From assembly GCA_907163375.1 (NCBI GenBank), contig CAJQUW010001458.1, positions 1 to 64,000 on the forward strand: 64,000 nucleotides of DNA. Reading direction: 5' to 3'. Below the pieces are notes generated by a model that was not told the origin of the DNA, did not search any database, and saw only the letters and a program-made list of their open reading frames with translations. A program made the position numbers and the translations under genes. Of the stretch, positions 1-64,000 are shown piece by piece. This DNA comes from Prostheceraeus crozeri (Eukaryota; Platyhelminthes; Polycladida; Euryleptidae). Position 1 is the stretch's first letter, and the number at the start of each line of letters is the position of its first letter.

Positions 1-310
1 GGTGTGCTGCGCGAGTGAACATATCTGTAACATCTTTTGAATTCTTACTTTCTTTTAATAAATCATCCAATACAACAACATCATTAGACTGAAGTTTATC
101 CACTGGAATAATTCCTTCATGTCGAATAAAGTTGCGACTTTGCAATTCCTGAAACAGCGACGGTTGATAAATACCATAACACCAAATCACTCGATTGATA
201 GGTTCCTTAAACAACTCCCTTCTTTTATCCAATAAATTCAGCGTGAAAACAGTTTTACCTGCATGAGATGGACCTGATACAGTCAGAACTTTATCACATT
301 GACGTCTGAA
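1..310 (-). pseudogene. Polinton packaging ATPase, N-terminal part (copy A)
   Basis: Minus-strand reading gives the Walker A motif GPSHAGKT and Walker B VVLDDLL of the FtsK/HerA-like (A32-type) DNA-packaging ATPase of Polintons. The C-terminal half lies beyond the window start. The codon that is a TAA stop at 59062-59064 in the other copy is AAA (Lys) here, so that stop is a later point mutation there. This copy in turn lacks one base near its start (around 312-315, compared with 59321-59325), which puts the expected ATG out of frame. Family assignment is strong; functionality is doubtful. Confidence 0.8.
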
Positions 311-369
311 ATCATTTTAAAATTTGAGATTTCAAATTTGCATCATACGTTTAGAGCAAAGATATTACA

Positions 370-745
370 ATAGGTTGACGAAAGGATTAGATCGGAAGTT
401 TGGCTGCAAGAAACCGCTTTTGTGTTAGAGTTTCCTTTCTTTGAAGGGTGACTTTAGGATGGAGATGAAAGCAATTTGTAGATATCGCTTCAGTAAGCTT
501 CGTTGTTTTGGTGCTAATTACTTCGTCTAATTTAGACATTGAAAATAATTTAACTGAATTTTCGTTAGATGTCGTATAGCAATGTCTCGTGATTTGTTTA
601 TTCGTGGAGGCTTGAATGGCTGAAGAAACTTTGAGACTTTTGATTTTCGTTTCGCATTTTTCGGTGTTGTCTTTGCTACAATATCTATACAATTTGCCTA
701 TGTACAAACAATTGCGAATAATGACTCTCGAAATGAGCAATATAC
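370..745 (-). pseudogene. Degenerate small basic Polinton protein (copy A)
   Basis: This corresponds to the small basic ORF at 59357-59707. Shared stretches on the minus strand include the region around ETLTQK and the basic Lys/Thr-rich centre, but the reading frames shift several times and the C-terminal hydrophobic segment is lost. In the other copy the protein has a basic N-terminus and a hydrophobic C-terminus, fitting a core or minor virion protein. Here it looks dead. Confidence 0.55.
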
Positions 746-2076
746 CGTGCTACTTTGCAAAGTGATGCAAATTACGTTATGAAACAGGTTGACCCAAAGC
801 TTGTTACATTCTGAAGAAGCGCTTTCTCATTTCATCCTTTCGTCTAACATCTATCAAACATAGTTTCCCCGCTTTATGATGATGTCTATAGCAGTCTTTT
901 TGAAGATATGAATTTGCTAGCTTTTCTAATACTAGCAATGTACAGAAGGAATATACTTCGAGGTGTGCAGACATAGCTCGAAAACCAGTGGTGTACAATC
1001 AGTACCCACTGCCCTTTTCAATTTTTCTTTATGGAAAGTTGAATGTGAAAACTCTGAAATCGCTTCAATCACAGCTGTACTGTTGGTTAAATGCCGTTAA
1101 GCCGTTTCAGCAATTTTTATTATATGTTTTTAAAAAAATTTTGGGGGTGCATCCATTCCTTGAATAAGAAGAAATGGGAAAGAGGACTTTCCACCTTTCC
1201 TTTCCAAAATGACTAAACTTAATTTTCGCCCTAATCGCGCATATGACAATGCTATAGAGACATGTAATTCTTTAACTTAGAAATAGGAGTGCTGAGCATC
1301 ATCGACCATGTTCGAAGCGGTTCATCATTATGAAAATTTATCATTAATCTTGAAACAGTCTTTTAAAATGTGCATATGAATGTAATGTTCGCAGTCGTTT
1401 GCGAAAGACATGATCGCTTTTATCTAACCATCATGGCCATGAAAACAATAACTCTTCTCATTTGTAACTTTTATTGAATCCGGTAAAAGCATGCATTTAT
1501 AACTCATGGTTTGAAAGAGATAAAATAGATTACAGCTTGGTCAATATTCATACCAGCGAGCAATGATAACCATACAAGGACTTTGGCAGTAGTGTTGAGG
1601 TTAAAGGAGGAATAATAGAAGCATGGTTTATGAACGTGCTACTACAACGAACAGACAAAATAGGAAACACACAAAATCCTTAAAAACGTTTTGTGACTTC
1701 ATGATAATGTTGATTCACTTACTATCCAAGGTAAGGTGGGAGCAAAATAATCATCAATGATTAGATTGGGAAATTCTTTCCTCTCGCTTACCAGGATTAT
1801 TACAAAAGATTGCGTTATAAACTTGAAAGCTGGTAACCATATCGTTTAAAGTAATTAGAAGAGCACTCTACAAGAAAAGCCATAGTCTTGCAAATATTTC
1901 AGATTAAGTCCATGAATGTGTTTTCTCGCCCATGGATCAACATTGGGATCGGCTAGTTGGCATGTTGTTATGCTAGACATAAACAATTGATATGTCAATT
2001 GGTTATAGCAATAGCATGAGCTCCTGTGTACGGTTCACCCTCACAATCCGTAAAATGATTGATAGAAGCCTTTAAA
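746..2076. other. 1.3 kb with no recognisable gene
   Basis: Only short frames occur. A 64-codon minus-strand frame (804-998) resembles nothing I recognise and has no promoter or splice context. The stretch has no counterpart in the complete Polinton, so it may be variant-specific sequence or an old insertion. Confidence 0.5.
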
Positions 2077-2077
2077 A

Positions 2078-2244
2078 CGGGGGGGGGGAAAAAAATATAA
2101 AAAAAAAGGTTGTGGTAGAATGGGGGGGGGGGGGGGGTGGGTGGGGGTGGGAAAATTTGAGGAGCGGGTGGGTGGGTGGGGGGTAGGTGGTGTATGTGGA
2201 GGGTGGTTGGTTGAGGGGGGATAGGGGGGTGGCGGGAATGGGGG

Positions 2245-2292
<48 letters not shown>

Positions 2293-2307
2293 AAAAAAAA
2301 AATTTAA
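2078..2307. repeat. Poly-G/GGT tracts followed by a 48-base A-rich tract
   Basis: Runs of G up to about 14 long, GGGTGGGTGGG-type stretches and a long A run (2248-2307) make a low-complexity block. The G-rich strand could form G-quadruplexes. The apparent proline/phenylalanine-rich minus-strand ORF here is an artefact of this composition. Such tracts are also prone to assembly error. Confidence 0.85.
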
Positions 2308-2481
2308 CTTCTAAGGAAAACGTTCTATAAAATATTACAAAATGGAGAATTACATCGATGTTTTCACTGACAAATTCAAATGATATGATGGAACGAAGAA
2401 GTAAAATGTATCTAATAAGACCACGGTCTACGACATCAAAGCCACATAAGCGATTTGTCATAGGTTAGAGTTAGGAATGGT

Positions 2482-2751
2482 CTAGCAATTCTCCTTATTT
2501 GATTTGCGTTTTGTTGTAGCATTCTTCTCCGAGTTGCTCTTAGTAACACTGCTGTTAAGGATTTGATAAATTATGTCGTCAAGGTTGGGTGGTTTCGGAT
2601 TATATAGGATGGATTCCATATGCATGGAGAGAGAGGCTTTTTTATTATCCTTGTGTCGACCATAATATAGCCCATTCACTTTGAAAAGGATATCCCAAGT
2701 ACCTTCTCCGAGCTCATCACATCTGATGGGGTTTTGAATGATCTCCCTCAC
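2482..2751 (-). CDS. Uncharacterised ORF inside Polinton copy A
   Basis: Open frame of 89 codons, first codon GTG; the first internal ATG falls near 2625, so the true start may be on another exon. The C-terminus is Lys/Asn/Ser rich (SEKNATTKRKSNKENC). A TATAAAAG motif reads on the minus strand at about 2752-2760, just at the head of this frame, which is too close to be its promoter unless translation starts further in. No family recognised. It may be a further exon of the spliced gene at 2896-3269. Confidence 0.4.
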   Translation of the reverse strand: MREIIQNPIRCDELGEGTWDILFKVNGLYYGRHKDNKKASLSMHMESILYNPKPPNLDDIIYQILNSSVTKSNSEKNATTKRKSNKENC

Positions 2752-2895
2752 TTTTATAGTAAGTTACACCAATGTGATACCGGTAGGCAAATGTGAATTA
2801 CCATCCAAATCTTTCTATAGTGGAGTATCCGTGTCATCTCTCGTTCCATCTTGAGCAAGTGAGTAGGAATGTCATATGTAACTGTCACGTACTCC

Positions 2896-3269
2896 TCAAT
2901 AATATAAAGTTGGTGGCGGAATGTACGGAATCACGGGGATCAGTATGTAGTCCCCATACTGATTGNGCATTATCTTGACATCCGTGGAAGGGAGCATTCC
3001 CGTTNGGAGTACTACGCTATGATCATCATAACGCAAGGCTTGTTTAAATTTACGCTGTAGCGGTGTAGGATTATGTACCTTGGATGTTTCTTCCACTGGC
3101 CCCAGTTGTAGATGATCTGACCGTAGCGAACCTTGTAACGTTTGACCGCCATTTTGTCCTACTAGTGCAGCAGATGGAGTAGATGCCTGAAAATGAAAAA
3201 AGATTTTATTAAGTTTACGTTCATAGGGAGGAATGAGGGAGGGAGGACATAAGTAGCGGTACTTACCAT
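2896..3269 (-). CDS. Spliced small gene in Polinton copy A; ATG codon is its own exon end
   Basis: The minus strand shows ATG at 3269-3267 followed at once by GTAAGT (3266-3261), and a polypyrimidine tract plus CAG ending at 3187. Removing this 80-nt intron joins ATG in frame to a frame of about 97 codons ending at 2896 with the tail PPPTLYY. A minus-strand TATA box (TATAAATAG) lies about 110 bases upstream. The product begins Ala-Ser-Thr-Pro, has a central basic stretch (LQRKFKQALRYDDH) and resembles no family I know. Two ambiguous bases (N at 2966 and 3005) leave two residues undetermined. Other Polintons often carry poorly conserved accessory genes here; function unknown. Confidence 0.5.
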
Positions 3270-3374
3270 TTTAGTTGGGTAATAGAAACAGGGAAACTAG
3301 TAGGTAGAGGAGAAACTGTGCGTCCGTCACTCGTGTGATTTAACGATGGAATGATTCTCACTGTGGAAGGCTCG

Positions 3375-3386
3375 CTATTTATATAG
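3375..3386 (-). promoter_or_regulatory. TATA box of the spliced Polinton A gene
   Basis: The minus strand reads CTATATAAATAG. It sits about 105 bases upstream of the ATG at 3269 and just inside the TIR, so the TIR edge supplies the promoter. The homologous site in the other copy (about 59795-59815) has lost the motif. Confidence 0.55.
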
Positions 3387-3399
3387 AAATGCTTGATTC

Positions 3400-4435
3400 T
3401 CATTGGATGATGATCCTCATTGGACAATAACATCAAGCTGATTTTTCCAATCCGATGCTTCGTTTTGAAGCTAGAGTCCAAAAACGTCCAAAATTCTAAC
3501 TCTGTTTTAGTTGGTTTTCACCAAATGTCCCAAAAATTCTTTCAATGGGCGCGTCTCCACATCTAAAACGAAGACAGATAAGGAACAAGCCGCGATTGTT
3601 TTCACTGAATTTGTCTCACTCCCTCCTTGGCCCTGACTTCTTTCTAGTCTTAGCTTTCAAACGAGCTATCGCACGACAAAATCCGTCCACTGGAAGCCAA
3701 AATCGAAGCAAGCTGTCCAGCGGGGGGGGGGAAAGTCAGCCGAAAATTTTTTCTCTCCGATTTCGCTGGAAACATCCTTCCTAACCCAAAATTTCACGTA
3801 GATTCCCGAACATCTGGGGGTGATATATACCCTTCCCCGGGTTTTCTCTCTAATCCGATGCTTCGTTTGGGCGCTTACACACCAAAACCGTCCCACATTC
3901 TATCGGTTAGGTTCAAAATTTTGAAGAGGAAAACGAAAAGAAACAGTTTTTCTCGCCGATTGCCTTGAAACTCACCCTACCGATGCAGAATTTCACGCTG
4001 AATCCGAATCTGACCTCCGTTTTCTCATCCGACCACTCATTCCACTCGAAACAACCCATTTTACAACCCAACATTCAGCAGATTGCACCAAAAACATCAC
4101 ACACTATAGCCTAAAGACTAATCCTGGCGGTCGCCCACGACAACCTAGACGGTCGCCCACGTCAACCAGGCGGTCGGACCAACTCATCCGAGTCTCACAC
4201 TCTGATCGTTTTGCAGAGGCGGGGGGGGACGTCAGCGAAATGTTGTGAACGTGGACCCACCCGGCCGGCACACCACGACAGACCACAACCTCTGTCGTTC
4301 CAGAGGGGGGGGGGACTCAGACACGAAGCACCACGGCGGCCGACCACGACACTCTGCCGTGCCAGAGGGGGGGGGGGACGCAGCCACGACGGCGGCCATC
4401 TTGCGCTATCCAGTATTTGTCACTTGCTTACTACT
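3400..4435. repeat. Right terminal inverted repeat of Polinton copy A
   Basis: Diverged relative of the 59861-61158 TIR. It holds two copies of the GATGCTTCGTTT block (about 3449 and 3858), CAAACGAGCTATCGCACGAC (3658-3677), several poly-G tracts (3721, 4220, 4305, 4367) and the terminus GCTTACTACT. No genuine coding sequence; the frames through 4211-4472 are low-complexity shadows. Confidence 0.65.
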
Positions 4436-4859
4436 CGCGACGCTTTTGAAAGTCCTGCATGATTCCACATGAACAACTATCATTACAAATAATACGGAAT
4501 TTTCGCACAGTTAGAAGCAGAAGTTTCACCAAAAACAGGTATAGCTCTGGAGTAGTTCTGGCATTATAATGCCGCTAAAAACTTTCAAACATTCCCTTCT
4601 GCCTTCAAAAGGCTTCAAAACCCGCAACATGTGTATACGTCTGTTTCCCGTTCAAGTGATACGATTGAAATGTTCCTTCCAAGATTAAGTGTCAGTTAAT
4701 GTCGCACCTAGCATACGACTCAGACAAAAAGATTTCAGTGTATGGTGGAGGCACATTGTAAGACATTTTTGATACTCAATTGACAGCATTTTGACAAACT
4801 CAATTGAATGTTGTACTCTTTAGTCCAACTTAAAACACTAGACAAAAACGATGGTGGTT
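4436..4859. other. Flank of Polinton copy A, no gene seen
   Basis: Unique-looking AT-rich sequence. If 4435 is the element end, the first six bases (CGCGAC) would be the right target-site duplication, and its partner would lie outside the window. Confidence 0.5.
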
Positions 4860-5520
4860 TGAGACCAAGCTCACATGATTCCTCACACTAAGGTGAATTC
4901 ATCAGCAAACTTCATAATTTGAGCAGTTCTACAATTGATTAAAAGGGATGACATGAAAACACCAAAAAAGAAATGGACCCAATACCGAGCCCTGGGGTAG
5001 CCCAGGTTACTCTTCTTTTCAATAGGACGCACAAAAAAGTTTTTCCTCAGTTCTAGAAAAGTCGCTCAGTTAATCGAAGTCTGAAAACTGAGCAAGAACT
5101 GCTGCAATCAGTTCTACCAACACACCAAGAAGTCTTGCATTCACAAGGTTCGGACCAGCAGATTGCTTCCACGGAAGCGAACGCAATATCTCACACACGC
5201 AATCTTCATTGAATGGAATATTCCAAACTTCACTTGAGAAGGAACAAGTCGTCGACAACGGCAGAATTAAAACTCCTTCAGTAATGATGAAAATGCTCGT
5301 TCAAAAATTCTATATTTTGAAGTTTCGCTCAGGTCGTGTTGTTGTGCTTCCGTTTATCCCACAATCCCCCGTGTTGTTTCCTTTCACAATATCCCAAGCA
5401 TTAGTACGTCTATTCAAAACTCTATCACTCCAACGCTGCTTCGATTCCATTATTTCTGTCTTGACCTTTTCATTCAAGTGGAGGAAACGAGACCAGTTCT
5501 TCGAGTGATAGGAGATCCAT
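4860..5520 (-). pseudogene. Old non-LTR retrotransposon (LINE) fragment
   Basis: On the minus strand the order is: an endonuclease-RT linker (about 5510-5290), an RT N-terminal segment (5258-5070, with the typical K/QSAGPN.VNARLLG block), then after a deletion the RT block equivalent to GVPQGSVLGP (around 4985-5010), and a decayed FADD motif reading KFADEF (about 4890). This is a Jockey/CR1-type reverse transcriptase lacking roughly the first third of its palm and containing stops. It lies just 3' of the longer LINE below, in the same orientation. Confidence 0.7.
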
Positions 5521-5731
5521 CTATCTTCTATAAGCCCTTTAGGATTGGGAGTTATACAATGCCTATCATTTTGGAAAACTTGAAGAATAATAATAAAGCG
5601 TTTATTCTTTGAAAGATGGAAATCGAAAGTTACAAGAAAAAGTCACATGAATACAATCAGTAATAGTTGTCAATAAGTTGAAATGAAATTACAAGGAGAT
5701 AACGTGTCAAACCAAAACACTCCTTTGATAG

Positions 5732-6950
5732 CTATCGCTTAAAGCGCTCATTAAATAGCCGGCAAGAGTACAGGAAAAATGCTCTGCTACGACGCACTGT
5801 TCGCCTTCTTGGCAGAAGAAAGCGTTCTGAGTTTGCTTGGGTGGGCAAGTGTCGATGCAATATATGGCCTGGCTTCATTATTTGCTCCAACAATGTGAGA
5901 CATAAGTTATCTCCTCGGACTGATAGTCTAGGCAAGCATTCATTTGAACAATCGCTGCCACACAGTAGTCTGTGAAACCGACGTTGAGCCTTCTCAAATT
6001 GATTCGACTCGGTTTTGGACAGTGACACAAACACCGATGCACTGTACTCAAACAACGATCTTATCAAAGAAAAATAAGTCAATTTTAGGACAGAATGACT
6101 CAATGATCGACGCAACATTCTCATAATATAGAACCGACGAGATGCTTTCTTCAGAACATAATTGCAATGAGTAGACCAAATAGCATAACAGTTGAACCAG
6201 ACACCAAGAATCGATAGTTCTGTCACATGTTCAATATTCGACAGGCAAACGTCAGGAACGGTAGACCACTTTTTTATTGTAAGAGATTTGCATTTTCGTT
6301 CATTCATTTTGAGATCCATTGACTCTGACCACATCAAGAGTCTTTCATGCTCTCTTGCTATGTGGTAATTGTTTCTGTCATTATAGAGAGGAAAGCACAA
6401 ACTGATGTCATCGGCATAAATAATCAAATGACAATGAGAATAATCGATGTCGATTGTAGAGGTAGATAGAGCGAAAAGAAAAGGACCCAAAATTGAACCT
6501 TGTGGAATGCCTGAGGTAATTGCAACTGGCTGACTACAGGTTGTTCCGATCTTCACAAACTGAGAGCGATTACTAAGATAATCATAAATCCATTTAATAA
6601 ACTTGCGTGGAAAGCTACATTGATTGAATCGATTCAGTATATGTTCAAATTTTAGTCGATCGAAGACCTTTGAAAAGTTGTAAGACACAATGACAGCTCC
6701 AACAGTCCTCTGATCATCAAGATAACGGGTTAGGTGGTCATGCAGTGAAAGCAGAGCACATGCTGATGAAGAACCTGGTCTGAATCCAAATTGCTGATTA
6801 TGGTAGCATTCAAGCATTTTGTCCTTCATGGAATTGAGGACTATAGTCTCCAGGATTTTGGCTGGTAATGGAAGTATACTGATGGGTCGTAAATTGTCTA
6901 TCGTTGACGCTGATGTCTTAGGTATGGGTGTAATAGCCGCCGTTTTCCAA
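5732..6950 (-). pseudogene. LINE reverse transcriptase
   Basis: RT finger-palm blocks are visible in order: ITPIPK (about 6930), QQFGFRPGSSS (about 6790), a motif A region in which the usual DxSKAFD reads YNFSKVFD, so the first catalytic Asp is lost, GIPQGSILGPFLF (about 6500) and YADDISL (about 6420). The thumb and C-terminal domain run to a stop at 5732. The frame stays open for about 400 codons. Upstream coding continues after a one-base frameshift near 6950. Loss of the motif A Asp would inactivate it. Confidence 0.85.
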
Positions 6951-6952
6951 AA

Positions 6953-7747
6953 CTATGGTACTTCGGCGTTTCTCAAAGAAACACGAAAAAGTTCACACAT
7001 AGGCTTAGCGATTATCTGGGCGATGTGTTTATAAATGATTGCCGGGAAGTCTAATGTAGCTTTACCTTTCTTCACTTTCTCAATTAGAGTTTGAACAAGC
7101 ACTGGAGTAACCAAAGGATCCCATTCGCAACTACTGCTTTGATCGTTGGCACACAGGCTTAACTGAAAATTTGAAACTTCCGAGTCCAAAAAGACAGATG
7201 ACAACCTGGCATTTATCATTTCAACACCCGTCTCTAAGCTATCGTATTGGGAGAGTATTGCGGTCAGCGGCGTCTTAGCTTTCGTGCCCACATGCTCGTT
7301 TACTGATCTTCACATGTCTTGCGCTGCAATCCTCTTCGACCATGAGATCTTAGATTTCCATATCTCTCTTCTCACCTTGAACTTCAGGTATTCATACAAC
7401 GGGAAATTTTGACTTCGAAACGCAGCCCATCTCCTGTTTATGAGGTCTTTGATTACACTGGTTATCCATGGCTTGTCTCGAGGAGAAAACGATACAAGTG
7501 ATGATGGAATTGATTCGCTAACAGCACGATTCAGAGTCTCGTGAAACCTCGTACACTTTTCCTCAACACATGAATTGTCAGAATAAATGAAGTCCCAGTT
7601 TACATTCTCGATAATGTCAGAAAACTGGTCTAAATTAGATTTTCGAAAATCATACACTTTCTTAAAAGTCTTGTGAGAGTGAGTGTACTTGCAGGTTGGA
7701 ACCGCCAAAAGGGAAACATGATAAATCTTAGCGGTCAAAAGGAGCAC
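6953..7747 (-). pseudogene. LINE ORF2 linker between endonuclease and RT
   Basis: Two same-frame pieces (7747-7310 and 7291-6953) are separated by a TGA at 7310. They contain the typical WITSVIKDLINRRWAAF and KVRREIW blocks that link endonuclease to RT in Jockey/CR1 elements. No catalytic function. Confidence 0.75.
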
Positions 7748-7907
7748 ATGCAGTAACGGAAAAATTCGACGACAAATCCTCCGATAGCAATATGTAATCC
7801 AGTTGAGACGTATTATAAGTTGGCAAGTTGTACAGATTCGTTAAATTAAATGAAACGCAAATATCGTTTATATCGAAACGATTCAGGTCTCCACAAATCG
7901 CGATTTC

Positions 7908-8162
7908 TTAATCAGGAAAATCACTCAGAAAATCATCGATAAAGCAAATTAAAAAATCGTTGATCTTATGAAAAGTCTGCACGGCATGGTCAGGTGGGAT
8001 ATAAATTCCGAGGAGAAGCACTTTAGAATTGTTCAGAGAGATAGCAGCACATTCAATTTCTTCGGGAGCATTACACTTTAGACGGTTTGCAAAAATTGAA
8101 TCCCTTATCCAAACAGCAACTCCTACACCAATTCTACCTTTCCTATCATCCCGATGGCACAC
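7908..8162 (-). pseudogene. LINE endonuclease, C-terminal piece
   Basis: Contains RKGRIGVGVAVWIRDS and LLLGIYIPP, characteristic of the middle of APE-type LINE endonucleases. The N-terminal catalytic Asn/Glu blocks and the final SDH block are absent. Confidence 0.7.
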
Positions 8163-8671
8163 CTACGATTTGCGTATGTTTTTCCTACTCTGCGGTGAGA
8201 CTGAATTTCATCATTATTCATGCCAACAGATGTCAAAATTTCATGAATGGTTGACTGGTCAGACTTTATTTGTTCCTCAACTGAGCCAGTTTTGGATTCC
8301 AAAATACCAGAAATAACAATATTATTTCTGCGCAGGGCTCTCTGCTCAAATTCTTGCAAGATGTCGTTAAAACCGATAACTGTATTTTGCTGTAAATCCG
8401 AAATCTTCTTTTCAAGCATATTACACCGACAGCGAAGTTGAGCATTTTCGTCGGTTACAATTGTGAGCTTTTGTAAAAGAGTATCGAATTTAGTATCAAT
8501 TAAAGAAGCAATCTTCTCCATAGTTATGTCTGAACGCTCAACCTGTTGCAAATTCTGCTTTTTTATAGTCACGAAAGCTTTTATAAGTTCCGCTTTCGTT
8601 ACACTTGCTTTTCGAGTAGTAAGATCATCTTCTGACATCGATAATATTGAGTCACAGTTAATTGTTGACAT
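8123..8671 (-). pseudogene. LINE ORF1-like coiled-coil protein, truncated
   Basis: Starts at ATG 8671. Heptad-like Leu/Ile spacing over residues 45-110 predicts a coiled coil, followed by ALRRNNIVISG and HRRVGK, the start of the RRM-like region found in LINE ORF1 proteins. It then fuses out of frame into endonuclease sequence and stops. The normal role would be RNA binding and chaperoning. Confidence 0.7.
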
Positions 8672-8799
8672 TATCAGTTAAAAGACAAGGTAGCGGATAT
8701 CTATTGAGTTTACGGATTCGAACCAAGCCAAAAGAAAACTCTCCGTCAAAGCAAATCCAAACCGTAAAGCGCACGACTATTAGGACGCGAATGATGGAT

Positions 8800-8885
8800 C
8801 TATACAAACCAATCAGGATTCGAACCAACAAAACTTTGGTGCATAGACGTCTAGCTTCGCACTTAACCAACACAGCTAGCAGACA
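8800..8885 (-). repeat. tRNA-like SINE head
   Basis: The minus strand has an A-box-like GTTGGTTAAGTG and, about 35 bases on, a perfect B box GGTTCGAATCC. The spacing is tRNA-like but the acceptor stem does not pair, so this is a tRNA-derived Pol III head rather than a working tRNA. A second GGTTCGAATCC lies 100 bases further along the same strand (about 8711-8721). Confidence 0.5.
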
Positions 8886-9225
8886 CTACGAGAACACCGA
8901 TGAACTGAGATGTAGCAATTCATAGAAATTGGATACGAGCGCGTGACTTGGGACCAGCATGCGACAAGGTCAGAAGATATGCGCATGCGCAGATTGACAC
9001 AATCCAAAGGGAAAGATTTGGAAGCCCCTAGCACAAGATGTATATATCTTCTGATGAATTTGAAAGCACCAAACGACGCGTCGAATAACGGAGATCACGC
9101 ACATATAAAAATCCACACAGAAAGGTTGTGAGATATATGACAAACCACAAGAAACACCCAGATGATCAGAAGACAGCAGATGATACGACCAGCACGCACG
9201 ACGATTACCAGGTTTTGGAAGAGTA
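8886..9225. other. No gene seen
   Basis: Short frames only; no recognised repeat beyond the adjoining SINE-like sequence. Confidence 0.5.
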
Positions 9226-9228
9226 GAA

Positions 9229-9785
9229 GTACTAAAATCCGTAGAAATGAATCAATCGTCACCAAACTTTAAGTACACGTAAGTGAGAACATTTTCTACC
9301 CACATACCAAATTTTGTGCGAATTGGACAAGTGCTTTTTGAATTAGAGACGATAGCTTGAAGTGCAGCGATGTCTTCAACTTGATCTGACTTCTTCTGAC
9401 CTCATCGTCTGAGTAGATAATACTTGGTCAACAAGGTCATTTCCCGCCAACTCGTGAAGTGATGATGACCTGGCGATTGGCATTTTTAACATGAAAAAAT
9501 GTGGTAACTGGCAAGGTAGTGGTCGTAGGAAGATTTCAAATAGCAGTGGATGAGACGAAGAGGGAGAGAGAACAATGCTCACACGTGTAACAATAATGCG
9601 TCGAACCGACGAAGTCAGATCAAGCTGTTGACACCGCTACACTTCACGTCATCGTCTCTATTGCAAAAACCATCTCTCTGATCTGCATTAACTTTAGGGT
9701 GTGGGTGGAAAATATGCTTTAAGTACGTCTACCTGAAGTTTGGTCACCATTGATTGAGTTTTGCAGATTTTAGACAAATTTGAAA
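9229..9785. repeat. Foldback repeat with diverged 170-bp arms
   Basis: Sequence 9229-9400 is matched in inverted orientation by about 9605-9780 (shared blocks: ACCAAACTT, CAATCAATGGTGACC versus CAATCGTCACC, AGAGACGAT, CTTGATCTGACTTC). The roughly 200-bp centre is unrelated. It fits a MITE or foldback element; no transposase inside. Confidence 0.6.
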
Positions 9786-9927
9786 GCCTGGTGGGGGAAA
9801 GAAAGATAACCCATAAGCACCGAAGATCCAAATAATCTATAAAACAGAATTTCTATAACATAAGTTCACTTAGCAACTTATAATTTCACTACTTAATCGC
9901 AGTAACGTGATGAAAGAAAGTACGTGC

Positions 9928-10095
9928 GACGCTCCCTTTCGCAATAATCTTTAATGAAAAAGTCAAGATAAAACTTATCTACACGTCAAGTGTCTCGATG
10001 TACTAAAAGAAGGCGAACCTTTGAGACGTTTGCTGTGTAAATAGATTTATCTTGACTTTTTTTATTACAAGCCATTTCTAAAGGGAGTGCCGTAA
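9928..10095. repeat. MITE-like hairpin
   Basis: CTCCCTTTCG...AAAAAGTCAAGATAAA in the left arm is answered by TTTATCTTGACTTTTT...AAAGGGAG in the right arm, giving an imperfect hairpin of about 70-bp arms with a 20-bp loop. Confidence 0.65.
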
Positions 10096-10265
10096 CCTTT
10101 CCCTCTCGTTTCTGTGAACACCCTCCCTCACAATGCCTCAGCACTTAAACTAAAACAGCACCATCAGATATAGCATTGAACAGGCCACTATTCTTTATAT
10201 TTTCTTTGGTATTAAGTATTATCAAACAAACCCAGCTTAATTGAAAATCTAAAAAGAATGAAACC

Positions 10266-10484
10266 GATTAAGTCAATCGAAGACATCAACACCATTGATT
10301 CACCGGCCTCACTCACCTGACCAAAGAATTGAGCCGGGGTCGAGCTCGCTACTTCTTCAATAGGCCACACTGACGGTAAGAGCTACAAACTCGTCTCCAC
10401 AGCGGACTGCGGTTCGATTCCTGGATTAGGCGAGTGGGGCCGGGGAATCAAGGGTACTGTTGGTTACTTTTGTTGACTTAATCA
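10266..10484. repeat. tRNA-like repeat with inverted ends
   Basis: The left end ATTAAGTCAATCGAAGACAT and right end (complement ATTAAGTCAACAAAAGTAAC) form about 50-bp imperfect inverted repeats, both continuing into TTGATTC.CCGGCC. Between them lies a B-box GGTTCGATTCC (10410-10420) behind GGTAAGAGC. The left end recurs alone at 20799-20865. It combines MITE-like ends with a Pol III-like core. Confidence 0.5.
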
Positions 10485-11084
10485 TTCTCATTCTCTTTAG
10501 ATACTCAATATATATACTGCGACAGACCTTTGCTGTCAAGTCCTGATTTATCGCTGATATTCACAGTTTATGTAATTTATATCTTCTACATTGGTTAATA
10601 TATTTAGGTAAGCCTACACTCTACAAATACTCATATAAGTCAAATGTTCTACAGGGAACAGAAACAGCCTTTACTTGGCACTCCTATAACGTTCCCATTT
10701 AGGAGCAATTGTACAAAATTTACGATTGTCAGAAAAATATGAAATCAACAGGAGTGATGCTACGTTTGTGAATAAAAATGGTTATCAGGTTGCATGATAA
10801 CTTCAATTTGATTGCTTTTTGTTATTAATGAAATAGCAAAATATCACATACTTTTACCAAATCTGCAGACACAATAAAACATGGCGAATCGGCAGCTAAC
10901 CACGTCATCTTCCTCAGGGAATCTCTTTAATTTGTTGTGTTCCTAAATGGGAAAGCTAGGAGATAAAAAGTCAATGCGATAGTCAGAAGCAGTCTACCTT
11001 TTGTGCTCAACTGTACTCGCTGAAACAGAAATCGGGTTGTGTATCCGATATAACATTCATCATACAAATCATATTCATGTTTGC
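10485..11084. other. No gene seen
   Basis: AT-rich sequence with no convincing frame, repeat or RNA signal. Confidence 0.5.
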
Positions 11085-11665
11085 ACCAGGGATGCGGAGT
11101 CGGAGTCGGAATCCCGGAGTCCTATCATTTTTGCTGGAGTTGTGCTCCAGGACTCCGGACTCCGACCTATAGCTAGACCCGAAATATAATTCAAACAAAT
11201 TATTTATCCTCGTGCACAGCAGTCACTGTCTTGATGTCAACTTTCTCCGTCAAACAAAAGTACAGAGACACTGCTGCATGCAAAGCTTGAAATAGTTGAG
11301 GGAATGAACCGTGATAGTGAAAAAGGATTGTCTTTTCACTCGGTGATTTAGTAGAGAAGACAAGCCTTCATAGCCTCGATCACACCTACGCACCAAAGGT
11401 CACATCAGAGACAAAAATGAAATACTAGTCTGTTTGAGAACATTACCTCTTACCCAAACGCTAATCTTGTGTGATGGCTCCTCCAAAGCGCATACTAAAA
11501 GAATGGTGATTTTCCTGTCTGGTAGAGACTGCAGGCAACAAACATCAACAAGATGGGAGGAACCGAGTCGCATGCATCCAACTGAAAGCGACATTTGATA
11601 AACTTTCAACGAAAATTATTGATAATTGATACAGCAATGATCACTAAAGATAGGTTCAGGTAAGC
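11085..11665 (+). repeat. Dispersed 580-bp repeat R1, copy 1
   Basis: About 580 bp that reappears in inverted orientation at 40195-40768 with many small differences. One end has GGGATGCGGAGTCGGAGTC and GGACTCCGGACTCCGACC; the other ends in a TAAAGA/GAACCATTC-type sequence. The GGAGTC-rich end alone recurs at 16776-16830 and 39285-39355. No coding capacity. Confidence 0.8.
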
Positions 11666-11716
11666 CTATAATGATCTATGATGTAGGTTGCCAGTTTTTT
11701 CAAAAAAAACTAGGAT

Positions 11717-13108
11717 ATATACTCACTGACATAAATAATGAAACCAACTATCATTGACTTGAATGGAAGTTTGTTTCATTTTTTTCTATGGTTTGAGATG
11801 ATATCTCGCTTTCTATGTATCACCATTGAACTCCATATGATAAGGGAAATGATATAGGACCATCAAATTTCAAAATTTGATATTGATCACAGTAACAGCT
11901 AGTAGTTGAACAGAATCACCACCTACTGCTGACCAGATTTGACTTATGAAATGGCGCACGATAACTTTACCAGAGGAATGGCAATTGGGATGATGCGTTG
12001 TGGGCAAAGTTCTACAATTGTTGCGAAAGAATTGAAAATTTCAAGGGTCGTTGTGTGGAGGTGGTGGTGTCGTTGGAAAGCAGAAGGAAATGTGGAAAAG
12101 AAGAACGGATCAGGAAGACCAAGGGTATCATCCAAGCGGACAGATGCACGCTTAGTTTTAGCTGCTAAAAGAAACAGATTTGTGTCCGTCCCGAAGCTAA
12201 TTGTGTACTGGAAGGTTGCTGGGAACGTTGCCTGTAGCGTTCGAACTGCATATCGAAGATTGCGAGAAGCTGGTATACAGTCTCGACGACCTGCTGTGAG
12301 AATTCCGCTGAGCCTGGAACATCGAAGGAGACGAGTGACGTGGTGTCAAGGTCATCAGTCGTGGAGTGACAGTCAGTGGGAACGTGTGCTCTGGACTGAT
12401 GAATCGAGGTTTACTCTCGATTTCAAGGATGTTCGGATCCGTGTTCATCGCTTGCCAAGTGAACGATTTGCTCCATGTTGCGTCAAAGAACACGACCGGT
12501 ACGGCGGCGGTAGTGTCATGGTTTGGGCCGGTATCTGGCACAATGGAAAAACACCAGCAATCGTAGTGAAAGGAACATTGACAGGACAGCGATATGCCGA
12601 CGAGATCGTGACACCGGTCGTGGTTTCGAATCAATTGATTTTTCAGGATGACAACGCAAGGCCCCATCGCGCTTCAGTGGTCTCTAACAGGATAGCAAGC
12701 AGTGGAATCCAAACCTTGGAATGGCCCTCACGTTCTCCCGACCTCTCCGCCATCGAGCACTGCTGGATGAACTTGGTCGCAGAGTGAGGGAGAGGTACAA
12801 CCACCCACCAGTGTCTTTGAAGATGTTGGCCGACAGACTGATCGAGCAGTGGAACCTCTTAGACCTGTCATTCATCCAGCGACTGTGCTCATCCATGTCC
12901 TCACGCATCGATGCCTGTTTGGATGCTCGCGGTGGTCACATCCGTTTCTAACTTAAGTTGATAAAATCATGAGTATCAAATTAAATGTTTTTGAGTAAAG
13001 CATTCGAGTTCTCCTTTTACAAACAACAAACAAACGTACAGTACAACCAAGTTTAAGTCATAAGTATTCATATCAGGACTTGTTTCATTCTTTTTGTCAC
13101 TGAGTATA
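11717..13108 (+). mobile_element. Tc1/mariner transposon with TIRs
   Basis: The left end TATACTCACTGACATAAAT and the inverted right end (TATACTCAGTGACAAAAAG) both continue into AATGAAACAA, giving TIRs of about 28 bp at TA-rich sites, about 1.39 kb apart. The internal transposase has one frameshift. A more decayed relative was split by the Polinton (43530-43746 and 61165-61560). Confidence 0.85.
11939..12951 (+). pseudogene. Tc1-family transposase, one frameshift
   Basis: An N-terminal helix-turn-helix region (RGMAIGMMRCGQSSTIVAKEL) and a second HTH/GRPR-type linker (GSGRPR) lead to the DDE core: LWTDESRF, FQDDNARPH and SPDLSAIEHCW. The last Asp and the Glu are about 34 residues apart, as in Tc1 (DD34E). 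After EHCW the frame shifts near 12765-12780, and the C-terminal 60 residues continue in another frame to 12951 (ending GGHIRF). The first frame ends at 12787. One indel thus appears to be the main lesion; length is otherwise normal for Tc1 (about 340 aa). The start ATG may be 11948 or 11954. Confidence 0.85.
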
Positions 13109-13340
13109 TATATATAAAGTAAAATTAGGTCAAATGCAAATGCTATAAATAATACAAAACATAAACCTACGGAGAATCAAAACTCAAAATTAACTTAAAC
13201 GCCAATCGATTTCTGCCGTCTACAACGGCTTCTCAAGGCAAACTGATGTATTATAACCAAATACAGATATTGAAATCAATGATATCAAAGCTAACGAAGA
13301 CGTACATAGTATATAGTGTGGTAAAAATAAAAAGACTAAA

Positions 13341-14888
13341 TTACATAGAATTCAAAGTAGGACCAAATAAGTTGATGAAATATCTTTCTTTCATCTCTCG
13401 ATCTATGCGAGTGGATGTTGGCGGCAGCTGAAAGAAAGGTGCAGCAGTAAACCTCCCTTCTCCACACGTTGAAATATGATGGCTCACTTTCAACTTAGCA
13501 TATTGGAGGTTGTTGACGTGTTGTCGGTGGAGGGTTATACGGTTGCGGAATGAGTTACCCGTTTGGCCTATATAAAATTGATCACATTTCGTGCAGGCTA
13601 ACTTATAGATCACATTCGAAGATCGGCAGTCCATATTACTTCTTATATTGAAAGATGTCGCATTAAAAGTTATTTGTTTACCCGTAGTCAGTATAGTGCA
13701 ACACTTGCAGCGGGGTTCTTCGCAACGTCGAATTCCGTAAATTGTCTTTCGATTGTTCTTCGATAGTATTGATAAAAGATTCACCGGCTGACTATTTACT
13801 TTCATTATATTCATATTCGTGAAAGGCTGTAATACATTGATTGCACTCGACAATGGACGTACTATCTTTTCAAATATCCGGGGATTGTTAATATTGTGTT
13901 CTTGAATAAATGGTATAATTTTCTTATGTTGTTTTGGTTTTACGATGTTGTTTTCCGCTCGTTTAACAGCATCATCAATTAACTGAATTGGATACTTTAA
14001 TGCGAGTAATCTGGTTTCCAGTTCTTTATAACGAAGCAATCTTGTATTCTTGTCAGAGACAATCACTTTTATTCTACGGGCAAGGTTGTAGGGTATATTT
14101 TTCAAAGTATGACGTGTATGAGCGCAATCAAACGGAACGTAGCACATTGTATCAGTCTCTTTTCTGAAAATGTCAGTACTAATTCGTAGAGAGACAGGAT
14201 TGATAGTGACAGAAACATCAAGAAAGTCCATTTTGTGGATATTCATGCTCATTGTAAATCTAATAGCAGGATCTAAATTATTCAGTAACTCATAGAATTC
14301 CATGTAATTCCCATAATCTGAATCCCAGATAAGCCAGCAATCATCCAAGTATCTTGTCCACGAATCAATTATAGCAACCGCATTGTAGGGGAACAATTCC
14401 GTGACCTTAGCATATAAAGTTTCTTCTAGGAATGCCATTACCAAGGTGGCGTAGGTTGGAGCCACCTTGGTGCCCATCGCTGTGCCAGATAGCTGCAGGT
14501 AGGCCTATACTTCATCCTCGAAAGAGAAATAATTATTTTTCAGTATGAAATTCATAGCCTCTATAATGAATGAGGCATTAATTCGATTAGGTAAGGAATC
14601 TGCACATTTATGAAGCCAGAACTGTTATGACCGCAGACCCAACTCATGGGGGATCGATGTGTATAAAGAAACGACGTCGAAGGTAAGCATGAGAGAATTC
14701 TTTTTAACTGATTTTGGCAAGCATTGGATAAAATGATGCGTATCTCGGCATATACTCTTGACGGAAGGTATAATAAGTTTCATAATTTCATCTATGAAAT
14801 TGCTCAATGTACTAGTTGGTGCAAACCGACAGGACACAATAGGTCTAAATTTAAGATCTGATGGTACCTGTGACTCTATACTGCCCAA
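13341..14888 (-). pseudogene. PLE reverse transcriptase plus GIY-YIG endonuclease
   Basis: RT motif A lies at FDVVSLYTSIP (about 14670). The frame is lost at 14625 and resumes with AMGTKVAPTYA (14480) and the motif C block RYLDDCWLIWD (about 14350). The thumb follows, then a CCHH-like Cys-rich linker (CEEPRCKCC) and the endonuclease VIYKLACTKCDQFYIGQTG, stopping at 13341. Known family role: target-primed reverse transcription and nicking. The frame break between motifs A and B inactivates it. Confidence 0.85.
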
Positions 14889-14955
14889 ATTATCTGGTTT
14901 AAGCTTGGAAAAGTAGTTTGTGTTTGTGAAGTTTGGGTAAACCGTAGAGAAATTG

Positions 14956-15510
14956 TCATTTTGGATGGAATTTAGTCAAAAAATCATATTCTTTTGCTGT
15001 AAAGGAACTACGACACTTCTCGCATAATTTCAAAAGTAGTTTTTGAGTAGTGTAGACATCATGATTTTCGATCTCCAGATGAGTGTTCGGATCCGATAAA
15101 TGTTCATCTAAAATTCTAACTTTGTAAAACGAATAATCCAATATTACCATGGCACTACCTTTATCCGCTGAGGTAAAGCGAAGGTTAGATTTGCTACGTA
15201 ATAATCGAATTGCATTGCTTTCTTCTCGAGATAGATTAAATCTTGGTTTATTATTGGATTCGTTAAATAAAGATTCAGTATTGCTTTCCATTAATTCAAT
15301 CAAATTGTCAAGTTGAGGGTTGTTACCCTTATTAGGCATGAAATCTGATTGTTGATAATTCAAATGAAATTCACTAGGTACCTCCCTAGTGACTCAATGT
15401 CTTTGTAATAATCCAGTAGTCTGAGTTTTCGTGCGAATTTATTCAAATCTACTTTCAATTTTTCTGTGTTCCGTCCAGGGGTTGGAGTAAATTTATTTCC
15501 CATAGCAGTT
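14956..15510 (-). pseudogene. PLE ORF, N-terminal RT region
   Basis: Includes TPTPGRN (about 15470), a typical upstream PLE block, and RFTSADKGSAMVILD (about 15160-15185), the SADKG motif preceding RT motif 1. A frameshift sits near 15365 and a further gap precedes the palm at 14888. Confidence 0.75.
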
Positions 15511-15570
15511 TTTTGCATTCAATGCTTAAAACCTCCGATGACAGGTTATATACCGAAATACGTTCCTCCT

Positions 15571-16038
15571 TTACTCTAAAAAAGAGTTGTTGGTAAATAT
15601 ATACTCGTCACTGTAATCTTCATTTTCGACAAAGTCATTATTCCAATTTCTGTAGTAATTTCTATTATACCGTCTGCCGTTAAAGTCTCTTCTCCAATTT
15701 CTGTCATTTGATCCAGGCTGAACATTTCTATATCTCTCATTAAAATTACGTCGATATGGCTGTCTAAATTGATTATTTGGTCTGTTCCAAGCGCTTCGAT
15801 ATATCTTGTTAGGAGGATCACTATTAACAAAATTTGGAAAATTTGTTCTTGTACTTTTGAATGGACTGTCTAATGGTAGCAAGTGTTTTTCTGATTTAAA
15901 AAAATCACTTTTTTTATTCCAAATTAACTCACTAATTGAAGCTTCCTTTTGCACAGTCTCATTCCAGCGAACATTTTGTTCTATTTTGTCTACATTTTGT
16001 TCAATACATTGTGCAATCAATGTATTACAGCCTTTCAC
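15571..16038 (-). pseudogene. PLE N-terminal Arg/Asn-rich ORF, fused to inverted repeat
   Basis: A 155-codon frame whose C-terminal half is rich in Arg, Asn and Tyr (RRYNRNYYRNW), a likely nucleic-acid-binding region. Its apparent start lies inside the inverted 3'-end copy, so the true 5' end was lost when the inverted copy joined at about 16011. Confidence 0.55.
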
Positions 16039-16516
16039 GAATATGAATATAATGAAAGTAAATAGTCAGCCGGCGAATCTTTTATCAATACTATCGAAGA
16101 ACAATCGAAAGACAATTTACGGAATTCGACGTTGCGAAGAACCCCGCTGCAAGTGTTGCACTATACTGACTACGGGTAAACAAATAACTTTTAATGCGAC
16201 ATCTTTCAATATAAGAAGTAATATGGACTGCCGATCTTCGAATGTGATCTATAAGTTAGCCTGCACGAAATGTGATCAATTTTATATAGGCCAAACGGGT
16301 AACTCATTCCGCAACCGTATAACCCTCCACCGACAACACGTCAACAACCTCCAATATGCTAAGTTGAAAGTGAGCCATCATATTTCAACGTGTGGAGAAG
16401 GGAGGTTTACTGCTGCACCTTTCTTTCAGCTGCCGCCAACATCCACTCGCATAGATCGAGAGATGAAAGAAAGATATTTCATCAACTTATTTGGTCCTAC
16501 TTTGAATTCTATGTAA
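16011..16516 (+). pseudogene. Inverted copy of PLE GIY-YIG endonuclease domain
   Basis: The translation from about 16020 is virtually the same as the C-terminal 165 residues of the minus-strand PLE protein; one Val to Ala change is seen near the start. It includes the linker cysteines and FYIGQTGNSFRNR, and stops at 16516. There is no RT domain, so it is a truncated copy. Confidence 0.85.
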
Positions 16517-16708
16517 TTTAGTCTTTTTATTTTTACCACACTATATACTATGTACGTCTTCGTTAGCCTTGATATCATTGATTTCAATATTTTGTATTTG
16601 GTTATAATACATCAGTTTGCCTTGAGAAGCCGTCGTAGACGCCAGAAATCGATTGGCGTTTAAGTTAATTTTGAGTTTTGATTCTCCGTAGGTTTATGTT
16701 TTGTTATA

Positions 16709-16713
16709 TATAC

Positions 16714-16768
<55 letters not shown>
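16709..16768. repeat. (TA)n microsatellite
   Basis: About 60 bases of nearly pure TA directly abut the end of the inverted PLE copy. A shorter TA run (13105-13116) abuts the opposite end. Confidence 0.95.
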
Positions 16769-16774
<6 letters not shown>

Positions 16775-16775
16775 C

Positions 16776-16830
16776 CACCCGGAGTAGGAGTCGGAGTCCT
16801 ATCAAAATGATAGGACTTCGCATCCCTGGT
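16776..16830. repeat. GGAGTC-rich end of repeat R1
   Basis: CCCGGAGTAGGAGTCGGAGTC followed by ATCAAAATGATAGGACT forms a small hairpin. It matches the ends of the R1 copies at 11085 and 40750 and the block at 39285-39355. Confidence 0.65.
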
Positions 16831-17202
16831 TTGCACACAACACCACCACTGTAGCAGTGCTTCTCGATAGTGTTGTTAATTTGAGTTTATTTTCTGCTTT
16901 CTAGTGGGAGAATAGTCATAAACGCTCCACATTCAAACACAAAGGCCATCTGTAATTGATCAGAGAGATTCTGTCCAACCTAAGCAACTCATGTGATTTC
17001 TCTGATGCTGTTGAATATAGCTAAAGGCATTCATAATCGCATGCATCTCGATAGCGCTCGATAGGTGTTGAGCGAAACGTTGAAAAATTAATTATTGCTA
17101 TTTTATCTTTCTAGAATGCGCTCACATAATCTCAAGTGGATAATTTGCATCCGCACGCCATGAGATGTGCGGATAATCTACGACCACACTTTTGCGGATC
17201 AG

Positions 17203-18948
17203 GGGCCTATTTCAATTCAAGGTCCCTAACCTTACTACCTTACGGTTAGGTACCTAATGTCATGCTCCCTTAAGGTGGATAAGGACATAGAAATCCGATA
17301 CTCTGTAATAATAAATGACTAGAACGGCCATGGACAATGAAAACAGTAGAACGTCGTGGACGGACATGCGTTATCATGACAACGGTGCCTATACGATGGT
17401 GGCTTCTAGTGGTTGACAATTGTAAGGCACCGGCAGCTTATCTGTGAACTTCGTAAATATTCACGGCCATTATAATTTCTCTTTACATATGAAAGCATTC
17501 TGACAAAATAACTTACAATAAATCGCCATGCGGCAGGAATTTATAACTGTTGCATGTTTAAGTGATTTGACTCTTTCAAAGATCTAGCAATTGGCACCCA
17601 GCCGAGCGGCTGAAATTTTCATCAGCAAACAGCTGTTGTCTATTCTTGTCAGTAAACAAAGCGAAAAGTCGGATTTCTATGGATAAGCGTGTTACAACTT
17701 CAAAGCAGCACCTTTGAAGCATCTATTCAAATAACAAGCAATTCATTGTCTCTGGCTGTCACGTGGAATAGATATCTTACCTAGCACATCATGAAAAGAG
17801 CGAAAAATCTTACAGTACTTGCATCATAGCCTCTTTCAATCCTATGTTAGGTGGCAAAACTTAAGGTAAAGAGTAAGGTAGCTCTAGACATACCTAATCA
17901 GGTACCTAACCTCTATATGGTCTTTATATGGTACAAGGTAGGTTTCTTTGTGATATAGGAAAACAATGCGGCAATTAAGATTATGCAGACCGTTTCAAAA
18001 ATAATTGCACAAAGAGAATGCATTCTCGAATGAAGTTCTCGAGTTGAAGTTGTGGTTCAATTTTGATAAATCTTATACCATATAAAACTTATGTTTCACA
18101 GATAATTTCGGCAAATATTTCAGTTTCTCAAGTGGTTAGTTGTGGTCAGTCGAGACCACACATGAAAGCAATGTATTTATGAAATAAAATTTAATGCAAT
18201 GTATTCATGAAATGCAATTTGCATATACTACATTAACTAGAAGTAAAAAGAAAGTGTTCTGCATTTCGTTTCATGGCCTTTTGTATGTGGGATTTCATAA
18301 ACATCGATTATTTAACTATCTTAAAACGCTTCTTTACAGTTTATTCTCTCTTACAAATGTGGCCAATGGACTGCCTGTAACATCCGTTTTTGTTTATTTA
18401 CATGAATCTTATTGTTTCCAATACACATCCTGTAGTAAATGGAACGTCATCGATCGCCTCCAGATTCATTCATGAATTTGAGGCTTACTTTTAATGGTGT
18501 ATATTCATTACGTTAGGTAAGATATCTATTTGACCTCGTGACAGACAAGAGGCATTAAATTGTTTGATACTTGGTTAAATACCTTAAGGGATCTCCCTAG
18601 GTACCTTAAGATAATGCTCCCGTAAGATTGAAATACGCTTATCCACCTTAAGGGACCATGACGTTAGGTACCTAACCTTAAGGTATCAAGGTTGCGAACA
18701 TTCATTGAAATAGCCCATTGTAGAAGATTTCATTTACTGCAGAATGAGTGTCGGAGACGAAAATCTACGAATATCACGAGCACAAATATAAGCGAATGAC
18801 GTATATAGGTTTCTCTTGATGCTGAGTCACCACCTCAGATGCTTTAGGGGACCTAGCGTCATCTTAATGAACCTAGCCTTAACTTTGAAATGCACTAACG
18901 TCATTTCTAAGAATCCTAGGGTTAGGTACCTCAAATTGAAATAGGCCC
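17203..18948. mobile_element. Non-autonomous DNA transposon, 1.75 kb
   Basis: Ends GGGCCTATTTCAATT and AATTGAAATAGGCCC are inverted repeats. CAGG on both sides of the slightly shorter version (17200-17203, 18948-18951) may be a 4-bp target duplication. A stronger inverted match joins 17210-17285 to 18640-18718 (both with ACCTTAAGGTTAGGTACC-type text), so an inner element may end at 18718. The 14-bp palindrome GTTAGGTACCTAAC recurs near the ends. No transposase. The right 630 bp recur inverted at 61566-62275. Confidence 0.7.
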
Positions 18949-18951
18949 AGG

Positions 18952-21290
18952 TCTCAGATTGATTGCTTAGAACATCAGAGAATTATGGTTCAAAGCATGA
19001 TGATTCGTATCTTTGTTTCATTTTAGATTTTTCTTATAATAACGTGGAAGATAAGATTGGTTTATGCAAATTAAGAAATATTCGCTTTGATATTGACTTG
19101 ATTGTCTATAATTGCACATTCAAGCAATTCTGTTTAGTCCTATAGTAATCTATGTGTAAAACATAATTTCCACATATTGAAGTTTCCTACTTAATAAGAC
19201 CAGTACAGAATTAGATTGTTGATGCGCGTCGGTTGCATATTTTTAAACATGCTTATAATACCTTAATTTATATCCCAGTATTAAGTAGGTATGATGAAGG
19301 TCAGAAGATTTTCAATTCACGAGCAAATATTCAGGACAGGTGAACAAGTACTACTGTGCATCCATGGAATCCATGAGAGGCTTACACATATACCAAGAAA
19401 TTGAGTTGCTGCCCAGGGGAATTGGAACTCTAAAATCTCGGAAAATCTCGGTTCCGGGATCCCGAAATTTTTCGGAGATTAGTTGCTGTTCAATTAAAGC
19501 ATTTTTTATTTTCAATTTAGGCATTGATTTATGGTATAACACATTTCACTAGGATTGTTATCAAGATATCATCAAATTTTTAATTTTTCGCAGTTGAATC
19601 GAAATGTCTGTATTTTAAAACAACATCAGTCTTTAACATGTGTCATACATGTTTTTGTGACAAAAGCAGCTTATTTGTAATGATGCGAAAGTGTGCCATG
19701 TAGGTTTGCATGCATGTACTCGTGTATTGTGGATTTGAAATCAATTTTGTTACTATGTGCTGTGTTTGTCGGAGCATTCTAAGCTTATTGCTTTGCCGGT
19801 ACAATACAATGTATTTTAAATGTACTCATGTGGGACCCTTCAACATCGGCGCCTGAGTGAAATTTTCAAACAGAAATTGTAGGAAATGTATAACTAAGAA
19901 ATATGACCCTCTTGGGGGTTTATTGGAAGATTAATATTGGCATTGGTCCTCGTATCTTAGCGTTCAGTCAAGCTTAGATCCAACCTTGATCCATCTACCA
20001 ATTGATCACTTCACTGGAAAGAAACTAGACTCAAAAAGGCAACGCAATTTGGTTACAGCACAAAATCATTAGGTCAACTGCTCAAGCGCTTGCAAACGTG
20101 TGTGGTGTGGTAATGAAAATTGTAATATCAAAGGTGCAGTCTACTTACATGTAGTGTCCTATGCAATCACTGTGTCAAGGTCAACTACATTTCAAGAGAT
20201 AAGAAGATCAATAATGAAACATGCTAATAGCCACACCTCCGCTGCATTTGAGAACATTTACGAGCGGTCAATGGTCAATCAATGGTGTTAGCCGGAAATG
20301 ACTTGACGAAAATGCAATGAACACTTTTGTCTATCATCGACTTCAAGATGTTTTTAAAAACCATGTAATTTTAAATATTTTGAAAGATCAAAGCATGCTT
20401 TTTTTGTTTTCATTGCTTTTAATGTTTTTTATCCCAGCATTATACATCATTTCTTTTGAATCTAGCAACATATTAATTTGATAGGCCACTTCAAGCGCTG
20501 TTTTGATGAATGAAATAAAGTACCTATATTGTCGATAACATGCTATTCATAAACTTACTAGATCTTGTGTTTATATCATGCTGACTACGTTTGCCGGCAG
20601 CAATTTCATTTCTTGGGAGCATCCCAAGTCTTCGCATTCGCCTCTCTAGTAAGCTATGGACAGACAGCATTGGAATACTAGTTCGCCTGCTTTGATCTTC
20701 TCATTGCCTTGAATAAATCATCAAGACCTTCAACAAAGTCTATAACTCCACAATAACGTGACATAATATAACATGTAGATTTCTAGAGATAATTGCACCG
20801 ATTAAGTCAACAAAAGACACTAACACTCTTGATTCCCCGACTGCACCCGCCTGACCGAAGAATTGAAGATACTATAGTCGTCTACTTGTTTACGCAGCCA
20901 TCTAACAGAGTTATTAATTTTCCGTAAAACAAATGCACAAACCTAACTAACGTACCTGCACAATTAATTTTCCTGATACTATTATGATTCTGACATTTTT
21001 CAGATTTCGTTAAATATCTTGTATTTTTTGTTTACCCGAAGACAGCATTCCATTGTCACTGATTTATTCCAAAGAAAAACAAATAAGAGCAAAATATATT
21101 CCAATTCAAAATGCAACCGTGATTAACTGTAATCGCTGATCACGTTAACCGTAACCGGCCACAGCTGCACATCACTACTCTTGATTTCCTGTGTTTCAAT
21201 ATTATCCCCAATAAATAATCCGATGTCGACAGTTCTATAGCATGACGGCTAAAAGGGATCTCCCGCGGTCCATAACTGGAATTTCTGAAC
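18952..21290. other. No gene seen
   Basis: 2.3 kb of AT-rich sequence with only short frames. It includes the orphan end of the 10266 repeat family at 20799-20865. Confidence 0.5.
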
Positions 21291-21520
21291 TGGGATGTGC
21301 AGTAAGGGTTATCAAAAATTCAATTGCAGTGCAATGAATTGCGGTTAATTGGTCGCAATCAATTGATTACTGCCATAAAATATTACAATTGATTGGTGTC
21401 ATCTAGTAATTGCAATCAATGGATTGGCGTCAGTCAATATTTGCACTTGATTGATTAATTGATTTGTGTTGTAACGGGGACGGCATTCAATTGACTGATT
21501 GATTGCAAATTGCAATGCTG
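21291..21520. repeat. ATTGCAATCAATTGATT-rich stretch
   Basis: Many overlapping ATTG/CAAT words (GCAATCAATTGATTACTG, GCAATCAATGGATTG and others) form imperfect short inverted and direct repeats. Similar text recurs at 22195-22320 and in its duplicate at 25239-25364. Confidence 0.55.
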
Positions 21521-21759
21521 TCACCACTCACCAACATAGGAAAGAAAACATCCCAGTAAGATACTAAGCTTACTTAACATGTCTCATTCACAACTGATCA
21601 CTTTCAGGATTCTAATTGGGAACTGAAATATCGTATTAAGTGTCTGTATTATAATACTTTAGTGACAATTTTAAAACTCTACTTTAAACTGTTACAGGTT
21701 CACACATCTTATCAAGAGCATACAACAATTTGTGGTTTCTATTTCATAATAAAGACATT

Positions 21760-21760
21760 T

Positions 21761-21800
<40 letters not shown>
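21760..21800. repeat. (ACT)n microsatellite
   Basis: About 13 tandem ACT/TAC units at the left edge of the first 862-bp repeat. The second copy keeps only three units (24835-24844). Confidence 0.95.
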
Positions 21801-21801
<1 letters not shown>

Positions 21802-22662
21802 TACGTAAATCATGTAATGGATGTAATGGATCTACTCAAGTCACTGTCTAAATTCATAATAAGCTTACTAAACATGCATTATTCACAACTGATCGCTCTC
21901 TGGATTATAGTCAGAAACTATTTTGTTCATAACATATTGAGTATCTCTATATTACAATGCTTTTGTGAAAACATTTAAAACTCTATTTGCTTTGTTATAG
22001 TCACGCATGTGATTATTATTATGGATTATATGATTATCTATTCACTTGTTTCAATAATTGATCGTCACTTTAATTGTAATACATGAGCCTAAATCTTCAA
22101 TAAAATGTATAAATATTGGCATCAAACTGCGAATTTAATTATGTGCATTTCATGAAATGGGTGTACTCGCGTCACTATCCAAATTGAAGGTGGACTATTA
22201 TGCGCCTATTGATTGCTGTCATCAAATAATTGCAATTAATTATTAGCTTCCTGCTATTAATTAATTGATCAATCTAAATTAAGTGATTGTCTGCATGAAG
22301 TTATTTGCAATCAATTTTTGATTACCCCTGATGTGGAGCCCTTTCGTGACAAAGCTGTGATTCTTCAGCAAACGATCCGTTAGATCAGTTGTAAGGCTCA
22401 ATTTATTCAGAGTAAGCGTGAAATGAAGTAAACGATCGATCAAATTGCCTTTCAAGGGATGTGCGGCCGGTAGGATTCGAACCTGCGTCCCCAGGTTAGC
22501 TAGACCTGTAGATACTCTGGAAACTGAGCTACGAGCTCTCACCATCACAAATCAGTTGTCATAGCTGTTCTGATCAGTGAGCAAATATTTCGTCATAATT
22601 GTCTGAATATAATGGAATGAATTCCTAAAATGCGCATTGAAAAGTCAGTTACCTATCGGTAA
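21801..22662. repeat. 862-bp direct repeat, copy 1
   Basis: From ATACGTAAATC to CCTATCGGTAA it is nearly identical to 24845-25706, with the same length and no indels seen. Differences include GTTATAG/GCTATAG and GCGTGAAATG/GCATGAAATG. It flanks the PLE at 22663-24834 on the left. Confidence 0.95.
22467..22548 (-). repeat. tRNA-like sequence in direct repeat 1
   Basis: The minus strand reads TAGCTCAG (A-box-like), an anticodon-like stem CAGGT/ACCTG around CTAGCTA, and a B box GGTTCGAATCC, in tRNA order. The 5' and 3' ends do not pair into an acceptor stem, so I take it as a tRNA-derived SINE head. The 89-codon frame across it is not a protein gene. A duplicate lies at 25511-25592. Confidence 0.6.
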
Positions 22663-24343
22663 CGAATGCACTCACCATCTCTCTAACCTCGACTTTTACA
22701 CACCTCTGCCGAACTTGCTATCCGACTCCGATTCTTCATATCAAGAAGTCCTGGACAGTCTCCTTTCTTCTGGAAATATCAACAGGAAGGAATTTAATTT
22801 CCTTATGCCTGAACCAGTGTCATCTACCCGTCGCTTTGACATGTTACCCAAAATCCACAAGGAAATATGGCCATCTCCTATCAGACCTCCATGTAGACCT
22901 ATCGTGTCTGACGTCAATACCAACAGCAGTAACATCGCAAAGTTCATCGAATTCTACTTATTCCCTATTGCAAGCAGTTTTCAAAGCTTTCTTCTGGACT
23001 CCAGCCACCTTATAGCTATCCTCCGATCGACGACCTTCCGACCTTCATCAATACTTTGCACCTTTGACGTGAGATCGTTGTATACTAATATTCCTATCAG
23101 CGAGGGGATCAACAGGGTCTCACATGCATTCGACCGTTTTCCTCAACCTCAACGACCAAAAGAGGCAATTTTACAACTGTTGCGTCTTTCTCTTGAGCGG
23201 AACGATTTTTGCTTTCGTGATACATATTGGTTGCAAACAAAGGGCGTTGCGATGGGTAAATCCTTTGGAGGTTCTTTCGCAAATATTTATCTTGGCTACT
23301 GGGAAGAGACAGCATTATCTACGTTTCACCTAGCTCCATCACTCTGGAAGAGATATCAGGACGATATTTTTATCCTATGGGATCATGGCCTCGACTCCTT
23401 GCTTCAGCTGCGCGACCATTTAAACTCTATAGATTCTCACATCCAAGTGGATCTCACATACGATATGACATCTATCCGGTTTCTTGACCTTTTAATTTAT
23501 CGTGATTTACCTGATTCGTCTACTTTGGATTATCGTGTAGCCTTTAAAGACAATGCTTGTCATCACCTCCTGAACAAGTTTTCCCATCATGCCTGCCATG
23601 TCCACAAAAGTGTCGTTTATTCACAGATTCTGCGTTTTATCACTCACTCATCAAATATTACGAATTTTAAGTCAATTTGTCAAGAGGTCTTTCCGTCATG
23701 GAGATCTCAAGGGATCACACGGTCTTTAATCAGACGTTCACTCAAGCGTGTCTCCGTTTTATCCGGCCTCTTGCCACAGTGGTCTCCTGGTTTTTCTCGC
23801 TGTGACGGTCGCAGATGTGGTGCATGCCGTTATGCACTTGATATTAAGGTCTTTCGAAATTCACGTAATCGTATGTACAACATTTCTTTTAATTTATCTT
23901 GTGATAGCACACATTGTATTTATGTCGTAAAATGCTCCTCTTGTTCTATTTTGTATATCGGTCAGTCTTCCCAGCCTCTCCGACAGCGCATTGGGGAGCA
24001 TGTACGAGCTATCTCGTCTAATTGTCCGGATTCACCAATGAATCCACACTTTAACTCCTCCTGTGACCTTTCGTCATTTCAATTTTTTGCTGTTGACCGA
24101 AGTTTTTCTCTTTCTCGGCGTCTTCAAAAAGAAAGGATGTGGATTCAACGCCTGAACTCTCTTTTACCTGTTGGCCTCAATCGTAGTTTACCTACTCAAG
24201 GTTCTACGGTCAATCTTGTCACCTTTCGAAGTGATTGCACATCTAAGTTAAACAGCCTAGTAAAAAACCTCTGTAGCAACCTTAACATACATGTTCGTTT
24301 GTCGCAAAAGACTGATAAAAACCTTCGCAGTATTTTGAGATGA
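22663..24343 (+). CDS. PLE reverse transcriptase plus GIY-YIG endonuclease, open frame
   Basis: About 560 codons without a stop; the frame runs in from the flanking repeat, so no native start exists. Blocks in order: FDMLPKIHKE (about 22845), RPIVSDVN, motif A FDVRSLYTNIP (about 23070), MGKSFGGSFANIY (about 23260), motif C YQDDIFILW (about 23360), RFLDLLIYRD, a Cys linker (RCDGRRCGACRY) and the endonuclease CIYVVKCSSCSILYIGQSS (about 23920-23970). Full PLE proteins usually have 200 or more residues before the first of these, so the N-terminus is lost. It belongs to a different PLE lineage from the one at 13-16 kb. The catalytic Asp pair is intact. Confidence 0.9.
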
Positions 24344-24344
24344 C

Positions 24345-24834
24345 ATACTACTCTATGTATATACTCACCGCTGATGTATTCTTGTATTTTTGATTTTGAT
24401 TTTCATCTCTTGCTTATTTAATTTTCATAATTTTCATCTATTGTTATCATGTAAACATGCAAGCGCACACCGGTTACTCACCTATTGATCCTGATATTAT
24501 CCACTAAAATGTTCGATATCTATGAATCGTATTTCCTTACCTCCTGCTCTTCTACATTCATCTCGTAGCATGTCTATATCGATCATGCTGTCATTGTGAT
24601 CAAACTCGATCAGATTTTATTGTCCACTGTAAAGAATCGATTTGTTGGAAGTCTTGTCTCGCTCTTAATGTGTTAACATTGTAAACCATCTTTTAGTTGC
24701 ACACCACCGTCGAAGCCTTAAAGGCGAAATATCTGGTGCCAATAAATTCTTATACAACGTCTCCTGGTTTTGAGTTCGACAGGTATGGCGAGCGGCACGC
24801 GGGGATCTTTCAGAGATCCTCGCTTTAACTATCA
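24345..24834 (+). other. 3' UTR of the PLE
   Basis: Non-coding tail. Near the end GAAGCC-TTAA-AGGC-GAAATATC forms a short hairpin followed by GAAA, then AATAAATTC. The layout recalls the stem II/GAAA part of hammerhead ribozymes known from PLEs, but the CUGANGA half is not conserved (it reads CCGTCGA). Confidence 0.45.
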
Positions 24835-24844
24835 TACTACTACT

Positions 24845-25706
24845 ATACGTAAATCATGTAATGGATGTAATGGATCTACTCAAGTCACTGTCTAAATTCA
24901 TAATAAGCTTACTAAACATGCATTATTCACAACTGATCGCTCTCTGGATTATAGTCAGAAACTATTTTGTTCATAACATATTGAGTATCTCTATATTACA
25001 ATGCTTTTGTGAAAACATTTAAAACTCTATTTGCTTTGCTATAGTCACGCATGTGATTATTATTATGGATTATATGATTATCTATTCACTTGTTTCAATA
25101 ATTGATCGTCACTTTAATTGTAATACATGAGCCTAAATCTTCAATAAAATGTATAAATATTGGCATCAAACTGCGAATTTAATTATGTGCATTTCATGAA
25201 ATGGGTGTACTCGCGTCACTATCCAAATTGAAGGTGGACTATTATGCGCCTATTGATTGCTGTCATCAAATAATTGCAATTAATTATTAGCTTCCTGCTA
25301 TTAATTAATTGATCAATCTAAATTAAGTGATTGTCTGCATGAAGTTATTTGCAATCAATTTTTGATTACCCCTGATGTGGAGCCCTTTCGTGACAAAGCT
25401 GTGATTCTTCAGCAAACGATCCGTTAGATCAGTTGTAAGGCTCAATTTATTCAGAGTAAGCATGAAATGAAGTAAACGATCGATCAAATTGCCTTTCAAG
25501 GGATGTGCGGCCGGTAGGATTCGAACCTGCGTCCCCAGGTTAGCTAGACCTGTAGATACTCTGGAAACTGAGCTACGAGCTCTCACCATCACAAATCAGT
25601 TGTCATAGCTGTTCTGATCAGTGAGCAAATATTTCGTCATAATTGTCTGAATATAATGGAATGAATTCCTAAAATGCGCATTGAAAAGTCAGTTACCTAT
25701 CGGTAA
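24845..25706. repeat. 862-bp direct repeat, copy 2
   Basis: Right-hand copy, with the same length as 21801-22662 and only a few substitutions. After CGGTAA the two copies diverge at once, into PLE on the left copy and unique sequence on the right copy. Confidence 0.95.
25511..25592 (-). repeat. tRNA-like sequence in direct repeat 2
   Basis: Duplicate of 22467-22548, with the same A-box-like and B-box sequences and the same lack of an acceptor stem. Confidence 0.6.
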
Positions 25707-26059
25707 AGAATCCAAATTTAAGAAGAATATCATGACTGGACAAGATATTCTACTGATCTTTATCCTTCTCGCAAAACATGCAGATAATGATAGTTATCAA
25801 GATGATAATAGATCTTGAGCAATCCAAGTCGGCTGTAGAGTAAATGCCCGAAGCACCAGAAGCAATTTTCTAAAAATGTCATCAGAGCGTGTCAACAAAA
25901 TTATAGCACGACATAAATTTAATTCAATTCAAATCATGTATGCACTGTATTTAAGTGGCATTATGCTGCGTAGCTTCAAGGCCACTGTACACAACAATTT
26001 TCAGAGTCAAAATAAAATGCAGAACACATGCAGTGATTATTTAAAGGAAATATTGATAA

Positions 26060-26700
26060 AATAGTCTTTTGCCTGCTTTTTGAAGTTTCGGGGATCACCA
26101 ATACTGCGTTGATACTGAGGAACTTCATTCCAGGTTCTTGTAGCAGTGACTGGAAAAGCTCTGCCTCCCAAAGTAGGGCGACGGTAAGTGGAACCACAAG
26201 CGAAGAAGAATCTGTAGATTGTAATCGGGATCGTCTAGGCAAGCATGCAATATCATCTAGGTGTTCAACAAGATTATCAGGGGCATCTTTTTTTCGGCAG
26301 CAAAATATCCGTACCGATAGTTTGTATACAATTCTCTGCCGTTGAAGCCATTGAATATCTTTTAGCAGATGTGTGATCGAGGAAAAGCGACGAGATCCAT
26401 ATATAAGACGAACTGCTGCATTCAAGACTGACTGCAATAGTCTAACTATGGAATAACCATAGCAAAAATGAATGTTTTCAGTAGATCATGTGGGATGCAG
26501 GGGATGATATTGTGTATTTGACGCATAATTCCAGGACACGATGACACAGTAGCACAAATAGCTTTTAAGATATGTTGTGTAAAGGATAATTCTGAATCCA
26601 AGACAATTCACAGAAGTTGATGGTACAATATGAGAGGATCCTATTCTCACAGGAGTCGACGGAACAGATGGACGACATTTAGTTGAATGAATCATGTTTT
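26060..26700 (-). pseudogene. LINE reverse-transcriptase C-terminal fragment
   Basis: Two minus-strand pieces. 26695-26486 has HSTKCRP and VNCLGFRI, the K-T-E-x-x-x-F to NLG region. 26437-26060 begins SVLNAAVRLIYGSRRF and continues with a DIQWLQ-QR block and ACLPRRSRLQSTDSSSLVVP, typical of the thumb and C-terminus of CR1/Rex-type RTs. The stretch between is deleted or frameshifted. No palm motifs remain. Confidence 0.8.
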
Positions 26701-29700
26701 ATTGAATGGTTTATTGAATGAATGTTAACCATGGTTGTATAGCTCATTGTCAAGAATAGATTGTACCAGTCTATATGGATTTTCCCCTTGTGTCACTAAT
26801 CAATGCTTCACTGCTGTCAAACAAAATATCAAAAATCCTTTGCCAATATGCATAAATGGAGTAGGATGACATTCTTTAGCCTATAATCAGTATTAATGTC
26901 TGCTTGCATTATTTAACTCAAATTTTATGGAAGCATGATGTTTAATAAGACCAAATCAATGCATATTTGTTGAAGTTGGCCGATAGCAAATGATATGAGA
27001 AAGTGATTGCGAATACGATAGTCTGGCGCTTGTTTGATGCATAGATTACGTCTAAGACTTAAACGGTCCACTAAAAAATACGCAAATAACTGACGTTAAA
27101 AGCAATTTTTTACCACTTCAGTTTCAGACTAAAACAACGTGTTGTCAACTAATTTTTGGTGATCATAATAACTTCGACTATTTGATAAATACTGCGAGCC
27201 TTGAAGTTTTCATTGAAAGCAGTGAGTTAGATTAGAAGACTAGAACACCTAAAAGCATGTTTGCAATTAGGCCTGATCACAGTGAGCCTAGTATTATAGG
27301 TTGACTTTAACCATGGTGTTTCGTTGTGCTCCTGTTTCCCCCTAATGGCGTGATTTCGGAGTTGCCCGAATTAAGGTTTAGAAATAGGACAGGCCCGGAC
27401 TCAATCTTTTAGAACTTTGATTTTTCATATTATCTGCAAAACTTACTCAAACTTGCTAAACTGGTCAGAATTTTCAGACCCGACCCAGACTCGTTCTGAA
27501 GAGGAGCAGCCAACCCCATGATCAATGTAATATTGATGTATGGGATACAGGCCTACCGTTGCTATGTGTGCAAGGTAGAAGACATATATGATAGCATCCA
27601 CAGTTTATTTTTTGAATCTGTAAACTTAATGACTTTGAGTGAGTTGCACTGCCGTCATAAGTTAAAAATGATCTTAATTTTTGGTAACAGAAAGCCAAAT
27701 GAAAGGCATACTCAATTCAAACGTCTGATCGATTCAATTTATTTCAAATACGATTGAAAATGCTATAAGAATATCCGCAAAAGTAAAACACACACAGTTA
27801 ACACTATCGTTGTATTTAGCTACCGATAACGGTAATTTTGAAACTCCTACATTTTTTAAATGATATCGCATTAATTTGAGATCACAATGATTGTTTTTAT
27901 CGCAATTGTTTTTTTTCTCGCACTTCCTGATCAAGTGTACAAGAACCAAAATGAGTACACTCACTGTGATTTGTCTCAACATTAGGTCTGTGTGATTTGC
28001 CAGTAAATATTTCCTCACAGCAAAAATTTGATTTATTGAATTTCACATTTTCATGAGTGAGAATGGAAAGGAAATTTGAAGTCCGGCCTGGTCACGTTTC
28101 TGTTCAAGCTTGTCCGGCCCAAGTCCAGCCCTCCAACTAGTCGGGAATCAGAATGCCCCATGGAATTATTTGAAACTCTTTCGAAGCGGCCAATTTTTAA
28201 AACTCTCAGATGTTATATATTTGACAATATAACTACTACCACTGATAAATAGTACTTGAGTAGTATACTATGTAAGTTTGTCTAGATATTAAAATAAATA
28301 TAATTTATACATTATATCTTAGATAAATGTGAATTAATATAATCATATCAATTAATATAGCATAAATCTATCTGTATCACTTTTTATACAAATTATTGTG
28401 GCCTTGCACATCGTTGATATTCATCTGTTAATTTCATGAGATATGAAGTTGATAGCAATCTTGCATTATAAAGGATTTTGTTTAACATGATTATTTGTGT
28501 TTAAACAAAATTATTTTATATTTTGAAGGGAAGTGAAGTACTTCCTTCCTGATAAGAATCAAGTACGAAATGGGAGGGAGTGAGACAGGTTTCCCCAAAG
28601 AAGGGGTGAGTTACGTTATATGAGTCAAAGTAGATAAAGAATAGTGGGTTATATGCTAATGTCCATCTCTGATAGTCTTGCGAAACATCTGCTTACATGA
28701 GTTATGTAGCAAAACCTTACGGATGAATTGGACTTTTGGCAGAGCGTTAATTGTGCTAGGTATACGCTTTTGAAAGTGATAGCTTGTCTGACTACCCTTG
28801 CTTAATCTGCGTCTTCACAAGGCCTACACGTAAAATCGAATAATTTTCTTAAACATGTCGATAACTCTTCTAATGCTAATAGTGTCAAGTCGTATTGTGC
28901 TCTAGCTATTTTCCATATAAGTAATGGCAGTGGGCGGGAGGACCATATTCAAGAAATTTTAAAAACTAAAGTATTCTCTAAAGTACCTTCTAACTATAAA
29001 ATATTTTTCTAGTTAACTGCCTTACTTTACCTTTTATTGTGTCATAAATACTTCGGGAGAGATTGCTTGAGTTTTGAAAATTTCTTGGCTATTTTCTATG
29101 TTTTTCGTTTTCAACTTAAGTTTCAGTGTTCAAGCTCTCCTTTTGTACATATTTTTCTTAGTGTACCGGATAGCCCACTGACCTCGCTTTGGCCTGAAAT
29201 TTTCGAATAGAATGACACGGACCGGGATTAAAAATGCCAGAACCAATAAATCATGGTTTGATTTCGAAACAATGTTTTGATGCATAATTCTTGATACGTG
29301 GTGTTAAGACTTACGTGACGCATACACATAATCCAGTTGGTTTCTGCACGAATCATATGATCCAAAATAATGCGATAAAAACGATGCAACATTTAAGCTT
29401 TTTTAATTGTTTTTCTCTTATTATGCAAAGGGTAAAGGACAGAGTTCACAATAAATATATCCATAACAAAAATTTAGAGAAATATGTGGATTAGACAGTT
29501 TTGACTGCCCATGTTTCAAGAGTTGCTTATATTCTTGCAAATTGAAACCGATGTTACTTTGAAGTTTATTGTGCCTATCTCTCGACTATCAATAACCGAA
29601 GATATATTTTCGGGCTATTATTAGCTTATGACCAAAGTCAAGCTCAAGCTCAAATTTTGCCATGATCATTTACCTATCTATCGCAACAATAGTCACAACT

Positions 29701-30035
29701 GACTGAAATGAGCGGCAGGCCGGACTTGTACCTAAAATTTCCGATCAAGAAATTCAAGCACATTTACAAGTCGGCCTTTGTATGCACTCGTATAGGGAGG
29801 TTTGACAATAATACTCTCTCTCCCGCTGCGATAATGAGCCATCAAAATTATCATCTCTTGCATAAAGGTCATTATCATTTTCATGTATTCGGTACCCACC
29901 CAATGGCATTGACTCGTGGTAATGCTGATAAACAACATGGTAGTGATATTATGTGCCGTATTCCTTTCGAGAATCAAATGTTCAAGAAAACCGATATTTT
30001 GATAAGTAATTGATAATCTTTTCTGTCATTTGTAG
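26701..30035. other. 3.3 kb without a recognised gene
   Basis: AT-rich, with short frames only. It may be intron of the GST gene whose last exon follows, but I could not identify upstream GST exons. GGCCCGGACTC (27392) and AGTCCGGCCTGG (28079) are short inverted words. The 43-base text at 29063-29105 is repeated at 30331-30373. Confidence 0.5.
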
Positions 30036-30290
30036 GAAATGATAGACGGAAGAGGTGAAGCTTTAGCAAATCAGATGGAAAATTGTTTGGACGAGCAAAA
30101 TGGATACGTGGTGAAAGGAAGAGTTACTTTGGCAGATTTGGCACTGATGTGTACGTGCGACTATATTCAGTCATTATTTACGGAACTGTATGAAAAACAC
30201 CCCAAACTTGCTGAGCACAATGATAGTGTTTGTAAAGCAATTCCGAAAGTCGCAGATTGGATCAAACAGCGACCCAAAACACAATTCTAA
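30036..30290 (+). CDS. Last exon of a sigma-like glutathione S-transferase
   Basis: A 3' splice site (TTTGTAG) ends at 30035 and opens a phase-0 exon of 84 codons, starting Glu-Met-Ile-Asp and ending RPKTQF at TAA 30288-30290. It aligns with the C-terminal all-helical GST domain: a VTLADLALM block (N-capping/hydrophobic-staple region), the HPKLAEH segment, then IPKVADWIKQRPKT, the family ending of sigma GSTs and S-crystallins. Known role: glutathione conjugation or prostaglandin isomerisation in the cytosol. The glutathione-binding domain must be encoded upstream; it was not found. This is the only host coding sequence I can support in the window. Confidence 0.75.
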   Translation, partial: EMIDGRGEALANQMENCLDEQNGYVVKGRVTLADLALMCTCDYIQSLFTELYEKHPKLAEHNDSVCKAIPKVADWIKQRPKTQF

Positions 30291-32186
30291 CCATGACTAA
30301 ACTATTTAAGAAAGACTAACAATTCAATAAGATTGCTTGAGTTTTGAAAATTTCTTGGCTATTTTCTATGTTTAGAATGTTAAAACTATTAGAACAGCTA
30401 TAGTATATTTCAAATACAGATTGTTTGCCAACAAAAATTGTTCTTTTTGCTAAAGCAATTGATTGACTTTAAAAGGGATTGGTGACTTTAATGTTGGGCA
30501 AAGTTTAGTCACATGCGAGTTGACGTGATGCATAACGAATCACGAAAAGTGACCTGCGTCTTGCCGACAGATATTATCGGTGCAACCGCACCCCTCTAGC
30601 CGTTGGTTCCATTTCTTTAAATTTTGTTGCTGTGCTTCTGTTCCAATATCAAATATTGCATGCGCTTAAGTTTTAAAGTATTAATGATTTTCATTGAAAA
30701 TCTAAATGCCCAGTCAAACTAGGATGTGTGTACTAAACAAATCAATCGAATTTTGGGAGTTTGAATACCAGAGAAAAAGCACAAGACTTGCATAAAACAT
30801 TTAAATTGTAAGTGGTAATGTATTGTGGTTACTGTAAATAGGGCGAGCATTCGAGTATAAGCAGAAACATAGCCGTTACTTATTATACAGATTAATACGC
30901 TACAATTACGTTAATGCAGAAAATTGCAAGAATTATAAGACTTGTGAACAGTGTTGGGTTTTGCCGGCTAGAATTTGTTTTTGCCAGTAAGTGGTCAAAA
31001 CCGGCAAAAACTGGTCAAAACCGACAAAAACTAAAATTCAGGAATACGCATATTTTGCAAAGAAATGATCGACTAAGAGGTGGAGTACGTTCGACTCTGA
31101 CGAGCCCTGAGAGGGTCTCTCTCTCTAGGTTGAACAGCAATTTACATTTCGCCATAGGCGTAGGATGTCTTTTTGTATCACGATCCACAGATGATGTTAT
31201 CTTGCATGTATTTTACTTTTATAAAATCTGATTATTTGTGGCCATCGATCGCGCTTACGCGCCCTCGAATGTCATGCATTGCTTGCGGTCTGTCAGTTCC
31301 GCAATGTCCCAATAAAAAGAAAGATGTCTCCTATAGTATTTAAGATATCACTGCCGCGCTGCAATTTCCCTCGTCCATCGTGCTGACAATGGGGCATTCC
31401 TGAACGGGAAATCGAAAGTCAACACAGAAATCCACCATGTGGAAAAGTCATTGAAAGGTAAATTTTTACGAAATTTTTATCGCCGTCTGCCTCGATTACA
31501 ATTTTTCGTTTAGCTGATCCTTTGACAGTAGCTGGAAAATTTAAGGAATGCTTTGTAATCACCGTTATATTCAGAAATGCGAAATCATTTATCTGCATGC
31601 ATCATGAAAATATGCTGCAACAATAATGGGCTCGCAAAACTAGTGCAATAGATAGAATAAACAGAAAATGCGATCATGACACTTCATTTATTGATGAAAT
31701 TAAATAATGATACAAACCTAATGATTAGCAAACAACACCTATTGACTTCACATACTTAAAATGAAGACTAAGGAAGACTAACTGTTCAGCGAGACCTAAG
31801 ACCTACATGTAGATGAATAAAACGAAAACAAGCGAAATCAATAACTTCGGATAGCTCTGGCTAACAAAGCCCAATTCACTTAGTGTATACTGTTTTATAA
31901 CTGTTAAGTTTCAGGAACATACTGGAATAACAATTGTGTAAGCGTTTTCACAACGTGCTATGAACTTGCCTTCATCACAGAGCTGTGTGCGCGTTCATCA
32001 TACTCCACCAAAAGACCTAGCAGATGTGTTTGCTGAAATAATCAAAAATATTCAATTAGCCGATCCCGAATAATAATAAACAGCAACGGCGTTATCTGCA
32101 TTTAAGTAATGATGCAAATATATAGCTATATGTTAATAGATAGTGGAAAATTGTTATGGCAAAATGTCTTCGGTTTTTTCAAAACA
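30291..32186. other. Downstream of GST exon; no gene seen
   Basis: Presumably the GST 3' UTR, then unassigned sequence. Around 30955-31030 there are three near-repeats of GGTCAAAACCGGCAAAAACT. A CpG-bearing stretch at 31240-31300 has no gene attached. Confidence 0.45.
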
Positions 32187-32216
32187 GAAAGCCCATAGAG
32201 TAGGGATATATAGGTA

Positions 32217-32726
32217 GAGTGTCGACTCAAAAAAGTATCTGTATACAGTGAAAATTTTTATATGAAAGGATTCAGTTTTTTGCGGAGATAACGTTCCCGT
32301 GGTCCAAAAAATTATTTGAGCACTTTTGAAAAAAGTCAAAATTTGCCAATTTATATACTACCGAGATGACGCTCCTATAGAAGTAGTATGAAACAAGTTG
32401 GATATCAAAAGGAATGAATATTTGATAATAAGCATTCTAACTAAGCAGAAATGAAGCTGATTATCAAGGGAATTTCATGAATTATATTATAATGAAAGTC
32501 TTCATGAAAAAGTCGCGATGTTATTCGAGCTTTCTTGGCTGAAATTATCAAGTTTTTAATTCAATTTTGACCGGTATGATTTTATGATTCGATCACTAAA
32601 TTCACGCTTCATTTCATGAATGTGAATGGTGATGTGGACCCATTTACATCTTTCAAAGTTAAATGAAATCGTTGTCTTTGATTATCTGATTTTGCTGTGC
32701 CAGTGGCAGGTTGTAGCCATAGAGTT
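32217..32726. repeat. Repeat A, copy 1 (in left arm)
   Basis: Begins GTCGACTC. Sequence 32220-32670 is virtually identical, inverted, to 33608-34050. It interrupts the left arm: its flanks ...GGTAGAGTG and GTGATGACTCC are contiguous in the right arm as GGTAGAGTGGCAACTCC. No coding capacity. Confidence 0.7.
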
Positions 32727-32812
32727 AGAGTGATGACTCCGCATTTATTAAATCCCCAATGTGTATACACTTACTTTCGATTTTATTAAATGAACTCAAG
32801 GGAGATGCAGGT

Positions 32813-34292
32813 GGTATTGTCACCAAATGAGAGATATGCACATGTATGCAGTTTTGAAGATTACAACGGGATTGACTGATCATGATAGCATAATGCAGAA
32901 GAAATATTGGTATTTCACAGATTCTCATGACAGATACGAGAATTGCCACTGGCTTTCCAGGAATTATGTATATTTTTTTATGCAGTGTTTCAGCATGCCA
33001 CAATCGTGCACCAGACTCTCCCCGAAGACTCAATCACTTGGAAAATTATAGATGTAGAGAGGAACACCAGTCTAAGACTTTCACTAGAAGCCATTTATAT
33101 TCAGAATAATCAGAGTTCCTTAATGAATAATTGTGTTGGCGAAGCATTACTTTCCTTTTTATGAGTAGTAACTTCTTTGTTAATTTGTTACTGGATTTCT
33201 AGTTAATGTTGACTTTGACCTTCATCTGTATCGCCGCTTCAATTCCGTCAGTATTGATTTTTATTCAATTTGTTCACCGTGTGTCTCTGTGTTATTTGAC
33301 TGCATTCACCATACATTCGATATTTGTCCTTGTGGAAGAAAGCCGAAATATCGGACCTTGTAAAAAAATATACATAATTCCTGGAAAGCCAGTGGCAATT
33401 CTCGTATCTAATGACTTCAGGAATGGCCAAACTCTCTTTGATGTATTCTCATGACAGCCTTGGAGAGGTGATGTTTGTTAAATTGGAAGCTCGATGACCT
33501 GCTATTGCTTTCATGCTCAACCTCAAGAGAATCTTCTTAAGCGTGATCATTTATAAACAATCTGCCACACGTAGAATAAAATAACATAATCAAAAACAGT
33601 GATTTCAATTAACTTTGAAAGATGTAAATGGGTCCACATCACCATTCACATTCATGAAATGAAGCGTGAATTTAGTGATCGAATCATAAAATCATACCGG
33701 TCAAAATTGAATTAAAAACTTGATAATTTCAGCCAAGAAAGCTCGAATAACATCGCGACTTTTTCATGAAGACTTTCATTATAATATAATTCATGAAATT
33801 CCCTTGATAATCAGCTTCATTTCTGCTTAGTTAGAATGCTTATTATCAAATATTCATTCCTTTTGATATCCAACTTGTTTCATACTACTTCTATAGGAGC
33901 GTCATCTCGGTAGTATATAAATTGGCAAATTTTGACTTTTTTCAAAAGTGCTCAAATAATTTTTTGGACCACGGGAACGTTATCTCCGCAAAAAACTGAA
34001 TCCTTTCATATAAAAATTTTCACTGTATACAGATACTTTTTTGAGTCGACACATATTATCCCTGGTTGCAGCTGTGATATGATCACGCTTAAGAAAATAC
34101 TCTTGAGGTTGAGCATGAGTACTAGGAACCTCAAATTGCTAACTTAGCAAGCACTAAATCTCCAAGGCTGTCATGAGAATCTGTGAAATACCATCATTCC
34201 TTCTGCATTACAATCATGATCACTCAATTCCGTTGTAATTTCTGCAAAATTGCAAAAATTTGCATATCTCACATTTGGTGACAATACTACCT
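32813..34292. mobile_element. Element X, non-autonomous insertion with 130-bp inverted ends
   Basis: The ends GGTATTGTCACCAAATG (32815) and, inverted, CATTTGGTGACAATACTACC (34273-34292) continue as inverted repeats for about 130 bp (to GATTCTCATGACA). Inside are a second inverted pair (32935-32985 with 33357-33412), another pair (33448-33550 with 34073-34172) around repeat A copy 2, and a stretch ending GCCGAAATATCGG (33340-33353) that looks like a PLE tail. The right arm of the large inverted repeat shows the empty site (GATGCAGTAGTCC, complement near 42840-42852). Confidence 0.65.
33608..34050. repeat. Repeat A, copy 2 (inside element X)
   Basis: Inverted, almost identical copy of 32220-32670, ending GAGTCGAC. 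The two copies form a 440-bp stem across a 940-bp loop. Confidence 0.9.
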
Positions 34293-34870
34293 GTAGTCCG
34301 GTCTGTTAAAACACAATTTCACGCTTACGTTTACCAGACCGGAAATGTCTGTGAATTTTTGCATGATGAAAGATAATACAATTTTAAAAGTTTTGAGTCG
34401 TGGGGTCCAAGAAAAATCCGTTGAGGAGAAGAGTCCTCACGTCTCAAAGTTGGAACTACATCACGATTTTCGGTTGATTTCATTGGCTGAATTTTATTTG
34501 TTTGTATTCAATTAATTTTGTTTGAACTCATTTTTATTGTTCTCACATTGGTGATTACAATAAACAACTTTTAATATTTTCCAAGCTAAAGTCCAAAAAT
34601 TAATATCAAGTCAATTGCTGCCTACATTCTGTTGCATTCTTCACATTCCAAAGCCACTGATGCATCACACTAGTGTAAATTACATTTACAAGGAAATGTA
34701 GAAGCAAGTGACAGCTACATCATTGCTGCATTCACAACAACGTAGAAAAATAACTAGGCTACCTGCTGTCCCAACATAAATAGATGCAACATTTAAGTGT
34801 CTAGGAAGATGCACAAGTATTTCCTCCCGGACCAGGCTATTTGACATACAGCAGTTAAAACCCTTTGAGC

Positions 34871-34923
34871 CCTACGACGTACCTGTACGTCTCCTCACCA
34901 TTCCTACGACGTACCTGTACGTC
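34871..34923. repeat. Two subterminal dyad repeats of piggyBac
   Basis: A 21-bp unit occurs at 34871-34891 and 34903-34923. Each contains GACGTACCTGTACGTC, a perfect 7+7 dyad around CT. They occur only near the left end; such asymmetric subterminal repeats are often transposase-binding sites, which is inference here. Confidence 0.8.
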
Positions 34924-35111
34924 AGGTTTTTTATCGTGTCATTTTGATTCAGCAGCTTGTCAGGAACTAACCGCATACTCAGCAACTGAAGTCAGGAATA
35001 TGATAAGGTCATTGTGACAGCCAATCAGAGGTCAGATGCGCCTCCAGCCAATAGATAATGCGCAGTACAACTTAAGATAAATTCACGTGAGTGAAATTAG
35101 TTCTGCGCCAA

Positions 35112-36806
35112 ATGTCTGAGGTGATAAGTCGTCGCACGCGAATTCCGGTTCGTCGTTATGGATTTGACGTAGATTTGGACGTTGACTCTGATCGATCTGA
35201 AGATGAGGATGAACAGGAATATGTTTCTGCTAGTTCTTCGAGTGACAGTGAGTCTGGTGACATCGTCGAAGAGGAAGAAGAACTTGATTCCTCAGAAAGC
35301 AACTGGCATTTCGTGACGTCTGATAGTGACACTTGTCCTGTTCTTCAATTTGAAGGGGAGACTGGCTGGAAGGTAAATTCCCCTAGGAATACTTTGGAAG
35401 ATTATTGTGACATTTTCTTACCCATTGAATTATTCGAAAAGTTAGCCAAATGGACTAATAGCAGAGCAAGAATTTACATCGCCGAAAAAATTCTCACGAC
35501 TGAAGACGAGTTTATTTGGAAAGATACTAATCCTCATGAAATGAGGAAGTTTTTCGCGTTGTCACTACTGATGGGAGTAATCAAGAAACCGTATATAAGA
35601 CATTACTGGGCTACTGAGCCACTTATGTCGACGCCATATTTCTCCATGTGCATGACACGTGATCGGTATTCGCAAATCCTTCGTTTTCTGAGGTTCAGTG
35701 ACCCTTACAACACTCAAAGTGGAAATCAGTCTTCACGCTTGAACGATTTGGATAGAGAAGTTGCCGAACTATGTTCTCAGTATCTTCCGGCTGCTGAATT
35801 GTCTTTGGATGAATCTTTGCTTTTATACAAAGGCCGGCTTCGGTTCAAACAGTTCATTCGCATCAAGCGAGCTCGTTTCGGGATCAAGATTTTTATCCTT
35901 TCTGACATTGATGGATATTTGATGGCGCATGTGATTTACTATGGTGCACAAACTGACTTCACTTGCGATGAGAATGACATCGATCTTCTCAAACCGAGTG
36001 AACGCATTGTCGCTGTGTTATTATCGAGAGCTGGATTGCTTGACAAAGGATATGTTGTTACCTTGGATAATTGGTATTGCAGCGTTCGGTTGGCCGAATA
36101 TCTTACGACGAGAAAGACCGGCTTGCGTGGTACCATCCGAGCAAATAGAGGCGTTCCAGCGGAATTGAAGGGTAAGAGCATGAATCCCATCTCAAGTGCA
36201 TTCATTCGACGTGATAACATGTTGATCGTTCGCTTCTGTGACAAAAGAGATGTCTATCTCATTTCGACAGTTGACAAAGCTGGAACGCTTGAGAAAGAGA
36301 GATTTCTGCCCGGTGGCAATGTATCCAATTATGAAAAGCCAACAGCCATTGATACGTACAATAATACAATGTCCGGTGTTGACAAATGTGATCAAATCAT
36401 TGCGGGCGTGACTTGTGTTCGCCGAACGCATGCCTGGTTCAAAAAACTTGGTTTGCATATGTTGCAGCGACTATTATTGAACGCGCATGTTTTGTACTGC
36501 CGAGAACAAGAAAAAATCAAATTCTTGGACTTTACACGAAGAGCTATTTTGCATTTTACAACTGTTACCTCTGAGCCTCACAGAAAACGATTCAGGTCAG
36601 GTCAAATGAACACCGATGATCGCAAGGAAAATCTTCATTGTCCTTCAAAGTTCCCTCCTACCGAAAAGAAAGAAAAACCCCAGAGAAGATGCAGAAGTTG
36701 TGTAGCTTCCAATCAAAGAAAGGACACCAGATACTTTTGTGACACGTGTACAGACAAGCCACCACTCTGTCTGAACTGTTTTCCAACTTGGCATCAATCT
36801 TTATAA
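35112..36806 (+). CDS. piggyBac transposase
   Basis: ATG at 35112 gives 564 aa; the frame is open 21 bases further upstream only through a GTG. An acidic Ser-rich N-terminus (residues 25-65) is followed by the DDE/D transposase domain. Catalytic Asp candidates lie in LSLDESLL (about residue 239), VTLDNWYCS (about 325) and MSGVDKCDQ (about 425). The C-terminus has a Cys-rich zinc domain (CRSC...YFCDTC...LCLNCF). Length is typical for the family. It excises and inserts the element at TTAA without footprints. No stop or frameshift is visible. Confidence 0.95.
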   Translation: MSEVISRRTRIPVRRYGFDVDLDVDSDRSEDEDEQEYVSASSSSDSESGDIVEEEEELDSSESNWHFVTSDSDTCPVLQFEGETGWKVNSPRNTLEDYCDIFLPIELFEKLAKWTNSRARIYIAEKILTTEDEFIWKDTNPHEMRKFFALSLLMGVIKKPYIRHYWATEPLMSTPYFSMCMTRDRYSQILRFLRFSDPYNTQSGNQSSRLNDLDREVAELCSQYLPAAELSLDESLLLYKGRLRFKQFIRIKRARFGIKIFILSDIDGYLMAHVIYYGAQTDFTCDENDIDLLKPSERIVAVLLSRAGLLDKGYVVTLDNWYCSVRLAEYLTTRKTGLRGTIRANRGVPAELKGKSMNPISSAFIRRDNMLIVRFCDKRDVYLISTVDKAGTLEKERFLPGGNVSNYEKPTAIDTYNNTMSGVDKCDQIIAGVTCVRRTHAWFKKLGLHMLQRLLLNAHVLYCREQEKIKFLDFTRRAILHFTTVTSEPHRKRFRSGQMNTDDRKENLHCPSKFPPTEKKEKPQRRCRSCVASNQRKDTRYFCDTCTDKPPLCLNCFPTWHQSL

Positions 36807-37736
36807 TTATGACATGCCTGAAACCCATATGGGATTGTGTTTTATATACTGTGTTTTACTAAGAGGGAGAATTCTAAAGGACAAATTAAAACTACAAATT
36901 AAGAACAAATTAAGCTTAATTTATTGTGTACTAGTATTTTATACATCGTATATCACTGCACAATTAACTTTAGATAATACTCAAACGTTTAAATGAACTG
37001 TTGTGACTGATATTTTCACGTGAGAACTACAGAACTAATTAAAATGAAAAAAAAATTTCGAAAAATTGGTTCAGGAACTGGAGGGGGGTATGTAAAATCG
37101 GTACCGGGCTCAAAGGGTTAAACTTTTGGCTGTGTCAAGTCATGAGTCGTTGTGAAATTTTTTAGTGTGTAAAATGGGCAGTGGCTGTTATATCGGCTGA
37201 GCTGGTACGATTTTGGTCTCACGACTATTGCACCTACTCAGCAGCTATAATTATCTTCCATGTCTGCCACCACGCTTCAGATTTTTGAACCATTGGAGAC
37301 TCACAATTTCTCAACATGACAGAAATTAATCATCAGATGTATCTTGACTCGTTGCTTTTCTTGCTTCGCCATACTTTGTCTTGATTCATCTTCTAAGCTA
37401 TGTTTTAGAAATTCAGTGATTTCTTGAGCTAAATAAACTTATTTCCCAGCTATAAGACAATTTCGTCTGATATCGGCAATTTTTGAATCATATCACACTT
37501 TTAAGCTAATGTGTAAATAAAGTTTAGTGACTGAGAAATCATCAACTCGAGTAGAGCAGAACATGTTGAAGCTAGACACCACAGCAATCCCAAAAATTAG
37601 TCTACTATGTCGTTTCAACAGGTACATTATCGTGCATAAACTGTTCACATTCTACTATGGAGCGAGTTGGTATTTTATGGCTCAATAACGACTAGATAAG
37701 GTAGCCGCTGATTATCGTTAACTACACGTCCACAGA

Positions 37737-39280
37737 AATGCAATCATTGAAAGAGCGCATGCATTTCAAAGTCATAGATAGATAGATATGTTTCCCAGAT
37801 GAATTGACTTTGTTTGAAGTTATTTGGTGATAAATAACCTCACTGCACCAATTCCACAGGGATATTGATTGATTGGTTCCTGGCTAGTTTAAAATTGTGC
37901 ATGAAGAGAATGCGGCTGCACCAAGACAGTTCCTCATGACAAACTCATTCCTGACTGCCTAGAGGTCAAATTGTTGAGATCATGAATGTGCACTCCAGTT
38001 CTGAAAGTTAGTGTAGCTCAAGAAATGCGACCAACTCAGCTAAAAGCATCAAAAACAACATACAAAATTGCTATAAACGTGTCTCATAGGGTAATGGTAT
38101 GTTCTGATTTAATACATATATTGTGATATTCTTGCCGATCGTCGCCGTGGGACAGGAGTGCCAAAATAGCGCTTAAAGAAGCGTCTGTTGTGACGAAGAT
38201 AGACGAGGTGTGTTTAAATCTGCAACGACGTGGGCTATCGGCACGAAGTTAACTGACGCAGATTACAAAGTCTCATAATCTTTCTAATGCCTATAAAACC
38301 ACAGAAACTGTGCATTGTCTTTCAAATGTCTGTGAGATCGTTATATGGAAATTGAAGCAGAAATGAAACTCTTGCAGAATCCCGCTAAATCCAGAAACGA
38401 TCTTAAGAAACGCGTCGTGTGGCGTACGCATGAAGGCATCCAGCGCAGAGGCGGAAGAGAAAACCCATCCGACACGATCATCCTTCCAATAAGATGCAGA
38501 TTCCTATCTGTGGATGCATGTGCCTGATCATGATCCTATCATCGTCGCCATGATATATTTCTATTATATTTCAATTAAGCAATTGAAACACATCCATGTA
38601 ATAGTAGAAGTATTTTGAAGTCAGAATAACTAAGAAATACCTAGAAAACTTGAGTTTTAGAATTATGGAATTGTTTATGACTTACTCGTAAAAAATCCTC
38701 AAGCATCATTTCGCAACCTGTCTAAGAGTAAATTGATGAATTAAAAGAAACATCATCCTGCAAGATTCAAAAGTGCAATTTGAGGTCAAGACATAACAAA
38801 GAGGGTGGATAAAAACAATTTATTTTGATCAAGAGCAGTTGTAATCATGATGAGGCACTCAAGGTGATGGAGATTGGAATGCTGAATTTGCGAAAGGGGA
38901 AAGAAAACTTATGATTGGCGATTGCCAGATCCCTTTCTACAATCTCGTGGCACTGCAGAGATGCATGGTGACTGTTGAAAGTGGTCTTCATGCAAAATGG
39001 TATCCAAGATGGTCTAAGAATTTTCCAACGGAAAGCCACAAAGCAAAATTTTAACAACAGAAGCAATTTCAGTAGCACACCTAGGTTTTTGTTCAAATTT
39101 TAGCCGAAAGCTCAATAGCTTCTGACAGTTTATTTAGGCCTACATCCACAAAATACCAAAGACCATTGAATTTCCGGTTGAAATTAACAGAAACATAGGA
39201 TTTAGATGCTACTGAAATCGCTTCTGCTATTAAAATTTTACCTTGTGGCTTTCCTTTAGGCAGTTTATAGAACATTTTGG
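37737..39280. other. Spacer of large inverted repeat, no gene seen
   Basis: Unrecognised sequence with short frames only (for example 38345-38527 and the minus frame 38845-39096). It could hold remnants of an autonomous element belonging to the inverted repeat, but I see no transposase motif. Confidence 0.45.
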
Positions 39281-39284
39281 AGCA

Positions 39285-39357
39285 GGGATGAGGAGTCCTA
39301 TCATTTTGATAGGACTCCGGCTTTTGATAGGACTCCGACTCCCGACTCCGGGTAGCA
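39285..39357. repeat. GGAGTCC/GATAGGACTCC cluster (R1 end)
   Basis: Three copies of AGTCCTATCA or its complement in 70 bases, matching the R1 repeat end. Confidence 0.6.
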
Positions 39358-39358
39358 A

Positions 39359-40130
39359 CCCTGTGGGAACGCATCTTGCTAATATCAACAGATTATCTGG
39401 CGAGGTAGCGATTTTGTGGATAATTTTTTTAAAGGTTCATTTTCGTGTAAAAACTATTTCCGCATGTGAAAATGGTCATCATTTATCCAAAAACATGTGT
39501 AAAATTAAAAAACGACAGGTGGCGAAAAAGTTGCTATAATTAGTTGGTAGATATTTGTTTACTAATGCGAGCTGATTTTTCGCCAACCGGCGAAATCGTG
39601 GATATTGTAGCAACTAATTAGTGGTAAGTAGTAATGTTCGTATATTACCTTCACATGAAAATGTATTGTATTCTCAGTCTGATCTGATAAAAAGGGATCT
39701 TTTTTAATTCACGAAGTCTTAAACTAAAAGAAGTATTTATCTTCCATAAATGTCGCAGTAAATACTATGATATTATTCAAATATTTGTCATTGTTGTAAA
39801 TTACTGAATGTCAAGAGATGTTGCGAAAATTGATATATGCGGATTCTCTATATTCTTATCATTATCAAAGAATGATAGTCTGCACTTATTTCTTAGATAG
39901 ATTAGCCATATGTGGGGGATAGTGAGGAGGTGAGGGAGAGAATAGAGCCTCGACTGTAGAGGCGGATTACTAAAAAAAATAAGAAAGTCAAAAAGTAAAA
40001 GGTGACATTTAGAGCGCGAAATGTCGCCGGCGAACTTCGCCAGCGAATATCCCGCAAATATGACTGAACTTTAGCATGATATTCTGCAGCTGACATTCGC
40101 CAGCTTTTCGCAAGATTCGTTCCCACAGGG
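39359..40130. mobile_element. Non-autonomous DNA element with 22-bp TIRs
   Basis: The left end CCCTGTGGGAACGCATCTTGC and inverted right end (CCCTGTGGGAACGAATCTTGC) match at 20 of 21 positions. No obvious target duplication. Internally there is a hairpin of TTTTTCGCC/GGCGAAAT words around 39515-39625 and GGCGA-rich text at both ends. No transposase. Confidence 0.65.
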
Positions 40131-40194
40131 AAGTATATATAACCTAGTTTTTTTAAAACATCATAGATATAACTACATCACAGATAATTACAGG

Positions 40195-40768
40195 GTTGCC
40201 TGAACCATTCTTTAGTGATTATTTCTGCGCCAATTATCAATCATTTTCGATGAAAGTTTATCAAATGTCGCTTTAAGTTGGATGCATGCGACTCTTCGGC
40301 TCCTCCAGTTTTTCTCCAGTCTCTACCTGGCAGGAAAATCCCCCATCCTTCTTCAAAAAATATGAGTACACTTTCGATTTTAATATGCGGTCTGGAGGAG
40401 CCATCACACACGATTAACGTGAGGGTAAGAGGTAGCATTCCAATTCTTCATTTTTGTCTCTGATGTGACCTTTGGTGCGTATGTGTGATCGAGGCTAAGA
40501 AGGCTTGTCTTCTGCACTAAATCACCGAGTGAAAAGAGTAAAAGACAATCCTTTTTTCACTATCACGGTTCATTCCCTCACCTATTAAGCTTTGGATGCA
40601 GCAGTGTCTATGTACTTTTGTTTGACGGAGAAATTTGACATCAAGACAGTGACAGCTGTGCACGAGGATAAATAATTTGTTTGTATCATATTTCGGGTCG
40701 TCTAGTTATAGGCCGGAGTCCTATCATTTGATAGGACTCCGACTCTGACTCCGCATCCCTACTTTGGA
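40195..40768 (-). repeat. Dispersed repeat R1, copy 2
   Basis: Inverted relative of 11085-11665. Shared blocks include GATGTGACCTTTGGTGCGTA, GAGTGAAAAG, CACGAGGATAAATAATTTGTTTG, which I shorten to its first half here as diagnostic, and the terminal GACTCCGCATCCCT. Divergence and small indels suggest an old family. Confidence 0.8.
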
Positions 40769-41737
40769 GACCATTTTGTACGAAGACCATTTCGAAAAAA
40801 TCGAAAAATTTTGCACGAAAAATCAATCCAATAAATGCATGAGTGGACCAGTAAAATGAGCCAAATTTGGCAATTACAGAATTTTACGGCGACATTGCTA
40901 GAGACCCTTTCGACGAACTTTGCATTCTCGCATACATCACCGATCAGAAACATTATAATGTTAATATAAGTTATATAAGTTTTGATAGAAGATAGCTTGA
41001 AGACATTCCATGTCACTATTTGTGACTGCATACTTCTCATTTAATCAGAGAAATACGGAGCAATTCGGCAGCCCCCAATAGACGGAAAAAAGTTCGTGGT
41101 GGACATGGGGTACATATTATCCTGAGAAGGCTCTATTTTAAATTCTTATCCTGCAAAAGCGTCAAGGTCGTGCATGCGGGAGGACCATTCACTTCCATAC
41201 AGAGTCCAAGCAAACTGGTTACAAATGAGCATGACAAACAATGAGTTTTGAACGAGAACGATCATCAGCCATATCTCCAAGATTATTCTCAGGTCTTGAT
41301 GCAACGCATTCGATGAGCGGTCAATGTATCTGAGCAACTGCATCCTTTATGACAATAGCAAAAGTAGTTTGCGCGTTTGACACTATTGTGCGCAATGTAC
41401 GTGATTTTTGCTAAAGCGTCCTACAATGAGAGCTTACTATTTTAAAAAGTGCCCTTCCATTCATTTGATAGGAATGTTGAATTCAGCCACTATGTATGTA
41501 GACCAAGTGGACATGATGACCACATCCATAGCTGGCACTCAATTATCTGCACTGCTATGTTCTAGTACCAACCATTTGCATCAGCCAGACGTTCTTTGCT
41601 ATGTTTATCGTCTTCGAAGTTGGCAAGTGTCAGTGTCTGTCACGAATGGTAATTAGCAATAGCCATAAAAATTTGGAAATGGCTGAGCATGATAAAGTCC
41701 ACGAAACCTCCACTTTTTCAAAGCTTTCATTCTTGTG
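40769..41737. other. No gene seen
   Basis: Short frames only; a 65-codon minus frame (41146-41343) has no recognisable motif. Confidence 0.45.
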
Positions 41738-43056
41738 GACGTGTAGGCCTATTTAACGATAATCAGCGGCTACCTTATTTAGTCGTTATTGAGACATAAA
41801 ATACCAACTCGCTTTTTGGGATTGCTGTGGTGTCTAGCTTCAACATGTTCTGCTCTACTCGAGCTGATGATTTCTCAGTCACTAAACTTTATTTACACAT
41901 TAGCTTAAAAGTCTGATATGATTCAAAAATTGCCGATATCAGACGAAATTGTCTTATAGCTGGGAAATAAGTTTATTTAGCTCAAGAAATCACTGAATTT
42001 CTAAAACATAGCCTAGAAGATGAATCAAGACAAAGTATGGCGAAGCAAGAAAAGCAACGAGTCAAGATACATCTGATGATTAATTTCTGTCATGTTGAGA
42101 AATTGTGAGTCTCCAATGGTTCAAAAATCTGAAGCGTGGTGGCAGACATGGAAGATAATTATACCTGCTGAGTAGGTGCAATAGTCGTGAGACCAAAATC
42201 GTACCAGCTCAGCCGATATAACAGCCACTGCCCATTTTACACACTAAAAAATTTCACAACGACTCATGACTTGACACAGCCAAAAGTTTAACTGCTGTAT
42301 GTCAAATAGCCTGGTCCGGGTGGAAATACTTGTGCATCTTCCTAGACACTTAAATGTTGCATATATTTATGTTGGGACAGCAGGTAGCCTAGTTATTTTT
42401 CTACGTTGCTGTGAATGCAGCAATGATGTAGCTGTCACTTGCTTCTACATTTCCTTGTAAATGTAATTTACACTAGTGTGATGCATCAGTGGCTTTGGAA
42501 TGTGAAGAATGCAACAGAATGTAGGCAGCAATTGACTTGATATTAATTTTTGGACTTTAGCTTGGAAAATATTAAAAGTTGTTTATTGTAATCACCAATG
42601 TGAGAACAATAAAAATGAGTTCAAACAAAATTAATTGAATACAAACAAATAAAATTCAGCCAATGAAATCAACCGAAAATCGTGATGTAGTTCCAACTTT
42701 GAGACGTGAGGACTCTTCTCCTCAACGGATTTTTCTTGGACCCCACGACTCAAAACTTTTAAAATTGTATTATCTTTCATCATGCAAAAATTCACAGACA
42801 TTTCCGGTCTGGTAAACGTATGAACTTAACAGACCGGACTACTGCATCCCCCTCGAGTTCATTTAATAAAATCGAAGGTGTCTACACATTGGGGATTTAG
42901 TAAATGCGGAGTTGCCACTCTACCTGATATACCTACTCTATGGTGAACGTAGAGCATTTTTGTAACGAATATTAATGGATGCATCACATGTAGACTAGTT
43001 ATTCGGGTGGGATGGTGTGAAGAAGAAAAAGTTGTAAAGCTGGAAAGATCTGAAGG

Positions 43057-43456
43057 ACTAAGGCCTGCTTTACACTGGCAGTTCATGTACTGTGCAGCAG
43101 ATGACGAAAATGACCTCGTTGTGACGTTTATCCTATTTTCTTCTGACACAGAACATGACATCAGTGCTGCAGTGGCAGTTCAGGTGCAGTTCAGCGATTA
43201 GTCCGAAGTCTATTTCTTTGCAGCCAGCTGCAATGATAGGGTCATCTGATTGGTTAATTCTCTCTATTATTTGTTCCATGACTCACTTTGGTTGGACAGT
43301 GCAGTAACTGACTTGCTGTCTTGCTGTTCGCAATGTAAATTAGGTGCTGCATATGCAGTTCTGTTCCATAGCTATGCCATGCTGCATTTCAATTATGTGA
43401 CGGGCATGTCAATTGTTTGCTGCAACTGCAGCGACTGTCAGTGTAAAGTAGGCTTG
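43057..43456. repeat. 400-bp MITE
   Basis: The left end AGGCCTGCTTTACACTGGCAG and inverted right end (AAGCCTACTTTACACTGACAG) are imperfect TIRs. The centre has no coding capacity. Confidence 0.65.
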
Positions 43457-43529
43457 AAGAATACAAATAGGGTCACAGACCGAAAGCTGATGATTGCAGC
43501 GAAGAAATATCGGTTTTAGAGTGTTTCGT

Positions 43530-43746
43530 ATCTAGCAATGCACTGGAAATCTGCTGCTGGCATCAACTGGTGCGTTAGAACTGCATATCGACGAACTGAA
43601 TTTGACAGAAGCGGGATTTGTGCGCATATAGCAGGACATCCTCACAATCACAGCAGCAGGATACAGCAGGGCACCTCTCAACAACCTTTTGAATTTCAAT
43701 GTATTTATACGATCGCTTTCCCACATGAATGAACATGTTACAGGTC
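43530..43746 (+). pseudogene. Left part of a decayed Tc1/mariner copy
   Basis: CTGGAAATCTGCTGCTGGCA and GCGTTAGAACTGCATATCGACG parallel the transposase around 12209-12260 (TAYRR region). It is interrupted at 43753 by the Polinton and resumes at 61165. Confidence 0.65.
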
Positions 43747-43752
43747 TCGAAC
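43747..43752. repeat. Polinton target-site duplication, left (TCGAAC)
   Basis: TCGAAC immediately precedes the TIR start AGTAGTAAGG and is identical to 61159-61164. Six base pairs is the standard Polinton duplication length. Confidence 0.95.
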
Positions 43753-44378
43753 AGTAGTAAGGAATGCTCCCAACTGCGCACAGCACCCCCCCTCTGGAGC
43801 GCGAGTTGGGTTGTTGTGGTTCTGAGTCGTCCGGCCGGGTGTGTCTTGGGCGGCGGTCTTTGTTTTTGGTGTGTAGGATTGGTTGTAGGGTTATTTTGTG
43901 TTTAGATTTGATCTGATGAAATTCTGCGTCAACATGTTGTGTTTCTTGGGTGTAGGTGTGGTTTAGGTGTGTTTTTGCGTGTTTTTGAGTGAGAAACTGA
44001 CTGTAGCGGCTAAACGAAGCCTCGTATGTGAAAATGGACGGCAGATTTGGACTTTTTGGCCAATTTTGGGTCTAGCAGAGTTGTTTTCAGCGTCATAGGG
44101 CTAAAACTGAAGAACTTCGACCCCCCCCTCGGCAGCGATCTTCCAACTTTGGTTCTAGAAATGGTAGAGAGTCGCGCGATAACTCGTTTGAAAGCCAAGA
44201 GTGCCACAAATTCATTGGAAAGCACAGTTTGACCCTGGCTTCCTTTGCTGAGACTTGAGAGTGACATTGAGACTTTTGGTCATGTTGGAGAGCCGTCAGA
44301 GGTTGAGTTTTGTGTTTTGGGCTCCACCGGTCGAACGAAGCATCGGACGAGAAAACTAAGACCAGATTTGGATTCAGC
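43753..44378. repeat. Left TIR of Polinton copy B
   Basis: Inverted match to the right TIR throughout. It lacks about 24 bases present at 61048-61075 and contains only one unit of the 320-bp tandem block that occurs three times in the right TIR. Confidence 0.93.
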
Positions 44379-45103
44379 GTCAAATTTTGGATAACCAATG
44401 TCTAATCCCCTTATCGATTGCATATTCACAGGATATATGAGTACGAGTTCGGGAGAGGAATCTCACTAAGTTGAGAAAATGACTACAGGTAAGTCGTTTC
44501 TCTTGAGGTCCGATATCGGACTTCTGACTTTTCATTGCTGATATCAGCTAAGGAGTCAGACTTATAGGTTAGTCAGTATAGCATGACTGACCATTTGATG
44601 ACAGCAGGCCGAAATCTTCAAACGGCTATAGCTTTGCTTCAACAAGTCCTTTAGACTTGATTCAAAAACGTTTGACAGCTCATGATGTGCTGTAGGTGAC
44701 AGACTACTTATAAACGTTTTATGAGTAGTACTAAAAATACTGAAAATTTAAATTCGTATTTAATGATGATGATTAAAGTTTTTGAATAAAAAGCAGTGGT
44801 TTATGAGTCTCTGCGACTTGGGATGTTTCCTCTTTTAAATAACTCCACCGGTTTTCATGTCAAACTCGGGGCCCGGATACCAACACAGTGACATGACGCA
44901 CGCTCTGTCCGCCCGAGGTTGGATTTGTGGGTCGAGGCCTTGGAGCTGGGATAACATCCCCTCTGAGTAATGCCTGTAACGGATTCAAGAGCCTAACGCC
45001 TAGACGACTGCTATCAAATGTTTTTGGACTTAGTCTTTCAATGTATATCAGCAAGTAGTATCCTATAAACACTTGCTATCAAATTTTTACTCTATCTTTA
45101 CAG
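44379..45103 (+). other. 5' leader and intron of the first rightward Polinton gene
   Basis: ATGACTACAGGTAAGT at about 44489-44504 contains a strong 5' splice site. A polypyrimidine/TTTACAG acceptor ends at 45103, eleven bases before the ATG of the coiled-coil gene. The short ATG frame in the first exon does not join in frame, so I read it as a 5' UTR exon. Copy A shows the same design, a start-proximal intron, at 3187-3266. Confidence 0.5.
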
Positions 45104-45113
45104 AATCGTCACT

Positions 45114-46250
45114 ATGACCAAAATGATTAATGCGCGTATGCTCATCGGCAAGTGTAGCTGCGGCCGTATTGCCAGAGGCAGGGAGTTGAAGAAACACATC
45201 AAAGAGGGGACGGTGGGCGAGCATGTGAGGAAAGTGTTGTTGAGGGTGTGTGTGCATCATAAGGTAGTATGTGAAGATGGGAGTGATGTAGAGTTCATTA
45301 GGAAACATAGCCAACGCCCTAGTGGCAATATTAGTATGTAGGGGCTTAAGCCGTGGTTTGAGGGAGTATTGTTAGATATGGAAGAGGTTAGAGTGGCAGT
45401 GGCGACGATTGAGGGTGCGATGGGGAAGAAAGGTGTTACCAAGGCGACTGATGAGGGTTTGAGTGAGGAAGAAGTGGAGTTGAGAGGGGACATCAAGAAG
45501 CCTGATGTTGATGTTGATTTGGATGACGTGTTGGAGGAATTGTTTGGAAACTTTGGTGATCTTGAGGAGAAGGGGAAGGATGAGGGACAGGAAGTGGGTA
45601 AGCCGTTGCTGGCATCATCGCCTCGGAGGGAGGAAGGGAACACGAGGGATGAATATGTAAGGATGAAGGATCGATTGAGGGCGGTTCAGGAGAGGAATAA
45701 AGTATTATTGATGCGGAATGAGAAATATATGGTGAAAAGAGAAGAGTTAGAAAGTATGAGGCAGAAGGAGAAAGAGTGGATGGCGGAAAGGAGTGAGCTG
45801 ATGAAGAAAGCAAGTTTGGTGAGTAGTCTGCAGGCGAATTTGTTGAGGAAGGATGATGAGATAGATTGGATGCGAAGCGTGGTGAAGGAACAGAGGAAGT
45901 GAAGAGTGTGAACAAGAGGTTGGTGGCTGAAGTGGAGCGATTGCATGAGCGTGAGAAGTTTAGAAAAAGAAGAGTGTATGAAGTCCATCTTCCCCTCTTC
46001 GAAAATAATGTGTGCGACGCCCAACCATCACACGTGACCCCAATCAGACGCAGCAATGCTACGAGGGCGACGGAGTCCGATGTCTCCATATGAATATGGA
46101 CATCACTGGCGAGCTTGAGGACTTCGTCGTCCGAAAAGTCCGGAAGAAAGTTCCCAGTAAGTTACTTCAACATGATCATTTCCTTACCGCATCTAATCTC
46201 CTATTCTTTTCCTTTCAGAGTTTTTACATCAGCAGGAGGATCGCTTTTGA
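45114..46250 (+). pseudogene. Spliced coiled-coil gene of the Polinton, interrupted
   Basis: From ATG 45114 an N-terminal basic segment with Cys residues (KCSCGRIARGRE) leads to an in-frame TAG at 45339-45341. The same frame continues to 45902 with an acidic stretch (DVDVDLDDVLEELFG) and then a long Lys/Glu/Arg coiled coil (about 45650-45900). Coiled-coil coding continues in another frame (45900-46000). The last part (about 46060-46156, GELEDFVVRKVRKK) joins through a 62-nt intron (GTAAGT 46157, TTTCAG to 46218) to a short exon ending TGA at 46248-46250. The histone-type stem-loop begins 20 bases later. Function unknown; one stop and one or two shifts make it a probable pseudogene, unless some joins are further introns. 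Confidence 0.55.
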
Positions 46251-46264
46251 TCCCGAGAACGCCC

Positions 46265-46291
46265 CAAACGGCTCTTTTAAGAACCACATGG
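46265..46291 (+). terminator. Histone-mRNA-like 3' stem-loop, copy 1
   Basis: CAAAC, then stem GGCTCT (46270-46275), loop TTTA, stem AGAACC (46280-46285), then ACA, followed by purine-rich GAGCAAGAG (46291-46299). Metazoan replication-dependent histone mRNAs end in GGCTCT-TTTC-AGAGCC with ACCA after it and a CAAGAAAGA-type element downstream. One of the six pairs is a C-A mismatch here. It lies 20 bases after a stop codon, the usual histone spacing. Confidence 0.7.
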
Positions 46292-46329
46292 AGCAAGAGT
46301 GATAGTACCTCCTTGTGTTTTGCTCTGGA

Positions 46330-46343
46330 CAGACTTCGGTCTG
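46330..46343 (+). ncRNA. Second conserved hairpin, copy 1 (TTCG loop)
   Basis: CAGAC-TTCG-GTCTG, a five-pair stem with a UUCG tetraloop, 45 bases after the histone-like stem-loop. The duplicate at 46804-46817 has the same stem with a TTTG loop. Both are followed by ACTGAATCTA-type sequence. Role unknown. Confidence 0.55.
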
Positions 46344-46397
46344 ACTGAATCTAACACATAATTAGAAAGACTGAGTCATGTCTTTGTATCAGAGGGG

Positions 46398-46405
46398 TAT
46401 ATAAA
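46398..46405 (+). promoter_or_regulatory. TATA box
   Basis: TATATAAA preceded by GGGG and followed about 38 bases on by a tiny ATG frame (46442, 13 codons with two ACATCTAGGA repeats). It indicates a transcription start between the two stem-loop blocks. Confidence 0.5.
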
Positions 46406-46614
46406 CCATTGCTTCCCTTTCATTTTCATTCTATACTCCATCATGAAAACATCTAGGACGACATCTAGGATGAAAACATCCTGACAAGCCTCGGCTTAGC
46501 CCGAGAAATTTATTTATTGAGTTTCTAGAGATGGAGAAGCGAGAGCGAGTCTATAACAATCTTGCTTAAATTGGCTCATCAACAACTGACAATGCCAATT
46601 CAGCAGAGTGGGGG

Positions 46615-46620
46615 TATATA
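46615..46620 (+). promoter_or_regulatory. TATA-like box
   Basis: GGGGTATATACC, like the site at 46398 in its G-rich left flank, and upstream of the second stem-loop. The only ATG frame after it is four codons long. Confidence 0.4.
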
Positions 46621-46736
46621 CCGCCCTCTAACAGTCAGCTTATAGTAGAGGAGTCGATGCCGCTGACATAGATAGATTACAAGTCACTCTCAGCGGAATC
46701 GGCCAAACCTAAGTCTATTCATTTCCCGAGAACGAA

Positions 46737-46761
46737 CCAACGGTCTTTTTAAAGACCACCA
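46737..46761 (+). terminator. Histone-mRNA-like 3' stem-loop, copy 2
   Basis: CCAAC, stem GGTCTT (46742-46747), loop TTTA, stem AAGACC (46752-46757), then ACCA: a perfect six-pair histone-type stem-loop with the canonical flanks. Compared with copy 1, pairs 4 and 5 have both partners changed (T-A to C-G and C-G to T-A), so pairing is conserved while sequence is not. Confidence 0.75.
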
Positions 46762-46830
46762 TGGCGTAAAATATGATAGTACCTCCACGTGGTTTGCCCT
46801 GGACAGACTTTGGTCTGACTGAATCTATCA

Positions 46831-47195
46831 TACAAACAAAAAATGAAATCACAAAGTTGTATCTACTATCAGTCAACTTAAACGTTGCATGTTAAGGAGG
46901 ATTTCGGTATAATTCTTCCTGTTGGTGGACGTTCTCTCTTGAGACAGCGGATGATATCGTAGCGATAAGTCTGGCAAGGGAGTGTGTCATATTTTAGACC
47001 GAAACCTCTGGGACAACTCATGTTGGGCATTTGACACAGTTCTCAACGTAGCACTTTGAACGCCAATCGGTTAAGTCTTAGCTATCTGCCACAGTTTACA
47101 TTTCAAATTCTCCATTGCGAACGTTGTCTGAGAATAAGCCATGAGTTGTTTTAAGAACTGCCTTTATCATTGAGGCTAAATGATGAAGGGATGAA
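46831..47195. other. Upstream of the polymerase frame
   Basis: No clear frame. The usual N-terminal region of Polinton polymerases may be decayed here. Confidence 0.4.
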
Positions 47196-50100
47196 ATGAG
47201 AGGTCACTGTTACGCCACACGTATACAAAATCACTTTCTATCTTCTCTAATGGTGCGATCTCTTTTGATAGAAAGTAGACCGATTATAAATGTGTTAACT
47301 AACCCCATATTCTATCATGATGTACAGAGCAACTGTTTCCGTAGAAGCAAATATCATGAATGGGAGAATGAATTGAAGTTTGATGACTGCAATAGCGAAG
47401 ACATGAAGTCTAAAGATATAGAGAAATTTGAAAAATTAAATGAAATTAAAATAGTTGTTCACATCTGGCAAAAGGGGCCTAAGGGTGTGCGCTACAACAA
47501 CCATTCATCAATTTATGATCGGGTAGTCAATCTCCTGCTAGTATATCGAAATGATAGTGAAAATTGGCATTACTGTGGTATTCCTAAAATGACTCGACTA
47601 TATTCCCACTGAACATCTAGAAGAGGAGAGTATTTCATATGTGACCGTTGTATGCGCCCCTTCTGGTCAAAAGATAAATTTGAAACACATTATGAATGGT
47701 GCAAGCGAGGTAAACTGCAAATAGAATGCATACCCAAAGATAAAGAGTTTTCATATACAGAGAAAGGTGATGAATTAAGTCCTCTTCGTGTCATCTATGC
47801 TGACATCGAATGCTATATTGATGATAACACCCATAAAGCGGCAGCCATATCATGTTATGAGGTATGGCATGATTACTTCAAAAATAAAAATAATAAAATG
47901 CACGTCTGGCAAGGTGAGGACTGTATACATAAATTCTTACAATTCCTCGAAAGCGCTGTCAAATTTCAGCAAAAATATGACAGTGAACTCCAACGCAGAT
48001 CATTGAATATGTCAGCAGAAGATCACGTAAAATTTGGAAGTTGTAAAGTCTGCCCAAAATATAATAAAACGTTTGATGAAGATAAAATCAAGAAAGTGCG
48101 CAACCATGATCACATCACTGGTAAATTTGGAAACGCGCTATGTACAAGATGTATTTTTCCACTGAGACTGAAACGGCGTACTCTACCCGTTATTTTTCAT
48201 AACTTCAAAGGTTATGACAGTCATATGATAATAAAAGGGGGGTTAGGAAAAATGAAAGAGTGGAAGTTAAGTGTAATAGCACAAACGAGCGAAATGTTCA
48301 TGGCCATGACAGCAAAAGTAGCAGTTGACAAGACTAAAGAAAATAAGACAGTCTATTTTGATATAAAATTTTTAGATTCCTATCAATTCATGGCTTCATC
48401 ACTAGCATCTCTCGTTCAAAATCTTAAGTCTCTTCCACTAACTCAAAATTTGAAGAAACAATATCCTAACTTGACGGATGAAGTCATCAAACGCAAAGGA
48501 GTGTTTCCATATGCATACTTTGATAACATTTCTAAACTTAGTGAGACTTCTCTTCCATCAATAGACAAATTTAAAAATGACTTGACTGGTGTAGAATGCA
48601 AGGTAGAAGATTACAATCATGCTCAAGTTGCATGGAAAAAATTTGCCTGTCAAACGTTTAGCGATTATATGATCGCCTATCTAAAATTAGATGTGTTTTT
48701 GCTGGCTGATGAATTTCAGGAGTTTCGACGAGTGTCATTAGAAGAAGATAAATTAGACCCAATCCACTTTATCAGTCTTCCAGCCATGTCAATCCAGTCT
48801 GCTTTTAAAATGACTGGAGAGACCATCCATCTTTTGCAAGATCCAGAGATGTATAATTTATTTGAACGAGGAATTTGCGGTGTTCTCAAATTTGTAAATA
48901 GGCATCAAATAAAATCAAAAATAGTAGATGATGATCAGATTCATCTAAAGTACTATGACCAGAATAATTTATATGGTAGTTCACTGTCCAAACCTCTACT
49001 TCACTCTGAGTTTAGCTGGTTGGGTGATAATGAAATTCAGCATTTCTCCAACCCTTGAAACATACTAGCTATTCCAGATGATGGTGATTGGGGATATTAT
49101 TTTTAGATAGATCTTATCTATCCAAATAGTATTAAAAAATAAAACTGTGGATTTACCACTTGCACCCGAATCAGGCGAAGTGACTGAAGATATGTTTTCG
49201 GACTTTATGAAACAATTTCTTAAAGATTTAGAAGGGAGTGGACAGCCCAAGTATAAGCCTTGCCGTAAACTTTTGCTTACTCAATTTGATAAAGAAAATT
49301 ATTTAGTCCACTTCTCTATCTTAAAATTTTATTTAGAAATAGGGATGATTTTAAAAACAGTTCACCGCATTATCAAACTTAGACAGAAAGCCTTTCTGAA
49401 ACCTTATATTGATAGCAACAGCTAGAAACGTGCACTAGCCCAAAATAATTTTGAAAAGGATTTTTATAAATATAGGAATAATAGTCTTTTTGGTAAGACG
49501 ATTGAGGATGTTAGAAAGAGTATTAAGTATAAACTTGTGAGTCATAATGATAAATTTCAAAAGTTAGCGACATCACCTCTCTTTATTGATAGAGATATTA
49601 TAGATGATGAGTTGGTTGGTGTTAAAATGATAAAACCAGAAGTAGAGTTGTGCAAGCCCATCTACATTGGACAAGCTGTGTTAGATTACTCCAAGCTTGA
49701 AATGTATCAACTCTTCTACAGAATATTAAAACCATGCCCTCTAATTAAAGACGTGCGTTTGCTGGGTGGTGATTCCGACAGTTTCTTTTTAAGCATCGCT
49801 GCTCAGAAAGAGTTAAATTTCAATGAAGTAGGAAAATCTTTAGAAAAATATTTTGATACATCAAATTATCTTACAGATCACCCACTATACTCTACTAAAA
49901 ATAAAGCAAAGTTAGGATGCTTTAAAGATGAAATGGCAGGAAAGGAAATTAAGGAAATGATTCTTCTTCATCCTAAAATGTATTCTATGAAACCAAAAGA
50001 CTCCAGTGACAGTATTAAGCGCGCAAAAGGCATATCTATATCGATTGTTGTAAATATAAAACATAGGGCCTATAAGATGGCCTACATAAATAAGAACAGA

Positions 50101-50301
50101 ACGTTTTTCAACATGACCATCTTAAAATCAAAGACACATGAGGTAAAAACTCATACATTTAGGAAGCGAGCACTTTAAGCGTGGGAGGATATGAGGTGTT
50201 TGATAGGACATAACATATCTCTTCCACATGGACATCCTGGCACAGAGATATCACCGCCCAAAAGAATTAAACTCACACTACCACATTCAGGAGATGTGTA
50301 A
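47196..50301 (+). pseudogene. Protein-primed family B DNA polymerase of the Polinton
   Basis: Exonuclease and polymerase motifs appear in order. ExoI is YADIECYI (Asp at 47802), preceded by a Cys/His pair region. HDHITGK follows (about 48107). ExoII is HNFKGYDSH (about 48200) and ExoIII is YLKLDVFLLADEF (about 48680). Pol motif A is DQNNLYGSSL (about 48960), motif B is NNSLFGKTIED (about 49480) and motif C is GGDSDSF (about 49770). It ends near 50301. Three in-frame stops (TGA 47610, TAG 49423, TAA 50176) and a frame change between about 49058 and 49147 break it, and no long replacement frame exists, so it is inactive as read. In intact elements it replicates the DNA using a terminal protein. 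Confidence 0.95.
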
Positions 50302-50773
50302 ATGATTCATTCTTAAATCAGTATTTTGATGTTTTTTGTTGATATTCATTGTTGCTTTATGTATCGGTTTAGATTGCACTTTCTTGTGAATATATGCCTA
50401 CACTCAGTTCATTCCCACTATATCTGTGAAAAGACTTTCCCACTTTGTCAACACTTCTTCAAAACACATTTTCATACATATCTTTTTATTTCAATAAAAT
50501 TTTACAATGACTTTACTTTGTTTTCCGAAACACTTAAGTTATGAGGGATTTAGTATTTTTCACATGAATGCACTCATATAAGCCATTTGCATTTTTGAGA
50601 GAAAAAGACGGGATAGTTTGTTTGATAACAGGATGGTAGAAAATAGGTTTAAACATCTTTTCAACGATTCCATATGAAGCGTCTTTATCATGAATGAAAT
50701 TACGTAAAAAGTATTCTTTTTTCTCACCAACAGAAATAGGTGAAATCAGATCACTTTGAATGTAGAGATGTTG
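50302..50773. other. Convergent intergenic spacer
   Basis: Lies between the polymerase 3' end and the leftward structural-like gene. A plus-strand AATAAA (50494-50499) is a plausible polyadenylation signal. No histone-type stem-loop here. Confidence 0.55.
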
Positions 50774-52070
50774 TTAATGTTTATCAAGTGTCATTGGTAT
50801 TCCTACACCAATCGTGTATGAAGTAGCAAACTTATCTTGTAGCAATGAAAAGCCAAAGAGTTTTTTCAAATTGTCGCTCAATTGACATTGAATGTGATCA
50901 CCCAGCTTCAGAGCAGCACTTTCATTTTTAATTGAAAACGAAATGTGATGTGCCTTTGCATCATATCTACTTTTCAACAGTTGCTTCAACTTATGTTGTA
51001 TATATGGATTTATGACACGAATAAAGTTTTCAACTGTATTGTATAGACGCGGCATTGTATTGATACTAACTTTAGTTTCTTGATAAGATTGGTAAATTTT
51101 CTTGATGCGATCACCATAGATGTCCACCACCATTCACCATTAACTGAATCAGCTTTAGTGTGATATTCATGAGAAGCGTAAACCAAACCGCTTCCAATAA
51201 TAGGCGATACATGTCTTACAAAATGACGCAAGGTTGGAGAGAAATAAACTGTGAGTTTGTCATTATATTTCTGAATAACCAACTAATCCTTCTCAGCCAT
51301 GACTTTCTCTCCATACTTCTTACCCAAAGTCTCATTCCATCGTTTCACTAACTCAATAAGTGTCAAAGGCTTGACACCACGCTTTTTCAAAATGATGCGT
51401 TCTTCACATTCTACAACATCTTCATCAAATATTTCAAATTTATAATGAAATTTGTTTATTCGGCTTGAATAGATTTTTGTAACATTTGCAATAGCCATTG
51501 ATGTCAGATGCAGACTGTATCCAAAACGGAGATGTGGATAGAATTTATTATCCAACCTCAATGTAAGACCTTTAGTAAAAGAGTGAAAACGATAGAAGTG
51601 TCTCCCGTGCCTTTCATAGATAGTAAACTCCTAAGCTTTCTGACCCTTATTTTTCATAATAGAAGCATTGCCACTCTTGAATGCCTTAATGATTTTATCT
51701 TCATCTTATGATCCATAATAATCCGATTCTAACTGATTCCATTCATAATTCCATTTTCTATCTGATGCTAAATTGTATGGAAACTTGAATGCATTATTCA
51801 TCGTTATTCCATCATGGGTGCGAGGAGTCAATACCATTTCTTCCAATTCAATCACATTCTGAATATTACTATCATAGCAAATGCTGTAAACACCTACTTC
51901 CCATTTACCTTCTAAAAGTAATGGACGATTTAATTCTACTCGATAGTCTGATGGTTTATTATTGGGAAATTTATTCATAGAAGCATTACTGGGTAAGTAG
52001 ATTAGGAACGAATCCTTATTTTCACTTTCCACATCATTCACATAGGAAACATATATTTCCACACTTTTTC
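50774..52070 (-). pseudogene. Structural-like Polinton protein, paralogue 2
   Basis: Minus-strand coding from about 52062 with the N-terminal block FLIYLPSNASMNKFPNN followed by GKWEVGVYSICYDSN, then 51561-51283 and 51282-50774 ending GVGIPMTLDKH. The pieces are in the same frame to 51010 and are separated by stops (near 51704, 51628 and 51283); the last part shifts frame. The LPSNAS...FPNN plus GKWEVG pattern occurs in a long protein found in many Polintons; I take it as a candidate virion (penton or fibre-type) protein but do not assign it firmly. Paralogous to the next gene. Confidence 0.6.
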
Positions 52071-52071
52071 A

Positions 52072-53482
52072 TTAATTCTTCATTCGAAAATGGAGTGTGA
52101 TACTTGTCACAGCATCTTTATGAAAAGGAATCAACGCACCAGCATCGTCATAAATTGCAAAATCAATTTGTGGCATATAGTTTGATTTCATGTTTGTATA
52201 ATGCACTTTCTGAAACGTATGCTCAGATAGAGTACTATTGATTTTTGGTTGGTAGGGTATCATTGCTAGAAGTGGAGCTTCAACATCTCCCACACGTACA
52301 TCTTCACCAATATTGGAATATACATGTATCTGAAAATAGTTAATACGACGCGATAACGATATGTTCGCGCTAGCTTTTGTTACAGTACCACTTTTAAAAG
52401 TCTTTTGATCAAATCCCAAAATGTCAATTAGGGTATTGTCCATAATCAGCTCAATATTTTTCCCACTTACACTAAGAGACAGAACACCTTCTTTTTCAGA
52501 AAAAGATATATGCTGTTCATTAATTGCTTCATTCAAATAATTTATAGCCAATTTCACTGAAGTGATAATGCGAGGTGTCAACACTCTTGTTTTATGTAAG
52601 ATACCACCTAAAGGATCTATACACTTTCTGCATAAAGATACGGACCATTCTGTATCAAATTGATTTGAACTATTATGTCCCAGATAGCGGATATTAAATT
52701 TTCCGTGAAGAGCTGCAGAACGATGTCGCAAGAACTGATGAAAATCTTCTGAACAAATCAATGCTAAATCATCATCCTTTAGTTTATTGATTACGACATT
52801 ATTAGACCCTTTGTTGTAAGTTAATGTTGCCACTTGTTTACCATCTACTCGAAGGTGATAATTAAATTTCTTCAATAGTGCTTCAGGAGTCATGTTCGTC
52901 TTTCTTGCTTTAATCACAAGCTTCTTCACCAACGTCTTTTCATTTTTCGGAATAAGATCCAGTTAATAGGCTTTCTCTTCATAAATTAAATTTTTGCAAC
53001 CTCTTGGATAGTAATTAGCTTTATAATTATCATAGCTTGTCAAGGCGCTAGCAAAGTAACCTAAATCATTTCTTAAACTCGGACTCAAAGCAACAATCCA
53101 ATCTTCATCAACTGCATGATACATATAATCATATTCACCATTGTGGGGAGTAAACTCGACAATGTGTCTACATGCTTTATTCAGGAAATATAAATACGAA
53201 TTTTTTACATGTTGAGAAATCTTTCTTCGGCCATTTCGGAATGTAAAATCGACATCCCTCTTCACACTGATAGGCATCTGTACGTCTCATATTAATATTT
53301 ATCATTTCATGATCAAAAGTATAGACATAGTTACTGTGAACAACTTGGGTAACGCCTACTTCCCACTTCCCATTCAGCTGTTGTGTATTATCAATGGGAG
53401 TAGAAAAGATAACAGCTCGATTGCCAACAAATCTATTTGTTGCCACATTGCTAAGCAAAACATGATAGAATAACATTTTCAT
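52072..53482 (-). pseudogene. Structural-like Polinton protein, paralogue 1
   Basis: Starts at ATG 53482. The N-terminal NGKWEVGVTQVVHSN parallels GKWEVGVYSICYDSN in paralogue 2. A frameshift near 53230 leads to 53277-52963, a TAA at 52963-52965 follows, and the same frame then runs 286 codons to 52072 (including LIDILGFDQ and a C-terminal ITLHFRMKN). Two lesions in about 470 codons. The pair probably arose by tandem duplication within the element; the gap between them is only about 10 bases. Confidence 0.6.
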
Positions 53483-53519
53483 TTCGGTTCAATCTTAATG
53501 ATATCACGAAGGATTTGGA

Positions 53520-54070
53520 ATATTTCAAAACGTTGAAATTCATCTCCTTGGGTAATCAAGTTTGGCTTCAACATCACAGAAATGAAATTCAAATCTATCA
53601 TTCTCATCTCTCCATCTATTTCTCATTTCGCAGATGTAATTGGGAAAAATATGAAAGATGTGTACAGCACTCCATTATGTCATTCATTCGACGCGAGTTC
53701 ATCGCATTGCCACGCAAATCTTAATCAGACACCATCTTCAACACAATCTCACACTCCATCATGAAGACTTGGAAATTAGATTTCCTACAATGTGTTGAGA
53801 TTGACCATGAACGAAACGTATGTTTCTAAGATTTTACTGGAAATGGAGGAAGACTATTTGCTTTATCATATCGACATTTTCAGTCTCTAAATCATATTGT
53901 GAAGGACTTAAAATACTTCTATATGAAAAAACATTCACGCATAGGAAATTGCATATGGTTGTGACTCAACAAACAGCGAATTCAAATCTTTCATTCACAA
54001 CTTTCTACCTACTTCACATTTCATCAAGGCAGTTGGGAAAAGTATAAAAGGAAGATACATCGCTCTATTT
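53520..54070 (+). repeat. Duplicated promoter-like region before the TBP-like gene
   Basis: 53580-53680 (AATTCAAATCTATCATTC...TTCTCATTTCGCAG...TTGGGAAAAATATGAAAG) is echoed by 53978-54070 (AATTCAAATCTTTCATTC...TTCACATTTCATCA...TTGGGAAAAGTATAAAAGG). Only the second copy keeps a good TATA box. The first may be an inactivated promoter of a lost gene. Confidence 0.6.
54038..54047 (+). promoter_or_regulatory. TATA box of the TBP-like gene
   Basis: AGTATAAAAGG lies about 40 bases upstream of the ATG at 54086, consistent with a very short leader. Confidence 0.65.
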
Positions 54071-54085
54071 ACCCATTTCGTGATC

Positions 54086-54632
54086 ATGAAACGTCATCGC
54101 TACACCATCGTCAACATTCTTCGACGCATCAGACTCTACACGAAAATCGATCTCGCAACATTACATCAACAAATTCCAAATAGCAAGTATTATCCGGATC
54201 GACCGCAAATGTTAGTGGTGAAGATGAGCAATTTTCGGAATCTTCTACTCTTCCCAAATGGAACTGTTCAGATTCTCGGCGCCCTTTCTCATTCATCAGC
54301 GCGGTTTAATGCGCTTAGAGCTACAGAAACTACTACTACGGATATGGAAGAGGGACAAGTGTGTGATGTCGAATCTGACTATGGACAATATGGTGATCTC
54401 TACTCAATTGAGTGAAGATGTATCGTTTTTAAAGATTCATACCAGCAGTTTCAATTTGTGTTATGAACCAGCATTTTTTCCCGCGGCTCTCATTAGTTGC
54501 TGGTTACCTGTACATGTTGCAATCTTTCATAATAGTAAAGTTTTCATTACTGGACTGAAATCTGAAATACAAGCAGATACGATCCTAGACTATCTAATCG
54601 AGTATGTACATAACCAACGGATTGTAAAATAA
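54086..54632 (+). CDS. TATA-binding-protein-like protein, one frame change
   Basis: The first frame (ATG 54086; the frame is open two codons more via GTG) encodes the first TBP repeat: YTIVNILRRIRL, KIDLATL, an NSKYYPDR block and NLLLFPNGTVQILGA. The second repeat is in another frame to TAA 54632: MDNMVISTQL, CYEPAFFPAAL and AIFHNSKVFITGLKSE. The order and spacing match the two halves of the TBP saddle (about 180 aa together). Of the four DNA-kinking Phe positions, three seem kept (in LLLF, AFFP and AIF); the one in repeat 1 is Pro. The frame change lies near 54330-54385, close to a CTACTACTACGG run, in the linker between repeats. It may be a mutation, a sequencing error, a tiny intron or a shift site. 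TBP nucleates transcription at TATA boxes. Confidence 0.75.
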
Positions 54633-54690
54633 AAACAATTTTTATTCCAACATGATGCTTTTTATTTCAAATCATTATAGAACATACAGA

Positions 54691-55122
54691 TCATCTTTTT
54701 ATTAGAAGATGGATTACATGAAAACCTTTGAATAACAGATTTAAATTGGTGTAATGTGAACGTTTTAAAATGAAGTACAATATGAAGGCGCCACAAGTTG
54801 ATGAAAGTGGATGTTGCAGTATGCGCTGATTTCTTTGATATTGACGAGTGTGCTTTCTCAACCACTGCTGTGTTGGTATATTCGGAGGTTGAGGAAGAGA
54901 GTCAAATAGTTCACCACGTCTGTCTTTTCCAATAAAGATAGATTTCCAATGCTGACCTTCTAAATTCTGTGAATGAGTGTTCAATGCGATAAAGATGGGA
55001 TACTGTTTTACAGTAGTGGGTAAGGTATCTAGCGAATAGATATTATCAAAAGTTTTCAACGTAGCTTCATCCGCATTACGCTGCACTTTAGTCTTAATAT
55101 CGTCAGCATTCAACCAACTCAT
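54691..55122 (-). CDS. Adenain-like maturation cysteine protease
   Basis: 143 aa, ATG 55122-55120. The catalytic layout matches adenovirus-type proteases of Polintons: His in GQHWKSIF, Asp in ELFDSL, Gln in RILQHP and Cys in SSTCGAFILYF. N-terminal MSWLNADDI and the LPTTVKQYP block are also typical. It would cleave capsid precursors during assembly. Its start overlaps the capsid stop by one base (TAATG). The frame is intact and the length is normal. Confidence 0.92.
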   Translation of the reverse strand: MSWLNADDIKTKVQRNADEATLKTFDNIYSLDTLPTTVKQYPIFIALNTHSQNLEGQHWKSIFIGKDRRGELFDSLPQPPNIPTQQWLRKHTRQYQRNQRILQHPLSSTCGAFILYFILKRSHYTNLNLLFKGFHVIHLLIKR

Positions 55123-56399
55123 TAGCGATTGTTGTGAAGAATCACGTCACGATACTTAGTTATTTCAATACTTGAATCAAAGACTGCATACATTAATACA
55201 TTGATCGTCTCCGTTAGCGTTGTTTTGAACTCCAGATCCAAGCGAATATTATGAGGAACGCTAGTTTGACGATAAGGTGCACTAATATCGCTGTCGGCAG
55301 TCAAATCAAATGCATAAATAGTATAGCCATTCTTAAACTCTTTCATTGAAAGCCCGTTGGTGTCGTCTGTATTGTAAAAGCCAAAGACATTCATATAGTC
55401 AAGATAGCTGCGCAAAAATTGATAAGAAGAGAAGTCTGGTCTATAGGGCGGTCCAGGATGACTAACACCACTTACATGCAAAGCAATTTCACTTAAATTG
55501 TTGTGCTTGAAGTTGAAAGGATTCTTCTTGACATTACCATTGAATGCATCATTTTCAACCATTGCTACCATGAGGAGCTTTGGCGCTTCCGATGGAAAAA
55601 GACCATCTTTCATAAAACTCTTTTGATCTTTAGGAATTGTAAATGTGAGAAGCTTTGTATGTTGAATGGGATAAATGGCATTGTTGCGGTTAAGACCCTC
55701 AGCATGTCCTCTAATTACACTTGGATTAGCCACCATTCGACGAATGTATGCTGTAATATCTTCCACATGAATTTTAAATTTCACAACTGAAGCATATGCA
55801 TTCAACACAAATTCAGGCTTATTCAATGCAAGTTTGAGTCGCATACTGGTATTACAGAGTAAAAATTTTGATTGTCTGAAGAAGTCTAAATTAAGTGGAC
55901 CATACAGCTGACATACTATACTATCTTTAATCAAAGCAGATTGCTTTACAAAACCAATGTTTGTCTCACTATCAAATAGTGCTGCTTGATCTCTATACCA
56001 TCCCATTGCTTCCATATGACTGTTTTGAGCTGCTGGATGAAACTGTGATAGAGCATTCAAATATGCTTTATAGGGATAATCGCTTTGACCACCTTCCACC
56101 TGTTGCTCTCCAATAGTTAGAGAAACATCGCGAAATAATGTAGCCAGCAGTAAATTGTTCAGACCAACTTTATGTGCATCTTCAATTTTAGTTCCATCTT
56201 CTTGTTGAATTCTAAACTTCACATCAACCATCGTATAACTCAAATCAATGATATCATCGCTAGCGCCAGGAATAACAAATTCAATAGGACCAGTATTCTC
56301 AAGTGTATGAGGTTGATAATCTACAATACTTGAACTAAGAATATCTGTCTGTATTGCTTGTTGATCAAACAAACAAAAGCCTGAAGTTTTGCACTCCAT
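55122..56399 (-). CDS. Major capsid protein (Polinton hexon-like, F54H12.2 type)
   Basis: 425 aa, intact, ATG 56399-56397. It has the conserved LYGPLNLDFFRQSKFLLCN block and a following MRLKL, recognised in Polinton capsid proteins annotated as F54H12.2-like, whose fold is a double jelly roll. The N-terminal part carries IEFVIPGASDDIIDL. Normal role: trimeric capsomers of an icosahedral particle. It stands between the minor virion gene (2-base gap) and the protease (1-base overlap), the usual structural module. No lesion visible. Confidence 0.88.
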   Translation of the reverse strand: MECKTSGFCLFDQQAIQTDILSSSIVDYQPHTLENTGPIEFVIPGASDDIIDLSYTMVDVKFRIQQEDGTKIEDAHKVGLNNLLLATLFRDVSLTIGEQQVEGGQSDYPYKAYLNALSQFHPAAQNSHMEAMGWYRDQAALFDSETNIGFVKQSALIKDSIVCQLYGPLNLDFFRQSKFLLCNTSMRLKLALNKPEFVLNAYASVVKFKIHVEDITAYIRRMVANPSVIRGHAEGLNRNNAIYPIQHTKLLTFTIPKDQKSFMKDGLFPSEAPKLLMVAMVENDAFNGNVKKNPFNFKHNNLSEIALHVSGVSHPGPPYRPDFSSYQFLRSYLDYMNVFGFYNTDDTNGLSMKEFKNGYTIYAFDLTADSDISAPYRQTSVPHNIRLDLEFKTTLTETINVLMYAVFDSSIEITKYRDVILHNNR

Positions 56400-56401
56400 G
56401 A

Positions 56402-56743
56402 TTAGAAGTTATGACAGCGCATTTGTTTAGCACTTGATGAAAGATTACAGCGCGCGCGACGTTTGCGTGAATGCCTTTTCTTAGTTTTTTTGAAGCTCGC
56501 TTCTTACCACCTCCGCCCTGTTATCTTTTTCTTCTAACATTCATTCGTTTAGGTGCTTTTTTTTGTTGAGTAGCATTAAAAGTTTGCTGTAATGTTCTTA
56601 AACCGCGTTCCTTCCCACGATTTAGTAAAGTACTCTTTACATTTTTACCACTGGTAATATCATTAACAACATCACCAGCAAAAAATTGCACCCACGCTAC
56701 TTAGATAGGAGGGGCGTGAATAAAACGATGCAGTCGGATTCAT
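56402..56743 (-). pseudogene. Minor virion protein (pVI-like), frameshifted
   Basis: Begins MNPTASFYSRPSYLSS at ATG 56743, a start shared by Polinton minor virion proteins, then shifts frame near 56695. The amphipathic centre FFAGDVVNDITSGKNVKST follows, and after another shift near 56520 a Lys/Arg-rich tail (KKRHSRKRRARC) ending TAA 56404-56402. The basic tail suits contact with packaged DNA; the middle suits a capsid-lining or membrane-active role as in adenovirus VI. Two frame changes in 110 codons imply inactivation. Confidence 0.65.
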
Positions 56744-56783
56744 AACTTAGACCTTGACATTACAAGTTACATCTTTGCATAAA

Positions 56784-57872
56784 TCACTGAGAATCGCGTA
56801 GATGAAAGATGTCTGCACGACGCATCCAAGAGTTCATACTTGAAGGATAACCGACCCATTTAACAAGACACCATTCTTCACCTTGTAGTTTCTTACTTCG
56901 AATGATTTTCTCTACTAAATATGTGTCACTTTGAGTGACCAACTCAATCTCATCACGATGAAAGCTACCATCAATTTCTTCATTATCGTAATCTTTCAAC
57001 TTGTAAGTTTTTGGGGAGTCTTCTTTATTGATACTTGAAACTGTGAAAATTTCGTCTGTCCAATTCGGGAGATAACCTTTGGCAAAAACACTCTTAACTT
57101 TTGATATGCGAACTTTATCATCTATTTTCACATCACTTTTTGCATTATTACGCTTGCGTTGGAATGTTTCACGCACTCTATCTACGTTGTCAGCATTCAT
57201 ATTCACTGGTCTGAGTCAAATAGAACGATGAATAGAGTGATTGTAGGCATGTAGCGTATCTTGTAGAACCTTTGTCCAATTTTGTGTTAAGTTGGCAGTG
57301 AAATGTCGCCACAAGCGATTTTTTAATGTGCGATTAAAAGATTCAACTAGTGCAGCCTTATAAGCGCTCTTTACACTAAACAGCTCAATATCATATCTCT
57401 CAAATAATCTTCCCACATGCTGATTTTCGAACTCTTTTCCTTGATCACTCTGAATTCTCTTTGGAATACGACCCTCTCGGAAAATTGACTGGAATGCCTC
57501 TGCTGCTCGTTTACCTTCTTTAGTTTTTAAAGGTTAAGCCCACGCATAACGCGAGAAAATATCAATTACGGTTAAGATAAAATTGTGTCCCGAGTTATGT
57601 TTTGAAATAGCGGCAATGTCACACAAATCTGCTTGCCACTGTTCATCAATTTCATGAACAATATAATGGCGGGTGCGGTACTTCTTTTTCGCTTGTTTGT
57701 GGAGTGTATATGTAGCTTGACCCTTTAACCATTGTTTAACTTGTGATTGTGGAAGAGCGCTCACTTTTGACAATTTCTTTATAAATGCAAATCCTGCAGG
57801 ATGTTTTACATCATAATATATTGACTTTAAAAGTTCATCCGATGACGACTGACTCATTCTCCTTCTTCTCAT
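56784..57872 (-). pseudogene. Retrovirus-like integrase with C-terminal chromodomain
   Basis: ATG 57872. One frame throughout, interrupted by TAA 57534-57536 and TGA 57216-57218. An N-terminal helical region (DVKHPAGFAFIKKL) precedes the RNase H-fold core. Catalytic Asp lies in QWQADLCD, the second Asp in RIQSDQGKEF and the Glu in LVESFNRTLKNRLW. After an SH3-like region, YLVEKIIRSK...WCLVKWVGYPSSMNSW is a chromodomain, which may direct insertion to particular chromatin. It makes the 6-bp duplication seen at the ends. Otherwise full length (about 360 codons). Confidence 0.93.
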
Positions 57873-58038
57873 GTTTTTGCTTTCTTACCTTTTTGCATTT
57901 ACAGCAACCACAGGATTCATGGGATTTACGTTTACATTGCTTAGGAATCTCATTGTGAGAGCTGGCACAGCAAGTACAAGTTACAGTTACATTTACTTCC
58001 GGGGGATCTTTACATGGTAAGCAACACATCTGCTTCAT
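57835..58038 (-). CDS. Small Cys-rich Polinton protein
   Basis: 67 aa, ATG 58038, with eleven Cys in the first 48 residues (CC..C, CTCC, C, CGCCKC) and a Lys-rich tail. This suggests a zinc-binding or disulfide-knotted mini-protein. It overlaps the integrase start by 38 bases in another frame and follows the previous gene after 4 bases. Function unknown. Confidence 0.6.
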   Translation of the reverse strand: MKQMCCLPCKDPPEVNVTVTCTCCASSHNEIPKQCKRKSHESCGCCKCKKVRKQKHEKKENESVVIG

Positions 58039-58042
58039 ATTA

Positions 58043-58507
58043 CTAGTCTGAGAACATGTATGTCTTTGGAGGAGTTCTTCTACGTCGTTCTCTTCCCCTT
58101 GTTTGCTTGATGGGTGTGGGAGGGGATTTGGAAGGTGATCTCTTAAACAAATTCCTTGGCATTTTCATTTTACTCTTAACCGGTGAAGTAGATGAAGTAG
58201 TATCAACTGCTGAAATAGAATCAAGTTCTTTCAATGTTTCATTATTCAAAGCAAATTTTGGAACATTGTGCTTTTTCAATAGTTTAAGAAAGTAAGACCA
58301 ACCAGGTGGGACATAGCCTTGACGGCGCTTTCTGCGTGTTCTATACTGAATCAAGTCTTCATAACGTGAAGCGTTAATAATTTCATTATCATCTGAAATG
58401 ATTTCACCTCTATCATTCACAGTGAGATATGGTTCAATGCTGTTGAAAAAGGACATTGCATGTCCACGAGATTCTAAAGGTGTAGCAGTCGAAACAGAGT
58501 CACTCAT
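58043..58507 (-). CDS. Conserved-looking Polinton ORF154
   Basis: 154 aa, intact. The middle has an YRTRRKRRQGYVPPGWSYF block and a following LLKKHNVPKFAL; the tail is Ser/Pro/Arg rich with SPSKSPPTP and RRRRTPP, suggesting phosphorylation and nucleic-acid contact. The ATG directly abuts the stop of the upstream ORF. I do not recognise the family. Confidence 0.65.
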   Translation of the reverse strand: MSDSVSTATPLESRGHAMSFFNSIEPYLTVNDRGEIISDDNEIINASRYEDLIQYRTRRKRRQGYVPPGWSYFLKLLKKHNVPKFALNNETLKELDSISAVDTTSSTSPVKSKMKMPRNLFKRSPSKSPPTPIKQTRGRERRRRTPPKTYMFSD

Positions 58508-58651
58508 CTAATTCTTCAAACTTTTCAATTCTTCGACAGTTTTCGATTGTAATAATACAGCACGATGTGGATCTTTGATATGCGCATTTTGCTGATAATT
58601 TAATTCATTCTTATAAATTTGATTTGCGAGAAGTTGTCTTAATTGTTGCAT
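58508..58651 (-). CDS. 47-aa ORF upstream of ORF154
   Basis: ATG 58651-58649, stop TAG 58510-58508 immediately followed by ATG of ORF154. The Gln/Asn/Leu-rich product (MQQLRQLLANQIYKNEL start) looks helical. No family recognised. Its exact abutment with the next gene argues that it is real, or a regulatory upstream frame. Confidence 0.5.
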   Translation of the reverse strand: MQQLRQLLANQIYKNELNYQQNAHIKDPHRAVLLQSKTVEELKSLKN

Positions 58652-58707
58652 GGCAGTCAATTACACATATTCATCCTGAGGAATAACAACCATGCGAGAA
58701 TAAGATC

Positions 58708-59325
58708 TCATAGTTTGTAGATAATCATGGGAGTTTTCAAAATATCACTTCGCAATCTAAATTCTTCCGGACACTTCTGTGTAAAATCAATGAATAAGTA
58801 ACCGTGCGGCTTTTCAGTTGCTGCTTGAAAAAATTCAATTAAGGCTTTTGAACCTCTTGGCGCTACTTGTCGCGCTAAAATTTCAAGTTGACTTCTATCT
58901 CGTGGATTCTTAAAAATAGCGTAATAGTGTGTATTCAAGTTTCGTGTGCGGGTTTCTTTCCCATCAGGAAACAAATTCTGCGTGATATAGATTATAAAGC
59001 ATCTTTTGTGATGTGCTGCGCGAGTGAACATATCTGTAACATCTTTAGAATTCTTGCTTTTTTATAATAGATCATCCAAAACAACGACATAATTGGACTG
59101 AATCTTATCCACTGGAATAATTCCTTCATTTCGAATAAAGTTACGACGTTGCAATTCCTGAAAGAGTGACGGTTGATAATTGCCATGACACCAAATCACT
59201 CGATTGATAGGTTCCTTAAACAACTCTTTTCTTTTATCTAGCAAATTCAGCGTGAAAACAGTTTTACCTGCATGGGATGGACCTGATTTAGTCAGAACTT
59301 TATCACATTGAAGTCTGAAATCCAT
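58708..59325 (-). pseudogene. Packaging ATPase (FtsK/HerA, A32-like), one stop
   Basis: ATG 59325. Walker A GPSHAGKT, Walker B VVVLDDLL, then TAA at 59062-59064, after which the same frame continues with ITQNLFPDGKE, FKNPRDRSQLEILARQV and GYLFIDFTQ to 58708. About 205 codons, normal for Polinton ATPases. In intact elements it pumps DNA into capsids. The homologous codon in copy A is AAA, so a single A to T change made the stop. Confidence 0.93.
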
Positions 59326-59356
59326 TTTAATACTTTGGAATTCAATATTTGCATAA

Positions 59357-59707
59357 TTAACGCTTAAAGCCAAAGATATTACCCAATACATCGCCCACTA
59401 CAGGAGCTAACAGCGGAAGTAACACTGAAAGGAAACCACTCTTTTGTGTTAGAGTTTCCCACTTTCTTTGAGACGTAACTTTAGTATTGAAGATGAATCG
59501 CAATTTTGTAGCATGTCGCTTTAGTAACTTTCGTTGTTGTGGTGATAATTTGTTTGTCCTTAAACTTCTCACATGAGAAACAATTTCTCGAATAAATTTA
59601 TCATTAGCATGTCGTATAGCATTACATCGCTGATTTCCTTTCATTCGTTGAAGAGCTCGAATGGTCACAGAAAATTTTGAAGACTTTCGACTTTTGCGTT
59701 TCGCCAT
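59357..59707 (-). CDS. Small basic protein with hydrophobic C-terminus
   Basis: I choose ATG 59707 (context AAAATGGCG), giving 116 aa; the frame is open 25 codons further only via GTG or weaker ATGs. The N-terminus MAKRKSRKSSK and centre are strongly basic. The last 25 residues are hydrophobic (FLSVLLPLLAPVVGDVLGN), ending GFKR. This matches small Polinton proteins proposed as core or minor virion components; role inferred. It precedes the ATPase by 31 bases. Confidence 0.65.
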   Translation of the reverse strand: MAKRKSRKSSKFSVTIRALQRMKGNQRCNAIRHANDKFIREIVSHVRSLRTNKLSPQQRKLLKRHATKLRFIFNTKVTSQRKWETLTQKSGFLSVLLPLLAPVVGDVLGNIFGFKR

Positions 59708-59860
59708 TTTTCTCTTAACAATTGTTACAACTTGATTTTTCCACATTTGCATAGGTGCTAACTTTAATGACAGAAGTGACACCCAAAATGAGCTATATCA
59801 CAGTGATGCAAAAATGCTGGATTCTCATTGGATGTGCTTCTCATTGGCCAATGACATCAA

Positions 59861-61158
59861 GCTGAATCCAAATCTGGCCTTGTTTTTCTCGTACGATGCT
59901 TCGTTTAGCCGCTGGAGTCCAAAACACAAAACTCAACCTCTGACGGCTCTCTAATATGACCAAAAGTCTCAATGTCACTCTCAAGCCTAAGCAAAGGAAG
60001 GTAGGGTCTAACTGTGCTTTCCAATGAATTTGTGGCACTCTTGGCTTTCAAACGAGCTATTGCACGACTCTCTACCATTTCTAGAACCAAAGTTGGAAGA
60101 TCGCTGCGAGGGGGGGGGTCGAAGTTCTTCGTTATTTGGCCTACGACTTAGAAAACAAGTCCTTTAGACCCAAAAGTGGCCAAAAAGTCCAAATCCGACG
60201 TCCATTTTTACGTACGAGGCTTCGTTTAGCCGCAATAGACCAAAACTGACCAATTCAACCTCTGACGGCGCTCTAACATGGTCAAAAGTCTCAATGTCAC
60301 TCCCAAGCCTCAGCCAAGGAAGATAGGGTCTAACTGTGCTTTCCAATCAATTTGTAGCACTCTTAGCTTTCAAACGAGCTATCGCACGACTCTCTACCAT
60401 TTCTAGAACCAAAGTTGGAAGATCGCTGCCGAGGGGGGTCGAAGTTCTTCAGTTTTAGCCCTATGACGCTGGAAACAACTCTCCTAGACGCAAAATTGGC
60501 CAAAAAGTCCAAATCCGCCTTCCATTTTCACGTACGAGGCTTCGTTTAGCCGCTATAGACCAAAACTGACCAATTCAACCTATGACGGCGCTCTAACATG
60601 GTCAAAAGTCTCAATGTCACTCCCAAGCCTCAGCCAAGGAAGATAGGGTCAAACTGTGCTTTCCAATCAATTTGTAGCACTCTTAGCTTTCAAACGAGCT
60701 ATCGCACGACTCTCTACCATTTCTACATGTAGAACCAAAGTTGGAAGATCGCTGCCGAGGGGGGGGGTCGAAGTTCTTAGTTTTTAGCCCTATGACGCTG
60801 GAAACAACTCTGCTAGACCCAACATTGGCCAAAAAGTCCAAATCCGCAGTCCATTTTCACGTAAGAGGCTTCGTTTAGCCGCTACAGTCAGTTTCTCACT
60901 CAAAAACACGCAAAAACACACCTAAACCACACCTACACCCAAGAAACACAACATGTCGACGCAGAATTTCATCAGGAGACCAAATCTAAACACAAAATAA
61001 CCTTACAACCAATCCTACACACCAAAAAAAGACCGCCGCCCAAGAACAACCACGACGGTTGACCAAGACAAACCCGGCCGGTCGAACTAGAACCACACCA
61101 ACCCAACTCGCGCTCCAGAGGGGGGCTCTGTGCGCGGTTGGGAGGATTCCTTACTACT
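59861..61158. repeat. Right TIR of Polinton copy B
   Basis: 1298 bp, matching the left TIR in inverted orientation, but about 670 bp longer because the inner block is repeated. Ends ATTCCTTACTACT. Confidence 0.93.
59890..60880. repeat. Three tandem units of about 320 bp within the right TIR
   Basis: The word CGTACGATGCTTCG/CGTACGAGGCTTCG/CGTAAGAGGCTTCG starts at 59890, 60211, 60531 and 60860, giving periods of 321, 320 and 329. Each unit includes CAAACGAGCTATNGCACGAC and a poly-G run of varying length (60112, 60435, 60760). The third unit has an extra ACATGT. Confidence 0.93.
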
Positions 61159-61164
61159 TCGAAC
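61159..61164. repeat. Polinton target-site duplication, right (TCGAAC)
   Basis: Identical to 43747-43752, directly after the TIR. Confidence 0.95.
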
Positions 61165-61560
61165 ACAAGCAGAAAAGATTAGAACTATGTGATTGACATT
61201 CTAAAAGGAGCGCTGATGAGTGACATTGCGTGATGTGGACGAGTAGTCACTGTTTACCCTCGATTTCCACGACGGGGGAGTATGTGTTCTCAGACTGTCT
61301 CATGAGAGATGTGCAGTCTGCTGAATTTCAGAACATGGTCGATTCAGCGGTGGTGGCGTCACAATTTAGGCCGGTATTTGGATGACTCAAGAGTGCTACT
61401 GTCATCAAGGCACCTTTGATGGATAATGTTATCTCTCAGAAAATATGATTCCTTTTGTTATTCTAGCAGCATAGGGGCACCATCTCATCATCCAAAGTGA
61501 CAATGTGCAGCTGCACAGATCACACCAGCAATCGAGTAACTCTCATGGCCTTCAAGCTCT
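61165..61560 (+). pseudogene. Right part of the decayed Tc1/mariner copy
   Basis: GTTTACCCTCGATTTC, GGTGGTGGCGTCACAATTTAGGC-type and GACAATGTGCAGCTGCACAG parallel the transposase at 12410-12670 (TLDF, GGGSVMVWAGIW and DDNARPHR). It is the continuation of 43530-43746 beyond the Polinton. Confidence 0.7.
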
Positions 61561-61565
61561 CCTGG

Positions 61566-62275
61566 GGCCTATTTCAATTTGAGGTACCTAACCCTAGGAT
61601 TTCTTAGAAATGACGTTAGTGCATTTCAAAGTTAAGGCTAAGTTCAGTAAGATGACGCTAGGTCCCCTAAAGTATCTGAGGTGGTGACTCAGCATCAAGA
61701 GAAACCTAGGCTATATACATGTACGTCATTGTGCTCGTGATTTTCGTAGATTTTCGTCTCCGACACTCATTCTGCAGTAAATGAAATCTTCTACATTGGG
61801 CTATTTCAATGAATGTTCGCAACCTTGCTACCTTAAGGTTAGGTACCTAACGTCATGGTCCCTTAAGGTGGATAAGCGTATTTCAATCTTACGGGAGCAT
61901 TATCTTAAGGTACCCTTGGGAGCTCCCTTAAGGTATTTAACCAAGTATCAAACAATTTAATGCCTCTGTCTGTCACGAGGTCAAATAGATATCTTACCTA
62001 ACGTAATGAATATACACCACTAAAATAAGCCTAAAATTCATGAATGAATCTGGAGGCGATCGATGACGTTCCATTTACTGCAGGATGTGTATTGGAAACA
62101 ATAAGATTCATGAAAATCAACATAAACGGTTGTTGATTTCAAAATGGGTGATAAAGATCGAAAGATCGTCGCTGGTTCTCAAGATGGGTAGCATAAATTT
62201 CTCGATGGCAGTCCATTGGCCACAATTGTAAGAGAGAATAAACTGTAGCTAAAGAAGCGTTTTAAGGAACATAAA
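61566..62275 (-). repeat. Inverted partial copy of the 17-18 kb DNA element
   Basis: GGGGCCTATTTCAATTTGAG onward matches 18948 down to about 18325 in reverse, including the GTTAGGTACCTAAC palindrome (61840). Only the right half of that element is present. Confidence 0.85.
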
Positions 62276-62316
62276 CAAAAACGGTTGTTGATTTCAAAAT
62301 GGTGATAAAGATCGAT
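62120..62316. repeat. Direct repeat of about 42 bp
   Basis: ACGGTTGTTGATTTCAAAATGG and GTGATAAAGATCGA occur at about 62127-62162 and again at 62280-62316. Confidence 0.75.
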
Positions 62317-62935
62317 GCACACCAAGTATGCTGACCGCCATTTGACTATCGACCGTAAGAAGGCGCTGGACGCCGAAGGCCCGTCACGCTGTTTCAACGT
62401 CAATTTTACCTTTACTTTTGAACAATAAACTTGTAACTTCGAGTCAGAACCTCTTTTTAACTTGCTCCTGGTATGCATCGCCTGATTCGCAAACTGGTCA
62501 ACTATGTCTAGTGTTCGCAAGATAATAAAAGAATGCCATTTTATAGCAAAGTAATTCGCATTGCTACGCTATGCGACGCTATGACGGTAACGACCGGTCC
62601 ATTTTCAGGCTTACAATGACATCAAAATGATTGCGAATGAGATTTACATGAAAATCTCTGATACAGATATGTACAGTGATGCAATAATGATATGTGACAA
62701 AGATCATGCTCATCTTAACAAGTCAAAACTCTAACATAATGTAAATGGAAAATAGGACATTAAGATGTCTCTTGCCTTCCTTGATTATAGCACATTAAGG
62801 TGCCGAGTCAGTCCTTTGTCTCTGATATTTAGAGAAGGGCTTTTTTCTTTTATGAGAATTGCCTCGGCAGACAATTTGTGTCTGGGAATCGTGTCAGTAT
62901 TTCCATTAGATCAATTATTCCTTTTGGTTTGATGC
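62317..62935. other. No gene seen
   Basis: Short frames only, with an AATAAA-bearing stretch near 62424. Confidence 0.45.
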
Positions 62936-62939
62936 TGTG

Positions 62940-64000
62940 TTGCTCATTTGCCAAAATGAGCAAATACTGGCCAAGTTGAGACAAGTTGAGCCCGGTGAAT
63001 GTAGCTCCTGATTACTGAAATCTTGCATCTATGAGCAGTAAAGGAAGTAAAGTCCAAGCAATAGTTTGCAGCCGTCGGTTTACGATAAATAGAGAAACTT
63101 AGCGAGGTGTTGCTTGTGATTAAGACATCAAGAAAGGCAATTGAGTTATTTTCTTCAAACTCATAAGTAAAGTCCAAAACAGAGTTTGACAGATTATTTC
63201 TCAATAATCTAAATCAAATGAGTCTTACCCTTAACAATGACAAATATGTCATCAACATACCGATAATAAGCAATAGGTTGTTCTTCTTCTTTCACTGGAA
63301 GACCTCATTTTCTAAGTTAGACATGTAGAAGCTTACACACTTAGGACCAAGAGGTGATCCCATGGAAACACCATAAACCTGACGATAAAAGTTTCCCATC
63401 CAAGTGAAAGGTGTCTGGGCTTTTCTAATGTATTTCTTGGTATTTGTGGAGGAGGAATATTTGGATTATTATAAACGTTCTCCAAAATGATTTGTGTGGT
63501 CTCACAAACTGGAACATTGGTGAATAAGCTTACCACATCGATAGAAACCATCAAATGATTCCCTACAGTGTCATGCGAGTTTGCTTTCATTACAAAATCA
63601 TAAGAAGAGTCTGTGACATCTGCGTTATTGCAATATGGCTTAATAATGTTGTCAACAGATTGGCTAACTTCATGTGCTACCGAGCCTACCATTGAGATAA
63701 TTGGTCTTAAAGGCGGATTAGTCACACTTTTATGAACTTTTGGAGGTCCATATAAAAATCCAGGTCGAAAGTAAACAGTAAGTATGTTGATTTTTATCTT
63801 ATTATTCTGAACTCCAATCAAGGAGTTTAATTCTCTTTTAATTGCGGCCGTAGTATCTTTGATTAACTTCGTAAATTTTGAAGTATCTTGAACAATGGAA
63901 TTGAGCTTTTTGTCATAGTCTTCACGATCCATAACTACAGTTTTTTATCTCCTTTGTTTGCTTTTTTAATGACAATCTTTGTGTTCTTCTTCAGGTTTTT
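62940..64000 (-). pseudogene. Third Penelope-like element, RT region
   Basis: Minus strand, entering from beyond the window end. GFLYGPPKVHK (about 63760), LRPIISMVGS, motif A SIDVVSLFTNVP (about 63545) and, after frame changes, YYRYVDDIFVIV (about 63265) and SIAFLDVLITS (about 63140) appear in order. The RT is broken by frameshifts and a TAG (about 63225) and lacks the endonuclease in the window. It is closer in motif text to the PLE at 13-16 kb than to that at 22-24 kb. Confidence 0.85.

Follow-up and report, generated by a model that had tools for sequence, protein, structure and literature searches.

According to the excerpted sources, core histone genes are intronless (PMC5011920), and histone mRNAs are cleaved 4-5 nt past the stem of their 3′ stem-loop (PMC7026596). 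In C. elegans an AATCC element occupies the position of the downstream element, which varies between animals (PMC1924863, as excerpted). Among mobile elements, the closest described system is Tm1-HH, a set of Mutator/Foldback transposons of root-knot nematodes that carry a histone hairpin and include Cg-1; in the excerpt describing them, the best conservation is reported 3′ of the hairpin, in the very part that would be cut off (PMC3169594). Here we describe two histone-type hairpins from a 64-kb window, by which we mean the whole stretch of DNA that was analysed, and both of them are located inside a Polinton/Maverick element. To our knowledge, Polintons/Mavericks and adintoviruses have not been described as having histone-type 3′ ends, and a search of open-licence papers for “Polinton” together with “histone stem-loop” found nothing.

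The Polinton at 43753-61158 (17,406 bp, no strand assigned) is a complete but decayed copy. It is bounded by terminal inverted repeats with the termini AGTAGTAAGG...CCTTACTACT, and the 6-bp target site duplication TCGAAC flanks both ends, the combination by which Polintons are recognised. The original prediction had placed the hairpins within such an element, and this context is borne out by the inverted repeats, the termini, the target duplication and the relatives of the DNA polymerase B gene (polB; 47187-50301, plus strand). We call the copy decayed because polB is broken by stops and because the minus strand carries protease, integrase and chromodomain pieces of which the chromodomain alone exceeds its Pfam cut-off (Chromo, 28.9 bits); the integrase match (rve, E = 0.0014) and that of an Ulp1-type protease (Peptidase_C48, E = 0.0023) fall below theirs. 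Two further ORFs, at 55122-56408 and 58708-59397, have no Pfam match, and going by size and place they may be the major capsid protein and packaging ATPase genes. At 59791-60887 the terminal repeat of the right end contains a ~320-bp unit in three or more tandem copies, and at the left end (44001-44390) two diverged parts show a spacing equal to that unit.

The limits of polB were drawn from its relatives and ORFs, with its end read by eye. A 468-aa piece has 91 listed homologues, many of them carrying PF03175, as is characteristic of a protein-primed DNA polymerase B, and the pieces of the window itself gave no Pfam polymerase match. The closest relatives (P0001-P0033) come from metagenome contigs and are 41-73% identical. 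The nearest named match, at 50%, is a fragment in a cyanobacterial MAG, probably contamination, and the named animal matches include soft coral, wasp and oyster at 31-37%. Named protein relatives, both of polB and of the piggyBac transposase described below, are mostly animal, which we count in favour of a histone-type reading of the hairpins. Contig scans used a polB alignment of 26 of the 91 homologue proteins. The scan of genome contigs recovered one distant polB locus (L001, 33%, 3,092 bp), and in viral contigs no relative was found by protein scans or by strict exact patterns, the latter saying little on looser stem-loops.

Outside the Polinton the window is a repeat-rich region, with a reverse transcriptase, a transposase of Tc1 type and GIY-YIG matches in three pieces (two below cut-off, the group presumably Penelope-like) at 5732-6829, 11939-12787, 13341-14477, 15806-16516 and 22637-24343. 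An open piggyBac transposase of 571 aa lies at 35091-36806 on the plus strand; it is 98% identical over 62% to a metagenome-contig protein, and animals are among its named relatives in the best 120 of 125 listed hits. Near-perfect palindromes around GGAGTCCTATCA...TGATAGGACTCC at 16791, 39291 and 40711 probably represent a small inverted-repeat element. Two equal tRNA-like matches on the minus strand (22462-22538 and 25506-25582; 23.3 bits, below the cut-off of 29) probably represent a SINE of tRNA origin or else a repeat that was duplicated.

The hairpins are situated between a gene that we refer to as gene X and polB, in two direct repeat units of the plus strand (46251-46356 and 46724-46830). 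The original prediction of two blocks, each with a stem-loop, agrees with what we find: the loop is TTTA in both, and the stems have histone-like flanks, CAAAC or CCAAC upstream and ACA or ACCA downstream. A six-pair stem had been claimed for both blocks as well; stem-loop 2 (46742-46757) indeed forms a perfect stem of six pairs, whereas stem-loop 1 (46270-46285) forms five, with C.A at pair 3. The 16-mer GGYYYTTTTNARRRCC, which we take to be the histone stem-loop consensus, has two mismatch-free matches in the 64 kb when both strands are searched, and these are exactly the two stem-loops; in shuffled sequence, matches with at most one mismatch numbered 0.34 on average, and two or more appeared in 6 of 100 shuffles. 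Perfect six-pair hairpins with a four-base loop occur at 10 places in the Polinton, and the one at 46742 alone has the histone pattern. Both copies carry the sequence pattern of the Rfam model RF00032, and the hairpins are unlikely to be products of chance.

All 4227 Rfam families were searched over the whole window, giving 17 matches of any family at E ≤ 10. The only two matches to RF00032 fall on the hairpins: 46265-46310 (21.3 bits, E = 0.27) and 46737-46781 (30.5 bits, E = 9.9e-5, a value of about 1e-4 per window that is not extreme, since a genome scan covers many windows). The covariance model proposed as a check therefore matches both copies, but at scores under its gathering score of 34 bits, and at the gathering cut-off the whole window has no RF00032 match. 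When folded as a 26-mer, copy 2 reaches -7.0 kcal/mol (z -5.05, 0 of 200 shuffles as stable) and copy 1 folds weakly (-2.7 kcal/mol, z -1.94, 15 of 200). The optimal fold of the whole 106-107-nt units keeps stem 2 and loses stem 1, and the units show no extra stability over shuffles (74 of 200 as stable, z -0.36, for unit 1; 47 of 200, z -0.66, for unit 2).

Compensatory changes had also been predicted at pairs 4 and 5. Placed in structural register, the two copies do differ on both sides of these pairs with pairing kept, but the statistical support is modest (p ~0.04 if only transitions are allowed). Five of the 16 stem-loop positions are different, all by transitions, with five and six pairs retained; pair 3, where a single side has changed, does not pair in copy 1. 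When five random transitions were introduced into copy 2, two or more compensated pairs arose in 4.1% of 400,000 trials, and with arbitrary substitutions in 0.45%. By our own reading of the alignments, a gapped alignment of the copies erases part of the compensatory pattern. No stronger signal can come from a single dead element that offers a pair of copies, the stem being bordered by indels both before and after it.

The ~106-nt repeat occurs only in these two copies in the 64-kb window, at offsets of 473/474 nt. Among its longer parts, conservation is highest in a 57-nt element downstream of the hairpin (46300-46356 in copy 1, 46774-46830 in copy 2, both on the plus strand), identical at 51 of 57 positions, compared with 11 of 16 for the stem-loop. 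Past this element the similarity ends sharply, with 11 of the next 44 positions identical, and such an edge reflects either constraint on the unit or duplication of the unit alone. The element holds a small CAGAC-TTYG-GTCTG stem, and as RNA it is not unusually stable (equalled by 131 of 200 shuffles for copy 1 and by 41 of 200 for copy 2). Its conservation may mark an element for processing downstream of the hairpin, or a function at the level of DNA such as promoter or termination. The purine-rich CAAGAG predicted downstream of the first hairpin is present at 46294-46299, in copy 1 only. Purines occupy 13 of the 16 positions downstream of the stem in copy 1 and 10 of 16 in copy 2, with no clear U7-type downstream element; TGATAGTACCTCC would be the candidate stretch for U7 complementarity in that role.

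These measurements bear on the possibility that an unrelated 106-nt repeat, for example a DNA-level promoter or origin element, merely happens to contain a histone-like stem. Such an accident would explain why the 57-nt part is more conserved than the stem-loop, and it is compatible with the imperfect stem-loop 1, with a compensation p of 0.04 under transitions only, with whole units as stable as their shuffles and with RF00032 scores below gathering. It accounts poorly for an E-value of 9.9e-5 obtained over all Rfam families, or for stem, loop and both flanks matching together in copy 2, and we regard it as quite improbable. Other candidates were set aside. A coding repeat with a conserved frame does not fit, the six differences of the 57-nt element being spread over all three codon positions, and one frame through the whole repeat unit is not supported, since the offsets of its parts vary (473, 472 and 474 nt). 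A transposon nested around the hairpins was likewise rejected as unconvincing: the inverted pairs that flank both blocks reach just 17 nt (76%) and 18 nt (72%), unlike the ~1-kb foldback structure with composite terminal inverted repeats and 9-bp duplications of Tm1-HH.

Gene X (45069-46250, plus strand) is decayed and spread over several frames, and its product appears acidic and coiled-coil-like by eye. It is an orphan: of 245 candidates drawn from 5.8 billion proteins, one alone, P0092, is a homologue. P0092 covers 93% of a 186-aa piece of gene X (45342-45899) at 53% identity; it sits on a 653-bp metagenome contig and ends before the last exon of gene X. We infer that this exon, which the sole homologue stops short of, belongs to gene X. 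The stop codon claimed to lie about 20 bases before the first hairpin corresponds to TGA at 46248-46250, 19 nt upstream, provided that a predicted last intron of 62 nt (46157-46218) is spliced; the unspliced frame reads past the hairpin, to 46302. The introns of gene X were read by eye and the last one was checked for frame, and the gene would accordingly differ from intronless histone genes. A text search with translated pieces of the repeat and the last exon found none of them in 212 fetched proteins. Upstream of copy 2 there is no recognisable ORF and none with a known domain.

On the plus strand between 45696 and 47435 there is neither AATAAA nor ATTAAA. Elsewhere in the Polinton AATAAA is seen behind polB at 50493 (plus strand), and hexamers of these two kinds lie near the end of the protease gene at 54703, 54666 and 54646 (minus strand). 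The missing hexamers are weak evidence, since 29 hexamers per 17.4 kb lead one to expect ~2 in 1.2 kb (chance of none ~0.14), since TATAAA, a variant poly(A) signal, is present at 46400-46405, and since AATAAA lies within 80 nt of a single one among 11 ORF ends of the Polinton, that of the protease, a range at which gene X is not unusual.

Another origin of the hairpins would be passive capture, where a host histone 3′-end fragment entered the Polinton lineage and was duplicated there without acquiring a role; host fragments get captured in Pack-MULEs and perhaps in Tm1-HH. The histone-like stem and flanks and the TATA-like boxes nearby speak for such a capture, and Tm1-HH offers a precedent, its authors proposing a possible acquisition of host sequence in the excerpted part of their report (PMC3169594). 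Two observations point away from a fragment without function, namely the placement of hairpin 1 at 19 nt after a predicted stop and the pairing that was mostly kept though 5 of 16 stem-loop positions changed. A third is that Pfam scans (14 of 54 ORFs of at least 20 aa, plus the piece 45069-45338) detected no histone, although most of these pieces are short and sensitivity is low; on the same result a captured histone gene was rejected. Taken as a whole, we consider passive capture unlikely.

The spacer upstream of hairpin 2 contains the TATA-like sequence GGGGTATATA twice on the plus strand, as a letter match at 46394-46403 and as the identical 10 letters 217 nt further on (46611-46620). It also contains, at 46653-46703 on the plus strand, a 13-position hairpin with one mismatch, which may form the core of a short non-coding RNA. 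A short ncRNA gene could hence be drawn from the TATA-like box at 46611 through this hairpin to a histone-type end at ~46760, giving an RNA of ~115-120 nt. The hairpin, unpaired at just 1 of its 13 positions, is stable relative to shuffles (z -2.35, 1 of 200 as stable), as is the whole of 46630-46842 (z -2.81, 0 of 200), and no Pfam family exceeds its cut-off in the ORF pieces scanned there. The evidence is nevertheless weak, because the window has comparable hairpins at another 13 places (a total of 26 hits, counting overlaps, where 20 shuffles gave a mean of 3.8 and a range of 0-13), and upstream of copy 1 no counterpart is seen. We judge this explanation to be very unlikely.

It is the combination of structure, flanks and place that makes histone-type 3′ processing signals, having become part of the Polinton, the best reading of the two hairpins, and we give it slightly less than an even chance. 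In its favour are the RF00032 E-value of 9.9e-5 across 4227 families together with a weaker match in the duplicate, the unique pair of 16-mers, the 19-nt distance from the stop, the CA after the stem, the pairing kept despite changes at 5 of 16 positions, the sharp edge of similarity between the units, the lack of AATAAA and ATTAAA around the hairpins and the place of 46742 as the sole perfect hairpin of the Polinton with the histone pattern. It is weakened by scores under 34, by the C.A pair of copy 1 and the loss of its stem in the fold of unit 1, by a copy 2 without an ORF and with hardly any purine enrichment behind its stem, by the ordinary RNA stability of the 57-nt elements, and by a gene X that is no histone and has apparent introns. 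Our confidence is further lowered by the link between the last exon and gene X, which has no homology behind it, and by the weak contrast in poly(A) signals.

If the hairpins are such signals, the stem-loop binding protein of the host would have recognised the hairpin in the gene X transcript of the once-active element. Cleavage would have come a few bases past it, after the CA of ACA/ACCA, and the resulting message would have lacked a poly(A) tail, following the rules of histone mRNAs. Copy 2 could have ended a second, short transcript begun at the TATA-like box at 46394 or 46611, and the 57-nt stretch might have worked in processing or termination, replacing the histone downstream element. 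The sequence itself shows the hairpins, where they lie, their duplication and the Polinton around them; transcription of the hairpins, their use by SLBP and U7 and an effect tied to the cell cycle are all what we infer from the locus, and S-phase timing of a Polinton gene would follow by analogy with histone-gene ends as they are described in excerpts of two sources (PMC5011920, PMC7026596). The locus suggests that a Polinton borrowed the histone-message machinery of its host. The full proposal, in which a lineage of Polintons, themselves virus-like elements of animals, ends the message of its own protein gene, and perhaps a short ncRNA, with histone-type stem-loops such that processing and life follow host DNA replication via SLBP/U7, is offered tentatively and with considerable doubt. 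If true, it would provide a way to couple Polinton genes to host S phase, and the hairpin joined to the 57-nt element gives a bioinformatic handle for testing the idea across Polintons.

Compared with known systems, the element resembles Polintons/Mavericks and adintoviruses in its terminal inverted repeats, 6-bp duplication, polB and chromodomain (above cut-off), as well as in its integrase and Ulp1-type protease matches (below cut-off). Its hairpins resemble the 3′ stem-loop of histone mRNAs (RF00032) in having GGYYYTTTTNARRRCC, CCAA/ACCA flanks and no nearby AATAAA, and copy 1 also stands close behind a (predicted) stop codon. The CA downstream of the stems may be compared with the cleavage site given in the excerpted source (PMC7026596). 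Unlike histone mRNA 3′ ends, they are not in a histone gene, introns are predicted for the gene ahead of them, and they score 30.5 and 21.3 bits against a cut-off of 34. With Tm1-HH, as excerpted, they share a histone hairpin within a DNA transposon, best conservation on the 3′ side and residence in old, decaying elements (PMC3169594). The non-coding Cg-1 transcript of Tm1-HH is a possible parallel to a short RNA ending at copy 2 (PMC3169594, as excerpted). However, Tm1-HH elements are described there as ~1 kb long and without obvious coding potential (PMC3169594), whereas the present element is a Polinton of 17 kb that carries a polymerase gene and whose hairpin 1 stands behind an apparent protein-coding gene. 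If our reading is true, a virus-like element with a histone-type end on a gene of its own would be an exception.
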